Shown here: positions 1 through 55,256 of the stretch, piece by piece
Layout: every line of letters begins with the position of its first letter
Numbering within the stretch: position 1 is the stretch's first letter
IMG/VR virus record: IMGVR_UViG_3300021197_000351
Location: 1 to 55,256 of that record
Source of the DNA: a virus
Strand: one strand, 5' to 3'
Length of the DNA stretch: 55,256 nt
Position numbers and translations under genes: made by a program
The notes under the pieces: generated by a model
Told to the model about the DNA's origin: nothing
Database searches by the model: none
The model's input: only the letters and a program-made list of their open reading frames with translations

Positions 1-894
1 TCACTAGAAAAAGTTGGTGAACACGGAATACTCATTGACGAATGGACCACACTTCGCTCACGTAAAGGTGTGCTCGAAGGTTGGTTCCGTGAACTCAAAG
101 GTGGTAGACTACATGGTAGACTATGGATTGTGGGTACTCCGACATTCCGTTGTCGTCATGAAGTTATTGCTAACTTACCTGCGGTTAATGCACCGTGGGG
201 TAAAGAGCTACGTCAATGTCTTGTAGCAGAACCAGGTCGTAAGATCGTGGGTGCTGACTCAAGCGGTAACCAGTTTCGTAGTCTTGCACATTATGTTAAT
301 GATAAAAACCTGACAACTCAAATTCTGTCTGGTGATATTCATCAATACAATGCAGACATTATTGGTACTGATAGACGTACAGCTAAAACGTGGATCTATG
401 CTTTCTTGTTTGGTGCTGGACCTACTAAGCTAGGCCAAGTCCTTACAGGTAAGAAGATTGTTAAAGCTGGTAATGATTCTATCGAAAAGTATGGCGATGC
501 AATTCCAGGATTGCGTGGTCTAAAAGATAAGATCGAATCTATCTGGAAACAAACGTCTAATCATGGACCAGAAGGTTACATACCCGGTCTTGATGGTCGC
601 CGTGTTTATACACCACAACCCTACCAAACCCTTAACTACCTGCTTCAATCTTGCGAAGCTATCACTACTAAATCTGCAGTTGCATATCAGATTGCAAAGA
701 TTAAAAGTGAAGGACTTGACGCACAACCTCGACTGTACTATCATGACGAGGTAGCTTGGTCTGCATCTGAAAAAGATGCTGAGCGAGTACTAGAGATTCT
801 AACTGAATCATTTGCTGAAGGACCTAAGCAAGTTGGTGTTACTATTATGGCAGGTGAAGGATCAATTGGAGATAACTATGCAGATGTCCACTGA
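1..894 (+). CDS. DNA polymerase A family, C-terminal polymerase half (5' end is at the window's right edge)
   Basis: Polymerase domain of a T7 gp5-like replicative DNA polymerase. The open frame has no start here: it begins in frame at base 1 and continues the gene that leaves the window at 55256. Together they give about 608 residues, against 704 for T7 gp5. Counting codons from base 1, motif A is GADSSG (Asp86), motif B is RRTAKTWIY (Lys129, Tyr133) and motif C is HDE (248-250). These are the metal-binding and dNTP-binding residues of family A. The 3' end overlaps the next small gene by 17 nt. The family is secure, and the junction implies a circular or permuted map. Confidence 0.95.
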   Translation, partial: SLEKVGEHGILIDEWTTLRSRKGVLEGWFRELKGGRLHGRLWIVGTPTFRCRHEVIANLPAVNAPWGKELRQCLVAEPGRKIVGADSSGNQFRSLAHYVNDKNLTTQILSGDIHQYNADIIGTDRRTAKTWIYAFLFGAGPTKLGQVLTGKKIVKAGNDSIEKYGDAIPGLRGLKDKIESIWKQTSNHGPEGYIPGLDGRRVYTPQPYQTLNYLLQSCEAITTKSAVAYQIAKIKSEGLDAQPRLYYHDEVAWSASEKDAERVLEILTESFAEGPKQVGVTIMAGEGSIGDNYADVH

Positions 895-1120
895 TGAATC
901 CATTGAATACCCTGGTTATATGGTTACTGCTCATCCGAAACCCGAAGGCTACGAGCCTAACGAGTGGTTTCATATGGTGAAATGTTATCATACTTCTAAG
1001 GGTCATATTATTAAAGACTGCTTAGCCTTTAGTAATCCTATTTACGATGAACCAGACAACCCGATGTATCGAAAACAAATCGATAGTATTTGGGGTGTTG
1101 AAGCTGTATGGACAATATAA
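878..1120 (+). CDS. hypothetical protein, 80 aa
   Basis: Small acidic protein of unknown function between the DNA polymerase and exonuclease genes. I chose the ATG at 878 because GGAG lies 6 nt upstream (868-871). The longer frame from 812 would sit inside the polymerase gene and has no ribosome site. An ATG at 884 is also possible. Its stop TAA overlaps an in-frame ATG (1120) of the exonuclease, so the two are probably translationally coupled. It has no membrane segment or motif that I recognise. Confidence 0.65.
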   Translation: MQMSTDESIEYPGYMVTAHPKPEGYEPNEWFHMVKCYHTSKGHIIKDCLAFSNPIYDEPDNPMYRKQIDSIWGVEAVWTI

Positions 1121-1917
1121 TGAAAAATATTAACATGCTTGTAGATACAGACTCAATCTTCTTTAAGATTGCATACGGTAATACAAGTGAATCAGACATG
1201 CGCAGCAACTACGATAAGTTTTGTCGTAAGATGGAGCTAACTGTACAAGATAAACTGTGCAACCCATTTGATGAGGACGAACATTTTAATGTGCATTATG
1301 CCGTCAAGGGTAAAGATAACTTTCGTAAAGAGGTTTACCCTGAGTATAAAGCAACTCGTCCTAATCTAGACCAAGAGATCCGAGATAAACTAAACTTCTT
1401 ATTTAAGTATGCTGTTGACAAGGGCGCTCGTCCTGCTGATGGTATGGAAGCTGATGATTTAGTTTCAATCTGGGCTCATGAATCTCGGGATCACGGTGAA
1501 CAATATGTAATCTGTGGTATCGATAAAGACTTACTGCAAATACCAGGCAATCATTACAACTATGGTAAAGATACCTGGCAATTCGTTGATGATGATACTG
1601 CACATTATAACTTAATGCTGCAGTGTTTAACCGGCGATAACTCTGATAATATTCCAGGACTAAAAGGTATTGGACCAAAGAAAGCTGAGAAAATACTTAA
1701 AGGTGTACCAACTAAACGCCAATGGAACAGAGTTCGTGCAGCATGGCGTGGTCATACTGGGTCCTTAAAACAATTAGACGTTAGCCATAAGCTATTGCGG
1801 ATGCTAACATCATGGGAAGAATATGACGGTATTAGAGCACACCTTTCGAGTCAAACCTCTGTCGGCGAACAACATGACTTATCGAAACAAAGCGATAAAG
1901 CAGAGGCAGTACATTGA
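1108..1917 (+). CDS. 5'-3' exonuclease, FEN/T7 gp6-like
   Basis: Predicted to remove 5' ends and flaps during replication and host-DNA breakdown, as T7 gp6 does. The sequence shows the FEN/PIN metal-binding acids: LVDTDS near the N-terminus, the YKATRP segment, EADDL, GIDKDL and GDNSDNIPG. After these comes the helix-hairpin-helix GIGPKKAEKIL. Length is about 269 aa, usual for the family. The start could be 1108 (GGGGTG upstream) or 1120 (overlapping the previous stop as TAATG). Its last 95 nt overlap the RusA gene in another frame. Confidence 0.9.
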   Translation: MDNIMKNINMLVDTDSIFFKIAYGNTSESDMRSNYDKFCRKMELTVQDKLCNPFDEDEHFNVHYAVKGKDNFRKEVYPEYKATRPNLDQEIRDKLNFLFKYAVDKGARPADGMEADDLVSIWAHESRDHGEQYVICGIDKDLLQIPGNHYNYGKDTWQFVDDDTAHYNLMLQCLTGDNSDNIPGLKGIGPKKAEKILKGVPTKRQWNRVRAAWRGHTGSLKQLDVSHKLLRMLTSWEEYDGIRAHLSSQTSVGEQHDLSKQSDKAEAVH

Positions 1918-2245
1918 CTATCAAAACGAACTACGTGATGAAATCCGAGGGGTCGAATGGCCCTTCGGTGATGATCAAGTAGAGTTCTATATAGTAGCCG
2001 GCTTCTCAAATCGAGCGGCCGATCTTGACAACGTAATTAAACCACTCTTCGATACTTACCAAGGTATCTTTGAAGAGTTTAATGATAACAAGGTATATCA
2101 TGCAGAACTACACAAAACAATTACCCGAAAAGGAAGAGAGTTTCTCTTTGTCAGAGTGGGAAGAGTTGACCCTATTAAAATCAAAGAAGGCGAGACGCAT
2201 TCAGAACAAGCAGAACAACTCTTTGAAGCGGAAACAAACTCGTAA
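1823..2245 (+). CDS. RusA-family Holliday junction resolvase
   Basis: Predicted structure-specific endonuclease that resolves branched DNA before packaging, filling the role of T7 endonuclease I, which I do not find. The N-terminus KPLSANNMTYRN matches the RusA opening (P-x-S-x-N-x-x-Y). RAADLDNVIKPLFD matches the RusA catalytic signature RDLDN..K...DAL, with the acidic DLD and following Lys. A later Asp-containing FNDNKVYHAE segment corresponds to the LDDAQV region. Length is 140 aa, typical for the family. GGGAAGA lies just upstream of the ATG. The 5' 95 nt overlap the exonuclease gene. Confidence 0.85.
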   Translation: MTVLEHTFRVKPLSANNMTYRNKAIKQRQYIDYQNELRDEIRGVEWPFGDDQVEFYIVAGFSNRAADLDNVIKPLFDTYQGIFEEFNDNKVYHAELHKTITRKGREFLFVRVGRVDPIKIKEGETHSEQAEQLFEAETNS

Positions 2246-2269
2246 AGCTAAAGAAGAAAGGCTTTGGAA

Positions 2270-3889
2270 ATGACAAGATATGTACAAACAGAATGCCCCA
2301 AGTGTGATTCATCAGATGCGTTTACAATCTATGATGATGGTGCACACTGTTTTTCCTGCAACTATTCAACTAAGAAAGTTAGTAAAGAAATGAATGATTT
2401 CAATGCTATAACTACAACAACCTCATCTAATAGTTTAGATGAAATCGCAGAGCTCAATAGCTTTCCGATTACTAGTCGGGGTATTAGCAAAGCTGTTGTC
2501 GACCACTTCGGTATTAAGATGGCAGTAAACCCAGACGGTTCTGGAGGTTCTCACTTCTATCCGTACACACGTGACGGTAAGGTTGTAGCCTACAAAGAAC
2601 GTAAACTACCAAAGGATTTTCGTATTCATGGCGACTTCTCAAAGACTGAACTATTCGGCCAGGCGGCTAGCTCGGGTGGTAAGTCCTTGGTCATTACTGA
2701 GGGCGAACTCGATGCGTGCGCAGTGGCGCAGGCCTTCTATGATAAATACAACCGAATCTTTCCGGTCGTATCAATTCCCTCTGCTACCGGTACAAAGGTA
2801 TTACTGGAGCAGCTTGAGTTCATCCGGAGGTTTGAGTCTGTCGTATTATTCTTCGATTCCGATGAAGCCGGTCAAGCCGCTGTGGAACGGGCCGCAAAGA
2901 TTATCGGCGCAGGTCGAGCTAAAGTGGCTCGGCTCATGGCGAAAGACCCATGCGAAGAACTGGTTACTAACGGATCCGCTAAAATTCTACAGGCTTATTG
3001 GGATGCGCAGACGTGGTCTCCAGCAGGTATCGTGGTCGGTGAACCGATCTGGGATCAGTTTAAGGAACGCCAAGCAGTCGAAAGTATTCCATACCCTCAC
3101 TGCTTAGAGGGTCTCAACGATAAACTAAATGGTATTAGACATGGCGAAATTACTTTATTTACTTCTGGCACTGGCAGCGGTAAGTCTACTGTCATTAAAG
3201 AAATCGCTCTTGACCTTCTTGCTAAAACAAACGATAAGGTTGGACTTGTATCTCTCGAAGAAAGTGTTGGTGATACTGCAGAAAAGTTTATTGGTATGGC
3301 ACTCGAGCGATCTAGTATGGACCTTAAGAATCAATCAGACGCAGAGCTACGCGCTGGGTTTGAAAAAGTTTTCAAGGATGAAAGGCTTGTACTACTTGAC
3401 CATCAAGGATCTTGTTCCGATACTTCGCTATTAGATAAGATCGAATACATGGCACTCATGGGTTGCAAGTATCTTATCCTTGACCACATTACCATTGCAG
3501 TATCTGAAGGTGCTGAAGGGTTGGGTGGCAACGAAGCTGTGGACAAACTCATGAGTGACTTACTTAAGATAGTAAAGAAACATAACATCTGGCTGGGACT
3601 CATATCGCATTTGCGTAAAGCCCCAGGAGGTGGTAGATCCTTTGAGGAGGGTAACCTTGCGTCAATCGATGACATCAAAGGCAGTGGCTCGATCAAGCAG
3701 ATCTCGTTCGACATCATTGCCTTTGCACGAAACCTGGTATCAGACGACGATGCCGAACGAAACACAATCAAGTTCAGAGTACTCAAGTCAAGATTCACGG
3801 GAAAAACCGGATCAGCTGGAGCTGCTTCTTACAGTCCCGAAACTGGGAGATTAACTTATACACTGGACGAAATGTTTACGAGTATATAA
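2270..3889 (+). CDS. primase-helicase, T7 gp4-like
   Basis: Bifunctional primase and ring helicase of the replisome, 539 aa. From Met 2270: a zinc-binding module with Cys9, Cys12, Cys27 and Cys30; a Toprim domain with TEGELDA (Glu145) and FFDSDEAG (Asp196, Asp198); and a RecA-like helicase with Walker A GTGSGKST (300-307), Walker B YLILDH and the ISHLRK sensor. I chose the ATG at 2270 (AGAAAGG 8 nt upstream) over the in-frame TTG at 2264. The stop overlaps the dCMP deaminase start (TAATG). Confidence 0.95.
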   Translation: MTRYVQTECPKCDSSDAFTIYDDGAHCFSCNYSTKKVSKEMNDFNAITTTTSSNSLDEIAELNSFPITSRGISKAVVDHFGIKMAVNPDGSGGSHFYPYTRDGKVVAYKERKLPKDFRIHGDFSKTELFGQAASSGGKSLVITEGELDACAVAQAFYDKYNRIFPVVSIPSATGTKVLLEQLEFIRRFESVVLFFDSDEAGQAAVERAAKIIGAGRAKVARLMAKDPCEELVTNGSAKILQAYWDAQTWSPAGIVVGEPIWDQFKERQAVESIPYPHCLEGLNDKLNGIRHGEITLFTSGTGSGKSTVIKEIALDLLAKTNDKVGLVSLEESVGDTAEKFIGMALERSSMDLKNQSDAELRAGFEKVFKDERLVLLDHQGSCSDTSLLDKIEYMALMGCKYLILDHITIAVSEGAEGLGGNEAVDKLMSDLLKIVKKHNIWLGLISHLRKAPGGGRSFEEGNLASIDDIKGSGSIKQISFDIIAFARNLVSDDDAERNTIKFRVLKSRFTGKTGSAGAASYSPETGRLTYTLDEMFTSI

Positions 3890-4344
3890 TGCCAGATCAA
3901 AACAGACTGGACAGTCTCTTCATTGATATTGCGCATCGTGTCTCTCACATGAGTCACGATGTCGATACTAAAGTAGGTGCGGTGATTGTCAAAGACGGTA
4001 ACATACTTAGCATGGGTTACAATGGTATGCCTTCAGGTATGGACAACGATTGTAAGACAACCAATGGTGGTACTAAGGCTGAGGTAATTCATGCCGAAGC
4101 TAACGCCATATGCAAACTAGCCAAGAGCACGGGGTGTTCAGAGGGTGCAACACTTTATTGTACCCTTGCCCCTTGTGTTGAATGTGCAAAGCTAATACTG
4201 CAAAGTGGTATTAGTCGGGTAGTATTTTCTGATGCATATAAAGATGAAGCAGGAACACTACTACTAATTCAGAAAATTAAAGTAGATAGGACAACGTATG
4301 CAAGCACAACTCCAATACCTAACGGAGAAGATAAGAAAAGCTAA
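3889..4344 (+). CDS. deoxycytidylate (dCMP) deaminase
   Basis: Predicted to convert dCMP to dUMP. The zinc site is clear: HAEAN (His and catalytic Glu) and PCVECAK (two Cys). The DTKVGAVIVKDG and GYNGMPSG segments are typical of T4 Cd-like enzymes. Length is 151 aa, normal. It starts on the stop of the primase gene and overlaps the RNA polymerase start by 47 nt. Its product would feed a thymidylate synthase. Here that homologue looks switched to dCMP (see 52475-53266), so deaminase and synthase may compete for dCMP, as in T4. Confidence 0.93.
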   Translation: MPDQNRLDSLFIDIAHRVSHMSHDVDTKVGAVIVKDGNILSMGYNGMPSGMDNDCKTTNGGTKAEVIHAEANAICKLAKSTGCSEGATLYCTLAPCVECAKLILQSGISRVVFSDAYKDEAGTLLLIQKIKVDRTTYASTTPIPNGEDKKS

Positions 4345-6490
4345 AGCTCACATTGCTTGTAGTCTGCTAAAACTAACATCTGACGCAGACCTCGAGGCTT
4401 ACCTCGTGTTTACTATGGATACTATCCAGCAACACTTTACTCGTAACAGTATACGTGGAAATAAATCATACCAAGGTGAAGCCAATCTTACTCATTTAAG
4501 TACGACCATTGGCGAATATATTCTCGATGATATTAAATATTATCATGATGACCAACCACCGTGGGAATGGTTTAAGCTACGTGTAATGATGGGTGACTTG
4601 TTGCTGGAAGCGTTTTACCAAACACACCAGATTAATATCGGCAAAAATAAAGATGATTCTTTTGTACCGATGGAAAGCCTGGACCGAGGATTAAAGAGAA
4701 GTCGCACACACTATATCGTTGTACCAGAACTATGGAATCTAATAGTACCTGAAGGTTCTAAAGATTTGTTAGCTGGTACAACCTTTAATAAGCCTGAAGA
4801 TATTTCACAACTCATGCAACCTACTGACCGACCGATAATAAAAGGTTGGACTGAACAAAGGAGTGGTGAGTTTAACCAGTATCTTTACCGCGACTTTATT
4901 AAAAGCATGAATATTCTACAGCAAACTCCGTGGAAAATCAATACACAAATTCGTGATATTCTTTTGCGTAATCGTGAAAAGATTATCGATCAACATAAAC
5001 ACCTTCCCAAAAAGTATAAGTCTAAGATCATAGAGTTCGACCTAACAATGGCACGGTCCGCACTTATCGAAGACAATACTTTCTATCAGTATACTGAGGC
5101 TGACTATCGTGGTCGCCTTTACTACACGACACCATTTTTAAACTTTCAAAGTAATGATATTGCCCGAGGACAAATGTTATTTGCTAACGGTAAACTCATG
5201 ACTGAAGAAGGCCTTCGCAGATTAAAGATACATATCGCTAGCTGCTACAATCAAACTTATCATCGTGATGAGTTACCTGATTGGATTACAGCAGACTACT
5301 TATCGTATCTTAAAGATGAAGGACTAGATGATATATCAGTTGACAAGATGACACTGATAGATCGTGAAGCATGGACTGATAACAATATCGATATGCTAAT
5401 GTCAATTGCAGCTGAAGAGCGTATTGAACTAGCAGCTGAAAAACCTATTACACTTCTCGCTTGTGTACTAGAAATTTACAATGCCATTAATAGCGAGGGC
5501 GAATATTATACTTACTTACCAATCCCAGTAGATGGTAGCAACAACGGGTGGCAACATCTGTGTGCTATGTCTAAAGACAAAGAAGCTGGTGAACTTGTAG
5601 GAGTAGTTCCTCAAGAGATCCAGAAAGACTTCTATGTACAGTGTGCTAAGAATCTTATTACAAGATTACCGGAGTGGTTCGACGAGCGCCAGATGCCCAT
5701 GAAACATATACGTAAGGGTATCGCTAAGCGTGGATCAATGACCCGAGCATATAGTGCAGGCGCATCTAAGATAGCTGAGAACATGTATCTTGATTGTCAC
5801 GTTGAGGGGTACTTAGATAGGTATAATATTACTGAAGAAGATTGTCGACTGCTTGCTAAGCATCTTGTTAAGTCAATTGATGAGGTATGCGCAGGTCCAC
5901 TACAGACTATGAAGTTTCTACAAAAGATAGCTGAAGCTGAAATTGCTTCGGACTATGCTAAAGAAACTCAGCAGAAATCTATTAGATGGACTACGCCTTC
6001 CGGCTTTCCAGTTATCTACGAAGCATTTATAGATAACGAGTTTAAAGAGAAAGCAACTATCAGTTGTACTGAGCGAAAGGTTAAACCGGTGATTCGTAAG
6101 GAAGATGGTACTGAAGAAGAAACAGATACCATTCGTATCCAGCATGTAGGTAAAGAAGCTACAGACAAACCAAAGATACGTTCCTTTATGTCAGGCATCT
6201 CACCAAACTTTGTACACTCAATGGATGCTGCACACATGGCTGCAGTAATTAAAGAATGGGGCAGTGACTTCGGTGCTGTTCATGATTCATTCAGTGTACA
6301 TGCGTGTGATGTTGACGACCTACTTCAAATCATTAAGGATAAGTTTGTAAGCATGTATAACTATCCCAATTACTTTGATGTAATTGAGCACATGCTTATT
6401 ACTAATCCAGATAACTTTAACTATACACAACCAAGCCTCGGAAGCTTGGAGATAAGAGAGGTGCAAGACAGTGACTACTTCTTCGCGTAA
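4298..6490 (+). CDS. single-subunit DNA-dependent RNA polymerase, T7 type
   Basis: Phage RNA polymerase of 730 aa, shorter than T7 gp1 (883), mostly at the N-terminus. Motifs in order: DYRGR (Asp269-Arg273), motif A VDGSNNGWQH (Asp412), motif B AKRGSMTRAYSAG (Lys477, Tyr485) and motif C VHDSF (His662-Asp663). All catalytic residues are present, so it should be active. AGGA lies 6 nt before the ATG, and the gene overlaps the dCMP deaminase. It is the best candidate reader of the 18-nt repeats at 27096, 47112, 47137 and 51583. A second, divergent RNA polymerase is encoded at 7236-10724. Confidence 0.96.
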   Translation: MQAQLQYLTEKIRKAKAHIACSLLKLTSDADLEAYLVFTMDTIQQHFTRNSIRGNKSYQGEANLTHLSTTIGEYILDDIKYYHDDQPPWEWFKLRVMMGDLLLEAFYQTHQINIGKNKDDSFVPMESLDRGLKRSRTHYIVVPELWNLIVPEGSKDLLAGTTFNKPEDISQLMQPTDRPIIKGWTEQRSGEFNQYLYRDFIKSMNILQQTPWKINTQIRDILLRNREKIIDQHKHLPKKYKSKIIEFDLTMARSALIEDNTFYQYTEADYRGRLYYTTPFLNFQSNDIARGQMLFANGKLMTEEGLRRLKIHIASCYNQTYHRDELPDWITADYLSYLKDEGLDDISVDKMTLIDREAWTDNNIDMLMSIAAEERIELAAEKPITLLACVLEIYNAINSEGEYYTYLPIPVDGSNNGWQHLCAMSKDKEAGELVGVVPQEIQKDFYVQCAKNLITRLPEWFDERQMPMKHIRKGIAKRGSMTRAYSAGASKIAENMYLDCHVEGYLDRYNITEEDCRLLAKHLVKSIDEVCAGPLQTMKFLQKIAEAEIASDYAKETQQKSIRWTTPSGFPVIYEAFIDNEFKEKATISCTERKVKPVIRKEDGTEEETDTIRIQHVGKEATDKPKIRSFMSGISPNFVHSMDAAHMAAVIKEWGSDFGAVHDSFSVHACDVDDLLQIIKDKFVSMYNYPNYFDVIEHMLITNPDNFNYTQPSLGSLEIREVQDSDYFFA

Positions 6491-6728
6491 AAAATCGGGT
6501 ATCCTCCCGGTTCGACTGGGGCTAGAACCAGATAACAAGACAGCACTAGAGGAGCTAGGGATCGATGTATCCTTAGCTGACTCTATGTCTGATAGACAAT
6601 TAGATGAATATATTATTGAACAAGAATATAACCGCGTAAAAGAATACTACGCTAACAAAGGAGAAGATGGTGAACAATATGCAGCCGACTGGCGAAGAGA
6701 AGCCCTCCGTAAAATCGACGCTGACTAA
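6471..6728 (+). CDS. hypothetical protein, 85 aa
   Basis: Unknown function. The frame opens with GTG at 6471, 8 nt after AGAGAGG, inside the end of the RNA polymerase gene. The product is polar and largely helical in appearance, rich in Glu, Asp, Arg and Tyr, with no membrane segment. Its 3' part overlaps the next small gene in another frame. Tight packing and the ribosome site support it as real. Confidence 0.65.
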   Translation: MTTSSRKKSGILPVRLGLEPDNKTALEELGIDVSLADSMSDRQLDEYIIEQEYNRVKEYYANKGEDGEQYAADWRREALRKIDAD

Positions 6729-6837
6729 CTTTATAGCAGCACCTTTTATGATAGCAGCATGGTGTTGCTTATGGATTGCTACTTTAATTACCGGTAATTC
6801 TCACTTTCTAATTGAGGTGGAAGAGGTAGATGATTGA
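6667..6837 (+). CDS. small single-span membrane protein, 56 aa
   Basis: Starts at ATG 6667 directly behind AAAGGAG (6657-6663). An in-frame ATG at 6679 is the alternative. A polar N-terminus is followed by a hydrophobic stretch FIAAPFMIAAWCCLWIATLI, then an acidic tail ending EVDD. The function is unknown. Position next to another one-span peptide suggests a pair, possibly acting on the host membrane, which is inference. It overlaps 6471-6728 by 62 nt. Confidence 0.55.
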   Translation: MVNNMQPTGEEKPSVKSTLTNFIAAPFMIAAWCCLWIATLITGNSHFLIEVEEVDD

Positions 6838-6958
6838 AGGTGACTTACCAAATTGGTGGCAATGGTGGTTAATAATAGCGATAACTATAAACACTTTAAT
6901 TAATGTAACCGTCTTCTTTGTAGGACGTAAGTTTAAAAGTAATAAGGAATCTAAATGA
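6830..6958 (+). CDS. small single-span membrane protein, 42 aa
   Basis: ATG at 6830 overlaps the end of the previous gene, with AGAGG just upstream. The peptide has a Trp-rich opening (NWWQWW), one hydrophobic segment (LIIAITINTLINVTVFFVG) and a basic tail (RKFKSNKESK), an N-out/C-in type arrangement. The stop overlaps the next start. Unknown function. Confidence 0.55.
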   Translation: MIEGDLPNWWQWWLIIAITINTLINVTVFFVGRKFKSNKESK

Positions 6959-7158
6959 AAGATCAATTGATTAAAGCCGTGCGTATGCACGCAGAAGGTG
7001 AACTTGAAAGAGCTAAGACAAACATTATGGTTTATATGAACAATAGTGTAGGCATCGGTGAACACAGCGATATTGTAGAAGCTGTCCAAGAAGAACTAGA
7101 TAAGATGGCGCAAGCTGATGATCGACTGCAAATGATTCAAGCTTACTTTATAAAATAA
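6955..7158 (+). CDS. hypothetical protein, 67 aa
   Basis: Last plus-strand gene before the convergent terminator. AAGGA lies 6 nt upstream of the ATG. It looks all-helical and charged, with MHAEGELERAKTNIMVYMNN and EAVQEELDKMAQ. It resembles small helical proteins found near replication genes of marine podophages, but I cannot name it. No membrane segment. Confidence 0.7.
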   Translation: MKDQLIKAVRMHAEGELERAKTNIMVYMNNSVGIGEHSDIVEAVQEELDKMAQADDRLQMIQAYFIK

Positions 7159-7163
7159 AAAAT

Positions 7164-7208
7164 CCCCCTGAGTATACCGTAATGGTACGCTCAGGGGGTT
7201 TATTTTTT
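7164..7208. terminator. bidirectional intrinsic terminator between convergent gene blocks
   Basis: CCCCCTGAG at 7164-7172 pairs with CTCAGGGGG at 7190-7198 (no mismatch in the outer nine pairs), with further inner pairing around a GTAAT loop. A T run follows on the plus strand (7201-7210). The complementary A run at 7152-7162 supplies the T run for the minus strand. It sits exactly where the replication block (plus) meets the last late gene (minus, ending 7236). Confidence 0.92.
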
Positions 7209-7235
7209 TTCTGTAACCTTAGGAACTACATGCTG

Positions 7236-10200
7236 TTAAAGATCCATCTGTGTAAGGCTCTTATCAACTTGCGATAATACTTCTCGTTTATCTCTAGCAG
7301 TTACTGCAACCGCTTGTTTGTTTCTTTGACTAAGGTTCATAGTATTCTTAAGTGTCATAAGAATTCTTTGGATCTGACGCTTAGTAAATACTGTATTATC
7401 TACATCGATTCCCATATCAGCTAAGTCGTTTTCAAATTGAATAGCAGCTTGTTCACCCGCTACTTGAAGCTGGGCTGTGTACTGATCAATAGAAGTTCCC
7501 GGCGTCTTTGCTTTATGTTGAAGTGTCTTAGCTAGAAACTTACTTAAGACAAGATCGCCTTGCTTAGTGCGGGACAGTAGATATGCAAGTCCTCGGTACG
7601 GTCCATCTTCATCCAAGTTTACTTTCTCATTAGGGTCTGGAAGAGGGGCTGCAATCTTCTTCATGGTATCATCAAACCATGTACCAGCAACTTCCTCTAC
7701 ATAGCTGTGATCACGAATACCTTCGAACCAATTCTTGTTTGCTTCACGACGTACAGCAGCAAAGCTACCAAGGTCGGTAACAAACGCATCAAAGATAGGT
7801 AGGACAAATGGTTTACCCTTAGCGGCTTGACTAATTCGTTCCCACGATTGACCTGATCCTGTCCTAGCAATCATATTACCGTCATAAGACTGCACTGAAA
7901 CGGGAATGATTCTGCCTAACGTCCAGCCACCTGGTCCTAACTCCGCTCGTTCAGCGGAACCTTCTGCTTGTTCTTTATAGAATTGAACAGCAACTTTCTT
8001 ACGACCACCTTCTTGATCCTTAAATTCAAAAGAGCTGGAGGTTGTAAGCTCAGGTACCATTTGTTTACCAGCAGCATAACTACGGAAACCCATAGCATTA
8101 TCGAAGTAAAGCACCTCGTTACTGGCCATTGACATAACTGCGTTTGCTTTAAGCAGTCTACCCATAGCCACAACCTTTGGGTCCATGATTTCAAAGATCG
8201 AATCAACCAGCATTGTATGAAGAAAGTTTACAGTATCCTCAAGATTAATCTCACCAGCTACTGCTTCTTTCTTAATAGCCGCTGCTTCTGGTCCAGAGTA
8301 AACTGTAGTTTCCACATGTTGTTTAAGTGATGGTATTTCCTGACCATAACCCATAGTCATAGGTGACTTCTTAAGGAAGTTAGCCCTATCTTTAATTGCA
8401 AGGTTAAGGATGTTTGTAAAATAAGAAATCTGGTTAGCCGGATAAAGGGTACCAGCATAAGTACCAACAGTAGCCTGCATGTTTTCGCCCATAGCTTTTC
8501 GTGAATCAAGCCAATCTGTATTAGAAAAGTCTTGAGTTACGATAAGTCCTGTACGCTTGGCCATAGAAGATACACCAAGAATAGCAGCATTAGTAGCAGG
8601 TCCATGTGTTTTACCATCCATCTCAGCAGTGATTGTTGTTGAGAACTGTGCACCATCTTTACGAGCAGCATCATAGTTAGCCACTTCAATAAACAGGTTT
8701 GCAAACATTGGACCTTCGTCACCGTGCTTAGCTAGCTCGGCTTTCAGGTTTGCATCTAGTGGATCATTACTAAAGCGCTTTACAATATCCTGTTTGATAC
8801 CTCGCACCGCATCAGGTGATTGCGCTTTACGAATAGCTTCAATCGCCTGCTTTGCGCCATTAATATCAAAGCTATCGCGTGCCTGCTTAAGTTGATTACC
8901 CCAAGCTACAAACTGATTCCACTGATCATTGCCTATTGTCCGGTCAAATGTAGCCAGGCGTTCCTGAGTTGACAGCTCCGTACCCTTAAATACTTTACCA
9001 TCTTTTTCAGCGGACAGTAACAAACCTGAAACAATTTCTTTCCAAGCTGCTTCAACTTCACCACCAGTATTTGGCTTCCACTTATAAACATTTCCACCTC
9101 CTACAATAAACCTTAGGAACTTATGTGCCGCGGGATTATAAAGTGTTTGTTGTACATGAGTACGCCCAGTCAAAGACTGCATTGAAAACGTAAGATGATT
9201 AACTTCATTTGAATATTCTGCAGCAGCTCCCGCCACATTCAAAAACTTTTCACGGTTTGCTTGCAAAATCTTTTGAGGGTTGTATGCTTCTGCTTCTTTT
9301 ATAGCAGCAGCCCTAGCATCGGGGAATGGTATACGCATAGCGGTATCCATCATGCGTTGCTTTTCACCTTCAAGTTCATTCAACTTATCTAATCCAACAC
9401 CATACATTCCAGCATAGGTTTGATTATCAGGGTTGTTGGTATTGATTAGACCTAACATACCAAACATAAACGCCAGTCGCTCACGACCTGCATCATTTAC
9501 ATATGGAACACTATGATAGTTAGCCATTGATTCCTGAACCAGCGACCAGTCTTTTAGATCACCAACCTTTGTAGTAACCGGACGAACCCTCATGCGGCCT
9601 TCGAACACAGGCTGAGCTGTTTCTGATACACCTTTAAGTGGTTTAACTTCAGGCTGCGCCATTAAACCTTTAAAGTCTTCGTTCAATCTATCTAGTTCAA
9701 GTGCACCCTCTGGTGTCATTTGGTAATAGACTTGGCCACCTGAATCCACTTCACGCGTATCTCGATATACCATATCAGGATTCGCACGAGCATAAGTCTC
9801 TTTTGCAAGATCACCCAGGAAAGTAAATGTTTCAGGTGAAATCTCGTCAATGTTTTGTAAGTAATCATCTGTTGGTCTACCTTCATTTACTGCACGCTGA
9901 CGTTTGTATGCCATAAAAATTTCACGGCCAAGACCCTGATTACCAGAAGCCTTAGTAAATCGTTGACCACCTTGTTGTCCTGGTACATAATCACCAGGTA
10001 TGCCAGTCTCTTCATCAATCTTACCGGCCATTTCAGTAGCGGCATCCATTTGCTGGTGCATCCACGCTTCAGTTGTAAGAGACATAACCCTACCAAAGTC
10101 TGGGTCAACTGACATACGCCCAGTCTCTTCATCATATTTACCAGCATCAAGCATGCGAGGATCATATAGTAAAGACTGAACACCTACATTAACTGTTGAA

Positions 10201-10724
10201 CCACGTAAGGCTGGGGCGACCGGCACTTTAACATTTCCTTCTGGATCTGTTGTAGAGAATGCTGCTTCAGGAAACCCTGCTTGCAGTGTCTCTAATTTCT
10301 TAGCTGTAATCTTAGAGCCACCTACTTCTTCAGACATTACGGCAGTTGTATTATCTGCCCGCACAAGAGCACTCTCCAAAGGCTGCGTATTTTGTACAGC
10401 GCTTGGTGCAAGCGTAGTTCTCTTTAGTTTTTCTGTATAGGCTGGTACTCTTTCCCGCTCACGTTGTTCGGCAGCTAGATCGGGTGCCGGAGCAGGTGCC
10501 TCGGGCATATCAATAGCGGGCATCTGGGCTTCCGTGGCAACCTCTGTAATAGGCTGAGTAGGAATAACAGGCGCAGCAACTTCCGGAGCTGTGGTGGGCT
10601 CCGGGGTTACTGCTTGTTCTGGTACCGGAGTAGCCAGAATCTCTGCAAAATCGCTGACTTTACCCTCAGTTGGGATGACGGGCTGAGCCCCAGGTATTAC
10701 ACTAGGTCCTGAAAATTTAGCCAT
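7236..10724 (-). CDS. predicted virion RNA polymerase (N4 vRNAP-like), 1162 aa
   Basis: Last gene of the late operon. Four motifs of single-subunit RNA polymerases occur in the right order: SLTGR (517-521, the T/DxxGR element), motif A AEMDGKTHG (Asp703), motif B LKKSPMTMGYG (Lys785, Tyr793, which aligns residue for residue with T7 KRSVMTLAYG) and motif C LPIFDAFVTD (Asp979). The spacing from motif B to C (about 186) is near T7 (173). The first 90 or so residues are Pro/Ala-rich and likely disordered. Its place after the internal virion genes suggests it is packaged and injected, as in N4. It is far from the 730-aa T7-type enzyme in sequence. The motif assignment is mine by eye and packaging is inferred. 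Confidence 0.75.
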   Translation of the reverse strand: MAKFSGPSVIPGAQPVIPTEGKVSDFAEILATPVPEQAVTPEPTTAPEVAAPVIPTQPITEVATEAQMPAIDMPEAPAPAPDLAAEQRERERVPAYTEKLKRTTLAPSAVQNTQPLESALVRADNTTAVMSEEVGGSKITAKKLETLQAGFPEAAFSTTDPEGNVKVPVAPALRGSTVNVGVQSLLYDPRMLDAGKYDEETGRMSVDPDFGRVMSLTTEAWMHQQMDAATEMAGKIDEETGIPGDYVPGQQGGQRFTKASGNQGLGREIFMAYKRQRAVNEGRPTDDYLQNIDEISPETFTFLGDLAKETYARANPDMVYRDTREVDSGGQVYYQMTPEGALELDRLNEDFKGLMAQPEVKPLKGVSETAQPVFEGRMRVRPVTTKVGDLKDWSLVQESMANYHSVPYVNDAGRERLAFMFGMLGLINTNNPDNQTYAGMYGVGLDKLNELEGEKQRMMDTAMRIPFPDARAAAIKEAEAYNPQKILQANREKFLNVAGAAAEYSNEVNHLTFSMQSLTGRTHVQQTLYNPAAHKFLRFIVGGGNVYKWKPNTGGEVEAAWKEIVSGLLLSAEKDGKVFKGTELSTQERLATFDRTIGNDQWNQFVAWGNQLKQARDSFDINGAKQAIEAIRKAQSPDAVRGIKQDIVKRFSNDPLDANLKAELAKHGDEGPMFANLFIEVANYDAARKDGAQFSTTITAEMDGKTHGPATNAAILGVSSMAKRTGLIVTQDFSNTDWLDSRKAMGENMQATVGTYAGTLYPANQISYFTNILNLAIKDRANFLKKSPMTMGYGQEIPSLKQHVETTVYSGPEAAAIKKEAVAGEINLEDTVNFLHTMLVDSIFEIMDPKVVAMGRLLKANAVMSMASNEVLYFDNAMGFRSYAAGKQMVPELTTSSSFEFKDQEGGRKKVAVQFYKEQAEGSAERAELGPGGWTLGRIIPVSVQSYDGNMIARTGSGQSWERISQAAKGKPFVLPIFDAFVTDLGSFAAVRREANKNWFEGIRDHSYVEEVAGTWFDDTMKKIAAPLPDPNEKVNLDEDGPYRGLAYLLSRTKQGDLVLSKFLAKTLQHKAKTPGTSIDQYTAQLQVAGEQAAIQFENDLADMGIDVDNTVFTKRQIQRILMTLKNTMNLSQRNKQAVAVTARDKREVLSQVDKSLTQMDL

Positions 10725-10735
10725 GTGTTATCCTC

Positions 10736-13700
10736 CTATTCGAATACGCTAGCGATTGTTCGGTTAAGTTGATTGAATGGTCCCACAAATGGGGCTGTCT
10801 TAAGTATATCATATACACCTTTCTCCGGTCTACCTTCAATGATTTTACCTGCACCGCCGTAGACACGAGCCACGTTTGAAAGTGCAGCAGCCTCACCAGA
10901 GACCGTATTAAAGAACCATTCAGCTGCATTATCAGATGATGATTCATAGATAGGATAGATAAAGTTAAGAACGCGCTCACCAGTACCTAGCAATCCAGAC
11001 GAACCAACAGCACGCTGAAGCTTTTCCATATCGTCAAGATACGGAGATGGCTCACCATACTTAAGTAAGTCTTTCAAATACTGAGATACAAATCCAAGCA
11101 AAAGCATCGTTGCCATAACAGCAAACACATTATACTTCATAGCTGGCGTACCACGTGCAACGTACTCACCCCACATCTTAGGTATTTGATTCGCAGTAAA
11201 TGTAGAGATGAAACCCTGGAACTGCGTGAACAAAGCAAGATGTTGGTTCTGATAGAACAATGGACGGTTAGCAACACCTGGAAGTGCAATAGCCATATTA
11301 ACAAAGTTAAACTCTGCTTCAAGCATCATGGCATCAAAGGTTGCAGTTTGTTCTGGTGACCAAGGACCTGGCTGGTATACCATAGCAAGCATATCATCTA
11401 CGTTAATACCAAGATTACGAAGATGCTCTTCAGATTCCTGCACTGCGTTAGTCTTCGGCTCACCACTAACTCTTTGATCTTGAATCGTACTAAGATGATT
11501 CATAATAAAGTCATTAGCAATCGATGCTCGAATACTACGTGTGTAATCAGTCCACTGCTGTAGCCCGATAATCTTAAAGTATTTATCTAGCAGGTGTCGT
11601 GATGCATGCGTATTTTCTGTAGCACCAGTAGTCTGAGCTGCACCAACATCCCAATCAAAGAAGCCAAGGCGTTTAATGTTTTCTTGCCTAGACTCTTTAC
11701 CTACCTGTCGGTTTGTAGAGTTATAGCGAGGATCTGTTATAGTTCCCCATAGTGCTTGCGCCATTTCTTTTGAAGCATTACCAATAGTCTTAAAGACCAT
11801 ATCTTTCGGCAACCCTACAGTTGTAATAGCTAACTCAACAAACGATGAAATAGTAGCGAGAGGTAGACCAGCAATTGTAGTCCAGATACCAAGGTTCTTT
11901 TGTATATTTGAAAGCGTACGGTTTTGCATCCGCTTATAGTTACCAGACTCTGCATCTAGGTAGTCTTGCATTTGTGCTGCAACTTTATTCACTTCTGCTG
12001 CAGGTATACCTTCTTCCAATGCCTGGTTTAACAACTCATTTACTTTTGAATTGTTATCACCAAGGAACTCTTGATAAGTAATATAACGAGACGCTGACTT
12101 AGCAGCATTAGATATATTAGTAAACGCATCTGACTCCATGAATTGTTTAAACTCAGGGTTCTCAGATAGGTTGAGAGTACGGCTGCGGTGTGCAGCGGGT
12201 ATAAACTTACCTTGACCTACATTAAATGTGTCTTGCTCCCCAACCAATGTTTCTTGATTAAGAATATTATCAGTAAGTGTTTCAGCATCAGTACGACTAT
12301 AGTTATAATTGTCTATTAGCTTTTGTATAAAACCGTTGCGGTCTTTTTCAATAGCTACTTTATTAAAAGACTTATACTTAAACAAGTAGTTCTTTATATA
12401 ACCAAGCGGCGCGGGCTTACCGTTCTTTTGAGCAGCCGCAACCTGATCAGCATATAGCTTATCACTAAGCCTCATAGTTTGCTGATAGTATTGAGCGAGC
12501 CAGCCACGATGCTGTTGAATATCCTGAGGAAGATTGTCCCAATCTAATTGTGCTTCAGATTGATTACCAAGCCAAGCAGAAAACTTATTAACAATACTAG
12601 ATATTTCTGGTTGGTTAATAGTTTTAAATCCAGCTGCCTGAGCAAACTCAGCAGGTGTACTAATCATATTTCGGTATTCAGTTAGCAAATGCTTCTTACG
12701 GTTTTCAAAGTTTGAACCTGAAAACGTGCGCTGTAGATTACCACCAAAAGTATCAGCCAATATTCGCATAGCCCTTGAGCGATCTTGCAAACTTTCGTTA
12801 AAGATAAAGCGTGTAGCACCTCGCCATAGGCTAGGCACAGCTTGCCAGGTATCTTTTACTCTGTCGAATACTGATCGATCTAGGTCACGACGATTAGCAG
12901 CGTCAACCTTTTCTTGGAAGCTAGCCCCTTGATTACCCCGCGCTGTTACAGCATTACCGGCATCATCATTCAGCTCTTGAATAGATTTAACTCTACCAAA
13001 CTTTTGAACCTCTTCATCAGCCCGCTGACCACGCTTAGATAAACGCTTAGCTTCTGCAGGTGCTTGACGTACGGCAACATCTGCCCAGGCACCTGCATCA
13101 TATGCAATACCAGGAATAGAGAAGCCCGCACCTAAAGTACCACCAGCAATAGTCGCATTTAACAGTCGGCTTTCAAGTTCAACTGCATCAAACTCTTTAT
13201 CACTACCAAGTGTAGCTGCCATATAACCAGTCAGTTCTTGCCCGGCTTCTGTTACAGCTTCGCCTGCCATACCTTTACTGGATGATGCAAGGAAGCTACG
13301 CAGTACATTACGCGATTTAAGTTGGTTCTTGGCAATTTCAGATGCTGCACCAGCAAGGCTAGCAACCTCAAGTCGTGTAGCATTGGCCAGCATATTCTTA
13401 GCAACAGTATCAGTGACACCATCACGTGCTACGATTGCAGCAACGGCGGCATCTCTAGTTTCTTTCTTAAGAATACTTGCACCCTTCATGATACCAAACA
13501 AACCGAGTCTATCAAGAGCAGCCTGCGTAACACCAGCAGCAATAGCTATACCAGCATTACGGTCTTCGCCTTCCATCTCATTCCAGGTTTGGCCTGTATA
13601 CATAGCAGCGGGCGAAAGCATTGACACACCGCCAGTAACCGGAGCAAGTACCGTACCAGCAATTGTGTTTGCCATATACGGTAATGACACTGCAGCGTTG

Positions 13701-14653
13701 TTACCAAGGTACTGAAAGAAATCACCAACACCGTCAATGTCCCATTCATTACCAGTAACGTTACCATCTTTGTCGACAATAGGTTTTAGTGCACTTAGCT
13801 TTAGCTCAGGCTTTGATGCCAGGAAAGCACGCTGACGTGCCACTCCGGCTTCACCTAATTCTTCTGCCCAATTCCAGCCGGTGGTTTCACCGACCATTTC
13901 AGCAACACCGTACATACTTTCAATAACACCAGTCAAACCTACATCAAAGCTTTCGCTTAGTGGGTTGACTGCTTTATTTTCTAGTGTACGATCTAGGCTA
14001 CGTACTTGCACACCTGCATTAATAAACTTGTTAGCCTCATCCCGACGGCGAGCATACATTGCTGCAGTTTCACCCGGCTGTTGAGGCGCATTAAGTCTTG
14101 CTAGTGCGCGTTCATTTAGTGCAGTCTGTTTAAACTCTTGCTCATACCGCATTTCATCGGTAGTCGCTTGCTCAATAGCTTGACCTGCTTTTTCCCAGTC
14201 ATTAAGAGGTTGATCAAGTTTACTAGCACGCTCAGCCATTCCCAGCTTAGCTGTAATAACTTCGTTGTTTGTACTGTATGCACCAACCTCATTAATACCA
14301 TGTTTAGTTAGTTGTTCTGTAAAATCACGACCAACCTTGTCTTTAATCCGTACCATTTGACGAGTCCCAGTGGCATCCATCATCGGACTACCATCTGGGT
14401 TCGTAAGATATTGTACGTTATTAAAGCCAAACTTATTAGCCAAGGCCATAATTTCTTGAGTAGCCGCCATACCACCAGCGGTTCCAGGATCAAGTCCTGT
14501 TGCCGTTACGTGGGCAAGCTCAGCTGCTTCTAGACCTTGGACACGGAGTAGGTTACCCTCACTATTCCTTAGTGTATCCGCATCAGCAAAGGTGTGTCCT
14601 CCACTACCTGCTAAGTCGGTACTTACTTGGAACAGTGCATCAAAGTCACCCAT
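10736..14653 (-). CDS. large internal virion / DNA-ejection protein, 1305 aa
   Basis: Probably an inner-core protein released into the cell envelope at infection, like T7 gp15/gp16 or P22 gp16. The sequence is mostly helical and polar, with Ala/Gly-rich hydrophobic stretches in the first half (MANTIAGTVLAPVTGG, IAIAAGVTQAALD) and later ones (ATISSFVELAITTVGLP, VFAVMATMLLLGFVSQYL) that could cross membranes. No lysozyme motif is visible; that sits in the neighbouring 14663-17992 gene. It lies 11 nt upstream of the putative virion RNA polymerase gene. The exact role is inferred from size and place. Confidence 0.7.
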   Translation of the reverse strand: MGDFDALFQVSTDLAGSGGHTFADADTLRNSEGNLLRVQGLEAAELAHVTATGLDPGTAGGMAATQEIMALANKFGFNNVQYLTNPDGSPMMDATGTRQMVRIKDKVGRDFTEQLTKHGINEVGAYSTNNEVITAKLGMAERASKLDQPLNDWEKAGQAIEQATTDEMRYEQEFKQTALNERALARLNAPQQPGETAAMYARRRDEANKFINAGVQVRSLDRTLENKAVNPLSESFDVGLTGVIESMYGVAEMVGETTGWNWAEELGEAGVARQRAFLASKPELKLSALKPIVDKDGNVTGNEWDIDGVGDFFQYLGNNAAVSLPYMANTIAGTVLAPVTGGVSMLSPAAMYTGQTWNEMEGEDRNAGIAIAAGVTQAALDRLGLFGIMKGASILKKETRDAAVAAIVARDGVTDTVAKNMLANATRLEVASLAGAASEIAKNQLKSRNVLRSFLASSSKGMAGEAVTEAGQELTGYMAATLGSDKEFDAVELESRLLNATIAGGTLGAGFSIPGIAYDAGAWADVAVRQAPAEAKRLSKRGQRADEEVQKFGRVKSIQELNDDAGNAVTARGNQGASFQEKVDAANRRDLDRSVFDRVKDTWQAVPSLWRGATRFIFNESLQDRSRAMRILADTFGGNLQRTFSGSNFENRKKHLLTEYRNMISTPAEFAQAAGFKTINQPEISSIVNKFSAWLGNQSEAQLDWDNLPQDIQQHRGWLAQYYQQTMRLSDKLYADQVAAAQKNGKPAPLGYIKNYLFKYKSFNKVAIEKDRNGFIQKLIDNYNYSRTDAETLTDNILNQETLVGEQDTFNVGQGKFIPAAHRSRTLNLSENPEFKQFMESDAFTNISNAAKSASRYITYQEFLGDNNSKVNELLNQALEEGIPAAEVNKVAAQMQDYLDAESGNYKRMQNRTLSNIQKNLGIWTTIAGLPLATISSFVELAITTVGLPKDMVFKTIGNASKEMAQALWGTITDPRYNSTNRQVGKESRQENIKRLGFFDWDVGAAQTTGATENTHASRHLLDKYFKIIGLQQWTDYTRSIRASIANDFIMNHLSTIQDQRVSGEPKTNAVQESEEHLRNLGINVDDMLAMVYQPGPWSPEQTATFDAMMLEAEFNFVNMAIALPGVANRPLFYQNQHLALFTQFQGFISTFTANQIPKMWGEYVARGTPAMKYNVFAVMATMLLLGFVSQYLKDLLKYGEPSPYLDDMEKLQRAVGSSGLLGTGERVLNFIYPIYESSSDNAAEWFFNTVSGEAAALSNVARVYGGAGKIIEGRPEKGVYDILKTAPFVGPFNQLNRTIASVFE

Positions 14654-14662
14654 AGCAATCTC

Positions 14663-17600
14663 CTATTCAGTTGGTAAGTTTAGTTGCTCTTTAGCATACG
14701 CATAAAAGGCAGTCTCGCCAGGTAGCGCACGCTTCTGATACTGCTGTACAATGTCAGGGGTTTCAGATACCTTCTTATTCCATATCTCAGCAGCCGAAGT
14801 CCAGAACATATTAACAGCATCACGGTTTGCACCATCGCTAATCTTACCTGTTCCACCAGCCCGCTTCAAGAATTGCAGGCTAAGCTCCTCAACTTTTACA
14901 GCATCCATTGGTACTTCTGCACCATCTTTTGTTGTAGTAGTAAAGAGATTACCAACACCGGTATCTTGACGTAGCTTTAGCTGATTTAGATATGGTAACA
15001 ATGATTCAGGCTTAACATTATTTTCACCACCAGATTGCTCTACTGCCATACGATATGCTTGTTCAACATATGTATTCATTGATGCAACATCAAGGTTGTT
15101 TTTAGCAGCCCATTCTGCAGCTTCCATTGCAGCATTTGTTGGCGTAATGTTAGTCTTTTGCGTACGAGCTCGACCTGCTTTTGAATCACCAGGAACTACA
15201 TCACCAATTGAAGTTGATAGTTCTTTGATTGAGTCTTTTAGCAGTGGCACTTCAGCACGAATACGATCATTGAATTCATCCGTACCCTTATGCCTTGAAG
15301 CTTGCTGAGTCCATGAAGCAGGGATAGCTGTCTTACCACCATCGGCAGACCAGATATGTCCATCACCAACCTTAAACTTCTCGGCTTGAATGCGTTTACC
15401 ACTTGGGCTATACCACATTTCTTTTGTACCGGTCGGATTAATAGCTGGCCCAAGCTTCATAAGTACACTAGCATCCTTAGTCTTCTTATATTTTTGAATA
15501 GACTTAGGTGTATACTTACCGTCATTGATTAGCTTTTTAACCTGCGCACTGTGCTCAGCAGCCTTAGCATCTACTCGTGTAAGGTATTGCTTTGCTGCCC
15601 AGTTAAGTGAACCGCCGTGTGAGCCACCCATAAGCCGTGAACCTGCATATAGAATAGCCATACGCTTTAGCTCACCCTTATCAAACAAATCACCGAAGAT
15701 GCCTTGCAAGAATGATTCAGCTTGCTCAGCCTTTTCTTGACCTTCAGCACCAGCCTTAGCAACCGCCTTCGAGGCATCAGCCGTGGTTGTACCATCAGCA
15801 GATCCATCATTGATGCTTTCAATCTTTTTAGTGATTGCTGTGAGTACTTCACTTTTCTGAGTAGCGTTTTCAGATGTCGTAGTTCCGTCGCCTTGCTCTC
15901 CAATATCGGTATCAGTGTCAATATTCTGACGCTGCTTCCAAGTATCAAAGTCTGGGAAGTTAGTAACCCCAGATGCTTCAGCAATACGCTTAGCCTCTTC
16001 ATAGTCAGCAGTCAAAGTTTCACGTGCAGCCGTTGCTTCTTCTAATCGTTTTGCTTCAGCGGCAGCTGCTTCGTCGGACTCTACCTTAGTAACCTGAGTA
16101 GTTTGACCCTTGTTTTGTGCAATAGCAGAGGCAGTATCAGAAGATACTTGCCCAGTTTCTGCTACTTCTTTTGTAGCTTTTTCTTGCAGGACTACGGCAT
16201 CCGCAGCTAATTGATCAACCGTCTTTTCATATGGCTTTACAATTTTACTTGGGTCAGCATCTGCTGTTTCAAGTAGTCCAGCCTGTTGCTGCGTAAAAGT
16301 ATCTTGCACGCCAGCTGGTGCCGGATGACCATAAGAGTTTAATAGTCTACCGTATTGATCAACAGTATAAACAATATTAGAACTAGGGTCGAGATAGGTT
16401 GTGCCTTCTGCAGGAAGCTGAGACTTTTGTCCCGGCTTAGGAGGTGCTACTGTATCAGGAACACGCTTACCTTTACCAGTATCTAAAAGCTCACCTGATC
16501 CGCGAGAACCGCTTGGTAAATCGCTAGTTGGCATTGGTACAGCCGACGCAGTGCCTTCACCTGTAATAGGAGACTCTTGATTATTAAGATTAGCGGCAAC
16601 CAAACCTGTTGCAGGATCTCTTGCCAAAGAGCCATCTGCTTTAATCCGATACCACTTCCCACCTTCTTTTTGATAGTTATCTGTTTTACCAAACTTATTA
16701 ATACTGCGTACCTCGGGGGTAGCAATAGGGGCTGGTACATCAGACACTTTAGGTATTGGAGGTGTAGCGGCTGTAAGCATAGCGGCTTCATTTGCTGCAG
16801 CATCCTCAGCTATGGCTGAATCTCTACGCATCTTTTGCATCATCTGAATTTCTTCAGCATGGCGAGCAGCGTCATAGTTAGTTCCGCCTTCTTCAAGAAC
16901 CTCATCACCAACATACATACCAGTATTTGCTGTTGCTTGTTGCGCAAGTTTCTTTAGTGCTTCATACTGTGCAGCATAGTTATCATCTTCAACTATACCA
17001 CCCGGCGCTTTATATTGTGTCTGCGCAGCAGCTAGCATATCTGCAATGGTGCTGGTAACAGGCATCTCTTGCCCGGTCATTGCAGTCATTACAGGCGTAC
17101 GACTAACCTCAGGTGTAGGTGGCTTAGGTACTGACACTGCTTCAGGTACCGATAGGTTATCAGTTGTAGCGGCTTGTGCTTCAGTAGTTCCAAACATACC
17201 CATAATACTTGCAAGCATTGTGGGTTCTTCAGTTGCCTGATAGTTCATAGCATAATCAACACGTCTATCAAGATGTGCTTTATCAGGATTAGCTTTTTCA
17301 TATCCTTCTAAAAAGATTTTAGCAGCATCAGCTGGTGACTCAGCTGCATTCATTGCAGTACGTACATCACCAAACGCTTCAGAGTTATTCATTTCAGCAA
17401 GCATAAAGTCTAACTGCACTTCAGGATTTCGCCAACTCTTTTCTTGCTCAGCCGCAAAATCTACAAGATTAAGTGGATCAGTATCAAATCTTCCACCCTT
17501 TTCCCATTGAGCAAGCCCCCTTCCCTTACCGGTTTTACCACCGTCAAGAATTTGTTTTGCGTCTGGATCAAGTTTTGATTCAGCATAAAAGTTACCCATA

Positions 17601-17992
17601 ATTCCACGGGCAGCTGCATCAGTAAACCCGCGAGACTTAAGCATTTTATAAAGCTGATCTGCTTCTAGTGCAGGAATGTTTGGCATTTTTGGTTTCGGTT
17701 TTGGTAAGCTAACTGGCCCTCCATCATTAGCATACTCAGGAATAGTTCCACCCTGAGCTGCTTGCATAGCACGACCTTTGTCATTCATTGCTTCAATCTG
17801 CGGTTCAAACATACGCACAGCTTCTGCATTCATTACAAACTCACCTGGCGTAAGCCAAGCAGGTACAGTATCAGTACCCTTTGGATCGCCGGGATGGTCT
17901 GGTATTGAAGACATCTCTGGTACAGAGGTATCGAATTCAATAGAGAACATATTACCATAGCGGTCTTTTTGTTCAAACTTTTTGAGTTTCAT
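14663..17992 (-). CDS. internal virion protein with N-terminal peptidoglycan hydrolase (phage tail lysozyme) domain, 1109 aa
   Basis: Residues about 40-55 carry DTVPAWLTPGEFVMN, a motif common in marine phage structural proteins. Residues about 108-250 look like a phage tail lysozyme domain: LYKMLKSRGFTDAAARGIMG, NFYAESKL (Glu138, candidate catalytic), and GRGLAQWE. The rest is long, low-complexity, Ala/Thr/Glu-rich and probably coiled or disordered up to a helical C-terminus. It likely cuts the cell wall during DNA entry. The stop overlaps the start-side neighbour at 17992 by one base. Confidence 0.75.
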   Translation of the reverse strand: MKLKKFEQKDRYGNMFSIEFDTSVPEMSSIPDHPGDPKGTDTVPAWLTPGEFVMNAEAVRMFEPQIEAMNDKGRAMQAAQGGTIPEYANDGGPVSLPKPKPKMPNIPALEADQLYKMLKSRGFTDAAARGIMGNFYAESKLDPDAKQILDGGKTGKGRGLAQWEKGGRFDTDPLNLVDFAAEQEKSWRNPEVQLDFMLAEMNNSEAFGDVRTAMNAAESPADAAKIFLEGYEKANPDKAHLDRRVDYAMNYQATEEPTMLASIMGMFGTTEAQAATTDNLSVPEAVSVPKPPTPEVSRTPVMTAMTGQEMPVTSTIADMLAAAQTQYKAPGGIVEDDNYAAQYEALKKLAQQATANTGMYVGDEVLEEGGTNYDAARHAEEIQMMQKMRRDSAIAEDAAANEAAMLTAATPPIPKVSDVPAPIATPEVRSINKFGKTDNYQKEGGKWYRIKADGSLARDPATGLVAANLNNQESPITGEGTASAVPMPTSDLPSGSRGSGELLDTGKGKRVPDTVAPPKPGQKSQLPAEGTTYLDPSSNIVYTVDQYGRLLNSYGHPAPAGVQDTFTQQQAGLLETADADPSKIVKPYEKTVDQLAADAVVLQEKATKEVAETGQVSSDTASAIAQNKGQTTQVTKVESDEAAAAEAKRLEEATAARETLTADYEEAKRIAEASGVTNFPDFDTWKQRQNIDTDTDIGEQGDGTTTSENATQKSEVLTAITKKIESINDGSADGTTTADASKAVAKAGAEGQEKAEQAESFLQGIFGDLFDKGELKRMAILYAGSRLMGGSHGGSLNWAAKQYLTRVDAKAAEHSAQVKKLINDGKYTPKSIQKYKKTKDASVLMKLGPAINPTGTKEMWYSPSGKRIQAEKFKVGDGHIWSADGGKTAIPASWTQQASRHKGTDEFNDRIRAEVPLLKDSIKELSTSIGDVVPGDSKAGRARTQKTNITPTNAAMEAAEWAAKNNLDVASMNTYVEQAYRMAVEQSGGENNVKPESLLPYLNQLKLRQDTGVGNLFTTTTKDGAEVPMDAVKVEELSLQFLKRAGGTGKISDGANRDAVNMFWTSAAEIWNKKVSETPDIVQQYQKRALPGETAFYAYAKEQLNLPTE

Positions 17993-19410
17993 TACTTGCC
18001 TCCAGAATCATTATCATTACCACTAGGTGTAGGTTCATCATACTCATCTTCCATACCGTAAACTCCTGATCCTTGGGATGTACCCGCACCTGCAGTTCCA
18101 GAAGAATCTGTTTGATATGAACCGCCTTGCCCATCGCTTACATTAAAGCCTGACATACCACCCTGACCATCGTTGTCTCCGGCCCTTAAGGAAAGCTCTT
18201 GATTTGCTTTAAGCTGTGTAGCCGCGTTATTGCTAAGTAAGCTAATACTTTGACCAGGGTTTGTACTGTCGCTAATTGAAACGACCGTACCGGTTGGTGT
18301 AGAGATAGTACCTGATTCATTACGCACACCGAATTGCCCGTTATCTAATGCTACAATATCACCAGTTTGTGTACCAAACTTACCACTAATGTTACTAGGT
18401 GCAGCGCGATCTCCCGTAAATCCAAGCTGTGCAGCAGTAATTGGTGTACCCTCTACTCGATCAATGTCATCATCTGATAAGCCAGTATAATCACCGGCAG
18501 CAATTTGAGTATTCATATTAATAAGATCGGCAACTGTTCCCATTGGTGCGCCTTCACCGCGCATACGAGCTGCTCGTGCACCTGCAATATTTAGTTCAGG
18601 GTTTAAGTCCATTTGTTTATATACTGAGTTATCATAGCTGCCTAATGCAGAACTAATAACACCTTCGCCTGCATCTCTTAGCTTACTATAACCACCTGTA
18701 ATAGTATTCATTGCGGCTGATGGGCTTGCATAAGATGCAACAGCACGACCAGTAATTGGGTCATATGCCCGACCTTCCGGCCCAAACACGTTACCTTGCG
18801 CATCATAAGTTCCATAACTACCATAAGTATAATCATCATTCATACCCATAGCGTTTGACAAAAAGCTACCACCTGGGATTGCAGCAAGTGCTAATCCTAA
18901 TGGGTTTTGTGTACCCCGTGCGTAGCCTAACCCTTGAGCTTGCGGAATTCTAGAGCTCGCATAATCAAAGCCGTCATTGTTATCACCAGCTTGTTGCATT
19001 GCTCCAACAACCGGGTCTGCGCCCGCTGGTGGGGGAGTAGTTGTTGGTGGAACACCAGGTGTAGTTGGTGGAGAACCTATTGGTGGATATGCACCAGGTG
19101 GTAAATCCCGAAACCCAACACCCTGTTGTTGTTGACCATTAACTATTGCACCTTGAGATGCAAAGGGGTCTTGATTAAATGCAAGAGGTTGTGTAGTTTG
19201 TGTACCGGTTGTAGATCCCATAACACCGGCGGTTTGTTGTGTACCCGCTTGGCCTGGTACCCCAGCACCAACTGTTCCTACAGCAGGTGCGGCTGTCCCT
19301 AATGTTTGAGGACTAGCTGACGCAGTTGCAGGTGCAAACTGAGAAGGGCCGTAACGTGTGCCATACTTAGGTTGTAGGCTGTACGTTGATTGATATGGAA
19401 CTGTAGCCAT
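17992..19410 (-). CDS. putative internal virion protein, Gly/Pro/Thr-rich, 472 aa
   Basis: Unrecognised protein in the block of internal virion genes. It is low in charge and rich in Gly, Ala, Gln, Thr and Pro, with a proline stretch (PPTTPGVPPTTTPPPAG) near residue 120. A more ordered middle contains IPGGSFLSNAMGMNDD and an acidic Gly-rich C-terminus ends NDNDSGGK. It lies 2 nt from the next gene upstream and shares a base with the lysozyme-domain gene downstream. The call rests on context. Confidence 0.6.
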   Translation of the reverse strand: MATVPYQSTYSLQPKYGTRYGPSQFAPATASASPQTLGTAAPAVGTVGAGVPGQAGTQQTAGVMGSTTGTQTTQPLAFNQDPFASQGAIVNGQQQQGVGFRDLPPGAYPPIGSPPTTPGVPPTTTPPPAGADPVVGAMQQAGDNNDGFDYASSRIPQAQGLGYARGTQNPLGLALAAIPGGSFLSNAMGMNDDYTYGSYGTYDAQGNVFGPEGRAYDPITGRAVASYASPSAAMNTITGGYSKLRDAGEGVISSALGSYDNSVYKQMDLNPELNIAGARAARMRGEGAPMGTVADLINMNTQIAAGDYTGLSDDDIDRVEGTPITAAQLGFTGDRAAPSNISGKFGTQTGDIVALDNGQFGVRNESGTISTPTGTVVSISDSTNPGQSISLLSNNAATQLKANQELSLRAGDNDGQGGMSGFNVSDGQGGSYQTDSSGTAGAGTSQGSGVYGMEDEYDEPTPSGNDNDSGGK

Positions 19411-19412
19411 AA

Positions 19413-19835
19413 CTATACCCCCTTATTAGATAGCGGTCCACCATAATTAATTTCAATTTCTTCAGCAATCTTACCACCAGACTGTTTGTATTTAACAGCT
19501 GAGATATTTGCCATTGATAGTGGTCCATTAACATAGCCACCTTTATTAAACAACCCACCAAGCAAACTTTCTAGCATTGGCATAGCAGCTTCATAAGCAA
19601 CTTCAGTAGCTATACCACCAGTAGGATCACCCATAGCAGCGCCTGCGGCACCAACGGTTTTCTTGCCGGCCTTTTTAAGCAGTTCCTCTTCACCTTTTTG
19701 CATAGCTTTTTTCATTGCACTTTGTTTTGCAAGTTCCATAAAGGAGGGCTGCTGCATCATTTGTGGTGCAGGCGCTCTATATAGTGGGCCCTGCATTGGT
19801 TGTTCGGTCCCCATTGGCTTAGCTAACTGAATCAT
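19413..19835 (-). CDS. putative small internal virion protein, 140 aa
   Basis: Met/Gln-rich N-terminus (PQMMQQPSFMELAKQSAMKKAM), a Lys-rich helix, then AAMPMLESLLGGLFNKGGYVNG, a Gly-rich hydrophobic stretch. The NKGGxVxG element recurs in the small protein at 38485-38673 of the same phage. Function unknown. The start overlaps the stop of the 19835-20377 gene, so they are probably coupled. Confidence 0.6.
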   Translation of the reverse strand: MIQLAKPMGTEQPMQGPLYRAPAPQMMQQPSFMELAKQSAMKKAMQKGEEELLKKAGKKTVGAAGAAMGDPTGGIATEVAYEAAMPMLESLLGGLFNKGGYVNGPLSMANISAVKYKQSGGKIAEEIEINYGGPLSNKGV

Positions 19836-20377
19836 TACTTACCTCCACCACCAGATGTTTTAGTTTGTTGAGGCGCACTTCCAAGATAACCAAAGTATCT
19901 TTGTGCACTAGTATGTGGTGCATCAAGTCTTTGTTGTTCATACTGCTGCAGTGCTGAACCTGCCTCACCTAGTGCCTGTGCACCAGCTGCTGCTTCTTGC
20001 TGCCTGCGCTGTTGATATGCTAAAGATCTATCCGCCAAAGCACCCTGCATGGCCTTCTGGGCACGCGCAGAGCCAAGCTGACCGCCATAGGCTGCCTGAC
20101 CTAGACTAGATCCCATTACGTTCCTCAGCTGGCGTTCTTGGGCTGCAGCCGTATCATACATTCCAGTACCAGCCATAGCTTGTTGAGCTAGCTTAGACTG
20201 TGCATCAATTGCTTGGCGCTGGCGTGGATCTAGTTTTGCTACAATAGCCTCTGGGCCTTTACCAACTTCAGTTTCATAACGAGTTGTTACATCACCTAGT
20301 ACGCGTTTTAGATAGGGTTTAAATTCAGGATCAATACCTGATGTTGTGGTTTGTCCACCACCGCCGCCACTACTCAT
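19835..20377 (-). CDS. putative internal virion protein (gp14/P22 gp7-type position), 180 aa
   Basis: Long Ala/Gln/Arg-rich helix (residues about 60-150: RQRQAIDAQSKLAQQAMAG, RRQQEAAAGAQALGEAGSAL) flanked by Gly-rich ends (SSGGGGGQ and SGGGGK). Helical, Gln/Ala-rich proteins of this size in this place are usually ejected internal proteins. It is not assignable to a named family by eye. Confidence 0.6.
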   Translation of the reverse strand: MSSGGGGGQTTTSGIDPEFKPYLKRVLGDVTTRYETEVGKGPEAIVAKLDPRQRQAIDAQSKLAQQAMAGTGMYDTAAAQERQLRNVMGSSLGQAAYGGQLGSARAQKAMQGALADRSLAYQQRRQQEAAAGAQALGEAGSALQQYEQQRLDAPHTSAQRYFGYLGSAPQQTKTSGGGGK

Positions 20378-20394
20378 AGCTTTCTCCTATTAAA

Positions 20395-20868
20395 TTATTC
20401 ATAATTAATTTTCCCGTGTGCTGAGTAGTATATCTCGGCACCATACTTTAAGTTGAGCAGCTTCACATATTTTTCTGAATGCTCCTCAGCTCGGATTGAA
20501 TCTGCCCGCCATCTTAATCCACCATGTGATTTAGTATGTTGAATCATGGCATCAAATAGTTTAGTAACAGTAAAGGAGGTTGCCGCATCTTTATCTACAA
20601 TGCAATCTTTTACATCCATAGTATAATGATTATTATAATAGCTTTTGAAAGTTGATGCAATTAAAAAGCCTATTAGCTTATTATCTTTATATTCACCAAC
20701 TGCTAAATGATGTGGGCTTCCTTCTTTTTGTTTTGCTACAATATTTAAAAAGAAAGAAATCCATACGGCTTCGTTTCTTTCGTATCCGCCATATGCATTT
20801 TCTTTAGTTGACTTATCCATAAGCTGAATAGCTTCGAATACATCATTGTCCTCAATGTATTTTATCAT
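20395..20868 (-). CDS. putative GNAT-type acyltransferase-like protein, 157 aa
   Basis: The pattern of strands and helices is GNAT-like: HHLAVGEYKDNKLIGFLIAS (strands 3-4), YTMDVKDCIVDKD (strand with following helix LFDAMIQHTKSHGG), then LRWRADSI and a closing AEIYYSAHGKI. The usual Q/RxxGxG/A pyrophosphate loop is not clear, so activity is uncertain. It lies among virion genes, where related proteins in other phages have been annotated as acetyltransferases. The ATG overlaps the stop of the preceding 55-aa gene. Confidence 0.5.
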   Translation of the reverse strand: MIKYIEDNDVFEAIQLMDKSTKENAYGGYERNEAVWISFFLNIVAKQKEGSPHHLAVGEYKDNKLIGFLIASTFKSYYNNHYTMDVKDCIVDKDAATSFTVTKLFDAMIQHTKSHGGLRWRADSIRAEEHSEKYVKLLNLKYGAEIYYSAHGKINYE

Positions 20869-21032
20869 TGTGCATTTACCTTTGATTGTAAATCAGCAAA
20901 GTTAGTAGACTCCCTAATATCTTTAAGCAGCTTTATGTTTTGTTGCTCAAGGTCATTTAGTAGCCTAACCATTTCAAGTAGTGTAAAATCTAAAGCGGGT
21001 TGCTCTGTAATTGGCGGATTTTGAACCGACAT
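20865..21032 (-). CDS. hypothetical protein, 55 aa
   Basis: Short gene that fills the gap between the nozzle gene and the GNAT-like gene. AAAGGGGGTG sits about 8 nt before the ATG (21032), a very strong ribosome site. Start and stop overlap both neighbours (1 nt and 4 nt). The product has a helical centre (LLEMVRLLNDLEQQNIKLLKDIRES), probably a coiled coil. Unknown function. Confidence 0.75.
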   Translation of the reverse strand: MSVQNPPITEQPALDFTLLEMVRLLNDLEQQNIKLLKDIRESTNFADLQSKVNAQ

Positions 21033-24000
21033 TATTTAACACCCCCTTTCATTATACCTAATTGCATACCTGATATATTCCATGCGCGTATATTACTTCC
21101 AGTATAACTACTGCTTGTATCTGCTGCCGCATCGTCAACTCTGTAATTAAGAAATCTTCCGGTTGTACGCACGTCAGTCTTATACGAGCTGGCCACAATG
21201 AAATCATTTACAGTTAGCTTATTTGCTTTTGAACCTGACTGAGTATTATCCTCAGGTGTAGTTAGGTACGCAAGCTCACCAGGATTATTAGTAGCCCTAG
21301 CCCTAAGCTGTAGTGTAGCACGTTGTGGCTCACCACCAACAGTCGTGATTGTTCCACCGTCTGCCCACAAAGCAATACTGCTTAATGTTTCAGTATCAAA
21401 GTTTGGTGTAATAGATAGTTGCTCTCTTTCGGCATAAGATATATAAGGTGTACCACCAAAATCAAAACCTAAATCTGCTGACCTAATACGATTAAACAAT
21501 GTTCCAGATGTGTATCCACTTTCTGCAAAGATAGGGAACAACTTATTAGGGTTAGTCTGATTGCTTGACCAAGGCCTTACAATATCAAACGTAGTACTAA
21601 TAGATGTTCCTGATGTGCTTTGAGTAGGATTAGTTGTTGCTACTGTATTACCCTCTGCTGCAGCCACTAAGGCTGTAGTTGTCGGGGCAACACTAGCTGC
21701 TACTACTTGCGTAGCCGGACTAAATGCAGTTACATAGTTAGCTGTAGAGCTAAACTGGCTAGGACTAATATCAATGGTTGTAGGTGCAGATGTACTATCC
21801 GGTGTTACAATCAGTGCGTTATTAGTACTAATCTCAGCAAGTGCTGCAAGCAATGCGCTTTGAAGCGTAGCTACAGTTCCGTTAGGCTTAGCTAACTCAG
21901 TAGAGTTTTGTGTAGCATCTGGATTATAATATAATGCAAGATAAGCTGAATCACTTGAAACACCTGAATCACCATACGTACTATCATTAGCTGCTGCGGT
22001 AAAAGCAGGATCAAGAAGCCTACCTGGGCCTTCACCATAATGCCTATCAAAGATTACACTACTACCACTTGTTGTATTAATAGTAATAGTAACCCTAGTC
22101 ATTTTAGCATAAACAGGATTAACACCTTCGGTTACTGCAATATTACTTCCTGTAGAATTAGCAATAAGAGGGGACACCAATGTACCAGTTCTTGAGTCTC
22201 CTGGGGTTACAGTGTAAGCAAAGGAGCCTGTTACGTTTTTTCTATTTGCACTAGTAAAAGTAAGAACTGCATTAGAACGACTTACTGTAAAATAAGTTGT
22301 ATCAGTCCAAGCTGCTTGTAACGCGGTAGCTATTTCAACAGCTGTTATTTCTTCTACATTAGTAGGTGAACTTCCAGAGTCAGGATTAAATGCTGTTGTG
22401 CTATCAAAGTTTATTGTTACTGCGTTACCTTCAGGTGGCGTAATAGTAATACGATCTGTAGTACTATGTGCAGCCCGTCCTGCTCTTGTTTGAGCGCCTG
22501 TAAAAGTGCTATTACTAAAGCCAGAGGGTAAACTACCTGTGCTAGCTACTGTAACCGTAAAGTTATTAGCATCAATTCCAACTGCTGCAGCTGTAGCTGT
22601 AACAAGACCTGTGCCTGTAGTTGTAGACCAACCGCTATTAGCGTTTATAAGCCCGCTGACAGCTGTTACAACAGTAGCTCTGGTTTGTGTACCACTAAGT
22701 GTTGTGCTGCTTGTGGAAGCATCTGGGAACGTTACAGTAAGAACAGGTTGTGGTATACTGTTATCAACACCAGTAGTAACAACACTTACTGATGAAGTAA
22801 GGTTACCACCAAATGTTGTTTCAGCATAGCCTGTACCTTGATAATCAGTTGCAAAAGCAATTGTTAAAGCGCTATGATTACCACCATTAACCGAAGTAAA
22901 TCTTACATTGTTCCCATTAGCCGCAACACTATAGATAGCAGAAGAACTACCGCTAAAGACGCTAAGAGCAGATAGTTTAGACACCATATCGTCTCTAATC
23001 GCCGCTTGATTTGTGAGATTCTTTGTAAGAGTAATTGTCTCGTTGATTGCACCTTGTACTCCGCCTACGGCTGGTGCCGTAATAGTCATTGAAATTGCAG
23101 GACTAAGTGCTGCTGTAACTCCATAAACACCTACGCCTGTCGTTATAGAATTAGGTGATATGTTAGTTGTTGAACCACTACCAGACACTGCAAAAGTAGA
23201 CGTACTAAAGGCTCGAGGCCCAGGAACATCTGACGTAAGAGTAAGTACATTTGAAGATACAGTAGCTGTAAAATCAGCTAGCGCATTGTTTGCATTAACA
23301 TAATCTTTAATTGCAGCTACAAATTGTGACATAGTAATTGTAGCACCATCAGCATAACTAGTGCCAAGTATTGCACTCGCTGGGAAACTAACATTACCAA
23401 TACTTGCATCACCATTAATAATCGCGCTAGCTCCACCATCAAGGTGGGTAGATTTATCACGATCATAAGTAAATGTTGCTGAAGATGGATAGGTTAGTGT
23501 GCTTACTGCGTTAACAGTATTAGGCCCAGTATCACCTGTGACTGTAAGATCTACAACTTCAAGCACATCAGTAGTAAAGCTACTAAATGTACTAACAGCT
23601 ACCGTCTTAATGGCTTTAGTTCCTACTGTTTTCTTAGGCGTTTTACCATTGATAGTAACTGCTTGAGTCTCTCGTTTACCGCGGTTAGTATAGCCTGCGT
23701 TCCCGCTATTACCAGTAGCTGCAATAGTCGCAGTTGGAATGCCGCCTCCTTTAATAGGTCCCACATCACCTGCAGCAACCGCATCAAGGTCTCTAATAGT
23801 CCACGTATTGTCTCTATAATTCCAGATAAGAGCTTCATCACACTCACCTCCAGTTGAATTCAATGTTGGATAACATATCCAAATCTCTTCTTCCTGATGG
23901 TTTTGGATAGTAAATAGTTGTCTTTCATGAATTGGGTTTAAGTTATTGTAAAAGTATTGAGTAACTCTTTTACCCGACAAAGATTGAATATTACCAGGAT

Positions 24001-25288
24001 TACCTGCAAATGTATAAATATCGTTAGCCCCTACTACAAAGTGCTTACCATCATATTCAACAACGGCGCCAGTAGTAAGACAACCATATTCATCTGTATT
24101 AGGCGCAAATGAAACCGGTGCAGAAATGTTACCAGTCAAACGCATAACGTGTATACTGTCTGTACTATAAATATACATATTACCTTGTAGCGATTTCATT
24201 TCTTGAATAACATTTGTTTCAGACAGTGTAAATTCATCTGCTGTACTTACACCTGCTGCAAACGGATTCCAGTTATTTGGAACAGCGCCAGGCACAGCAA
24301 CATCAGAAGTTCGAACAACACCTGACAACCTTCTAATAATTTTAGTATTATTAGTTGCGTCAACCTCTGTAAGATCTCCCGCTACCAGCAGATCCCCAAA
24401 CGATTGTACAATACCAGCTCTTACATCTACTGGGTTTCTTGATTCAATAGTTACTTTTACAGTATCGTTAATACTGAGACCACCCATAACAACAACAGTT
24501 GTGTTTGTAGAAGTATCTGTATATATCTGAAAGTTATTACCCGATACAGTAGGGATAGTTCCAGGCAAATTACCAGGAACAAAGTTAGTTCCATTTACTG
24601 TACCTGAACCGGCAGGACTACCTGCTTGTGCATTTTTAGTGTTAGTGCCTGTTACAAGAATTTGATTAGAAGTAAAATCTACTTTTTGTCCAAGGTCAAA
24701 TACAGTACTATTACCAGCAACATACACATCATTATATACTTGCTGCTCAACTTTATAGCTATCCCATCCCGGTAGCTCTGCTAATACAATATTATTAATA
24801 TCTGTATTACCAGGAGTATCAAGTATGTAATGCGGTTTATCAATACCATTATTTAGAATAAATGCAAAGCCGCCACTAAACAAAGTATGCTGCCAACCGT
24901 ATGTTGTAAAAGCAAACCCATTTGTCATACTAGCTGGTGTAATATCTTTTTTTACGCCGGCGTGATCCTGAATATAAACCTTTTGGCCAACCGTAATACC
25001 TGCACGTATATAATCTACTACCCAAATGTAATAGCAACCATGCGGCGACTTATTAGGATTTTCCCATACAGCAAAGTATCGGACCTGACCAAACTCTTCA
25101 TTAGCTGGTACAAGGTCCTCTACAATATTATTAAGTAATAGCTCTCCCGATATTTTACGGACTGCGCCATCTTTAAACCTAACATTACGTACATTAGTAA
25201 ACACATTTGGTGCTAAGGCAACTGGAGGAGTATCAATAACTACTCCTTGTGATGCTAGATCAATAACAGAAATGGTTTGCTCTGCCAT
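21032..25288 (-). CDS. giant tail nozzle (tubular protein B-like) with repeated beta-domain insertion, 1418 aa
   Basis: The N-terminal part (about 1-495) resembles the beta-propeller nozzle of T7 gp12-type proteins: IDTPPVALAPNVFTNVRNVRF, repeated W/Y-rich blades, EEIWICYPTLNS and IWNYRDNTWTIRDLD. The C-terminal part (about 1230-1418) resumes this style with PNKLFPIF, GGTPYISYAERE and LNYRVDD. Between them lie about 700 residues of Ser/Thr/Val-rich, Ig-like repeats. T7 gp12 is about 794 aa, so the insertion nearly doubles the protein. A GGAGGAG ribosome site precedes the ATG. The nozzle call is by style and gene order. Confidence 0.7.
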   Translation of the reverse strand: MAEQTISVIDLASQGVVIDTPPVALAPNVFTNVRNVRFKDGAVRKISGELLLNNIVEDLVPANEEFGQVRYFAVWENPNKSPHGCYYIWVVDYIRAGITVGQKVYIQDHAGVKKDITPASMTNGFAFTTYGWQHTLFSGGFAFILNNGIDKPHYILDTPGNTDINNIVLAELPGWDSYKVEQQVYNDVYVAGNSTVFDLGQKVDFTSNQILVTGTNTKNAQAGSPAGSGTVNGTNFVPGNLPGTIPTVSGNNFQIYTDTSTNTTVVVMGGLSINDTVKVTIESRNPVDVRAGIVQSFGDLLVAGDLTEVDATNNTKIIRRLSGVVRTSDVAVPGAVPNNWNPFAAGVSTADEFTLSETNVIQEMKSLQGNMYIYSTDSIHVMRLTGNISAPVSFAPNTDEYGCLTTGAVVEYDGKHFVVGANDIYTFAGNPGNIQSLSGKRVTQYFYNNLNPIHERQLFTIQNHQEEEIWICYPTLNSTGGECDEALIWNYRDNTWTIRDLDAVAAGDVGPIKGGGIPTATIAATGNSGNAGYTNRGKRETQAVTINGKTPKKTVGTKAIKTVAVSTFSSFTTDVLEVVDLTVTGDTGPNTVNAVSTLTYPSSATFTYDRDKSTHLDGGASAIINGDASIGNVSFPASAILGTSYADGATITMSQFVAAIKDYVNANNALADFTATVSSNVLTLTSDVPGPRAFSTSTFAVSGSGSTTNISPNSITTGVGVYGVTAALSPAISMTITAPAVGGVQGAINETITLTKNLTNQAAIRDDMVSKLSALSVFSGSSSAIYSVAANGNNVRFTSVNGGNHSALTIAFATDYQGTGYAETTFGGNLTSSVSVVTTGVDNSIPQPVLTVTFPDASTSSTTLSGTQTRATVVTAVSGLINANSGWSTTTGTGLVTATAAAVGIDANNFTVTVASTGSLPSGFSNSTFTGAQTRAGRAAHSTTDRITITPPEGNAVTINFDSTTAFNPDSGSSPTNVEEITAVEIATALQAAWTDTTYFTVSRSNAVLTFTSANRKNVTGSFAYTVTPGDSRTGTLVSPLIANSTGSNIAVTEGVNPVYAKMTRVTITINTTSGSSVIFDRHYGEGPGRLLDPAFTAAANDSTYGDSGVSSDSAYLALYYNPDATQNSTELAKPNGTVATLQSALLAALAEISTNNALIVTPDSTSAPTTIDISPSQFSSTANYVTAFSPATQVVAASVAPTTTALVAAAEGNTVATTNPTQSTSGTSISTTFDIVRPWSSNQTNPNKLFPIFAESGYTSGTLFNRIRSADLGFDFGGTPYISYAEREQLSITPNFDTETLSSIALWADGGTITTVGGEPQRATLQLRARATNNPGELAYLTTPEDNTQSGSKANKLTVNDFIVASSYKTDVRTTGRFLNYRVDDAAADTSSSYTGSNIRAWNISGMQLGIMKGGVK

Positions 25289-25311
25289 GTTACTCCTCCA
25301 TTATATTTTCG

Positions 25312-27060
25312 TTAAGAACACTCTTTCTGGCCAGTAAGCGGGTCGATAAAGCAAGCTTCAACCGTTCCCTCTTCTTCCGCCACTTCCGGAGCTTTGCTAG
25401 ATACCGCCTCTTTTTCTTCCACGGTTTCTTCAATTGTGTTAAGGATTCCGAATCGCTTACCAGATAAACGGAACGTTGTGCATCCCTTCGCCCCGCCCTT
25501 CCAGGCATCAACGTAAACTTTCTTGAAGTCTTCATATGAGACATCGTCTCCCACATTACAAGTCTTTGAACAAGCAGAATCTACATAATGCTGAGCAAGA
25601 AGCAATACAGCTAGATGATCCTGCACGGAAATCTCGTTTGCTGTTTTACCTTCTACACCATGGGCATATGCATAATCCTCCACACGCTCTACTTTCGGTC
25701 CTTCAAAAGTTTGGATTGTCCGATCATAATAGTGGCTAAACACGGGTTCAATGCCGCCTGAGACATTATCTGCCACGAGACTGATTGTTCCTGTGGGGGC
25801 AATGCTTGTAAGATGCGAGTTACGAATACCATGTTCTCGGATCTCCTTTTTAACAGATGCCGGCAAGCCACGAATAAAGTTTGATTTAAGATAGTCTTCA
25901 CGATACATCGGAAATGCACCCTTTTCAGCTGCTAGTCGCGCAGATGCTCTATAGCAATTGTCACGCAAGCAAGCGAATACCTTTTCTGCCCACACAAGAA
26001 ATTCTTGTGAGGCATAAGGCATGCCGAGCATTTCTCCGGCATTAGCCAAACCAGTGACGCCAAGTCCCATTCGGCGCTTGTTCTTTGCTTCATCGGACTG
26101 CTGTTTAAGTGGATAGATTGTTCGATCAATAATATTATCCTGCGCCCTTACTACATCTGGAATATCTTTCTTAAACTGTGTAAAGTCAAATTCGTTATCA
26201 ACAATATACTTAGTTAGATTAAATGAACCCAACAGGCATGCACCATATGCGGGAAGCGGTTGCTCACCACACGGATTAGTGGCCCGAATTTCTTCACAAT
26301 AAAATAGATTATTTAATTCAGTGATACGATCAATAAATAATACGCCAGGCTCAGCCCAATCCCAAGTGCTAAGCATGATTTTATCCCAAAGCTCTTTGGC
26401 GGATACCGTTTTGTGGTGGATTCCATCGTAGCACAATGCAAAAGAATCGTCGCTATCATTAGCTAGTGCCTCCATAAATTCATCAGTAATACCTACACTA
26501 ATATTAAAACCAGTAAGCTTATCAGAATTACGTTTAGCAATAACGAACTCCTCAATGTCTGGATGGTCCACGCGTAGTACTCCCATCTGAGCGCCGCGGC
26601 GATGGCCAGATGATGCAATGGTTTGACAAACAGAATCGAAGATACCCATAAAAGAAACCGGTCCAGACGCTTGCGAGTCCAAAGATTTAATCCTGTCTCC
26701 ACGGGGACGGATCTTGGAAAAGTCATAGCCAATCCCACCGCCTCTACGCATCGTCTCAGCAGCTTCACTGGCCTTCTCCATAATACTATTCATGCTATCT
26801 TCAATATCACCACTAACAAAACAATTGTATGCAGTAGTAATACGGTTAGATCCAATGGCAGACTGTACTCTACCAGCTGGTAGGAATCTCATGTTCCCAA
26901 GAATATCTTCTAGACTATACCGATGTTCTTGACCATCACATAGTGCACGAGCAATTCTTTTAATCTTATCAGTAAAGGTTTCCCCTTCCTGTCTATACTT
27001 CATCTGATCAATTTCTTCAGATAGCGTCATAGATGGTCCAGAATATTCGATATTGTGCAT
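25312..27060 (-). CDS. nrdJ: class II (B12-dependent) ribonucleoside reductase
   Basis: Makes deoxyribonucleotides using adenosylcobalamin. Catalytic site NPCGEQ gives Asn262, Cys264 and Glu266. The second redox Cys is Cys275, 11 residues after the thiyl Cys, the class II spacing (408/419 in the Lactobacillus enzyme); class I has about 23. Cys80 (YNCFV) is the partner. APTGTISL phosphate-binding loop and a C-terminal Cys pair (570, 581) are present. At 582 aa it is a short form. AGAGGAA precedes the ATG. A phage-type promoter (27096-27113) lies just upstream. Its place inside the late structural block is unusual. Confidence 0.93.
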   Translation of the reverse strand: MHNIEYSGPSMTLSEEIDQMKYRQEGETFTDKIKRIARALCDGQEHRYSLEDILGNMRFLPAGRVQSAIGSNRITTAYNCFVSGDIEDSMNSIMEKASEAAETMRRGGGIGYDFSKIRPRGDRIKSLDSQASGPVSFMGIFDSVCQTIASSGHRRGAQMGVLRVDHPDIEEFVIAKRNSDKLTGFNISVGITDEFMEALANDSDDSFALCYDGIHHKTVSAKELWDKIMLSTWDWAEPGVLFIDRITELNNLFYCEEIRATNPCGEQPLPAYGACLLGSFNLTKYIVDNEFDFTQFKKDIPDVVRAQDNIIDRTIYPLKQQSDEAKNKRRMGLGVTGLANAGEMLGMPYASQEFLVWAEKVFACLRDNCYRASARLAAEKGAFPMYREDYLKSNFIRGLPASVKKEIREHGIRNSHLTSIAPTGTISLVADNVSGGIEPVFSHYYDRTIQTFEGPKVERVEDYAYAHGVEGKTANEISVQDHLAVLLLAQHYVDSACSKTCNVGDDVSYEDFKKVYVDAWKGGAKGCTTFRLSGKRFGILNTIEETVEEKEAVSSKAPEVAEEEGTVEACFIDPLTGQKECS

Positions 27061-27095
27061 TTTTTATTTCCTCTATAAGTTAAGTATACCTTCCT

Positions 27096-27113
27096 CTTAT
27101 AGGGGACGTTTAA
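27096..27113 (-). promoter_or_regulatory. predicted phage RNA polymerase promoter upstream of nrdJ
   Basis: The minus strand reads TTAAACGTCCCCTATAAG, one of four near-identical 18-nt copies (others 47112, 47137, 51583). It ends 36 nt before the nrdJ start. The flanking form AATTAAAC...CTATAAGAGG resembles T3/SP6-class promoters (AATTAACC...CTAAAG; CACTATAGAAG), with an AT melting box followed by purines. It would drive nrdJ, the nozzle and the internal virion genes. Promoter activity is inferred. Confidence 0.75.
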
Positions 27114-27114
27114 T

Positions 27115-27561
27115 TCAAATTGCTACATTTCGCATTCTTTTTACAAGGCGCTCAGCTCTATTAGTTACTTGCTGATACCAACGACTATCTACCATTTCAA
27201 CTGAAGCAGTATGCCAATCCTGTAAAGCTATAGCTGCAAGAAAGTTTTTAAAACCACTTAGCCGCGGTCGACCCATATTAAACATCATATTAGCAATAAT
27301 TAATTGGACCTCTTCGGGCAATACTTCGAAACTGGGGAGGAGCTTCTTGCATTCTTTGAGCACCACGTCGACGTCGCGAGCGAAGCATTCGTTGACTCTA
27401 TCTTCTGAGACAGCTGTTCCAACCGGCTGTCCATACTCTGGATCAGACTCCAAAACAAGATGGCCAATACCAAAAGTAGGGAGACTAAGATGATCGAGAT
27501 AGATTTCGTACTTAACTCCTTCATCAATCTTAAGCTCCTCTCTAAGCTGATTTATATTCAT
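27115..27561 (-). CDS. endolysin, T4-lysozyme-like muramidase (GH24)
   Basis: 148-aa lysozyme cutting peptidoglycan at the end of infection. The N-terminus shows the GH24 triad layout: DEGVKYEIYLDHLSLPTFGIGH with Glu, Asp and Thr at the spacing of T4 Glu11-Asp20-Thr26. The C-terminal half has the FNMG and WYQQVTNRAERLVKRMR segments of the family. No signal peptide, so release depends on the adjacent holin (27558-27953), which overlaps by 4 nt. Confidence 0.9.
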   Translation of the reverse strand: MNINQLREELKIDEGVKYEIYLDHLSLPTFGIGHLVLESDPEYGQPVGTAVSEDRVNECFARDVDVVLKECKKLLPSFEVLPEEVQLIIANMMFNMGRPRLSGFKNFLAAIALQDWHTASVEMVDSRWYQQVTNRAERLVKRMRNVAI

Positions 27562-27953
27562 TTAGTTAATCCCTTTTGTTTTTCATAAGTACGTAAGCCG
27601 CCGATACCTAGCATACCACCAAGCACAGTCATAAGGCTTGTCATGTCAAACTCTGGAAGTGCTGGTATTTCTAGTCCATAAGCTGTAACTGCAAACAAAA
27701 TAATTGGTTGTAGGACAAAGTGATATGCAAAAGCTATACCGCATACCCAACCAATAAACGGGCGCCATCCACCTTTAAATATACTACCGCTAGCTGCCTC
27801 TGCTTTATTAACTTCTATCTGAGCAAGTGCTAATTGTTGAGCATGTTTCTCACCCATAGTAGCAAGCTCATGTGCTATCCTAGCTTTTTCATCAGCATCA
27901 GGTATAAACTTATCTAGTAGCCCTGTAACTGGGCCTATTAGTGCTTGAATCAT
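27558..27953 (-). CDS. holin, gene-transfer-agent type (three transmembrane segments)
   Basis: 131 aa. The N-terminus contains a conserved amphipathic helix (EKARIAHELATMGEKHAQQLALAQIEVNKAEA) followed by WRPFIGWVCGIAFAYHFVLQP and two more hydrophobic segments including MTSLMTVLGGMLGIGG. This matches the 3TM holin family described for gene transfer agents. The stop overlaps the endolysin start, forming a holin-endolysin pair. Confidence 0.87.
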   Translation of the reverse strand: MIQALIGPVTGLLDKFIPDADEKARIAHELATMGEKHAQQLALAQIEVNKAEAASGSIFKGGWRPFIGWVCGIAFAYHFVLQPIILFAVTAYGLEIPALPEFDMTSLMTVLGGMLGIGGLRTYEKQKGLTK

Positions 27954-28159
27954 GTTGCTATCCCCGGTGTTTTTATTTCGTTATGTATACATTTATATGC
28001 TTGAGGTACGTGATCGGGCATTGCTTCTATTGCTTCACGCATTTCTAATGAACGCGTTACACATTGTTCTTTTGTTTCGTATGGTCCTCTAGTGTCTTCC
28101 ATTTCAAAACAATTATTAGGGTTTGATGCTAAACAAACCAATACTAATACTTCAAACAT
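27950..28159 (-). CDS. small secreted or lipoprotein-like protein with conserved cysteines, 69 aa
   Basis: Short hydrophobic N-terminus (MFEVLVLVCLAS) acting as a likely signal, then CFEMEDTRGPYETKEQCVTRSLEM and a final YKCI. The same plan (signal, Cys in a T/E-rich helix start, Y-x-C near the end) occurs at 28625-28852 and 44979-45161. Placed next to the holin, it may act in envelope disruption (spanin-like position). This is inference; no coiled coil typical of spanins is seen. Confidence 0.6.
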   Translation of the reverse strand: MFEVLVLVCLASNPNNCFEMEDTRGPYETKEQCVTRSLEMREAIEAMPDHVPQAYKCIHNEIKTPGIAT

Positions 28160-28170
28160 TTTGTCCTCCT

Positions 28171-28623
28171 TTAGGCTAATCCTTTAAGCCAAGTAATATA
28201 ATAGTATCCTCCAATTATAGTTGTTATCAGTGATGTAATAACTATAACTGTAGCTATAATACGTTCTTTTCTTTCAGCTTCTGCTTCAAGTGCTTTTTTT
28301 ATTTCAGCACGTTCATTTGCTATTTCAGCTTGAAGCCTTTCCCATTGTCCGGGTTTACCATAAAGTTGAAAGATAGAGCGTAGTTCATTACGCATATCTT
28401 CTAGTTTTTCTTTACGAAAATGCTTTTCAATAGCTGAATCTTCTGCTAAAGAAAACTTAGCTTTTTTCTTTCGAGCTGCACCAAATTGGAGTTCTGCTTC
28501 TCCTTGAGCATAGCGTGATACAGCATTACTCATAGAAGAAAGGTCGCGGCCCATCTCTATGCCTTTTTTAATTGCGGAATGCCCTGCAGATAAGGCGGCG
28601 AAAGCTGACACTGGGTCGATCAT
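28171..28623 (-). CDS. conserved phage protein with C-terminal membrane anchor, 150 aa
   Basis: Opens MIDPVSAFAALSAGHSAIKKGIEMG, a beginning shared by a group of proteins from marine phages with T4- and T7-like features. A long charged helix follows (residues about 60-120, strong coiled-coil character). The C-terminus has one membrane segment (IIATVIVITSLITTIIGGYYYITW). Function unknown. It could be an inner-membrane spanin-like or virion protein: it has the single-span-plus-coil form but with the anchor at the C-terminus. Confidence 0.6.
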   Translation of the reverse strand: MIDPVSAFAALSAGHSAIKKGIEMGRDLSSMSNAVSRYAQGEAELQFGAARKKKAKFSLAEDSAIEKHFRKEKLEDMRNELRSIFQLYGKPGQWERLQAEIANERAEIKKALEAEAERKERIIATVIVITSLITTIIGGYYYITWLKGLA

Positions 28624-28624
28624 T

Positions 28625-28852
28625 CTAGTATACCCTCACATTTTCTGTGTTAATGTATTTTGGAATACAATAGGCTGTCACTCGATCCTTTGCATTGACG
28701 TAATCGTTGTATTTATAGTTACCGTATTGTTTAGAAACTCGACTGGCAAAGTAGAGGCACTCATTTATGTTATAAAAGTACATATCTCCGCTAGTCAGTT
28801 TTCTTGTTTCTCCTGTCCCCAGATACACTAAGAGCAGGAACACATGTGTCAT
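28625..28852 (-). CDS. small exported two-cysteine protein, 75 aa
   Basis: N-terminal hydrophobic MTHVFLLLVYLGTGETRKL, then DMYFYNINECLYFASRVSKQYG and VTAYCIPKYI. It belongs to a small-protein family common in aquatic podo- and myophages but of unknown role. Cys spacing parallels 27950-28159 and 44979-45161. It overlaps the preceding gene by 4 nt. Confidence 0.65.
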   Translation of the reverse strand: MTHVFLLLVYLGTGETRKLTSGDMYFYNINECLYFASRVSKQYGNYKYNDYVNAKDRVTAYCIPKYINTENVRVY

Positions 28853-29046
28853 AGCTGTGTTGTAAGCATAACAGCTAGGCCAACCATTGAAACTGTTGAT
28901 ACCATAATCATTGCTTCAAGTCGCCACATGCGTTTGTCTAGTGTGTCTAGTTTATCGTTCATCATTTGGTAACGAACAGCACACTCTTTTTCATGTGCAT
29001 CAAGTTCCATCTGGACTTTAAGTTCTGGTTCTATTGCCATCTTCAT
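28849..29046 (-). CDS. XhlA-like small coiled-coil membrane protein, 65 aa
   Basis: A charged helix (ELKVQMELDAHEKECAVRYQMMNDKLDTLDKRMWRLE) precedes one membrane segment (AMIMVSTVSMVGLAVML). This resembles the haemolysin XhlA type of holin accessory protein. It lies in the lysis-gene neighbourhood. ATG 29046 overlaps the stop of the tail gene upstream; ATG 29040 is an alternative start with better spacing from AGGG. Confidence 0.6.
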   Translation of the reverse strand: MKMAIEPELKVQMELDAHEKECAVRYQMMNDKLDTLDKRMWRLEAMIMVSTVSMVGLAVMLTTQL

Positions 29047-29555
29047 TACCCTGCGATTTCCATTAGGGTAATTGTTGACTGACCTTGCCCGCTAACTTGG
29101 TGATCGTTAATACGAAGAATTCCTGAATTTGTCCTGCCGTATAACGTATAAGTTACTGCCGATGTTGTGCTGGGCGAATCCAAAAATGAAAGCGCAATAG
29201 AAGCGTCTACATGAACATTCTGGCCACCGGGGTCATAGCAAAATATAGATCTTTCAAATGTTTCAATAGAAGCCGCCGTTGCGCCACCTATTGACCTGTA
29301 AAGAGCAAAGGCATTTTCACCAGCAGATGACCCGCTGTTGCCAGCAGTAACAGTCATATTAACTAGTATTTTGTTAGAAGATGATACAGGTGTAATTGCC
29401 TTTGTAATCCCAGTGGCGTTATAGCTGGATGATGTTAGCTGTTGGTAAGTATGGTACACAAACTGCACTACCTGAAGCACACTACCACTACGAATAGGAA
29501 TCCCAGCAACCGTAACTGCGCCAAGAGACTGATTGTTTAATTTTGTGAGTGCCAT
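29046..29555 (-). CDS. tail appendage protein, type B copy 2, 169 aa
   Basis: Beta-rich putative fibre or receptor-contact protein. The C-terminus STITLMEIAG matches SSLTLMEIAQ at the end of 30044-30580. Both share ALSFLDSPSTTSAVTYTLYG-like strands (FEVIDSPATTNAFTYTVAFG in the other), so they are paralogues. It is the last gene of a four-gene A-B-A-B array (30590, 30044, 29565, 29046). The exact role is unknown. Confidence 0.65.
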   Translation of the reverse strand: MALTKLNNQSLGAVTVAGIPIRSGSVLQVVQFVYHTYQQLTSSSYNATGITKAITPVSSSNKILVNMTVTAGNSGSSAGENAFALYRSIGGATAASIETFERSIFCYDPGGQNVHVDASIALSFLDSPSTTSAVTYTLYGRTNSGILRINDHQVSGQGQSTITLMEIAG

Positions 29556-29564
29556 GTCAATCTC

Positions 29565-30047
29565 CTATCCTATTAAGTAGCCGCAAAAGGCATTGTACTC
29601 ATTTCCGTGCATAGTGGCTGTGTAAGATGTCGCATTAAAAATATTAACAGTGTCATTAGCTGACAAAGTTCTTATTGCGTCACCGTGTGTTGGATGCCAG
29701 TCTGTACCGCCCCCATCTTCATAAACTAAGAACTCCGCGCTTGAATCATTAATATAAAGAATTATTCGCGTATTTTGTTCATTAGTCATTGACCTAAAGC
29801 TGAAGAAGTAAGTGCCAGAAACAGGAGCAGTAAATTTGTACGTTGAAAGATTAAAATAACTTCCTACGTTTACTCTAGCCGTGTTGAGTGGGAATATGGT
29901 GTTTGCTGCCATCTCAAAGCTACCACCATTGTAAAAAACATTAAACGCTGGTTTAGCTGGTTGAAGAATACGTCCACTGTTATCAATCGTCATAGCCGCA
30001 GTTCCACCACTGCTTTGGATGGAGTCTACTTTTAGTATACTTGTCAT
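29565..30047 (-). CDS. tail appendage protein, type A copy 2 (C1q/TNF-like jelly roll), 160 aa
   Basis: Opens VDSIQSSGGTAAMTIDNSGR, as fibre tips often do, and ends FCGYLIG. The middle (FNVFYNGG, FNLSTYKFTAPVSGTYFFSF, RIILYINDS) follows the C1q-like trimeric jelly-roll pattern. It is paralogous to 30590-31096, which has the same opening, FTCPLTGFYQF-like strand and GGYLIG end. Likely a trimeric receptor-binding or fibre tip domain, by family analogy. Confidence 0.7.
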   Translation of the reverse strand: MTSILKVDSIQSSGGTAAMTIDNSGRILQPAKPAFNVFYNGGSFEMAANTIFPLNTARVNVGSYFNLSTYKFTAPVSGTYFFSFRSMTNEQNTRIILYINDSSAEFLVYEDGGGTDWHPTHGDAIRTLSANDTVNIFNATSYTATMHGNEYNAFCGYLIG

Positions 30048-30580
30048 TGTGCAATCTCCATCAAAGTTAATGAACTTCTGGATCTGTTATTGTGCCAACC
30101 CACATATGCAAGTCCACTTCCACCATACCTTCCAAATGCAACTGTATATGTAAATGCATTAGTTGTTGCAGGCGAATCTATAACTTCAAAACTAAACTGG
30201 GATTGGTTAGAGCTGCTTGAGCCTCTACCAAAAGCATAATCAAGTAGCCCAGCTGTGTCATTACCAAGTTCTGAAGTTGTCATAAGAGAACCTCCTGCTT
30301 TTAGGAAAAGATTTACTCCAATGCTTTCAGCACTACCACCACAAGAGATGTTACCTCTAATAAGAATTACAGAAGATGATGATTTTGGTGTTATTGTTGC
30401 AGACAAGTAATCTACTGGATTTGCAAGGTCGGTAACTGCTGTTGATGCTTGTGTAGTGCTAGAAGCTATAACAGTCTGAATTACATGACCAGACGAATAA
30501 AGTGTTCCGCCTGATGTAATAGTAGCCGCTGTAGTACCGTTAGTGTGTTGGAGGGTTTCCACTCCGATTATTGAAGCCAT
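30044..30580 (-). CDS. tail appendage protein, type B copy 1, 178 aa
   Basis: Starts IIGVETLQHTNGTTAATITSGG and continues as Ser/Thr-rich strands to the C-terminus RSSLTLMEIAQ. It is paralogous to 29046-29555. It overlaps the type A gene downstream by 4 nt, supporting a two-gene translational unit. No enzyme motif is seen. Confidence 0.65.
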   Translation of the reverse strand: MASIIGVETLQHTNGTTAATITSGGTLYSSGHVIQTVIASSTTQASTAVTDLANPVDYLSATITPKSSSSVILIRGNISCGGSAESIGVNLFLKAGGSLMTTSELGNDTAGLLDYAFGRGSSSSNQSQFSFEVIDSPATTNAFTYTVAFGRYGGSGLAYVGWHNNRSRSSLTLMEIAQ

Positions 30581-30589
30581 GTTATCCTC

Positions 30590-31096
30590 CTATCCTATTA
30601 AGTATCCGCCAAAAGAACTTCGCATTTTAATTATGTGAGACGAATCCCCAACTACTATTCTTAGTTGTAAAACAGTTCCTGCGTTTACATTTAATGCAAA
30701 AGACTTTTGTATTGTTGAGTGATGTTCAGTAGCACTAGATATGTAATACGAAATATCGTGTATCGTCCCTGAGTTAGCACCGTCCACCCATAAAGCTCCA
30801 AGGTGATACGATGCGGCATCTCCCCCTTCAATTCTAACCCCGTAATTAAACTGGTAAAATCCAGTTAAAGGGCAAGTCCATTCGTTTGTTGATATGTTGT
30901 AGTTGTTACCAATATCAAATAGTTCATTATCAAATGGTACAGTGTTCCAACCTGTTGCGGTTTGCGAACTGTCACTACTGCGTTCAACAAGAAATCTTGG
31001 TCTAGTTGGCGTAAGAAGGCGTCCACTGCTATCAATAGTTAACGCATCTGTTCCACCAGTCTTACTAGCTATTTCATCTACAAATAATTTACTCAT
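30590..31096 (-). CDS. tail appendage protein, type A copy 1 (C1q/TNF-like jelly roll), 168 aa
   Basis: VDEIASKTGGTDALTIDSSGR opening, FNYGVRIEGG and LRIVVGDSSHI strands, end FGGYLIG. It is paralogous to 29565-30047. Probable trimeric tip domain. It sits between the GKQ-type protein (31098) and the first type B gene. Confidence 0.7.
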   Translation of the reverse strand: MSKLFVDEIASKTGGTDALTIDSSGRLLTPTRPRFLVERSSDSSQTATGWNTVPFDNELFDIGNNYNISTNEWTCPLTGFYQFNYGVRIEGGDAASYHLGALWVDGANSGTIHDISYYISSATEHHSTIQKSFALNVNAGTVLQLRIVVGDSSHIIKMRSSFGGYLIG

Positions 31097-31097
31097 A

Positions 31098-31565
31098 TTA
31101 CACCACCGTAAATGTGCCGTTGACAGTCAACGTAGCTGCAAGTGTAAATGGTCCTGCTACAAGAGCATTCTCACCACTGGCAATCGTTGTATTATCTGTA
31201 AGGCTGTTAGGGTTAACACGAATATTAGCTACGCCACCACGACTAATAGTGCTACTGAGTTTTGCTGTAGTAACTGAGTTATCTGTTGGTACTGTGCTAT
31301 TACCTACTTCTCCTAGCGCAAGAATATAATCAATGCTATCTGAAGAAGATAAGTTAGAGGCAAACACAATGTTACTTCCGCTGACACTATAAGCGTCATT
31401 GGGTGCTTGTGTTACACCGTTAAGGGATACAATCAAAGACTCTGCGTTGGCTGGTGTAAATGCAGCACTGTTGTAAGTGAGTGCATACGTAGCTGTAGCA
31501 GATGCTGTGAGTGCGCCTAGTTTTTTAAAGTCCCCTGCAAGGGGCTGTTTACCTACATATGGCAT
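31098..31565 (-). CDS. tail fibre-associated protein, PYxGKQ family, 155 aa
   Basis: N-terminus MPYVGKQPLAGDFKKL followed by TATYALTYNSAAFTPANAESLIVSLNGVTQAPNDAY and SDSIDYILALG. This N-terminal module is widespread in fibres of marine phages. Its C-terminus (NIRVNPNSL ... LVAGPFTLAATLTVNG) matches that of 34818-35303 (IIRVHEKEL ... CAGPLTLASGVVITVS), so the two are paralogues. Probably an appendage adaptor. Confidence 0.7.
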   Translation of the reverse strand: MPYVGKQPLAGDFKKLGALTASATATYALTYNSAAFTPANAESLIVSLNGVTQAPNDAYSVSGSNIVFASNLSSSDSIDYILALGEVGNSTVPTDNSVTTAKLSSTISRGGVANIRVNPNSLTDNTTIASGENALVAGPFTLAATLTVNGTFTVV

Positions 31566-31576
31566 TTATGCCTCCT

Positions 31577-31765
31577 TTATGTTACGATTGGATCTGCATC
31601 AGCCGGAGTAATATCACCAGCGTCAATCTGAGCCTTGAGTTCGATGTAGTCAGAGTTTGTAGGGTCGAGTGGAATGTGAACCTCTGGCTGACCATTCATG
31701 GTGCATCTGTATGCAATGTTGTTACCCTCAAGGTCAGTGTGCCATTTTACATTAGTAAATTCCAT
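31577..31765 (-). CDS. hypothetical tail-region protein, 62 aa
   Basis: Start chosen at ATG 31765 with AGGAGG 5 nt upstream. An earlier ATG at 31798 would overlap the neighbour and lacks a ribosome site. The product MEFTNVKWHTDLEGNNIAY ... MNGQPEVHIPLDP reads as a small all-beta or chaperone-like protein between fibre genes. No named family. Confidence 0.65.
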   Translation of the reverse strand: MEFTNVKWHTDLEGNNIAYRCTMNGQPEVHIPLDPTNSDYIELKAQIDAGDITPADADPIVT

Positions 31766-31773
31766 AATACCTC

Positions 31774-32829
31774 CTACAATTCCGCTTCGGCAGTCCACTG
31801 CCCAAAACCAATCATTAATACATTGCCGCTAATATTTTGACCAACAGTAAATCCATTTTCACGAATGTGGCCTATGTATCCGGCACCAGCAGAATAACTT
31901 ATTGTGCCTGTATTTGTTGGTATCAACTGCCCCCAATGTCCATTACTGTTTCCATATGTAGTCATAGTAGGGGTCGCTCTCATTGGCGGGTCTAGTTGTA
32001 TACCACCAGAATAAATACCTGAGTTATTAGAACCACAATAACCACCCATTGCCCCATTATAACTGTTAGATGTAGTGTTAGAAGAATTTACTGGTGGTTG
32101 GGAATATACGAAACTTTTTTGATAAAAACGTTTGCAGCTATGCAACTCATTCGCAAACGACCGATGCTCAAACGGCGTGGCCTCTTCGCCAAGTTCAAAT
32201 TGCAAGCCAGCTAGATTTAACTCCCACGCAGTTGTGCTAGTGTCTGCTGCGGGTTGAGTAAACGAAATTGAAAGGTATGCGCTGTTATCTATAGTAGTAT
32301 TAGCAGGGGCTGGAATATCAAAAGTAAAGCTGTATTTTACCCACGATGAAGTTACAGTAAGAGACTGGGCAACTGCATTATCACCACCACCACTAGATGT
32401 ATTATACCACGCGGGTTGCATTGTAAAACTGCCACCAGCGGGATTAGTTCCTTTTGCGTAGAAAGAAAGTGTGGCTTTGCTACCAATTAAATGCACAACA
32501 TTTGACGCTTCAATGTTTTGATAAACACCACAGTTATTATTTGCAGTTGTTACTGCTAGTTTTAGGTATTTTTCAAATCCAAGAGAGTTTCTGTCAGCAG
32601 TTGAAAATGCTTGCTGTGACATTGTTACTCCTGATGCGCCAGAAAGTGCGAGATAATATCTATCTAAAGAACCGTAACCTTCTGTTGTATGGCTGCTTCC
32701 TCGCTGTGCCACCTGCATCGCACCGTTGATGATGAGGTTTCTAACACCTAGATTACCATCATTAATTATTTTATCAGCAGTAACAGCATCATTAGCTATA
32801 CTAGCTGTTTTAATTGTACTTAATGCCAT
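31774..32829 (-). CDS. tail fibre protein with carbohydrate-binding-like domain, 351 aa
   Basis: Begins MALSTIKTASIANDAVTADKI, a collar-like attachment sequence seen in many marine phage fibres. It is followed by NLIINGAMQVAQRG and DRYYLALSG, the start of a common beta-sandwich domain that resembles carbohydrate-binding modules (FTFDIPAPANTTIDN, LQFELGEEATPFEHR). The C-terminal third is Gly/Ser/Asn-rich and probably the receptor-contact tip. Role inferred. Confidence 0.75.
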   Translation of the reverse strand: MALSTIKTASIANDAVTADKIINDGNLGVRNLIINGAMQVAQRGSSHTTEGYGSLDRYYLALSGASGVTMSQQAFSTADRNSLGFEKYLKLAVTTANNNCGVYQNIEASNVVHLIGSKATLSFYAKGTNPAGGSFTMQPAWYNTSSGGGDNAVAQSLTVTSSWVKYSFTFDIPAPANTTIDNSAYLSISFTQPAADTSTTAWELNLAGLQFELGEEATPFEHRSFANELHSCKRFYQKSFVYSQPPVNSSNTTSNSYNGAMGGYCGSNNSGIYSGGIQLDPPMRATPTMTTYGNSNGHWGQLIPTNTGTISYSAGAGYIGHIRENGFTVGQNISGNVLMIGFGQWTAEAEL

Positions 32830-32841
32830 TATAGCCTCCTA

Positions 32842-33204
32842 TTAGTAAGGGCTTGCACCAAGTAACGATGTATCCCAAGCTGCCTTTAGCTCTGTAATTG
32901 TTGACGCACTATCAATAGCTGAAGCAGCTGGTGCATCACGAAGTGCGTTTTTAGCTGTAGCAATAGCTGTTGTACTTGCGCTAGTTTCAAGCGCTTTCAT
33001 AAGTTCTACGTCTTTAGCCTCTAGCAGTGGCTTACGTACTTCTCTTACTTTATCTTTAAATATAGCTTTAGCGCTATCCATATCTTCCGAGATTACAGTT
33101 CCGTCAAGAACCCAAGCACCACGGAAGTTACGGTCTGCAGGGACGTTTACGCTACCAGCCAGTGCTGATTGTCCGTTTGCATCTACAATATATGTATCTA
33201 CCAT
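32842..33204 (-). CDS. tail fibre assembly/chaperone-like protein, 120 aa
   Basis: N-terminal strand DTYIVDANGQSALAG, then FRGAWVLDGTVISEDMDSAKAIFKDKVREVRKPLLEAKD and an Ala-rich helical C-terminus. This matches the general pattern of small tail-assembly chaperones next to fibre genes (W followed by a long charged helix). Not assigned to a named gene. Confidence 0.6.
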   Translation of the reverse strand: MVDTYIVDANGQSALAGSVNVPADRNFRGAWVLDGTVISEDMDSAKAIFKDKVREVRKPLLEAKDVELMKALETSASTTAIATAKNALRDAPAASAIDSASTITELKAAWDTSLLGASPY

Positions 33205-33213
33205 TTATTTCTC

Positions 33214-33678
33214 CTATGCGGCGATTAGATCTTGATCGATCTTCCATGCGTTTCGCCATTCTCTAGTTTGAGGTAATTGTTCTTTTTTACAGATAACCAT
33301 CTTAAGGCGGTTACCTTCGTTATATGTTTTCCACACTGCTTGTGGGCAGTCTTTAAGTATAAGATACTCAATGGCCTCTTCTTCGGTCATAGCGTCAATA
33401 GGCTGTGTCTCATGTAGTAGATAGCCACGGGTATGCTTAGTAAAGTCAGGCTGTGCCTCATCCTTTGCTAGCTCGTGGTATACTTCTACGGGTGGTAAGA
33501 TACCGCCCTGTAGCGCACACGCCATCCAGTTAGGGTCAGGAACCAATATCTTAGCGCACTCATCCACACTGTCCTCGTACACTACACGGTAGTCTGACTG
33601 CACACCCTCAAGGTTTTCTTTGGCCCAGCAGAGCCTATCCCATAGATGTGTGCCTTGAAACTTTGGGGTCACTGTCAT
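33214..33678 (-). CDS. conserved phage protein of unknown function, 154 aa
   Basis: Start set at ATG 33678, 7 nt after GGAGA; the ATG at 33708 lies inside the neighbour. Key segments are WDRLCWAKENLEGV, ECAKILVPDPNWMACALQGG, LPPVEVYHELAKDEAQ and AMTEEEAIEYLILKD. Proteins with this text recur beside fibre genes in marine phages, so a fibre-assembly role is plausible. No catalytic motif is seen. Confidence 0.65.
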   Translation of the reverse strand: MTVTPKFQGTHLWDRLCWAKENLEGVQSDYRVVYEDSVDECAKILVPDPNWMACALQGGILPPVEVYHELAKDEAQPDFTKHTRGYLLHETQPIDAMTEEEAIEYLILKDCPQAVWKTYNEGNRLKMVICKKEQLPQTREWRNAWKIDQDLIAA

Positions 33679-34034
33679 GCTAGGTCTCCGTGAACTGCTG
33701 CGGCGCATTTTCTATCTACAGCACTGCCACCTTCTTCTAACTTTAAATCAATTCTTGTGGTGGCTCTACCGTTGTTATAGACAACCGCATCATTATTTTG
33801 TGCGCAAGTAGAAGGAACAGCCTGAAAATTGTTGGTAAATGCGTTAGTAAAAGTAGTTCTGTAATTGCCAGTTCCTTGGTCTGCCGTGCTTGATGTGTTA
33901 AAGCTATCATCTAATGATGCATCAGTGTTTTGATGTAACCACGCCTTCGCACTACCATTCACAACAAACTTTGTATCCAGCGACCCTGCGGTGCTATGTT
34001 CTAGCGTATCTGCTTTAATTTTTCCATTTGCCAT
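33675..34034 (-). CDS. GDLA-type tail appendage paralogue 3, 119 aa
   Basis: Third of three tandem related genes. Shared core: AKAWLHQNTDASLDDSFN (others AKSWNNING, AKAWNHFDG; each followed by DSFNV/NSFNV), then TNAFTNN, and a C-terminal HGDLA. It ends in a sequence that also forms the ribosome site of the next gene. Probably a small beta-structured fibre or decoration unit. Confidence 0.65.
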   Translation of the reverse strand: MANGKIKADTLEHSTAGSLDTKFVVNGSAKAWLHQNTDASLDDSFNTSSTADQGTGNYRTTFTNAFTNNFQAVPSTCAQNNDAVVYNNGRATTRIDLKLEEGGSAVDRKCAAAVHGDLA

Positions 34035-34438
34035 TATGCTAGGTCTCCTAAAACTGCTGTATTTCCAGTAACACTTGTACCGCTTGAGGGAGAGTTAGAA
34101 ACGCAACAAGAAACAAAATACGAGCCAGTTGCAGGTGATGATATGCCTATACTTCTAGGGGCCTGACCTGATGTTTCAGCAGTTCCAAAAGCCATATATG
34201 TTGTGTTAGACATAGCGTTTGTCATATTTATTGTATAAGTATTAGGCGCGTTTCCCGATTCGTCTACGCAACTTGCAACATTAAAACTATCTTGAATAGT
34301 AAACGAACCATTTATATTATTCCAAGACTTCGCCAACCCCTGTTGCAAGTTAGTGGTCGTGCTGTTACCTTCCCCTGTTACAAGGATAGACCCAGCGGTA
34401 CCTACGCCAGTAAGCTTGTCTGTTTTTATCTCACTCAT
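34034..34438 (-). CDS. GDLA-type tail appendage paralogue 2, 134 aa
   Basis: Middle copy. Core LAKSWNNINGSFTIQDSFNVAS and INMTNAMSNTTYM, ending VLGDLA. It overlaps its downstream copy at 34034 and its upstream copy by 4 nt. Same likely role as its paralogues. Sequence divergence between copies is high outside the core. Confidence 0.65.
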   Translation of the reverse strand: MSEIKTDKLTGVGTAGSILVTGEGNSTTTNLQQGLAKSWNNINGSFTIQDSFNVASCVDESGNAPNTYTINMTNAMSNTTYMAFGTAETSGQAPRSIGISSPATGSYFVSCCVSNSPSSGTSVTGNTAVLGDLA

Positions 34439-34821
34439 GCTAGGTCTCCGTGAATAAGTTGTGACATCTGGTCACTATCTGTACCTGTTTGATTTCCATC
34501 AGAAGAAAAACTATCTATGCCGCAACTGCTTGTAATTGGAGGGTAAACGTCTTTATTAGAAGTAGAAAACAGAGCATTAACACCGCCATCATGCCTTGAA
34601 TGACCTGTGTTTGGATATTGTGTTGATGACATATTATTGGTGAAAGCACTAGCATATTGACCTGTAGTGGAATCTATCAAAGAACTGACGTTGAATGAAT
34701 TATCTATAGCAACAGTGCCAGTACCGTCAAAATGGTTCCACGCCTTCGCCGCACTCTGCTTCGTCAGCGTGACTGCACCGCCAGAGCTGGTCTGTACTGT
34801 ATTACAATGTACTGTACTCAT
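34435..34821 (-). CDS. GDLA-type tail appendage paralogue 1, 128 aa
   Basis: First of three tandem copies. Opens MSTVHCNTVQTSSGGAVTL, core AKAWNHFDGTGTVAIDNSFN, then FTNNMSSTQYPNTGHSRHDGG and the end LIHGDLA. The variable Gly/Ser/His-rich region between core and C-terminus is where a receptor contact might lie (inference). Confidence 0.65.
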   Translation of the reverse strand: MSTVHCNTVQTSSGGAVTLTKQSAAKAWNHFDGTGTVAIDNSFNVSSLIDSTTGQYASAFTNNMSSTQYPNTGHSRHDGGVNALFSTSNKDVYPPITSSCGIDSFSSDGNQTGTDSDQMSQLIHGDLA

Positions 34822-35303
34822 GTTACCACCAATGTCGCACCAGCACTAACGGTGATGACGACTCCTGAAGCTAGGGTTAATGGACCAGCACACATACCAT
34901 TAGTGTTTGCGGCTACTGTTACTGAAGTGTTTAGTTCTTTTTCATGTACTCTAATAATGTTACCAAGTTGTGTAGCGTCACCAAGGTATGACCCTGCAGC
35001 GCCTTGAGCAAGCATTGCTGCTGTTACTGAAGAAGGTGAGGGTGTAGTAGTCTGTACAGCTTTACCTTGATATACTACATAAAAGTCATCTGTGCTTGCT
35101 ACGTTACCTGTCATAGTGAGAGCCGTTCCAGAAACATTATATGCTACTGCTGGCTCTTGTCTTACGTTGTTTACGAATACTTCAAGCTCATTAGCATTTG
35201 CTACAGCTGTAGTAAGTGTATAACTAGCGCCACCGTTACCTGTAATAGCTTGTTTAGCCAGTGAAGAAAAGTTTGAACTTGCTTGATTACCAATGTAACC
35301 CAT
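34818..35303 (-). CDS. tail fibre-associated protein, YxGxQ family paralogue, 161 aa
   Basis: MGYIGNQASSNFSSLAKQ opening, then ASYTLTTAVANANELEVFVNNVRQEPAVAY and DDFYVVYQGKA, the same module as 31098-31565. The C-terminus GPLTLASGVVITVSAGATLV also matches. It overlaps the first GDLA gene by 4 nt. Confidence 0.7.
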   Translation of the reverse strand: MGYIGNQASSNFSSLAKQAITGNGGASYTLTTAVANANELEVFVNNVRQEPAVAYNVSGTALTMTGNVASTDDFYVVYQGKAVQTTTPSPSSVTAAMLAQGAAGSYLGDATQLGNIIRVHEKELNTSVTVAANTNGMCAGPLTLASGVVITVSAGATLVVT

Positions 35304-35314
35304 ATCACCCTCCT

Positions 35315-35650
35315 CTAGCTACTAATATCATCAACGGCAGATACAACCACATCGACTGAGCTTGCAGTGTCTGATACAATATTAAGCCTATCACCTGACT
35401 GTACTACAAACTTAGCACCGCCATCAAGAAGCTGAAGTGAACTTCCAGCTGGAATAGGTGCATCTTTAATAAGGTAGTAGTTATTACCACCGTTTGAAAT
35501 GTATACAGAAACAAGTATCTGTTGTGCCACAATGTTGGCAAGGTTAATTCCTACGATAGTATCATACGAATCAAAGTTAGCTCCATCTGGAATGTCAGTT
35601 GCCGAAGTTCCGATGGCTCTTTCTATATAGCGTCTAAAGTTCTGTGCCAT
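35315..35650 (-). CDS. small virion protein of marine-phage type, 111 aa
   Basis: FRRYIERAIGTSATDIPDGANF, NGGNNYYLIKDAPIPAGSSLQLLDGGAKFVVQSGDRLNI and SSVDVVVSAVDDI form a compact all-beta domain. Near-identical layouts occur in T4-like and T7-like marine phages, where the protein is virion-associated but uncharacterised. It lies between the Ala/Ser-rich fibre and the YxGxQ gene. Confidence 0.7.
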   Translation of the reverse strand: MAQNFRRYIERAIGTSATDIPDGANFDSYDTIVGINLANIVAQQILVSVYISNGGNNYYLIKDAPIPAGSSLQLLDGGAKFVVQSGDRLNIVSDTASSVDVVVSAVDDISS

Positions 35651-35659
35651 ATCTTTCTC

Positions 35660-36997
35660 CTATAGTGCAATTGACATTGCAATTGAAAATCCTTTTGTAG
35701 CAAAACTACTAGTATCAGTTGCCTGAATAGGTAACCACGTACCTACTGGCGCTCCTGTACCTGATGGTGCTACTGAACAATATTTAACTGCGTTATCTGT
35801 TGTGTTATAATACAAGTCACCTACGGTTACTGTCTTACCAGCCGCTTCATGTGCATTCTCTGCAGCCGCATCTGTAGCATAGTTACCGTAATACTTTTCA
35901 TCAAAGTTAGCCACACTGCTAGCCGCTTGGTCTGCCCAATAAGCCGCTGAATATTTTGCTGTTCCACCTGATCCTGTAACAGGAGTAGACATAACAAAGT
36001 TACCGCCACCTAAAGCCCATTGTTTTGCCGAGCCATTAGTGTTACCTGCTTGAATACCTACTGCATATTCTTTAGATGAGTATTCAGTGTTATCAGCTGT
36101 GGTAGATGTTTCAGTTGCCCAGTCTTTAGCATTACCAGCACCTGAAGCGTGATCTACACCTGTGCCTCCAGTTGCCCATGCTTTAGATGAATAACCTTCA
36201 CCTGTAACTGCTTCACCGTTTGTTTTTTGCGCCCATGCTTCTGCTTCATCTTCAGAGCCTTGTGCATCTGTAGCTGAACTTGCAGCCGCTGTAGCCGAGT
36301 TACCTGCATTTGTAGCTTGTGTACTAGCTGTTGATGCGCTAGTTGCCGCATTGTTAGCTTGAGTAGTCGCTGTTGATGCACTTCCCGCACTAGCAGTTGC
36401 TGAGTTACCTGAAGCTGTAGCACTATTAGCACTATTAGTTGCTGAAGTTGCTGCATTAGTTTCAGAAGTAGCTGCAGCTGTGGCTGAGCTAGCCGAAGCT
36501 GTTGCACTACTAGCACTAGCAGTTGCACTATTAGCACTTGCTGTAGCTGAAGTTGTTGCACTGTTAGCAGAACCAGTTGCTGATGTAGCACTTGATGCCG
36601 CTGAAGTTGCAGAGTTAGCCGCTGCAGTTTGTGAAGCTGCGGCATTAGTGGCTGAAGTACTTGCTTCTGCCGCTTTAGTTGTTGCTGTTGCTGCGTCTGC
36701 TGCTGTAGTTGAAGCAGAGTTTGCCGCCGCCGAGGCAGAGCTTGCACTAGCGGTAGCTGAAGTTGCACTCGCTGTAGCACTAGTTGCTGCGTTAGTTGCT
36801 GATGTAGCCGCATTAGTTGCACTAGTAGCCGCCGCTGTTTCTGATGCTTTAGCATTAGTTGCCGCTGTTTCAGCCGCTAGAACGTCTGCTCCTACAATAT
36901 CAGGAATACCATCAATTAGTGTATCTGTAAATAAGCCACCATTAGCGGCATTATCTGTTGCACCCGTAAATTGTCCGGGCCTTGCTGGTGTTGTCAT
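35660..36997 (-). CDS. long Ala/Ser/Thr-repeat tail fibre (shaft) protein, 445 aa
   Basis: Residues 1-40 are a short attachment sequence (TPARPGQFTGATDNAANGG, PDIVGADVLAAE). Residues about 40-260 are an uninterrupted coiled-coil-like repeat of Ala, Ser, Thr and Asn (AATSATNAATSATAS and variants), typical of phage fibre shafts. After this comes EAWAQKTNGEAVTG, then repeated WATGG/WALGG/YWADQAA units and a compact C-terminal domain with VGDLYYNTTDNAVKYCS. A strong opposite-strand open frame here is only the mirror of the repeat. Confidence 0.85.
   Translation of the reverse strand: MTTPARPGQFTGATDNAANGGLFTDTLIDGIPDIVGADVLAAETAATNAKASETAAATSATNAATSATNAATSATASATSATASASSASAAANSASTTAADAATATTKAAEASTSATNAAASQTAAANSATSAASSATSATGSANSATTSATASANSATASASSATASASSATAAATSETNAATSATNSANSATASGNSATASAGSASTATTQANNAATSASTASTQATNAGNSATAAASSATDAQGSEDEAEAWAQKTNGEAVTGEGYSSKAWATGGTGVDHASGAGNAKDWATETSTTADNTEYSSKEYAVGIQAGNTNGSAKQWALGGGNFVMSTPVTGSGGTAKYSAAYWADQAASSVANFDEKYYGNYATDAAAENAHEAAGKTVTVGDLYYNTTDNAVKYCSVAPSGTGAPVGTWLPIQATDTSSFATKGFSIAMSIAL
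36230..36870 (-). repeat. degenerate coding repeat of the fibre shaft
   Basis: Within the fibre gene the DNA repeats short GCN/ACN/AGY codon strings with a period of seven codons or a multiple of it, for example gtagctgaagttgcact and its variants. The repeat is imperfect at the base level, so it is kept by selection on the protein rather than by recent duplication. It creates long spurious open frames on the plus strand (36480-37019). Confidence 0.7.
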
Positions 36998-37884
36998 TAT
37001 ATTAAGCCTCGCCCGTTAAAGTTAATTTGTAGGTTTCCACCTGAAGCGTTTCGTTTAGCGTCTTCATCGTTAAGTTCTGCAATTTCGCTTTTAAACATTG
37101 CTAAATACTTTGCAGCTTGGTCATCATCTTGCACATATGCAAACACTTCTGATAGTGCCCCAAACAAAAGAACACGCTGGTTTTCATCACGCAGCCAGTT
37201 AGGTGTTGCAATACCAATATAATAAGTAGCAGTTACAGTACCACCCGTGCTAGCCGCTTGCGCTGCGCTTTGAGTAGCATAGGCAGTTGTTCCCGTGTTG
37301 CTATTAAAATATAATTGTTTAGAATTAGCTACACCAGATCCTGCACCGGTTGTTGTAAGAAAACCGGCATTATAGTTAAGCACTGTTACGGAATAAACAG
37401 CGTTAAGTGCCGGGAGTCTACGGTAATAATAAAGTTCTATACTATTAGCATCTGATCCTTGATTTGAAAAACCAAAGCCAGGTGTAAGGTATACTACATT
37501 TCTTTCCCGCGTCCAATAGTTATTTGTTGAGTATTTTTCAGCAGATGGATCATTAAATGTACGTACATCTAGCTTTTCATTAAATACTCTAATAGCTGCA
37601 CCGGAAGTGTCTACTTCTTTAATTTGAATAAATTCAACCAAATCGTAAGGTAGTTGTATTTCTGTTTTACTTGGGTTAACACCCGATGTTGCTGTGGTTG
37701 CAGACTCAAGTAATGTTTTTTCGTATACTGCTACGTTTTCTAGCGGAGGTACGCGTAGTGAGCGATATGCTTTATCTGCAGCATACTTAAGTCCATCCTT
37801 AATAATCGCATCACTAACAACCTCTTCATCCCTGTTAGACCAGGTACGAACAAGCGCCACTAATTCATCATAGGTTATTGCCAT
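36997..37884 (-). CDS. phage adaptor (head-tail connector) protein, 295 aa
   Basis: N-terminal helices ITYDELVALVRTWSNRDEEVVSDAIIKDGLKYAADKAYRSLRVPPLE, then strands IQLPYDLVEFIQIKEV, VVYLTPGF and IELYYYRRLPAL, and a C-terminal helix ENQRVLLFGALSEVFAYVQDDDQAAKYLAMF. This matches the adaptor family that forms the ring under the portal in SU10-like and T7-like tails. It lies downstream of capsid and upstream of fibres, as expected. Confidence 0.75.
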   Translation of the reverse strand: MAITYDELVALVRTWSNRDEEVVSDAIIKDGLKYAADKAYRSLRVPPLENVAVYEKTLLESATTATSGVNPSKTEIQLPYDLVEFIQIKEVDTSGAAIRVFNEKLDVRTFNDPSAEKYSTNNYWTRERNVVYLTPGFGFSNQGSDANSIELYYYRRLPALNAVYSVTVLNYNAGFLTTTGAGSGVANSKQLYFNSNTGTTAYATQSAAQAASTGGTVTATYYIGIATPNWLRDENQRVLLFGALSEVFAYVQDDDQAAKYLAMFKSEIAELNDEDAKRNASGGNLQINFNGRGLI

Positions 37885-37898
37885 ATCAGGTCTCCTAA

Positions 37899-38240
37899 TT
37901 AAGTATTTACCAAGAGATCTCTGTATTCAGTTTGCAAAATAGTTCTCAACCGTTTCATATTATTTGGATCATTCATAAACCCAGGGTCGTGTAAATCTAA
38001 ATGATGTTCTTGCAAAATCTTAATTGCAACAATATCGGGAATAGTTGCCATCTTACGATAGCCACCCTTTTTGTGACCGAAATATGCCTGCCGGTCGCGA
38101 TCCATTTTAGCTTGTTCTTTATATTGAGTAATATCTTGTGTTGCTTGCCAATCACCTGAACTCAGGTCAAAGCCAGCATGAATACCTTCGTCTGCTTTTA
38201 CTGTAGCACTACGAAATTTAAAATCTGTCTCTTTGCTCAT
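37899..38240 (-). CDS. hypothetical virion-region protein, 113 aa
   Basis: Charged protein: DFKFRSATVKADEGIHAGFDL, ITQYKEQAKMDRDRQAYFGHKKGGYRKMATIPDIVAIKI and a helical end NNMKRLRTILQTEYRDLL. The DIVAIKILQEHHLDLHDP segment recurs in small proteins next to capsid genes of other phages. Possibly a connector or completion protein. Not named. Confidence 0.65.
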   Translation of the reverse strand: MSKETDFKFRSATVKADEGIHAGFDLSSGDWQATQDITQYKEQAKMDRDRQAYFGHKKGGYRKMATIPDIVAIKILQEHHLDLHDPGFMNDPNNMKRLRTILQTEYRDLLVNT

Positions 38241-38255
38241 GTCCTCAAAACTCCT

Positions 38256-38465
38256 TTATGGCGATTGTGTATACGGTGCAAAGCGTCCTGCTTTGATATA
38301 GCCTAAGCGTGCGCCAGTAGTCCCGACAACAGCTGGTGCCGAACCGACAGCGACTGAACCCGCATTAGGTGTAAAATGAGTAATTTTATTAGTGGCTTCA
38401 TCTACGCGCCACACACATCTATCAGCTGGGTAAGTATTCCCATTAGCAAGTTGAATAACTAGCAT
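38256..38465 (-). CDS. hypothetical small virion-region protein, 69 aa
   Basis: AGGAGA lies 7 nt upstream of the ATG. Opens with beta strands (MLVIQLANGNTYPADRCVWRVDE) and then a Gly/Val-rich tail. No known motif. Position between capsid and adaptor genes is compatible with a minor head protein. Confidence 0.65.
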   Translation of the reverse strand: MLVIQLANGNTYPADRCVWRVDEATNKITHFTPNAGSVAVGSAPAVVGTTGARLGYIKAGRFAPYTQSP

Positions 38466-38484
38466 TTACTTATCTCCTGTTTAT

Positions 38485-38673
38485 TTATTTTTTCATTGGG
38501 TTATTCATAGCCGGACCACATCCTGCTACTTTACCACCTTTGTTGTAATAGCCAGCTACGTTGCCGCCCATTGCTTTATATTCAATATCTTTTCCAGTTT
38601 TGTCAGCATACTTTTTGGCAGCTTCCATTCCGTACTTATTATATTTAAATTCTTTATCACCAACCTTTGGCAT
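38485..38673 (-). CDS. small Gly/Lys-rich virion-region protein, 62 aa
   Basis: FKYNKYGMEAAKKYADKTGKDIEYK followed by GYYNKGGKVAGCGPAMNNPMKK. The NKGG element also occurs at 19413-19835. AGGAGG precedes the ATG. The gene begins just after the capsid terminator, so its transcription must come by read-through. Confidence 0.65.
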   Translation of the reverse strand: MPKVGDKEFKYNKYGMEAAKKYADKTGKDIEYKAMGGNVAGYYNKGGKVAGCGPAMNNPMKK

Positions 38674-38682
38674 AGTTACCTC

Positions 38683-38717
38683 CTAAAAAGAAAGGGGAAG
38701 CCATAAAGACCTCCCCT
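38683..38717 (-). terminator. intrinsic terminator downstream of the major capsid gene
   Basis: On the minus strand AGGGGAGGTC (38717-38708) pairs with GGCTTCCCCT (38702-38693) around a five-base loop, with two G-T wobbles. It is followed by TTTCTTTTT (38692-38684). It begins 9 nt after the capsid stop. Such partial terminators after the capsid gene (as T7 T-phi) raise capsid mRNA over distal genes. Confidence 0.85.
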
Positions 38718-38726
38718 AACAATAGT

Positions 38727-39896
38727 CTAGTTAAGACCGTAGATAGCACCACAACCCAATGGGTTACGTACTTCCAAAGTGCACTCTTCAACCATCATTC
38801 CTTTGGTTGAGTCACCCTGCTGGCCTACGTCTACTTCCTGCATAGGGCGCAGTGTAGCGACAGCAAACCACATTGGATCATAGATCAATGCAGCAAAGTC
38901 AGCAACATCAGGAATACCAGCACCAGAGAATGCAGTACCGTTATCGCCTTTAAGCGCAACAGAATTAGACAGACCCATTACGTAGTTAGGAACTACCATA
39001 AGATCGCCAAAGTCTGACATGTACACATCAACAGACTGACGGAGTTGACCGCCAGCATCAATGTTACGTACAACACCAGTATCTGAAACCATCAGGTCGG
39101 AAAAGTCACGACGCAGCTTTGGTGAAAGCATAACTTTCGTAGCCTTACCACCTTGCTCGTAGATCTTCTGCATAACAGCGTCGATGTCTGTTAGTGCAAG
39201 AGTACCACGTGCTGGCGCGGTAGTACCGCCGTTGATTGAACCGCGAACAGTTGCAGTACCGTCAGCATCAGTACCAGCATTAGAGGAAGAAGCTGAAGGA
39301 GCTTCAAACTCACCTACATAGTTACATGTAGTGGCTGAGTTGATAAATGACTGGTAACCACCAGCTGAACGGGCATTAGCGTTCTGTACACCAGTAGCGT
39401 TAGAAACATTATATGAATGAATCATATCGAATTCAACGTCACGGCGCAATTCAGTACCACGCTTCTTCAACTGATAAGCATACTCATCAGCTACGCCAGC
39501 TTGGTCTACTGCACGGCGTGTGCCAGATACAGCAATTGTCTTACCATTAATCTGAGTGTAGTTACCCAAACGTGTACGATACGGTCCAGATACTGCGAAC
39601 TTGTTACCAGTTGCAGGTGTTGCACCCGTACCACCAGAACCATCAGCAGTTGGTGCAATAAAGTCTGTGCCTTCACCAATACGTGAGTTGCCTGGAGCTT
39701 CCAGCTGGTCTGTCTGCCACTCATGGTAGATAGCTGTTGCTTTTGCTTTGCCGATAGACGACATAAAAGGAGTTTCATCACGAGTGATCATTGTGATGAA
39801 GTTTGCAAGATCCTCACGCTGTGAGACGTCTTTGCCAGTTCCGCGTGCTGGTCCCTGTGGACCTCCGGTGCCGCGGACACCAAGATTGTTAGCCAT
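38727..39896 (-). CDS. major capsid protein, SU10 family (DUF5309-like), 389 aa
   Basis: Forms the icosahedral shell. N-terminal QREDLANFITMITRDETPFMSSIGKAKATAIYHEWQTDQL is the typical opening of the SU10-like HK97-fold capsid family. Later GTELRRDVEFDMIH, the E-loop-like Gly/Ser/Thr-rich insert, KATKVMLSPKLRRDFSDL, and the end VEECTLEVRNPLGCGAIYGL fit the same family. It follows the scaffold gene by 20 nt and is followed by a terminator. Confidence 0.88.
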   Translation of the reverse strand: MANNLGVRGTGGPQGPARGTGKDVSQREDLANFITMITRDETPFMSSIGKAKATAIYHEWQTDQLEAPGNSRIGEGTDFIAPTADGSGGTGATPATGNKFAVSGPYRTRLGNYTQINGKTIAVSGTRRAVDQAGVADEYAYQLKKRGTELRRDVEFDMIHSYNVSNATGVQNANARSAGGYQSFINSATTCNYVGEFEAPSASSSNAGTDADGTATVRGSINGGTTAPARGTLALTDIDAVMQKIYEQGGKATKVMLSPKLRRDFSDLMVSDTGVVRNIDAGGQLRQSVDVYMSDFGDLMVVPNYVMGLSNSVALKGDNGTAFSGAGIPDVADFAALIYDPMWFAVATLRPMQEVDVGQQGDSTKGMMVEECTLEVRNPLGCGAIYGLN

Positions 39897-39916
39897 TGAT
39901 TATACCCTCCTAGGTA

Positions 39917-41026
39917 TTACATGTTTAAGGAGCGTTCGGCAAGAGTTCTAAGAAAGTCCTGTTGTTCTTCAGCAGATGCGTTGCCGCTTAGTGCGCGCTT
40001 ACGTTTTTGTTCTGCTGCGTCTTGCTTTTGCTTAGATATTGTTTTAGCTTTTCTAAGCGGAGCTTTCTTTGTTGGGGTTGATTTACGTTTAACCGCACCT
40101 TTAGACACACCTTGCTTAAGGCGTCTAAAGTCATCAACAAACTTAACGATAGCTGGGTCAGCAATTGAATCCAGAATTTCTGGAGCAATGCCCTCCTCAA
40201 TAGCAAATTCCCTAATGGCAATTGCTGTATCCTCATTAAAGTCTGGTATTAGCGTAGGAATAGTTTCATTAAAGTATTCTAGTTGCTCATTCCATTCTTT
40301 TTCATTACTAGTTGCTTCTTGTGCAGAAACAGCTTTTACAAGTTGTTCCCGTTGGTTGCGAGCTTCCCAGTAATTCTTTTGGACTTGTTCTCGTTTATCT
40401 TTTAGTTCATTGACTTCATATGTATCACCATCTTTTCGGGCTTTATCAATTGCGCCTTCAAGATCATGATACTCTGCAGCTAACGCTTGTTCGTTAGAGT
40501 ATAGTACAGCAGCTGATGCTTTGGACATTGTTTCCAACTCATTAACTTTTTCCTGATACTCGTCTTCCAACTCTTTTCTTGCGTCACCGAGTTCTCGACC
40601 CTTTTTAGAAAGATGTTGTTCAGTAGAGTAACCTTTAATAAGATCACCAAAAGAAACTTCAGCAAATTCGCCATCAACTTTGATAACCACCTTAGCTTCT
40701 AAATCAAGGTCTTCCGTAGCATATACATCAGATTCATCGGTAGCGGACTCTTCGTCGGCATCTTCTTCTTCTGTATTTTCTTCTTCTTCCTCAACCTCTT
40801 CTTCATCATCTTCGCTAACGGCTTCCTCAGATGTTTCTGGGTCTTCTTCATCTGATTCGTCCGGATCTAACTCAGGTACCTGCTCCTCGGGTAGAGATCC
40901 AACAAACTCGGAGTTTGCTATGATGTCAGCCAGCAGGGCATCTTCAGTTTGATCATTGTTAACCGCTGCAATAGAGTCATCCTGTGGTGGGGTAGAGTCC
41001 ATTTCCGCTTTGGTATTTTCTTCCAT
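39917..41026 (-). CDS. capsid scaffolding protein, 369 aa
   Basis: Very acidic N-terminal half with a Glu/Asp run (residues about 45-90), then a long helical region (LGDARKELEDEYQEKVNELETMSKA, LKDKREQVQKNYWEARNQRE) and a basic C-terminal helix pair (KGAVKRKSTPTKKAPLRKAK). An acidic disordered head, coiled middle and basic capsid-binding tail immediately before the capsid gene are the normal form of podophage scaffolds. Confidence 0.82.
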   Translation of the reverse strand: MEENTKAEMDSTPPQDDSIAAVNNDQTEDALLADIIANSEFVGSLPEEQVPELDPDESDEEDPETSEEAVSEDDEEEVEEEEENTEEEDADEESATDESDVYATEDLDLEAKVVIKVDGEFAEVSFGDLIKGYSTEQHLSKKGRELGDARKELEDEYQEKVNELETMSKASAAVLYSNEQALAAEYHDLEGAIDKARKDGDTYEVNELKDKREQVQKNYWEARNQREQLVKAVSAQEATSNEKEWNEQLEYFNETIPTLIPDFNEDTAIAIREFAIEEGIAPEILDSIADPAIVKFVDDFRRLKQGVSKGAVKRKSTPTKKAPLRKAKTISKQKQDAAEQKRKRALSGNASAEEQQDFLRTLAERSLNM

Positions 41027-41220
41027 TAGTTAGCCTCCTTCTTTATGGGGGCCTTCTCGGAATTCTTAGTCCTTGTGTATCGCTCAACAAGCGCATGAAG
41101 GTTTAGTAGCTTATCTGCATTCAGTTTAGCTTTACCTGCACTACGCATGGAGTCGTATTCCAAGGTGTTAATCATTTCATTATAATTTAAAAGTAGAGCG
41201 TCGATGTCAATCGGTCTCAT
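41026..41220 (-). CDS. hypothetical protein, 64 aa
   Basis: Start chosen at ATG 41220 because AGGAGG lies 6 nt upstream; the upstream in-frame ATG 41256 has no site. The product is helical (IDALLLNYNEMINTLEY, KLNADKLLNLHALVERYTRTK). It overlaps the preceding gene by 14 nt and shares one base with the scaffold start. Unknown function. Confidence 0.65.
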   Translation of the reverse strand: MRPIDIDALLLNYNEMINTLEYDSMRSAGKAKLNADKLLNLHALVERYTRTKNSEKAPIKKEAN

Positions 41221-41542
41221 CCGTATCCTCCTGTAGGTGTGGGATATTTTTCCCATACATCTCGAAGCTTATCATTTTCTCTTTGACACTACCAAGTGCC
41301 ATAGCAGAAGAGTAGAGGAACTCTCGAGATTTAGTTTCATGCGGCTCCGTCTTGAGCCACTCTAGAAAGAAGTCAACTAAGACTTCGCCATACACTTCAT
41401 CAAAAAATTCAGTCCGTTCTTTGGCGGCGAAGTGCCCTTGTACGTGAGCACGACGCGCCATTTCTTCCGGATGTATCTTGTGATTACCGTATGATTTATT
41501 ATTACTCAGCCTCTTCTCGGCTGTCTCACGGTATTTATCCAT
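41207..41542 (-). CDS. hypothetical protein, 111 aa
   Basis: Helical and charged: HPEEMARRAHVQGHFAAKERTEFFDEVYGEVLVDFFLEWLKTEPHE and SREFLYSSAMALGSVKEKM. It lies between portal and scaffold genes. The same type of small helical protein occurs at this place in other podophages without a known role. The ribosome site is weak. Confidence 0.65.
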   Translation of the reverse strand: MDKYRETAEKRLSNNKSYGNHKIHPEEMARRAHVQGHFAAKERTEFFDEVYGEVLVDFFLEWLKTEPHETKSREFLYSSAMALGSVKEKMISFEMYGKNIPHLQEDTDETD

Positions 41543-41547
41543 AGTCT

Positions 41548-41844
41548 TTAAGCAATCAAAGTATTATAAACAACTTCATTGACCTGCGCTGCAGTGCCGT
41601 GGGCTGTTGTTAGACTTACCAGTGTTTGTGCACCGTTGTTAAGACCTGTTACAATTTTATAAGACTTAGCTGCGCATTGAACGCCTGATTGAACTACGGT
41701 TCCAGCGGTAGCTACATTAAATGTAATTGCAGCATCGCTATCATTTGTTACGATAATTTTACCAGCGCCAGCGCCTGCTGCAGTTGTTACCGTTCCAGAT
41801 TGAGCACCGCCTGCTCCTGATTTATTGATTGTTACTGTTGCCAT
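41548..41844 (-). CDS. putative small head decoration-like beta protein, 98 aa
   Basis: Ala/Thr/Val/Gly-rich strands (ATVTINKSGAGGAQSG, GKIIVTNDSDAAITFNVATAG, SYKIVTGLNNGAQTLVSLTT) suggest an Ig-like or jelly-roll fold. It overlaps the portal gene by 23 nt. Decoration is an inference from fold style and place; a head-closure protein is the alternative. Confidence 0.55.
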   Translation of the reverse strand: MATVTINKSGAGGAQSGTVTTAAGAGAGKIIVTNDSDAAITFNVATAGTVVQSGVQCAAKSYKIVTGLNNGAQTLVSLTTAHGTAAQVNEVVYNTLIA

Positions 41845-43996
41845 TAGGGCCTCCTGAGTTTGTTAAAAGGCTTCTCGCCATTGCTATAATATCGGTATAT
41901 TCTGGATGTGCAGGTATTTCAGCACCCTCTTTAGTTGCTTTAATTGCAATATCTGCCCATTCTTGAAAGTGCTTGTCAATTGCAACAGCTAGTTGTTTTG
42001 CATTATCATCAAACGTATTCTTTGTTTGAGCAGATGTATATTTTACATTAGCTTCTGATAGCGCAATATCTGCCTCTGCTTTACGTTGCTCAGCCTGTTG
42101 CTTTGCTTGTGCTGCTTGAGATTGCTGTTGAATTGCTTGGCCAGCCTTTTCTTTAAACTGATCGGTAGTATAATCTTCGAGAAAATCATTACTATCCAGA
42201 TCCATAGCTTCAATAAGCTTAGTAGCTAACACTGCAGGGGCTGAAGGCTTTACCACCATACCAGCACCTTGCTGATTAAGTGCAGGTAAAATTTCAGCAC
42301 CTACTTTAGATAGCTTTGCAATTTTTGAGCTATTAGAGTTTTCCCCAATATCTAAGAAAACTTCTACTTCCATTTTTGAAGGTAGCGCATCAATATTAAC
42401 AGTTTCAATAAGGCCGTTCATATTATAAGGTATGTTACCCTTCATTGAAGTTTTAATTGTATGATACACACCTTCAATCAATCGTTTAAATCCGGTTTCA
42501 GAAAATCGTCTTGCAATATGCTGAATTCGTTTTTGTGCTGCTGATTGAACAGCGCTAAGCTTTTGTTCAGAGTTTCCTGATACATATAGTGTATCATTAA
42601 GTCCTTGAGCGGCCTTAGACATACCTGTAGCTTGTTCTTTAATAAGCTGCAAGTGCTCAAGCAAAGGTACTGTACCTGTAGAAATAGATTCAGGAGGCAG
42701 CTGTTGTACTGCACCTACTGGACTACCGTTAGTTGGAATAATCTGCTTTGGCTTCATGTTTTGAAGTGCAGAAAAATCTACCACGTTTGGATCAGCCAGC
42801 TTAGGCGAGTAGTTAGTCAAATATGTATTCTCTACAAAACCTCTAAGAATAGCAGTTGATGCTAGCGTAGAGCTACGTGTAAAGTCTGCCATTGATAAAC
42901 CAAAGAATTCATGTGGTATATCAATTGGTACAATGTCAGCTAGTGGTACCATATCACAATCTTCTTCATAAAGGATATGTGTACCCGCAGTAATAATATG
43001 CTTTAGCTCAGCAATACCATCACCATCTCGGTCTACTCTAATCCAACACTCAGTAACTGTAACTTCACGGTTTGCTTCTAATGGTGTTTCACTTACAGAG
43101 TTTGAGCCTTGATAATATTCTTGTCCTGTAATTTCTTTACGGGCTGCTACATCTTGCGCATAATCCAAGGACCCTGTCCATGCGGCTGCATCAGATAGTG
43201 CATCCCAATCCTCAACAGCATCTGCCATATCAGGATAGTACTTACGAATTTCAGAACGAGTCATACTATTTTGGATACCAACAAATGAAGCGTCTTCAAT
43301 TGTAGTAGCATCTCTTGAAATACGAAAGTTTTCTGGTGGAACTAACTCAAGTTTAATTTTAGATTGATTAATTTCTTGACGAACCCGTACATTAACATAT
43401 ACTAGTTCAACCTCTGGTCCTAGATTATCTGATGGTGACATTGCACGGTTTTCAAATTCTAGATCACCAACAATTTCTAAACTATCATCAGAAAGTATTT
43501 CATCAAGTTTAGTCTGACTAATCTCTTCATATTCTTGAAATACATAATCATAGTCTTCAATATAGCCCCAGCGAATTACTGCATTCTTCCATAAAAGTGC
43601 AGACTTCATCCATTGCTCAAGTATTTCCCAACCATTGTTTTGTTTAAATAAGGTATAATTAATAAGCATCGCGGCATCTTTAGCGCCTTGAAAAGCGCCA
43701 GGCGTATCGTTCCATGGTAGGAAGCGGGCAATGCGCTGATTACTTAAAAACAAATCACACAAAACAGCTGTGTATGCTTCTATTACTTCTGTTGTAGAGG
43801 TATCAACAATAGTCGATACACCTTGTGGTGACAAGTGTGCAACAGGCAAACCTGCATATTCATAAGTAGCTTTAAGACGTTCGCGTGCTAAGTCTGACGA
43901 GTTAAGCCAATCACCTGTAGAGTTTTGTACTCCGCTTTCAACTAGACTAACTAATTGCTCATCTGTAACCGCTTCTTTATAACCGTAGGCTGACAT
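41822..43996 (-). CDS. portal protein, P22-type, 724 aa
   Basis: Dodecameric channel for DNA packaging and exit. Segments seen: the VSTIVDTSTTEVIEAYTAVLCDLFLSN opening, LNDTLYVSGNSEQKLSAVQSAAQKRIQHIARRFSETGFKRLI (wing/stem helices) and a long C-terminal Gln/Ala helix (IQQQSQAAQAKQQAEQRKAEADIALSEA) resembling the P22 barrel. Length is close to P22 gp1 (725). The order terminase-portal-scaffold-capsid is canonical. Confidence 0.85.
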   Translation of the reverse strand: MSAYGYKEAVTDEQLVSLVESGVQNSTGDWLNSSDLARERLKATYEYAGLPVAHLSPQGVSTIVDTSTTEVIEAYTAVLCDLFLSNQRIARFLPWNDTPGAFQGAKDAAMLINYTLFKQNNGWEILEQWMKSALLWKNAVIRWGYIEDYDYVFQEYEEISQTKLDEILSDDSLEIVGDLEFENRAMSPSDNLGPEVELVYVNVRVRQEINQSKIKLELVPPENFRISRDATTIEDASFVGIQNSMTRSEIRKYYPDMADAVEDWDALSDAAAWTGSLDYAQDVAARKEITGQEYYQGSNSVSETPLEANREVTVTECWIRVDRDGDGIAELKHIITAGTHILYEEDCDMVPLADIVPIDIPHEFFGLSMADFTRSSTLASTAILRGFVENTYLTNYSPKLADPNVVDFSALQNMKPKQIIPTNGSPVGAVQQLPPESISTGTVPLLEHLQLIKEQATGMSKAAQGLNDTLYVSGNSEQKLSAVQSAAQKRIQHIARRFSETGFKRLIEGVYHTIKTSMKGNIPYNMNGLIETVNIDALPSKMEVEVFLDIGENSNSSKIAKLSKVGAEILPALNQQGAGMVVKPSAPAVLATKLIEAMDLDSNDFLEDYTTDQFKEKAGQAIQQQSQAAQAKQQAEQRKAEADIALSEANVKYTSAQTKNTFDDNAKQLAVAIDKHFQEWADIAIKATKEGAEIPAHPEYTDIIAMARSLLTNSGGPNGNSNNQ

Positions 43997-44136
43997 TAAT
44001 ATTTACCTCCGGTATTAGAATAAATTGGTTTTGATTTTTCTAAATCTTTAACTGTATATTTACCGGGCTTTGAAAGTTCTTTCTGCGGTTTCTTTGCAGG
44101 TTTTAACTTTTGATCGGCTTGAATAAATCTAGACAT
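43996..44136 (-). CDS. small basic protein upstream of portal, 46 aa
   Basis: AGGAG sits 7 nt before the ATG (44136), and the stop overlaps the portal start as TAATG. The product MSRFIQADQKLKPAKKPQKE ... NTGGKY is Lys/Pro-rich and probably unfolded. Unknown function; coupling with portal translation is likely. Confidence 0.65.
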   Translation of the reverse strand: MSRFIQADQKLKPAKKPQKELSKPGKYTVKDLEKSKPIYSNTGGKY

Positions 44137-44155
44137 GTACCGCTCCTGGGTTTAT

Positions 44156-44407
44156 CTATCTGTGTCTTTTAATTTTGCTTGCAATCTTTTTAGGTTGCTT
44201 GCTATGTTGTTTTCCCGCTCTAATACTTTTTCTCTTAGCCCGAGTAGTAGCGGCGTGTTCAGCTGGCGAGAGACGTCCCACAGCTGAAGCCGGCATATAA
44301 CGCTCTCCAGTTGCCAGCGGACCTTGCGTTGAAGGTTTACCACTTCGAGTCCGCCACTTCTGAGAAGTCCATTTGCTGAGGCTCTTTTGCGACGGTTTCT
44401 TTGCCAT
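44156..44407 (-). CDS. conserved small basic phage protein, 83 aa
   Basis: WTSQKWRTRSGKPSTQGPLATGERYMPASAVGRLSPAEHAATTRAKRKS followed by QPKKIASKIKRHR. This sequence type recurs in many podo- and myophages beside terminase or portal genes. Very basic, possibly nucleic-acid binding. The start overlaps the stop of the next gene. A shifted frame (44152-44343) is a shadow. Confidence 0.75.
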   Translation of the reverse strand: MAKKPSQKSLSKWTSQKWRTRSGKPSTQGPLATGERYMPASAVGRLSPAEHAATTRAKRKSIRAGKQHSKQPKKIASKIKRHR

Positions 44408-44574
44408 TAGTCGCGGTAGCCTCCACCCTTTGCTTTATATTGTTTAGCAAGCATTTGAGCTTTACGAGCCGACCATTGGCCCGGTCGACCGCCTTTATTA
44501 CTAGCTTTAATCCGGTTAAACAGGTTTTTCCGCATTGTTGGTTTCGTATAATTTCCTGCTGCATTAACTGCCAT
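44407..44574 (-). CDS. conserved small basic phage protein, 55 aa
   Basis: MAVNAAGNYTKPTMRKNLFN, then NKGGRPGQWSARKAQMLAKQ, end GGGYRD. This is a well-conserved small phage protein seen widely with the 83-aa neighbour. AGGGAGA precedes the ATG (44574). It lies in a different frame from a longer spurious open frame (44337-44582). Function unknown. Confidence 0.8.
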   Translation of the reverse strand: MAVNAAGNYTKPTMRKNLFNRIKASNKGGRPGQWSARKAQMLAKQYKAKGGGYRD

Positions 44575-44586
44575 TTTGTCATCTCC

Positions 44587-44862
44587 CTACCACTTTACTT
44601 TATGTGACCAGTACTTTGCAGATAGTGGTCCAGGATTAGCACCTTGCGCATTATGTCGTGCATAATAAGATTTCTTTCTTGCTTTATCTTTTGCAGACTT
44701 TGGATTTTTACCGGCGCCCTTTACGCCTTGTTGTCCAAAGCGGATTAGCTTTTCTTTTCCGCCTGACCTTGCAAGGACCGCATGCGATTTTGTTTTATGT
44801 CCGGGTGTGCGTTTTGGTTTATTGTATCCGGAGAAACGCTCCCCTGCTTTTTCGATTGCCAT
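44587..44862 (-). CDS. conserved small very basic phage protein, 91 aa
   Basis: HKTKSHAVLARSGGKEKLIRFGQQGVKGAGKNPKSAKDKARKKSYYARHN and LSAKYWSHKVKW. This family (AxYW...KVKW ending) is common in phages near terminase genes. The product is Lys-rich and probably binds nucleic acid or the head interior. GGAG precedes the start. Exact role unknown. Confidence 0.8.
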   Translation of the reverse strand: MAIEKAGERFSGYNKPKRTPGHKTKSHAVLARSGGKEKLIRFGQQGVKGAGKNPKSAKDKARKKSYYARHNAQGANPGPLSAKYWSHKVKW

Positions 44863-44969
44863 TTTGTTTCTCCATTATTATACCAAAAGCTATTAACCCA
44901 CACTATAGGGCTTTTGTATTCTTTTCGCCTTCGTTTTTTCTTTGGCTTAGTATAAGGTATATATGTCAT
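44745..44969 (-). CDS. possible small basic protein, 74 aa (weak)
   Basis: This frame fills an otherwise empty stretch (44863-44978) between two genes. Its first 40 residues (MTYIPYTKPKKKRRRKEYKS) look like a real basic peptide. The second half overlaps 44587-44862 by 118 nt in another frame, which is unusual here. Only a weak GAGAAAAG site precedes the ATG. It could be real or chance. Confidence 0.3.
   Translation of the reverse strand: MTYIPYTKPKKKRRRKEYKSPIVWVNSFWYNNGETKWQSKKQGSVSPDTINQNAHPDIKQNRMRSLQGQAEKKS
44891..44911 (+). promoter_or_regulatory. T3/T7-like promoter-resembling sequence
   Basis: The plus strand reads TATTAACCCACACTATAGGG, close to T3 (AATTAACCCTCACTAAAGGG) and K11-type promoters. 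It points to the right, antisense to the late genes, and has no second copy here that I can see. It does not match the four 18-nt repeats. It also lies in an imperfect hairpin (CAAAAGC with GCTTTTG). It may be chance or an antisense start. Confidence 0.3.
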
Positions 44970-44978
44970 TTGCTTTTC

Positions 44979-45161
44979 TCATGTAGCTGCCCCATTAATT
45001 AGCTTACACTTATATTCAACAGTGGTCCAACTTCCATCTTGTGGTAGTTCTTCATGTAATACTTTAAAGCTAATACATTCTTGTTGTTTTTCAAACCACT
45101 GTATATCTTGTTTAACGCAAGTGGTTTCCATACATGCTGTTAGTAATAATGCCCATATCAT
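44979..45161 (-). CDS. small exported lipoprotein-like protein, 60 aa
   Basis: MIWALLLTAC is a short signal with a lipobox-like end (LTAC, Cys10). It is followed by CVKQDIQWFEKQQECISFKV and VEYKCKLI. Cys layout resembles 27950-28159 and 28625-28852. It overlaps the membrane gene upstream by 4 nt. Possibly an outer-membrane lysis or exclusion factor (inference). Confidence 0.6.
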   Translation of the reverse strand: MIWALLLTACMETTCVKQDIQWFEKQQECISFKVLHEELPQDGSWTTVEYKCKLINGAAT

Positions 45162-45355
45162 TTGTGTTCATGCCCCATCCAAATTCCGAATACGCCTGTC
45201 ATAACACCCATAACCACAGAGACAAAGGCTGACTGTGCACCAGTCGGATCTGGTAAAGCCATAAACCATTCAGCACATCGCCAAGACATAAGCGTAGACA
45301 TAAGCATCATAAAGCGAGGCAGTATTTTCCATTTTAAAAATGTTTCTACTGACAT
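45158..45355 (-). CDS. small membrane protein (holin-like), 65 aa
   Basis: Start set at 45355: GGAG lies 6 nt upstream, inside the codons of a longer frame from 45367. MSVETFLKWKILPRFMMLMSTLMSWRCAEWFMALPDP then SAFVSVVMGVMTGVFGIWMGHEHK gives two membrane segments joined by a short loop. Similar proteins sit next to terminase genes in many marine phages. A holin role is possible, although a 3TM holin is already encoded at 27558. Confidence 0.7.
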   Translation of the reverse strand: MSVETFLKWKILPRFMMLMSTLMSWRCAEWFMALPDPTGAQSAFVSVVMGVMTGVFGIWMGHEHK

Positions 45356-45423
45356 GGGTTTCTCCATAAATAAGTGGCGGATTTATCCCCTACCTCCGCC
45401 GGGGTAGTGAGGACACGGGAACT

Positions 45424-47088
45424 TTAAAGCCACTGCGTATTTTCCTGCTCAGTAGAAAATTTCTGAGACCAAGGTACTTTATTTACAGTTAGCTTATCAT
45501 AGTGTGTTCGTAATGTTTCCAGGGCAATTGCTACAGCCATTACAGTATCATCATGACACCCAGGTGCAGCTTCAGTCTTTCCTGAATCAGTACTAATATA
45601 ATCTTTTAATTCTTGTATCATTATCTTTGAAGCAATCCATATGTCATCGTTTTCAACGGCATTCTTTAGATTACCAATAATGTGCGGCTTAGTTACCTGA
45701 GTTGTCCTAAACCCTGGAACTTGTCCTTCTTCCTTCGAGATTGAAGATATTTTTGTTTGCCTATATAGATTAATATAATTCATTTGAGTTAATCGAGATA
45801 GCGTGGCGACGCCCATGGAATTACTTTCAACAGTAAGCAACGCATTATTATAGTACCTACCTAGATAAAACAAAAGATCACCAAACTTACTTGGATCTAA
45901 ATGATTATCTCGGAATAAGGCAATTACCTTTCTTTCTGTATCTAAGACCACTGCTGTTGAATAATCTTGGCCTACCCCAAGTGCAACATCTGCAGCAACA
46001 ATAAAGTTACTATTCCAATCAGGATAATCCCATATATGTAACTTTCCTTCATTTGAAGGTTCCCATGATGCAGACTGAAAGTCAAAGTTCATCTTCTTTT
46101 CAGGTTCTACCGGCATTAGTCTAGCTGTCTTCTCTGGATCAAACACAGAAGAGCCTGCAGTAATAAAGGCTTCATCGGGAGACGCTGGGTACTCCTGGCG
46201 GAATTTTAATTCCCCACCTTCAGCAATCTTCAACCGACGCCAGTAAAGCTGTCCATCGTTTAGGTCATACTGCTCTACTAGTAGATCTTCTTCTGAAGAT
46301 CGTTCGAAGCCTTCCGGTGGTTCTCTCCAGTATTCAGGAGTTGAGAACCAGGGAAGAAACAAAGGAAGATAATCGTTCTCTCCATCTAATGCACCTTTCC
46401 ACAGCCGATAGAATTCCCCTTTAGCCCCATTAGCTGTAGACTCAATAATGACTTCCGTACCCGGTGCTTCTGAGATACCCTGAAACAAACCAGCGAGAAT
46501 CTTCTCATCATGCGTCCAGAATGCGACCTCGGAGAGATGAGCAATTGTTGGGGTAGTACCTCGACCAGCTTCCGGAGAACCAGCAGTGTATAGTCGATAC
46601 GAACCAACAGGCCTCTCACCTGAAGCATCTTTAGGGAAGTGCGGAGCCGATATAACAATTTCCTTAGCATTGGACTTTACCTCATTGGGTCTATACTCAG
46701 GATTCATATTCTTAATAATGTTACGACTCATAGTAAACAGGGCATCTGATGTCGCACTATCATGCGCCATAACTACAGATCGTGCATGTGGTGAGAAGTA
46801 TGTTTTCCAAAATACTCTACCAGCACAGTAAGTAGATATGCCCTGTTGCCGAGCCTTCAAGATAATAGCGCGCACCTTCCCGGTTTCTCGCAGCTGTTTA
46901 TCCAGAGCTTCTGTAATTTCTTTTTGACATGCGTTAAAAGAAAAATCAACGAAGCCAGCTCTAGCATCCTTAGTAATAATTTTAATATTGTCTTTAGCAA
47001 AAGATGTGAAGTCTTCCTCATAGGTAGTTAGCTTCTGTCGCTTTTGCTTTTCTTGTAATAACTTTAAAAGCTCTTTCTTATCTGCCAT
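45424..47088 (-). CDS. terL: terminase large subunit, 554 aa
   Basis: Packaging motor ATPase and nuclease. ATPase part: Walker A-like ILKARQQGIST (residues about 75-85), Walker B-type IAHLSEVAFW with the catalytic Glu, and the coupling segment IIESTANG. Nuclease part: VAADVALGVGQDYS (first Asp), LLTVESNS (Glu) and CHDDTVMA (Asp pair). Length is typical. It is the first gene after the minus-strand promoter at 47112-47129. GAGG precedes the ATG. Confidence 0.93.
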   Translation of the reverse strand: MADKKELLKLLQEKQKRQKLTTYEEDFTSFAKDNIKIITKDARAGFVDFSFNACQKEITEALDKQLRETGKVRAIILKARQQGISTYCAGRVFWKTYFSPHARSVVMAHDSATSDALFTMSRNIIKNMNPEYRPNEVKSNAKEIVISAPHFPKDASGERPVGSYRLYTAGSPEAGRGTTPTIAHLSEVAFWTHDEKILAGLFQGISEAPGTEVIIESTANGAKGEFYRLWKGALDGENDYLPLFLPWFSTPEYWREPPEGFERSSEEDLLVEQYDLNDGQLYWRRLKIAEGGELKFRQEYPASPDEAFITAGSSVFDPEKTARLMPVEPEKKMNFDFQSASWEPSNEGKLHIWDYPDWNSNFIVAADVALGVGQDYSTAVVLDTERKVIALFRDNHLDPSKFGDLLFYLGRYYNNALLTVESNSMGVATLSRLTQMNYINLYRQTKISSISKEEGQVPGFRTTQVTKPHIIGNLKNAVENDDIWIASKIMIQELKDYISTDSGKTEAAPGCHDDTVMAVAIALETLRTHYDKLTVNKVPWSQKFSTEQENTQWL

Positions 47089-47111
47089 AGTTGTGTCCTC
47101 ACATAACTTTA

Positions 47112-47129
47112 CTTTAAGGGGACATTTAA
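47112..47129 (-). promoter_or_regulatory. predicted phage RNA polymerase promoter, leftward (late genes)
   Basis: The minus strand reads TTAAATGTCCCCTTAAAG, 24 nt upstream of terL. It forms an inverted pair with the rightward copy at 47137-47154, so the two drive transcription away from each other. It matches the copy at 27096 except at positions 6, 14 and 15. Function as the main late promoter is inferred from place and repetition. Confidence 0.75.
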
Positions 47130-47136
47130 GATAAGT

Positions 47137-47154
47137 TTAAATGTCTCCTATAAG
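47137..47154 (+). promoter_or_regulatory. predicted phage RNA polymerase promoter, rightward (early/replication genes)
   Basis: The plus strand reads TTAAATGTCTCCTATAAG followed by AGGGGGGAGA, a purine-rich start like that of T7 transcripts. It is the only copy found that points right and would read the whole plus-strand half. It is a mirror partner of 47112-47129, separated by 7 nt. Confidence 0.75.
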
Positions 47155-47160
47155 AGGGGG

Positions 47161-47426
47161 GAGATATATACTATATATGTACTATATAAGCTAAAGGTAT
47201 ACTATATATGCTATAGAGGTTGATGATGGATGCTAGTAAGGCTAGAGGTTAGGTTAATTTAAACCAATAATATATATATACCCCCTATATACTTTCTGTA
47301 CCCCCTAGATTCCCCAGAAGCTAATCTCTCAGAACCTAGAACTTTACTTGAAGTCACTCAGGAACTCAGCACTTAGAGTAACCTTAGGGCTATCCCTCAG
47401 TACTCTCTCAGCTCTACCAGCACTGT
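47161..47426. other. AT-rich, repeat-bearing non-coding leader; origin candidate
   Basis: No gene is seen here. TATACTATATATG occurs twice (near 47168 and 47198), with related ACTATATAAG and ATATATATATACC tracts, all easily melted. Around 47320-47415 the word CTCAG recurs five times. The stretch lies between divergent promoters and the first early gene, where phages often keep a replication origin or host-polymerase promoters. I could not fix a convincing sigma-70 pair by eye. Confidence 0.4.
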
Positions 47427-47452
47427 AAGCGCCTAGCGGCACTTATCCCATG
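47427..47452 (+). promoter_or_regulatory. C(TAGC)G hairpin element, copy 1
   Basis: AAGCGCC-TAGC-GGCACTT folds into a hairpin with one mismatch, followed by ATCCCATG. It shares the loop TARC closed by C-G and the 3' flank TWTCCMATG with copies at 47765, 48499 and 51784. It lies 32 nt before the first early gene (47484). Possible early promoter hairpin or RNA signal. This is the most divergent copy. Confidence 0.45.
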
Positions 47453-47483
47453 ATATTATCTCTAATTACAGAAAGCGAATGTT

Positions 47484-47573
47484 ATGTTTCTATTCCACTC
47501 TATCTTTATTCTAGCAGCTCTATTCATCTGCTGGTTCTGTTACTCATGCATAAAGGAGGACTTCAATGACTGA
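47484..47573 (+). CDS. small membrane peptide, 29 aa
   Basis: MFLFHSIFILAALFICWFCY is a single membrane segment, followed by a short polar tail SCIKEDFND. The ribosome site is weak. The 3' end overlaps the start of the next tiny gene by 8 nt. The stop and spacing fit the dense early gene style. Function unknown. Confidence 0.4.
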   Translation: MFLFHSIFILAALFICWFCYSCIKEDFND

Positions 47574-47628
47574 GTATGTTTACCATGTGTATCCCGATGG
47601 CACTGTTAAAATCATCTGGCGGCGATAG
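47566..47628 (+). CDS. tiny peptide, 20 aa, with strong ribosome site
   Basis: AAGGAGG lies 6 nt upstream of the ATG, one of the best sites in the early region. The peptide MTEYVYHVYPDGTVKIIWRR has a strand-like, basic end. It could be a real micro-protein or a leader controlling the next gene, whose ATG comes 2 nt after the stop. Confidence 0.35.
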   Translation: MTEYVYHVYPDGTVKIIWRR

Positions 47629-47630
47629 CT

Positions 47631-47756
47631 ATGACACAGATTCTTATCCTCGCGATAGCCTTGTGTGTCATAGGCTTCTCAGCTTGTCTTGTGTTTCTTC
47701 TTGTTGAAATACTTGAACGGTATGTAGTTCCTTACATATCTTCTAAGCTACCATAA
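47631..47756 (+). CDS. small membrane protein, 41 aa
   Basis: TQILILAIALCVIGFSACLVFLLVEIL is a long membrane segment, followed by a polar ERYVVPYISSKLP tail. It starts 2 nt after the tiny gene before it, so it is probably translated by re-initiation. Unknown function. Confidence 0.5.
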   Translation: MTQILILAIALCVIGFSACLVFLLVEILERYVVPYISSKLP

Positions 47757-47764
47757 CTACTCGA

Positions 47765-47791
47765 GGAGAGGCTAACGCCTCTTTTCCAATG
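47765..47791 (+). promoter_or_regulatory. C(TAAC)G hairpin element, copy 2
   Basis: AGAGGC (47767-47772), loop TAAC, GCCTCT (47777-47782), then TTTCCAATG. The six-pair stem differs in sequence from the other copies but keeps pairing, while loop and 3' flank are conserved. It could also act as an intrinsic terminator, since TTTT follows. Confidence 0.55.
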
Positions 47792-47858
47792 ATACGTCTT
47801 AGTAGCCATACACGGACGGATTACCCTCAGCCGCACATAAAACGGGTAGGCGTATCAT
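47789..47858 (+). promoter_or_regulatory. nested inverted repeats in the leader of the ssDNA-binding protein gene
   Basis: ATGATACG (47789-47796) pairs with CGTATCAT (47851-47858), enclosing TACCC (47822-47826) paired with GGGTA (47844-47848). The structure ends 39 nt before the ATG of the gene at 47898. A structured RNA leader, perhaps bound by the gene's own ssDNA-binding product, is possible but unproven. Confidence 0.4.
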
Positions 47859-47897
47859 CTTTACACAATCTAAACACATCCAACGAAAGGTACTATT

Positions 47898-48434
47898 ATG
47901 AATATTCAAAGTTTCCAGCCTCGCAATTATCGCATTGACAATGTTGAATTGAACTGGGCTAAATTGACCAAACCTGTTTCACCATTCGGCGTTATGCAGT
48001 ATGAGCTTCAAATTGCTACTACTGATAAAACCGTAGCTGACGAATGGTCTGCTAATCATCTTAATGTTAAGTCAGAGCTTGACAAAGAAACTAAGCAGCC
48101 AACAGGTAAGTTCATTGCTTCTCTTAAGCGTAAAGCATTCAAAGCTGATCAGTCTGATAACGGTGCTCCCACTGTTGTTGGCGCCGATGCTCAGCCTATC
48201 GATGCTTCAAAGCTTGGCAATGGTTCAACCGGTAACGTAATCATCTATCAGATGTACTACAAAAATGCCGGTCGTGAAGGCATCTCCAGCTCTCTTACTG
48301 CTGTGCAAGTCGCAGAGTTCAAAGAGTACACTGGCGATTCCAGCTTCGAGCCAATCGCAGACCTTGCTAATCCTGCAGCGTTTGCACCAGCCGAAGCTCC
48401 AGCAACGGACGAAGCAACTGCGAATCCATTCTAA
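47898..48434 (+). CDS. single-stranded DNA-binding protein, T7 gp2.5-like, 178 aa
   Basis: The N-terminal region (VELNWAKLTKPVSPFG, YELQIATTDKTVADEW) and the later GNVIIYQMYYKNAGREGISSSLTAVQV strand pattern match phage OB-fold ssDNA-binding proteins. The C-terminus is acidic and ends in Phe (ATDEATANPF), the feature by which T7 gp2.5 contacts polymerase and helicase. AAAGG lies 7 nt upstream. It is the largest early gene and probably highly expressed. Confidence 0.82.
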   Translation: MNIQSFQPRNYRIDNVELNWAKLTKPVSPFGVMQYELQIATTDKTVADEWSANHLNVKSELDKETKQPTGKFIASLKRKAFKADQSDNGAPTVVGADAQPIDASKLGNGSTGNVIIYQMYYKNAGREGISSSLTAVQVAEFKEYTGDSSFEPIADLANPAAFAPAEAPATDEATANPF

Positions 48435-48443
48435 TCTCCCTGA

Positions 48444-48467
48444 GGGCTCACACTACGGTGTGGGTCC
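48444..48467 (+). terminator. stable hairpin after the ssDNA-binding protein gene
   Basis: GGGCTCACAC (48444-48453) pairs with GTGTGGGTCC (48458-48467) around TACG, a C(UACG)G tetraloop known to be very stable. Two pairs are wobble. The following TTACTCT is only weakly T-rich, so it may protect the mRNA 3' end rather than terminate strongly. Confidence 0.6.
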
Positions 48468-48498
48468 TTACTCTACTGCAAACCTCCATCCGACCTAT

Positions 48499-48523
48499 GA
48501 CGGCTAGCGCCGCCTTTCCAGTG
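48499..48523 (+). promoter_or_regulatory. C(TAGC)G hairpin element, copy 3
   Basis: CGGC (48501-48504), loop TAGC, GCCG (48509-48512), then CCTTTCCAGTG. Stem and flank are nearly identical to copy 4 at 51784. It lies in the 307-nt gap between the genes at 47898 and 48742. Confidence 0.55.
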
Positions 48524-48659
48524 CAACATACGTTTATTTGTATGCTCTGCTTTATTATCGCAGGTACCTAGTTAAGACCACACCAATATCCTAGGCGGTT
48601 AGTATCCTGCACATACTTCCTGAGTACGAAGATAAACTGCTCACCTCATTCTCATAGCA
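48524..48659 (+). other. non-coding stretch between hairpins
   Basis: Part of the 48435-48741 gap. I see no gene with a ribosome site: only a 24-codon frame (48497-48571) with none. It may be part of a structured untranslated or small RNA bounded by the element at 48499 and the terminator at 48660. Nothing else is recognisable. Confidence 0.35.
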
Positions 48660-48713
48660 GCTCTAGCGTAGTAGCAGTCTCTCCTTCATGCTCCGCTAGA
48701 GCGCTTGCTTTTT
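48660..48713 (+). terminator. intrinsic terminator upstream of the second early gene group
   Basis: GCTCTAGCG (48660-48668) and CGCTAGAGC (48694-48702) form a perfect nine-pair stem with a 25-base loop, followed by GCTTGCTTTTT. It separates the ssDNA-binding gene from 48742 onward, implying that the next genes have their own start signal or rely on read-through. Confidence 0.65.
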
Positions 48714-48741
48714 ACTCAACCTCCATCCGAAAGGTTCTCTC

Positions 48742-49071
48742 ATGTCAACTGATTCCGACGACGTAACAGCCGTAGCTCACGTCACTAAAGAGTTTACATT
48801 CATCGACCCTCTCAGCGATGGTGAGTGTATGGCTCTTATTCAAACAGCAGAAGCTGATAATATCAAAATCATTATTACCGAATCTCGGCGTATTGTTTTG
48901 TTTCCTTGTGACGACTTGCACACTGCCACAGCAATACTTGCCGAAGTTAATCTCATCGAATCAATCGGTTTCATACGCGAAATAGTCGAATGGGATATAA
49001 CCGGTCTTATAAGCGAATACGAATTACCCATTCAACTAACCCCGGAAGGAAATGATAATGACCAAATTTGA
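48742..49071 (+). CDS. hypothetical acidic early protein, 109 aa
   Basis: AAAGG 7 nt upstream. Very acidic, with an alternating strand/helix pattern (DNIKIIITESRRIVLFPCDD, TATAILAEVNLIESIGFIREIVEWD). The small acidic character fits early anti-host proteins that bind host enzymes, but this is speculation. The end overlaps the 30-aa gene. Confidence 0.7.
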   Translation: MSTDSDDVTAVAHVTKEFTFIDPLSDGECMALIQTAEADNIKIIITESRRIVLFPCDDLHTATAILAEVNLIESIGFIREIVEWDITGLISEYELPIQLTPEGNDNDQI

Positions 49072-49150
49072 TGTATTCTATTACGGCATGCTACTCGGCA
49101 TTGCTATGATTATCATCGACTATTACTTTATTCCCGGAGGTATGTACTAA
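49058..49150 (+). CDS. small membrane peptide, 30 aa
   Basis: GGAAGGA lies 7 nt before the ATG, a strong site. YYGMLLGIAMIIIDYYFIPGG is one membrane segment. The stop overlaps the next start (TAATG), so the two are coupled. Function unknown. Confidence 0.55.
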   Translation: MTKFDVFYYGMLLGIAMIIIDYYFIPGGMY

Positions 49151-49704
49151 TGGCCGAAGTAATGCTTAACGAACTTCGTCATGCTATTGATGCATACAAG
49201 TTCACAATCACATCAAAAGATGACCCACAATTACTACGGCTAAAGCAACTCATTAGCAACCACAATGCTCGAGTACGCTCTATGGCACGTCGTTTCAATC
49301 ATTACTCATCTAACCAATTACTCCGTGTCAGTCTCATGGCACGCGGTAAACGCCGTGACAAATACGGCAAGCGTCTACATCCTAACTGTGATTCAAACCT
49401 ACAACATAAGTATGCTTCACGTTTCGATGTTTACATTCATGCTGATTCTTCAGGTAACTACGAGCTATCTGAAGAAATCAAAACCGGTCTTACTTCAGGC
49501 CAACAACGTAAAATCAAAAGCCTTAACTTCGAACGTCTCAAACAAGAATGGGCAGACGAAGAATACCTACGTACTAAAGGCGTCTACATCAGCCATATCG
49601 ACGGTAATAAAGTCCATATGTCTTACGATAAATACATCGCAGCCGCTCGCGCTGCACATCCTAATATGCCCGAAACTACTTTCAAAAGAATATTTCGTGC
49701 ATAA
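49150..49704 (+). CDS. hypothetical basic early protein, 184 aa
   Basis: GGAGG 9 nt upstream. Basic, His/Arg/Lys-rich protein: NHNARVRSMARRFNHYSSNQLLRVSLMARGKRRDKYGKRLHP, then SGQQRKIKSLNFERLKQEW and a helical C-terminus. Likely nucleic-acid binding by composition. A shifted 167-aa frame (49265-49768) is a shadow. No family recognised. Confidence 0.75.
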   Translation: MAEVMLNELRHAIDAYKFTITSKDDPQLLRLKQLISNHNARVRSMARRFNHYSSNQLLRVSLMARGKRRDKYGKRLHPNCDSNLQHKYASRFDVYIHADSSGNYELSEEIKTGLTSGQQRKIKSLNFERLKQEWADEEYLRTKGVYISHIDGNKVHMSYDKYIAAARAAHPNMPETTFKRIFRA

Positions 49705-49712
49705 TCCAACCT

Positions 49713-49738
49713 TATCCCGGAATAGTAACGGCCGGATA
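49713..49738 (+). repeat. inverted repeat between early genes
   Basis: TATCCCGG (49713-49720) and CCGGATA (49732-49738) can pair with one bulged C around an 11-base loop. It starts 9 nt after the stop of the basic protein. No T run follows, so I read it as an mRNA end or processing structure, not a strong terminator. Confidence 0.4.
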
Positions 49739-49757
49739 CAGAAAGGTTCATCGTTCT

Positions 49758-49841
49758 ATGCTAGCTGAAATCATGACCGCAATCGGATACATACTTCCTG
49801 TAGTATTCTTATTGCGTGCAATCAATTATTATTTGAGGTGA
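49758..49841 (+). CDS. small membrane peptide, 27 aa
   Basis: AGAAAGG precedes the ATG by 11 nt. MLAEIMTAIGYILPVVFLLR is a short membrane helix ending in basic and aromatic residues (AINYYLR). The stop lies 3 nt before the next start. Unknown role. Confidence 0.45.
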   Translation: MLAEIMTAIGYILPVVFLLRAINYYLR

Positions 49842-49844
49842 ACT

Positions 49845-50066
49845 ATGTCTAAACTCGACGATGCAATGATAGCACGTATATCTGCTAATCTTCCCTTTCT
49901 GCGTCTAGCTATTACTGACGCTAATACCCACTCACGCGATGAAATTGCAAACTTCTTATGGCAATGGATGCGTTCTAATGAAAATGAAATCGATCGTACA
50001 TGGCGTCAAGAAGCAATCGAAGCCCGTACACGTCTTAACAATGGTTATACGAAAGCGATGCACTAA
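49845..50066 (+). CDS. hypothetical early protein, 73 aa
   Basis: GAGGTGA precedes the ATG. All-helical appearance: LDDAMIARISANLPFLRLAI, RDEIANFLWQWMRSNENEIDRTWRQEAIEARTRL. The stop overlaps the next start (TAATG). Unknown function. Confidence 0.65.
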   Translation: MSKLDDAMIARISANLPFLRLAITDANTHSRDEIANFLWQWMRSNENEIDRTWRQEAIEARTRLNNGYTKAMH

Positions 50067-50350
50067 TGTCAGTTCCTAAAATCATTGCCGACAGATTCTA
50101 CGAACATTTTGAAAGCGAATTATATGACTTTACTTTCGTTTACAAAACCGAAGCATCTGTAAACAATAAAACCATAATGGAATTATGCGAAGAATCTATT
50201 TGTGCAGCTCATGGTATTACACATGAGCAATATGTAAACGAAGAAACCAATATTCCTTACGACGAAATATTCGGCGACTCTGCAGATATGACCGAGCAAG
50301 TCGTTAATATTATGCTTGCACAATTCGCGGAGCAACACAATGGCACCTGA
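50066..50350 (+). CDS. hypothetical acidic early protein, 94 aa
   Basis: Acidic and helical: ADRFYEHFESELYDFTFVYK, TIMELCEESICAAHGITHEQY, and a helical end TEQVVNIMLAQFAEQHNG. It overlaps both neighbours. The DNA is rich in TCGA/CGAA words, like the next genes. Unknown function. Confidence 0.65.
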   Translation: MSVPKIIADRFYEHFESELYDFTFVYKTEASVNNKTIMELCEESICAAHGITHEQYVNEETNIPYDEIFGDSADMTEQVVNIMLAQFAEQHNGT

Positions 50351-50666
50351 AGAAACACAATCAGCCGGTCTATCTCGTCTGCATCTTATGGAAGCTATGT
50401 TTCATCTCGACTACGCAATCGAACATCTCGTTAACTTATGTAATGACGAAGTATGTGATGATATTCGTACTGACACACGAAGCGCTCAAAATCAACTCGA
50501 AATAATTCATACACATCTATGCGAAGAAACCGACGACCTCTTCAACTTCGACGATTGGCATGGCCTCGAAGCGTTACTCGAACGCAATCGCGAAGCTATC
50601 GGTCACTGGTCGGCATATCAATTCAGTGAATGGAAACAATCCGGAAAGGTTCCTACTAATGGGTAA
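50340..50666 (+). CDS. hypothetical acidic early protein, 108 aa
   Basis: Start set at ATG 50340, 8 nt after GCGGAG; the earlier ATG at 50316 lies deep in the previous gene. Acidic helical protein with LSRLHLMEAMFHLDYAIEHLVNLCNDEVCDD and WHGLEALLERNREAIGHW. It overlaps the next gene by 8 nt. Unknown function. Confidence 0.65.
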   Translation: MAPEETQSAGLSRLHLMEAMFHLDYAIEHLVNLCNDEVCDDIRTDTRSAQNQLEIIHTHLCEETDDLFNFDDWHGLEALLERNREAIGHWSAYQFSEWKQSGKVPTNG

Positions 50667-50910
50667 ACTAAAGCAACTCGCCATGCATGTTGAAGATACT
50701 ATTCATGCATGCGTTCAAGACGGCTGGGACGAATGTGAAGGCACTATTGACGAAATGAAAAATGTCACACGTCAAAACATCGACCATCAGCTCGAGCGTA
50801 TCGCTGAGGAATATGGCTTCGAACTTGAAGATCTTCAAGCCTTATTCAACGATGGCGAAACAATCGAAGACATTATCGAAGATTCAATCTATGGCACATG
50901 GGAGGTATAA
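50659..50910 (+). CDS. hypothetical acidic early protein, 83 aa
   Basis: Start set at ATG 50659, 9 nt after GGAAAGG; a longer frame from 50560 overlaps the gene before it. Helical and strongly acidic: LAMHVEDTIHACVQDGWDECEGTIDEMKN, EEYGFELEDLQALFNDGETIEDIIED. Unknown function. Confidence 0.65.
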   Translation: MGKLKQLAMHVEDTIHACVQDGWDECEGTIDEMKNVTRQNIDHQLERIAEEYGFELEDLQALFNDGETIEDIIEDSIYGTWEV

Positions 50911-50911
50911 C

Positions 50912-51100
50912 ATGGCTAAATTTGCAATCTATGATGCTACAATCAACGTTAATCCAATCGGTTCTCAAAACCTTTTGTTCAGACGTACTACCGATCGCTA
51001 TGCAGCTAAAGGTACTATTAGCTCTAACCGTGGCTATCTTAAAGTCTCTCGTAGCACTGCTCCAAAAACCCGTGGTCAATTTGTATCACGACCTGTGTAA
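50912..51100 (+). CDS. hypothetical basic early protein, 62 aa
   Basis: GGAGG 6 nt upstream of the ATG. Basic and beta-like: MAKFAIYDATINVNPIGSQN, LLFRRTTDRYAAKGTISSNR, SRSTAPKTRGQFVSRPV. It is the last gene before the bidirectional terminator at 51110. Unknown function. Confidence 0.65.
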   Translation: MAKFAIYDATINVNPIGSQNLLFRRTTDRYAAKGTISSNRGYLKVSRSTAPKTRGQFVSRPV

Positions 51101-51109
51101 AGAAATAAA

Positions 51110-51150
51110 AAAGCCACTAGAAATACTTCATGTATCTCTAGTGGCTTTAT
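51110..51150. terminator. bidirectional intrinsic terminator between early genes and the small terminase gene
   Basis: AAAGCCACTAGA pairs with TCTAGTGGCTTT (51110-51121 with 51137-51148) and carries inner pairing ATAC/GTAT. TTTATTTACTTTTT follows on the plus strand, and AATAAAAAA precedes, giving T-rich flanks on both strands. It stops 50912-51100 from the left and 51158-51562 from the right. Confidence 0.9.
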
Positions 51151-51157
51151 TTACTTT

Positions 51158-51562
51158 TTACTGACCCACATCCGACAGTTCCTTGATCTTGCGGTCGAGT
51201 TCCTCTTCCGTCAAATCAGTAGCATCCAGATTCTTTGTGGTCTGATCAATTCTTTGCAGCTTCGGCTGCTCATACTCTGCTAATGCAATAGCCAGTCTTT
51301 CAATTGTATCCTGGTCTTCAGCTTGCATAGCTTTAATCAGTTGCACTTTAAGAATCTCGACAGCTGTCGGCATCTCCGTAATAATATCATCACGGATTTT
51401 CTTAAATTCATGCGCGGATAAACTCATTGCTTCTCGCAATGCTTTGTTCCGTCTTCGTGTTTCTGCACCTTTTGCTTGCATAGCGCGAGCTTTCTCAGAG
51501 TCCATATAGGGCTTTAGCTGCTTCAGCGAGTTCGGGTGTTTTCCACAGTTTTCATAACCCAT
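51158..51562 (-). CDS. putative terminase small subunit, 134 aa
   Basis: Start set at ATG 51562 (GGAGG 6-8 nt upstream). Sequence features: KARAMQAKGAETRRRNKALREAMSLSAHEFKKIRDDI (a helix-turn-helix-like basic region), then EILKVQLIKAMQAEDQDTIERLAIALAEYEQPKLQRIDQTTKNLDATDLTEEELDRKIKEL. The EQPKLQRID...LTEEEL ending is typical of small terminase subunits. It would recognise the packaging site and feed the large subunit (45424). It is a lone minus-strand gene within plus-strand genes. Confidence 0.7.
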   Translation of the reverse strand: MGYENCGKHPNSLKQLKPYMDSEKARAMQAKGAETRRRNKALREAMSLSAHEFKKIRDDIITEMPTAVEILKVQLIKAMQAEDQDTIERLAIALAEYEQPKLQRIDQTTKNLDATDLTEEELDRKIKELSDVGQ

Positions 51563-51582
51563 AGTAAACCTCCAAGTTAAGT

Positions 51583-51600
51583 CTTTAAGGAGACATTTAA
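51583..51600 (-). promoter_or_regulatory. predicted phage RNA polymerase promoter for the small terminase gene
   Basis: The minus strand reads TTAAATGTCTCCTTAAAG, 20 nt before the start at 51562. It is the fourth copy of the 18-nt repeat. Its orientation gives the isolated gene its own late-type promoter, supporting the reading direction deduced for the other copies. Confidence 0.75.
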
Positions 51601-51630
51601 TTTTAATAACCGACATCCGGAGTATGCAGC

Positions 51631-51792
51631 ATGCGAGTTACACCTATAAATCCATACGCAAGGCTACTTCGTGATCCTAAATATAAACACCAAGTAGTTA
51701 AAAACAAAAGAAAATATAATCGAAAGCGAGATAAAGATGACAGATTACGGCAGAATAATGAGAGAAATAGAGGCGGAACAAAAGACGGCTAA
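51631..51792 (+). CDS. ArfA-like small basic protein (putative ribosome rescue factor), 53 aa
   Basis: NPYARLLRDPKYKHQVVKNKRKYNRKRDK resembles the core of E. coli ArfA ([25 protein letters not shown]): the A-L-L-x-D-P element, then a Lys/Arg-rich tail. ArfA frees stalled ribosomes with RF2. CGGAG lies 9 nt before the ATG. The stop codon lies in the loop of hairpin copy 4. Resemblance is by eye; it may only be a basic ribosome-associated peptide. Confidence 0.5.
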   Translation: MRVTPINPYARLLRDPKYKHQVVKNKRKYNRKRDKDDRLRQNNERNRGGTKDG

Positions 51793-51808
51793 CGCCGCCT
51801 CTCCAATC
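51769..51808 (+). promoter_or_regulatory. C(TAAC)G hairpin element, copy 4, with an alternative longer stem
   Basis: CGGC (51786-51789), loop TAAC, GCCG (51794-51797), then CCTCTCCAATC. A competing eight-pair stem AGAGGCGG (51769-51776) with CCGCCTCT (51795-51802) uses the same 3' arm, so two exclusive folds are possible. The TAA of the loop is the stop codon of 51631-51792, and the next gene starts 22 nt downstream. Confidence 0.55.
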
Positions 51809-51829
51809 AATAAAAGAAAGGAAGCTGAC

Positions 51830-52111
51830 ATGGCGAAGGTCACTGCAGTACAAATTTTACATGAAGCCGCCGAGCTTAAAGAGCGTAAGTCTAAAGACTA
51901 TCAAGGCGGTACATGGACTGAAGAAGATTACTTCCCGTTCGGAGATACATCTTACATCCACATGATTCATACAAAGTATTTGCGTATGCGCAATATCTGT
52001 GAAGGTGATCAGGATACAAACTTCGAAGCACTTGAGGACACGCTAGTTGACATGGCAGTTTACTGCGCAATGTTTGCAGCATATTTGGAGAATAAAAAGA
52101 ATGGTATTTAA
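51830..52111 (+). CDS. DUF1599 / nucleotide modification associated domain 1 (Nmad1) protein, 93 aa
   Basis: Core pattern: ILHEAAELKERKSKDYQGG, DYFPFGDTSYIHMIHTKYLRM, NFEALEDTLVDMAVYCAMF. KxKDYxG, HTKYLR and FExLEDTLxDxxxYxxxF are the hallmarks of this domain, linked by genome context to base modification. Start set at 51830 (AAAGGAAG 6 nt upstream); an in-frame ATG at 51737 would add 31 residues encoded by the hairpin region. It begins the nucleotide-metabolism group. Confidence 0.75.
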   Translation: MAKVTAVQILHEAAELKERKSKDYQGGTWTEEDYFPFGDTSYIHMIHTKYLRMRNICEGDQDTNFEALEDTLVDMAVYCAMFAAYLENKKNGI

Positions 52112-52271
52112 TGTAGGTGATAAAGTAGAAAAAGTTGGCGGTGACTATACGTTTGTAGGTGTAATTGTTTCAATATTTGAAAAGCTAAGTGGCGCTATTC
52201 GCTTAGTAGTTGAAGATGATCGTGGTGTACTGCATGTATATAGCGAAAAGATTTTGAGGCACGTTGAATAA
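52101..52271 (+). CDS. small conserved SH3-like protein, 56 aa
   Basis: MVFNVGDKVEKVGGDYTFVGVIVSIFEKLSGAIRLVVEDDRGVLHVYS reads as a KOW/SH3-like beta barrel. The VGDKV..GGDY.F.G.VV motif is found in many phage and bacterial small proteins. It overlaps the Nmad1 gene by 11 nt and the next gene by 1 nt. The biochemical role is not known. Confidence 0.72.
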   Translation: MVFNVGDKVEKVGGDYTFVGVIVSIFEKLSGAIRLVVEDDRGVLHVYSEKILRHVE

Positions 52272-52462
52272 TGGAACTACATACATTCTATGGAACCAAT
52301 GAATACAAAGACCGCAGGGCTTATGTATTTCTTGAAGAAGACGGCTCATATACTGTAACAATGCTTAAAGATGTTACAATAGTTGAAGACCGTAACATTA
52401 AAGGACACTCAGAAACCTATGCAGAAAACTGCGCAGAGAACTGGGTATTAGGTATAATTTAG
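52271..52462 (+). CDS. hypothetical protein, 63 aa
   Basis: Small beta-like protein (ELHTFYGTNEYKDRRAYVFLEEDGSYTVTMLKDVTIVEDR) with a helical end (ETYAENCAENWVLGII). It overlaps the stop of the previous gene. No motif known. It sits 12 nt before the thymidylate-synthase homologue. Confidence 0.65.
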   Translation: MELHTFYGTNEYKDRRAYVFLEEDGSYTVTMLKDVTIVEDRNIKGHSETYAENCAENWVLGII

Positions 52463-52474
52463 AAAGGAATTCAA

Positions 52475-53266
52475 ATGGCTTGGACACTTGAATCGCAATA
52501 CATTGATATTGCTAGAAAAATCATACATAATGGAACAGTAAGAGAAACTCGGAATGCTGTAACACACTCGTTACCATTTCAAACAATGGAATTTTCACTT
52601 GAAAGTGGCTTCTTTCCGCTGCTTACGACACGCCAAATGTTTTACAAAGGTGTGCTAGGTGAATACGCCGCAATGATTAGAGGCCCACGGCATGTTAAAG
52701 ACTTTGAAAGATGGGGTTGTAACTACTGGAATCAATGGGCTAACGAAGATGGTTCGATTGCTGTCGACTATGGTAATGCATGGCGTGACTTCAATGGTGT
52801 CGACCAAATGGCGCATGTTATTGACAGCCTGCTTAACAATCCAGCTGATCGTCGCATGGTTATTAGTGGATGGCGTCCTGATAAACTCGATGATCTTAAT
52901 CTACCCTGCTGTCACCACAACTACCAGTTTTATTCTGACGGTAGCACATTGGATCTACTATGGATCCAAAGATCCGGAGATTGGATGGTGGGAGTACCCA
53001 GTGATGTGGTGCTTTCTGCAACTATGCTTCTATGCTTTAGTAGTGTTGCTTCCCTTAGGCCAGGCACTGTTAAGTTTATAGTTGGCGATGCTCATATATA
53101 CGCAGACCATATTAACGATGCTCATAAGCAAATTAAACGTTTGCCATGGGCTCCACCTAAATACGACTTGAAAAAGCAATCAGATGTGTATTCATTTGAA
53201 CCATCAGATCTTACAATTTCAAGCTACAAATACGAAGACTCTATTAAATATTCAGTAAAGGAATAA
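52475..53266 (+). CDS. thymidylate synthase homologue with Asn177Asp: probable dCMP hydroxymethylase or dCMP methylase
   Basis: 263 aa, the length of E. coli ThyA, and the second half keeps the same numbering: Arg126-Arg127, catalytic Cys146 (LPCCHH), Gln165-Arg166-Ser167, Asp169, Gly173, His207, Tyr209. At 177, where dUMP enzymes have Asn (GLPFN), this has Asp (GVPSD). T4 dCMP hydroxymethylase (gp42) has Asp there, and N-to-D mutants of ThyA prefer dCMP. Trp85 (E. coli Trp80) is kept, leaving methyl versus hydroxymethyl transfer open. AGAAAGGAA precedes the ATG. It is 2 nt from the MazG-like gene. Family certain; substrate inferred. Confidence 0.8.
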   Translation: MAWTLESQYIDIARKIIHNGTVRETRNAVTHSLPFQTMEFSLESGFFPLLTTRQMFYKGVLGEYAAMIRGPRHVKDFERWGCNYWNQWANEDGSIAVDYGNAWRDFNGVDQMAHVIDSLLNNPADRRMVISGWRPDKLDDLNLPCCHHNYQFYSDGSTLDLLWIQRSGDWMVGVPSDVVLSATMLLCFSSVASLRPGTVKFIVGDAHIYADHINDAHKQIKRLPWAPPKYDLKKQSDVYSFEPSDLTISSYKYEDSIKYSVKE

Positions 53267-53268
53267 AC

Positions 53269-53718
53269 ATGAGCTACCGAGTAAATACCGATGTGCCTTG
53301 GCACTATCACATTGAAGACATGCATAACCTATTTGGTGTGCATGATTGGGTTAACAGTAAACTAGACGAAGGAGATATGGAATCTCTAAAAAAGTTTTTA
53401 GAATTTCGTATTCAATTTCTGAAAGAAGAACTAAATGAAACAGAAGAAGCATTTAATAACTCAGATCCAGCTGAAATTGTTGATGGTCTTATTGACCTAT
53501 GTGTTATCGCCATTGGTACACTGGATGCATTCGGCTGCGACTCCGCTGGTGCTTGGGCTGAAGTCATGGAAGCAAACATGGCGAAAGAACCTGGTGTTAA
53601 GGCTTCGCGCCCCAACCCTCTCGGTCTTCCTGATCTTATTAAACCTAAGGGATGGAGCGGACCGGATCATACGCATACAACAGGCGTTCTTACAAGAGTA
53701 CTCGGAAAGGAAGAGTAA
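53269..53718 (+). CDS. MazG-like all-alpha NTP pyrophosphohydrolase (candidate dCTPase), 149 aa
   Basis: KEELNETEEAF (Glu53, Glu54, Glu57) and EIVDGLIDLCVIAIGTLDAFG (Glu69, Asp72, Asp76) form the EExxE...ExxD metal site of the all-alpha NTP-PPase fold. The C-terminal ANMAKEP ... LIKPKGWSGPD tail is common in phage members. It would hydrolyse a (d)NTP to NMP. Beside a dCMP-type synthase homologue, a dCTPase role like T4 gp56 is attractive but inferred. It starts 2 nt after the previous stop, and the next ATG follows directly. Confidence 0.8.
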   Translation: MSYRVNTDVPWHYHIEDMHNLFGVHDWVNSKLDEGDMESLKKFLEFRIQFLKEELNETEEAFNNSDPAEIVDGLIDLCVIAIGTLDAFGCDSAGAWAEVMEANMAKEPGVKASRPNPLGLPDLIKPKGWSGPDHTHTTGVLTRVLGKEE

Positions 53719-54183
53719 ATGAAAATCATAGTCTCGCAGGAATTCGTAGATCAATGTATTGCCCGCTCAAATATATACAACGCAGGTCAACGCTCTGAGC
53801 AACAGCTTATTAGAGATATTGAATGCGAAATTTTTGAGTACCATATGATTAGCACAGACCAGTGGGATGACCACGATTCTTGGAAAGTTGATGGTGTTTC
53901 AGATGTATATGGTAATGTTGACGTAAAGTTTATTGATAAGTTCTATAATATTGCTCATAAGAAAATGGCATACCTCGCATGGCAATCAACAGATGTTGAA
54001 ACATTTGTATTCTGTGAATGGGTTAGTAGGCCAGAGCGTCTCCTTAAAGCAGGTGATGAAGTCGAAGTCAATGTCGTAGGTATTTTATCTTATATGGATT
54101 TTCTTAAAAACCTGCGCCCATCTAAATTTAATGCAGGATATTATGTAAATGCCAGACAAGTTGCCCAAACATATGAGGAGTGA
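53719..54183 (+). CDS. hypothetical protein with possible PD-(D/E)XK-like core, 154 aa
   Basis: Segment DGVSDVYGNVDVKFIDKF has the D...DxK arrangement of many PD-(D/E)XK nucleases, preceded by an acidic helix (QQLIRDIECEIFEYHM) and followed by AYLAWQSTDVETFVFCEWVSRPE strands. The sequence is beta/alpha mixed. No close named relative is recognised. It directly follows the MazG-like gene and overlaps the zinc-ribbon gene by 35 nt. Confidence 0.6.
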   Translation: MKIIVSQEFVDQCIARSNIYNAGQRSEQQLIRDIECEIFEYHMISTDQWDDHDSWKVDGVSDVYGNVDVKFIDKFYNIAHKKMAYLAWQSTDVETFVFCEWVSRPERLLKAGDEVEVNVVGILSYMDFLKNLRPSKFNAGYYVNARQVAQTYEE

Positions 54184-54340
54184 TGTTGATCATATTACTG
54201 AGCTACCTTTCGAAATAATTAAGTGCCCATCGTGTGCTATCTTATACCAAAGAATGTGGATAGATAGACTCGATGATCACTGCCCTAAATGTCTCAACAA
54301 GCATATGCTAGAAAGAGAAACCAATGAGACTAACATTTGA
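54149..54340 (+). CDS. small zinc-ribbon protein, 63 aa
   Basis: Two Cys pairs, KCPSC and HCPKC, 20 residues apart, make a zinc ribbon. The rest is short and charged. It overlaps the preceding gene by 35 nt and the DNA polymerase start by 17 nt. Phages often carry such peptides; the role is unknown. Confidence 0.6.
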   Translation: MPDKLPKHMRSDVDHITELPFEIIKCPSCAILYQRMWIDRLDDHCPKCLNKHMLERETNETNI

Positions 54341-55256
54341 TATTGAAACTGATGGGTTAGACGCTACCAAAATATGGTGTCTAATCATGGAAGATATTGA
54401 TACAGGACGTATCATGAAGTATACTGATCAACCTATAAAGTGCAATGGTGATATTGCAACTGGCTTAAACATGCTTAAAAATGCTGAGCTACTTGTTGCA
54501 CATAATGGCATTGGCTTTGATGCGCTTGTCATACTAAAGCTATATGGTGTTGATCTATACAATAATAAGTTCTTTGATACATGGATTGCATCACAAGTTC
54601 TTAATTACCGCAGACCACACAAGCATGGCTTAGCTGGCTGGGGTGAACACCTAGGCTATCACAAGCTACACTTTGATAACTTCTCAGAGTTCTCTGAAGA
54701 AATGGTTACGTATTGTGTACGTGATGTACAACTGAATACTGTAATCTTTAAGAAGCTAATGGAAGAACTCACTGCGCTTGCTGCTAAGCAACCCCTTATT
54801 CGTGAGGGTTTGAAAGCAGAAATGGAGGCTGCAAAGTTTGATGCTTACTGTAGACATTACGGATGGCAGTTCGATACTGATAAAGGTAAAGACACACTCG
54901 ACAAACTTATCAATCGTATGAAATACATTGAAGGTGTAGTCGAACCACACTTACCAGACATCGTTAAGTACAAAGATAAAGTTGCTAAGACTCCAAAGTT
55001 TACAAAGAAAGGTGAGTACACTGCAACAACTGCACGTATGCTTACTGAATACTTTAAGCGTGAAGTTAAATCAACTGATACACATATGCTTGCAGCTGGT
55101 CGAGAGTTTCAACGTAAAGAAACAATCAAAGCCACACTCGGTAATATGGAACAAGTCAAAGAGTATCTTTACTCAATTGGCTGGGAACCAGATGACTGGA
55201 AGATGGAGCGCGGTGTATATGGCTGGGAAAAGAAATCACCTAAGCTAACATCAACC
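54324..55256 (+). CDS. DNA polymerase A family, N-terminal 3'-5' exonuclease half (continues at base 1)
   Basis: Start ATG 54324. Exonuclease motifs: Exo I FDIETDG (Asp6, Glu8), Exo II HNGIGFDAL, Exo III YCVRDVQLN (Tyr...Asp). The proofreading domain therefore looks intact. After about residue 200 the linker and thumb region begin (FDAYCRHYGWQFDTDKG). The frame is open to the last base (311 codons) and joins exactly to the frame open at base 1, giving one gene across the window edges. Confidence 0.95.
   Translation, partial: MRLTFDIETDGLDATKIWCLIMEDIDTGRIMKYTDQPIKCNGDIATGLNMLKNAELLVAHNGIGFDALVILKLYGVDLYNNKFFDTWIASQVLNYRRPHKHGLAGWGEHLGYHKLHFDNFSEFSEEMVTYCVRDVQLNTVIFKKLMEELTALAAKQPLIREGLKAEMEAAKFDAYCRHYGWQFDTDKGKDTLDKLINRMKYIEGVVEPHLPDIVKYKDKVAKTPKFTKKGEYTATTARMLTEYFKREVKSTDTHMLAAGREFQRKETIKATLGNMEQVKEYLYSIGWEPDDWKMERGVYGWEKKSPKLTST

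Follow-up and report, generated by a model that had tools for sequence, protein, structure and literature searches.

A compact single-subunit RNA polymerase, probably related to the N4 virion RNA polymerase, ends the late operon of an uncultured marine phage

Introduction

Single-subunit virion RNA polymerases (vRNAPs) of giant size have been described in N4-like phages. After its ejection, the N4 vRNAP transcribes the early genes, and the middle genes are transcribed by a T7-like polymerase, RNAPII, which is also phage-encoded (PMC4496689). Of the three ejection proteins of N4 the vRNAP comes last, and how an enzyme of 3500 residues gets through a channel of 35 A has yet to be explained (PMC12633501). 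The published signature of N4 vRNAPs is the motif ExDGxxxG, and an IMG/VR survey of N4-like viruses dropped related proteins shorter than 2500 aa (PMC10654107). Lack of cysteine has been used earlier to pick vRNAP candidates (PMC10747016). Alteromonas phage R22Y encodes a vRNAP, of 2083 aa, together with a second RNA polymerase (PMC11705849).

Two further proteins have been linked to this group. Zobellviridae phage ICP2 gp6, likened to vRNAP in PMC10747016, is devoid of ExDGxxxG and gave no significant match. ORF30 of Pseudoalteromonas phage Y3, for which a vRNAP was claimed (PMC11654794), seems to correspond to a gene of 10.3 kb with a ParB-like annotation, and therefore does not provide a compact vRNAP precedent.

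Here we describe RNAP2, a protein of 1162 aa encoded in IMG/VR record IMGVR_UViG_3300021197_000351, of which the whole stretch of 55,256 nucleotides (the window) was analyzed. The initial annotation had called a phage that combines SU10-type head genes, a T7-type polymerase and a small virion polymerase unfamiliar. The pairing of a virion RNA polymerase with a T7-like one was already known; the size of RNAP2, its domain make-up and its phage background are new.

Results

RNAP2 closes the late operon. This minus-strand operon runs from the terminase (47088) towards replication genes of the plus strand, with which it is convergent, and RNAP2 was found at its end, where the initial annotation had put it, reading from an ATG at 10724 to 7236 (Table 1). 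A DNA polymerase gene is split over the window ends, its N-terminal half (54333-55253) corresponding to residues 5-321 and its C-terminal half (1-891) to residues 323-612 of gp24 of Roseobacter phage CRP-7. The record is therefore circularly permuted and is probably a complete genome, which assigns the two polymerase genes to a single phage. The T7-type polymerase reported earlier for this genome was recognized by PHROG_414 (E=1.4e-99), and the SU10-type assignment of the head genes was confirmed for the portal (PF23899, E=1.9e-127).

The genes upstream of RNAP2 form a cassette of five. The 1305-aa product matches particle proteins of LUZ24-like phages, including tf_51 of Pseudomonas phage tf, and the 1109-aa lysozyme-domain product is a probable peptidoglycan-cutting ejection protein. 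The order lysozyme protein, 1305-aa protein, RNAP2, converging small gene and T7-type RNA polymerase was retained in every relative in which the region is covered. Comparison of the neighboring ejection proteins with the N4 vRNAP N-terminal and C-terminal domains, gp51 and gp52 revealed no sequence similarity.

Table 1. Coordinates of the features discussed (window positions, or positions in the loci of relatives where prefixed by L)
Feature	Position	Strand	Remarks
RNAP2, putative compact N4-type single-subunit RNA polymerase	7236..10724	-	1162 aa; last gene of late operon; no cysteine
T-G-R of T/DxxGR motif, residues 519-521	9162..9170	-	Arg521 aligns with N4 mini-vRNAP R424
Motif A, ExDGxxxG (EMDGKTHG, residues 701-708; AEMDGKTHG)	8601..8624	-	Asp703 = T7 D537 = N4 D559
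Motif B, KKSPMTMGYG, residues 785-794	8343..8372	-	Lys785/Tyr793 = T7 K631/Y639
Motif C, IFDAF, residues 977-981	7782..7796	-	Asp979 = T7 D812 = N4 D951
T7-type RNA polymerase	4298..6490	+	730 aa; 10 cysteines; converges on RNAP2; probable second-tier polymerase
Internal virion protein	10736..14653	-	1305 aa; PHROG_6958 virion structural protein; no cysteine; homologue of CRP-7 gp34 and tf_51
Protein with Phage_lysozyme2 domain (residues 111-251)	14663..17992	-	1109 aa; no cysteine
Low-complexity cassette protein	17992..19410	-	472 aa; no cysteine
Cassette protein	19413..19835	-	140 aa; no cysteine
Cassette protein	19835..20377	-	180 aa; no cysteine; CRP-7 gp37 homologue
TTAAANGTCNCCTNWAAG, candidate T7-type promoter	27096-27113	-	
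TTAAANGTCNCCTNWAAG, candidate T7-type promoter	47112-47129	-	
TTAAANGTCNCCTNWAAG, candidate T7-type promoter	47137-47154	+	
TTAAANGTCNCCTNWAAG, candidate T7-type promoter	51583-51600	-	
TTAAANGTCNCCTNWAAG in relatives	L021:13495-13512, L025:13600-13617, L026:9939-9956, L031:3393-3410		

The four polymerase motifs that the initial annotation had named (SLTGR at residues 517-521, Asp703, Lys785-Gly794 and Asp979) all agree with the translation in their residue numbers. The protein matches PHROG_414, phage RNA polymerase, over residues 645-888 (hmmscan, E=7.1e-8), as do 12 of 25 relatives, one relative matches PHROG_2206, "virion RNA polymerase", and a Pfam search of RNAP2 gave no match. Approximately 80 Pro/Ala-rich residues at the N terminus are predicted to be disordered. 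In an alignment of 39 sequences reaching down to ~30% identity, Arg521, Asp703, Lys785, Tyr793 and Asp979 were invariant wherever covered. Since many relatives were recruited with search patterns that included motif B, the invariance of this motif is partly by construction; the relative at L049, which does not contain the pattern SPMTMGY, still reads KKPPMTLAYGQ at this site. Comparison with a relative of 96% identity gave a dN of 0.019 and a dS of 0.48 (dN/dS ~0.04). Thus, RNAP2 is under strong purifying selection.

The structural check proposed in the initial annotation was carried out with AlphaFold2, using an alignment of 25 sequences as input, and Foldseek, and returned a single-subunit RNA polymerase fold. 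The model (pLDDT 78.4, pTM 0.75) matched N4 vRNAP (9pnq, E=1.3e-12) first and T7 RNA polymerase (3e2e) at E=2.5e-12, and all of its best 50 matches in the PDB were phage or mitochondrial single-subunit RNA polymerases. Structure matches in BFVD, several of them annotated vRNAPs, agreed with this assignment. Superposition by VIA-align gave a Z score of 20.3 with T7 (1s76; 546 residues, 3.8 A) and of 17.9 with N4 (3c46; 764 residues, 8.3 A); with Z at ~20 for T7 and mitochondrial structures and 18 for N4 structures, structure alone does not decide between T7 and N4. The moderate TM-scores (0.4-0.5) make RNAP2 a remote relative of the known structures. Collectively, these predictions indicate a right-hand polymerase fold of the single-subunit RNA polymerase type.

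In a profile alignment, Asp703, Lys785, Tyr793 and Asp979 fall on the corresponding residues of T7 RNA polymerase, and Arg521, Asp703 and Asp979 on those of N4 mini-vRNAP (Table 1). Motif B is thus in register with T7, as had been stated; it is out of register with N4 in the aligner's profile alignment, although N4 does have a matching KNPLTITIYG. The sharing of one site by the four catalytic residues, which the initial annotation required, agrees with their alignment onto the T7 sites. Because residues 787-795, inside motif B, were modeled with low confidence, the putative place of this motif beside the two aspartates is taken from the profile alignment.

Profile-profile comparison by hhalign placed the RNAP2 family closer to N4 vRNAP than to T7 RNA polymerase. 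The family matched 11 N4-type vRNAPs at a probability of 97.4 (E=9.2e-12) and T7-type RNA polymerases at E=2.6e-5, compared with E=7.7e-7 between the N4-type and T7-type profiles; ten column-shuffled controls and one reversed control all gave an E of at least 0.26. When the family profile was compared with the whole genomes of N4, T7, CRP-7, tf, ICP2, EE36phi1 and Y3, only N4 was matched (E=0.0037), at motif A of its vRNAP. Pairwise identity among the RNAP2, N4 and T7 groups is 12-17% (~17% in the part of RNAP2 aligned with N4), and a family HMM found no match among PDB sequences, the link to N4 and T7 being visible only by fold or profile-profile comparison.

Two sequence features distinguish the groups. 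ExDGxxxG was present in every RNAP2 relative covering the site and in 11/11 N4-type enzymes, but in 0/6 T7-type enzymes. The residue before the motif C aspartate is Phe, sometimes Tyr or Met, preceding Asp-Ala in the RNAP2 family, Phe in most N4-type enzymes (IFDG in N4) and His in T7-type enzymes (HDS in 5/6); HD[SA] is absent from the RNAP2 family. Taken with the N4-ward profile match, these features mark the catalytic core of RNAP2 as N4-type. T7-type RNA polymerases (PHROG_414, including that of the window) have the fold and the register of motif B in common with RNAP2, but differ in motif C, in the absence of ExDGxxxG, in their many cysteines and in the weaker profile match.

N4 gp50 (mini-vRNAP residues 998-2103) and the Schitoviridae vRNAPs have the single-subunit fold, ExDGxxxG and the F-D motif C in common with RNAP2. 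As with RNAP2, gp50 is cysteine-free, and its gene ends the late operon beside those of ejection proteins, converging on early and middle genes. In contrast, full-length RNAP2 members (23 relatives) measure 1162-1471 aa, compared with 2842-3820 aa for reference vRNAPs (PMC10654107), RNAP2 is devoid of N4-like N-terminal and C-terminal domains, and its phage combines an SU10-type portal and T7-type replication genes in 55 kb. RNAP2 therefore departs from the N4-type vRNAP family in size and in the three-domain architecture by which that family is defined. It is nevertheless probably a relative of N4 vRNAP that works like it.

RNAP2 is cysteine-free in 38 of 39 family members, with a single cysteine in the 45,029 aa of the whole family. 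Together with its five upstream neighbors it contains no cysteine in 4368 aa, where ~38 would be expected (P ~2e-17), or 24.5 by the late-gene background (P ~2e-11); for RNAP2 alone against this cysteine-poor background the absence is less extreme, as for any single protein (P0 ~0.001). Among ejection-protein controls, N4 gp50, gp51 and gp52 and T7 gp15 and gp16 contain no cysteine and T7 gp14 contains one, compared with 9-14 in T7-type RNA polymerases. Cysteine is likewise lacking from some further structural proteins (window 36997-37884 and 39917-41026, N4 gp56, CRP-7 gp51), so that its absence supports but does not decide ejection. We infer packaging and ejection of RNAP2 from the position of its gene, with support from the absence of cysteine; the N4 vRNAP gene likewise lies at the converging border of the late operon. 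Passage through the oxidizing periplasm is, in our view, a plausible reason for the lack of cysteine.

Relatives of RNAP2 were found at ~50 loci in IMG/VR and on one contig binned into a Candidatus Pelagibacter metagenome-assembled genome (NZIO01000029.1), the latter a weak hint of a SAR11 host for that line. All 11 of the 11 records of sufficient length encode both RNAP2 and a T7-type RNA polymerase. A tblastn search of 50,697 phage records with RNAP2 and a distant relative found no match at 1e-5 and none of relevance at E 10. A detectable homologue was thus absent from isolated phages, and the group consists of uncultured marine viruses of bacteria. The more distant line at L049:1317-4550 is 30% identical in RNAP2 and 49% in the T7-type polymerase; its motif B is near the MTLAYG of T7, and its motif C reads IMDAI. 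In another relative, a NADAR-like insert lies between motifs B and C (L030:8285-8602, RNAP2 residues 1038-1143; PHROG_1017, E=6e-11; Pfam E=2e-4, under the curated cut-off). If RNAP2 is ejected, this phage would deliver an ADP-ribose-processing domain, possibly for counter-defence.

The nearest isolate is CRP-7 (MK613349; PMC6918029), with 55% identity in the portal, 54% in the major capsid protein and 49% in the primase-helicase. Its gp34 is homologous to the 1305-aa protein over the full length (E=7.5e-30), its gp30 is the T7-type RNA polymerase, and in the same layout a cysteine-free 1235-aa protein, gp33 (L054:17859-21566; also L056-L064), occupies the position of RNAP2. No sequence similarity between gp33 and RNAP2 was detectable and no RNA polymerase profile was significant over the length of gp33; there was a weak match at the motif C region only (E=0.003). 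The protein contains motif-like strings (GDAGSA for A, RGLVVAGLYG for B, IHDAL for C), and a trimmed structure model reached a pLDDT of 38. In LUZ24-like phages such as tf, homologous cysteine-free internal-protein genes end the late operon; in tf no RNA polymerase gene follows them, and no T7-type RNA polymerase is annotated in the region viewed.

A candidate T7-type promoter motif, TTAAAYGTCYCCTWWAAG, was found upstream of the terminase and elsewhere, and the candidate promoter TTAAANGTCNCCTNWAAG recurs in the window and in relatives (Table 1). In seven relatives the start of TTAAANGTCNCCTNWAAG coincides exactly with the RNAP2 gene's end, and the motif faces the T7-type RNA polymerase gene from its 3' side. 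A search for an RNAP2 promoter yielded none that could be named. The promoters characteristic of N4-type vRNAPs are DNA hairpins of the early region. A GC-rich hairpin upstream of the first early gene (47767-47782, AGAGGC-TAAC-GCCTCT followed by TTTT) may be a terminator or an early promoter hairpin; its exact form was not found in the relatives' loci compared.

Discussion

The gene with its motifs, the predicted fold, the closeness to N4 vRNAP, the conservation, the cassette and the absence of cysteine are observed features of this locus. From them we infer packaging, ejection, activity, an early role and a hand-over, and we put at roughly 0.8 the probability that RNAP2 is a reduced polymerase of the N4 virion type that is active, packaged and ejected, acts early and hands over to the T7-type RNA polymerase.

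In the proposed model, RNAP2 would be a polymerase domain with a short, mostly disordered N-terminal tail, made late and packaged with the 1305-aa protein, the 1109-aa lysozyme protein and the three smaller proteins. It would exit the virion through the tail, unfolded or loosely folded, and refold in the host cytoplasm. By analogy with N4, RNAP2 probably starts viral gene expression, and would transcribe the first phage genes, on the early plus strand, the T7-type RNA polymerase gene among them. The T7-type enzyme would then be in charge of middle and late transcription, including the late operon. The separate cassette proteins may replace the missing N4 N-terminal and C-terminal domains, a replacement that no sequence similarity backs.

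RNAP2 could instead be an active but unpackaged single-subunit enzyme that is produced late and joins the T7-type polymerase in the cytoplasm, serving for instance late genes or replication priming. Its place in the late operon of a phage that already owns a T7-type polymerase for other stages would fit this. We regard this as unlikely, since RNAP2 is as cysteine-free as ejected proteins, in contrast to T7-type RNA polymerases including the phage's own, always adjoins internal and lysozyme proteins and has a virion RNA polymerase as its closest sequence kin. Less probable still is a polymerase fold turned structural or ejection protein that has given up catalysis. The location of the gene among internal proteins would fit such a protein, as would its fast evolution (~33% identity compared with 77% for the T7-type polymerase in the same relatives), but the catalytic residues are all invariant across relatives of ~30% identity and dN/dS is ~0.04.

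The palm fold is common to DNA polymerases, primases and reverse transcriptases, and RNAP2 might on that ground be one of these other right-hand polymerases. This we consider highly improbable: the best 50 PDB matches are RNA polymerases throughout, motif B has the form Lys-x7-Tyr-Gly with the equivalent of Tyr639, and PHROG_414 is matched.

For the reduced, ejected N4-type polymerase that we favor, a broader reading has about an even chance of being correct. In it, a stand-alone domain of ~1160 aa is ejected free of fused domains, whose tasks fall to cassette proteins, and forms with the T7-type RNA polymerase a two-tier program largely or wholly independent of host RNA polymerase, in a group of marine podoviruses that is uncultured and widespread. 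A far-diverged second line of this enzyme may exist in the CRP-7 gp33 family.

These findings suggest that the giant form of vRNAP is unnecessary for injection. The length filter of the earlier IMG/VR survey would exclude the RNAP2 family, and cysteine depletion may be a cheap marker of ejected phage proteins in unannotated genomes. A compact vRNAP, one third of the size of that of N4 and accompanied by a non-N4 portal and replication genes, would reveal which parts are dispensable and would ease expression and study of these enzymes.
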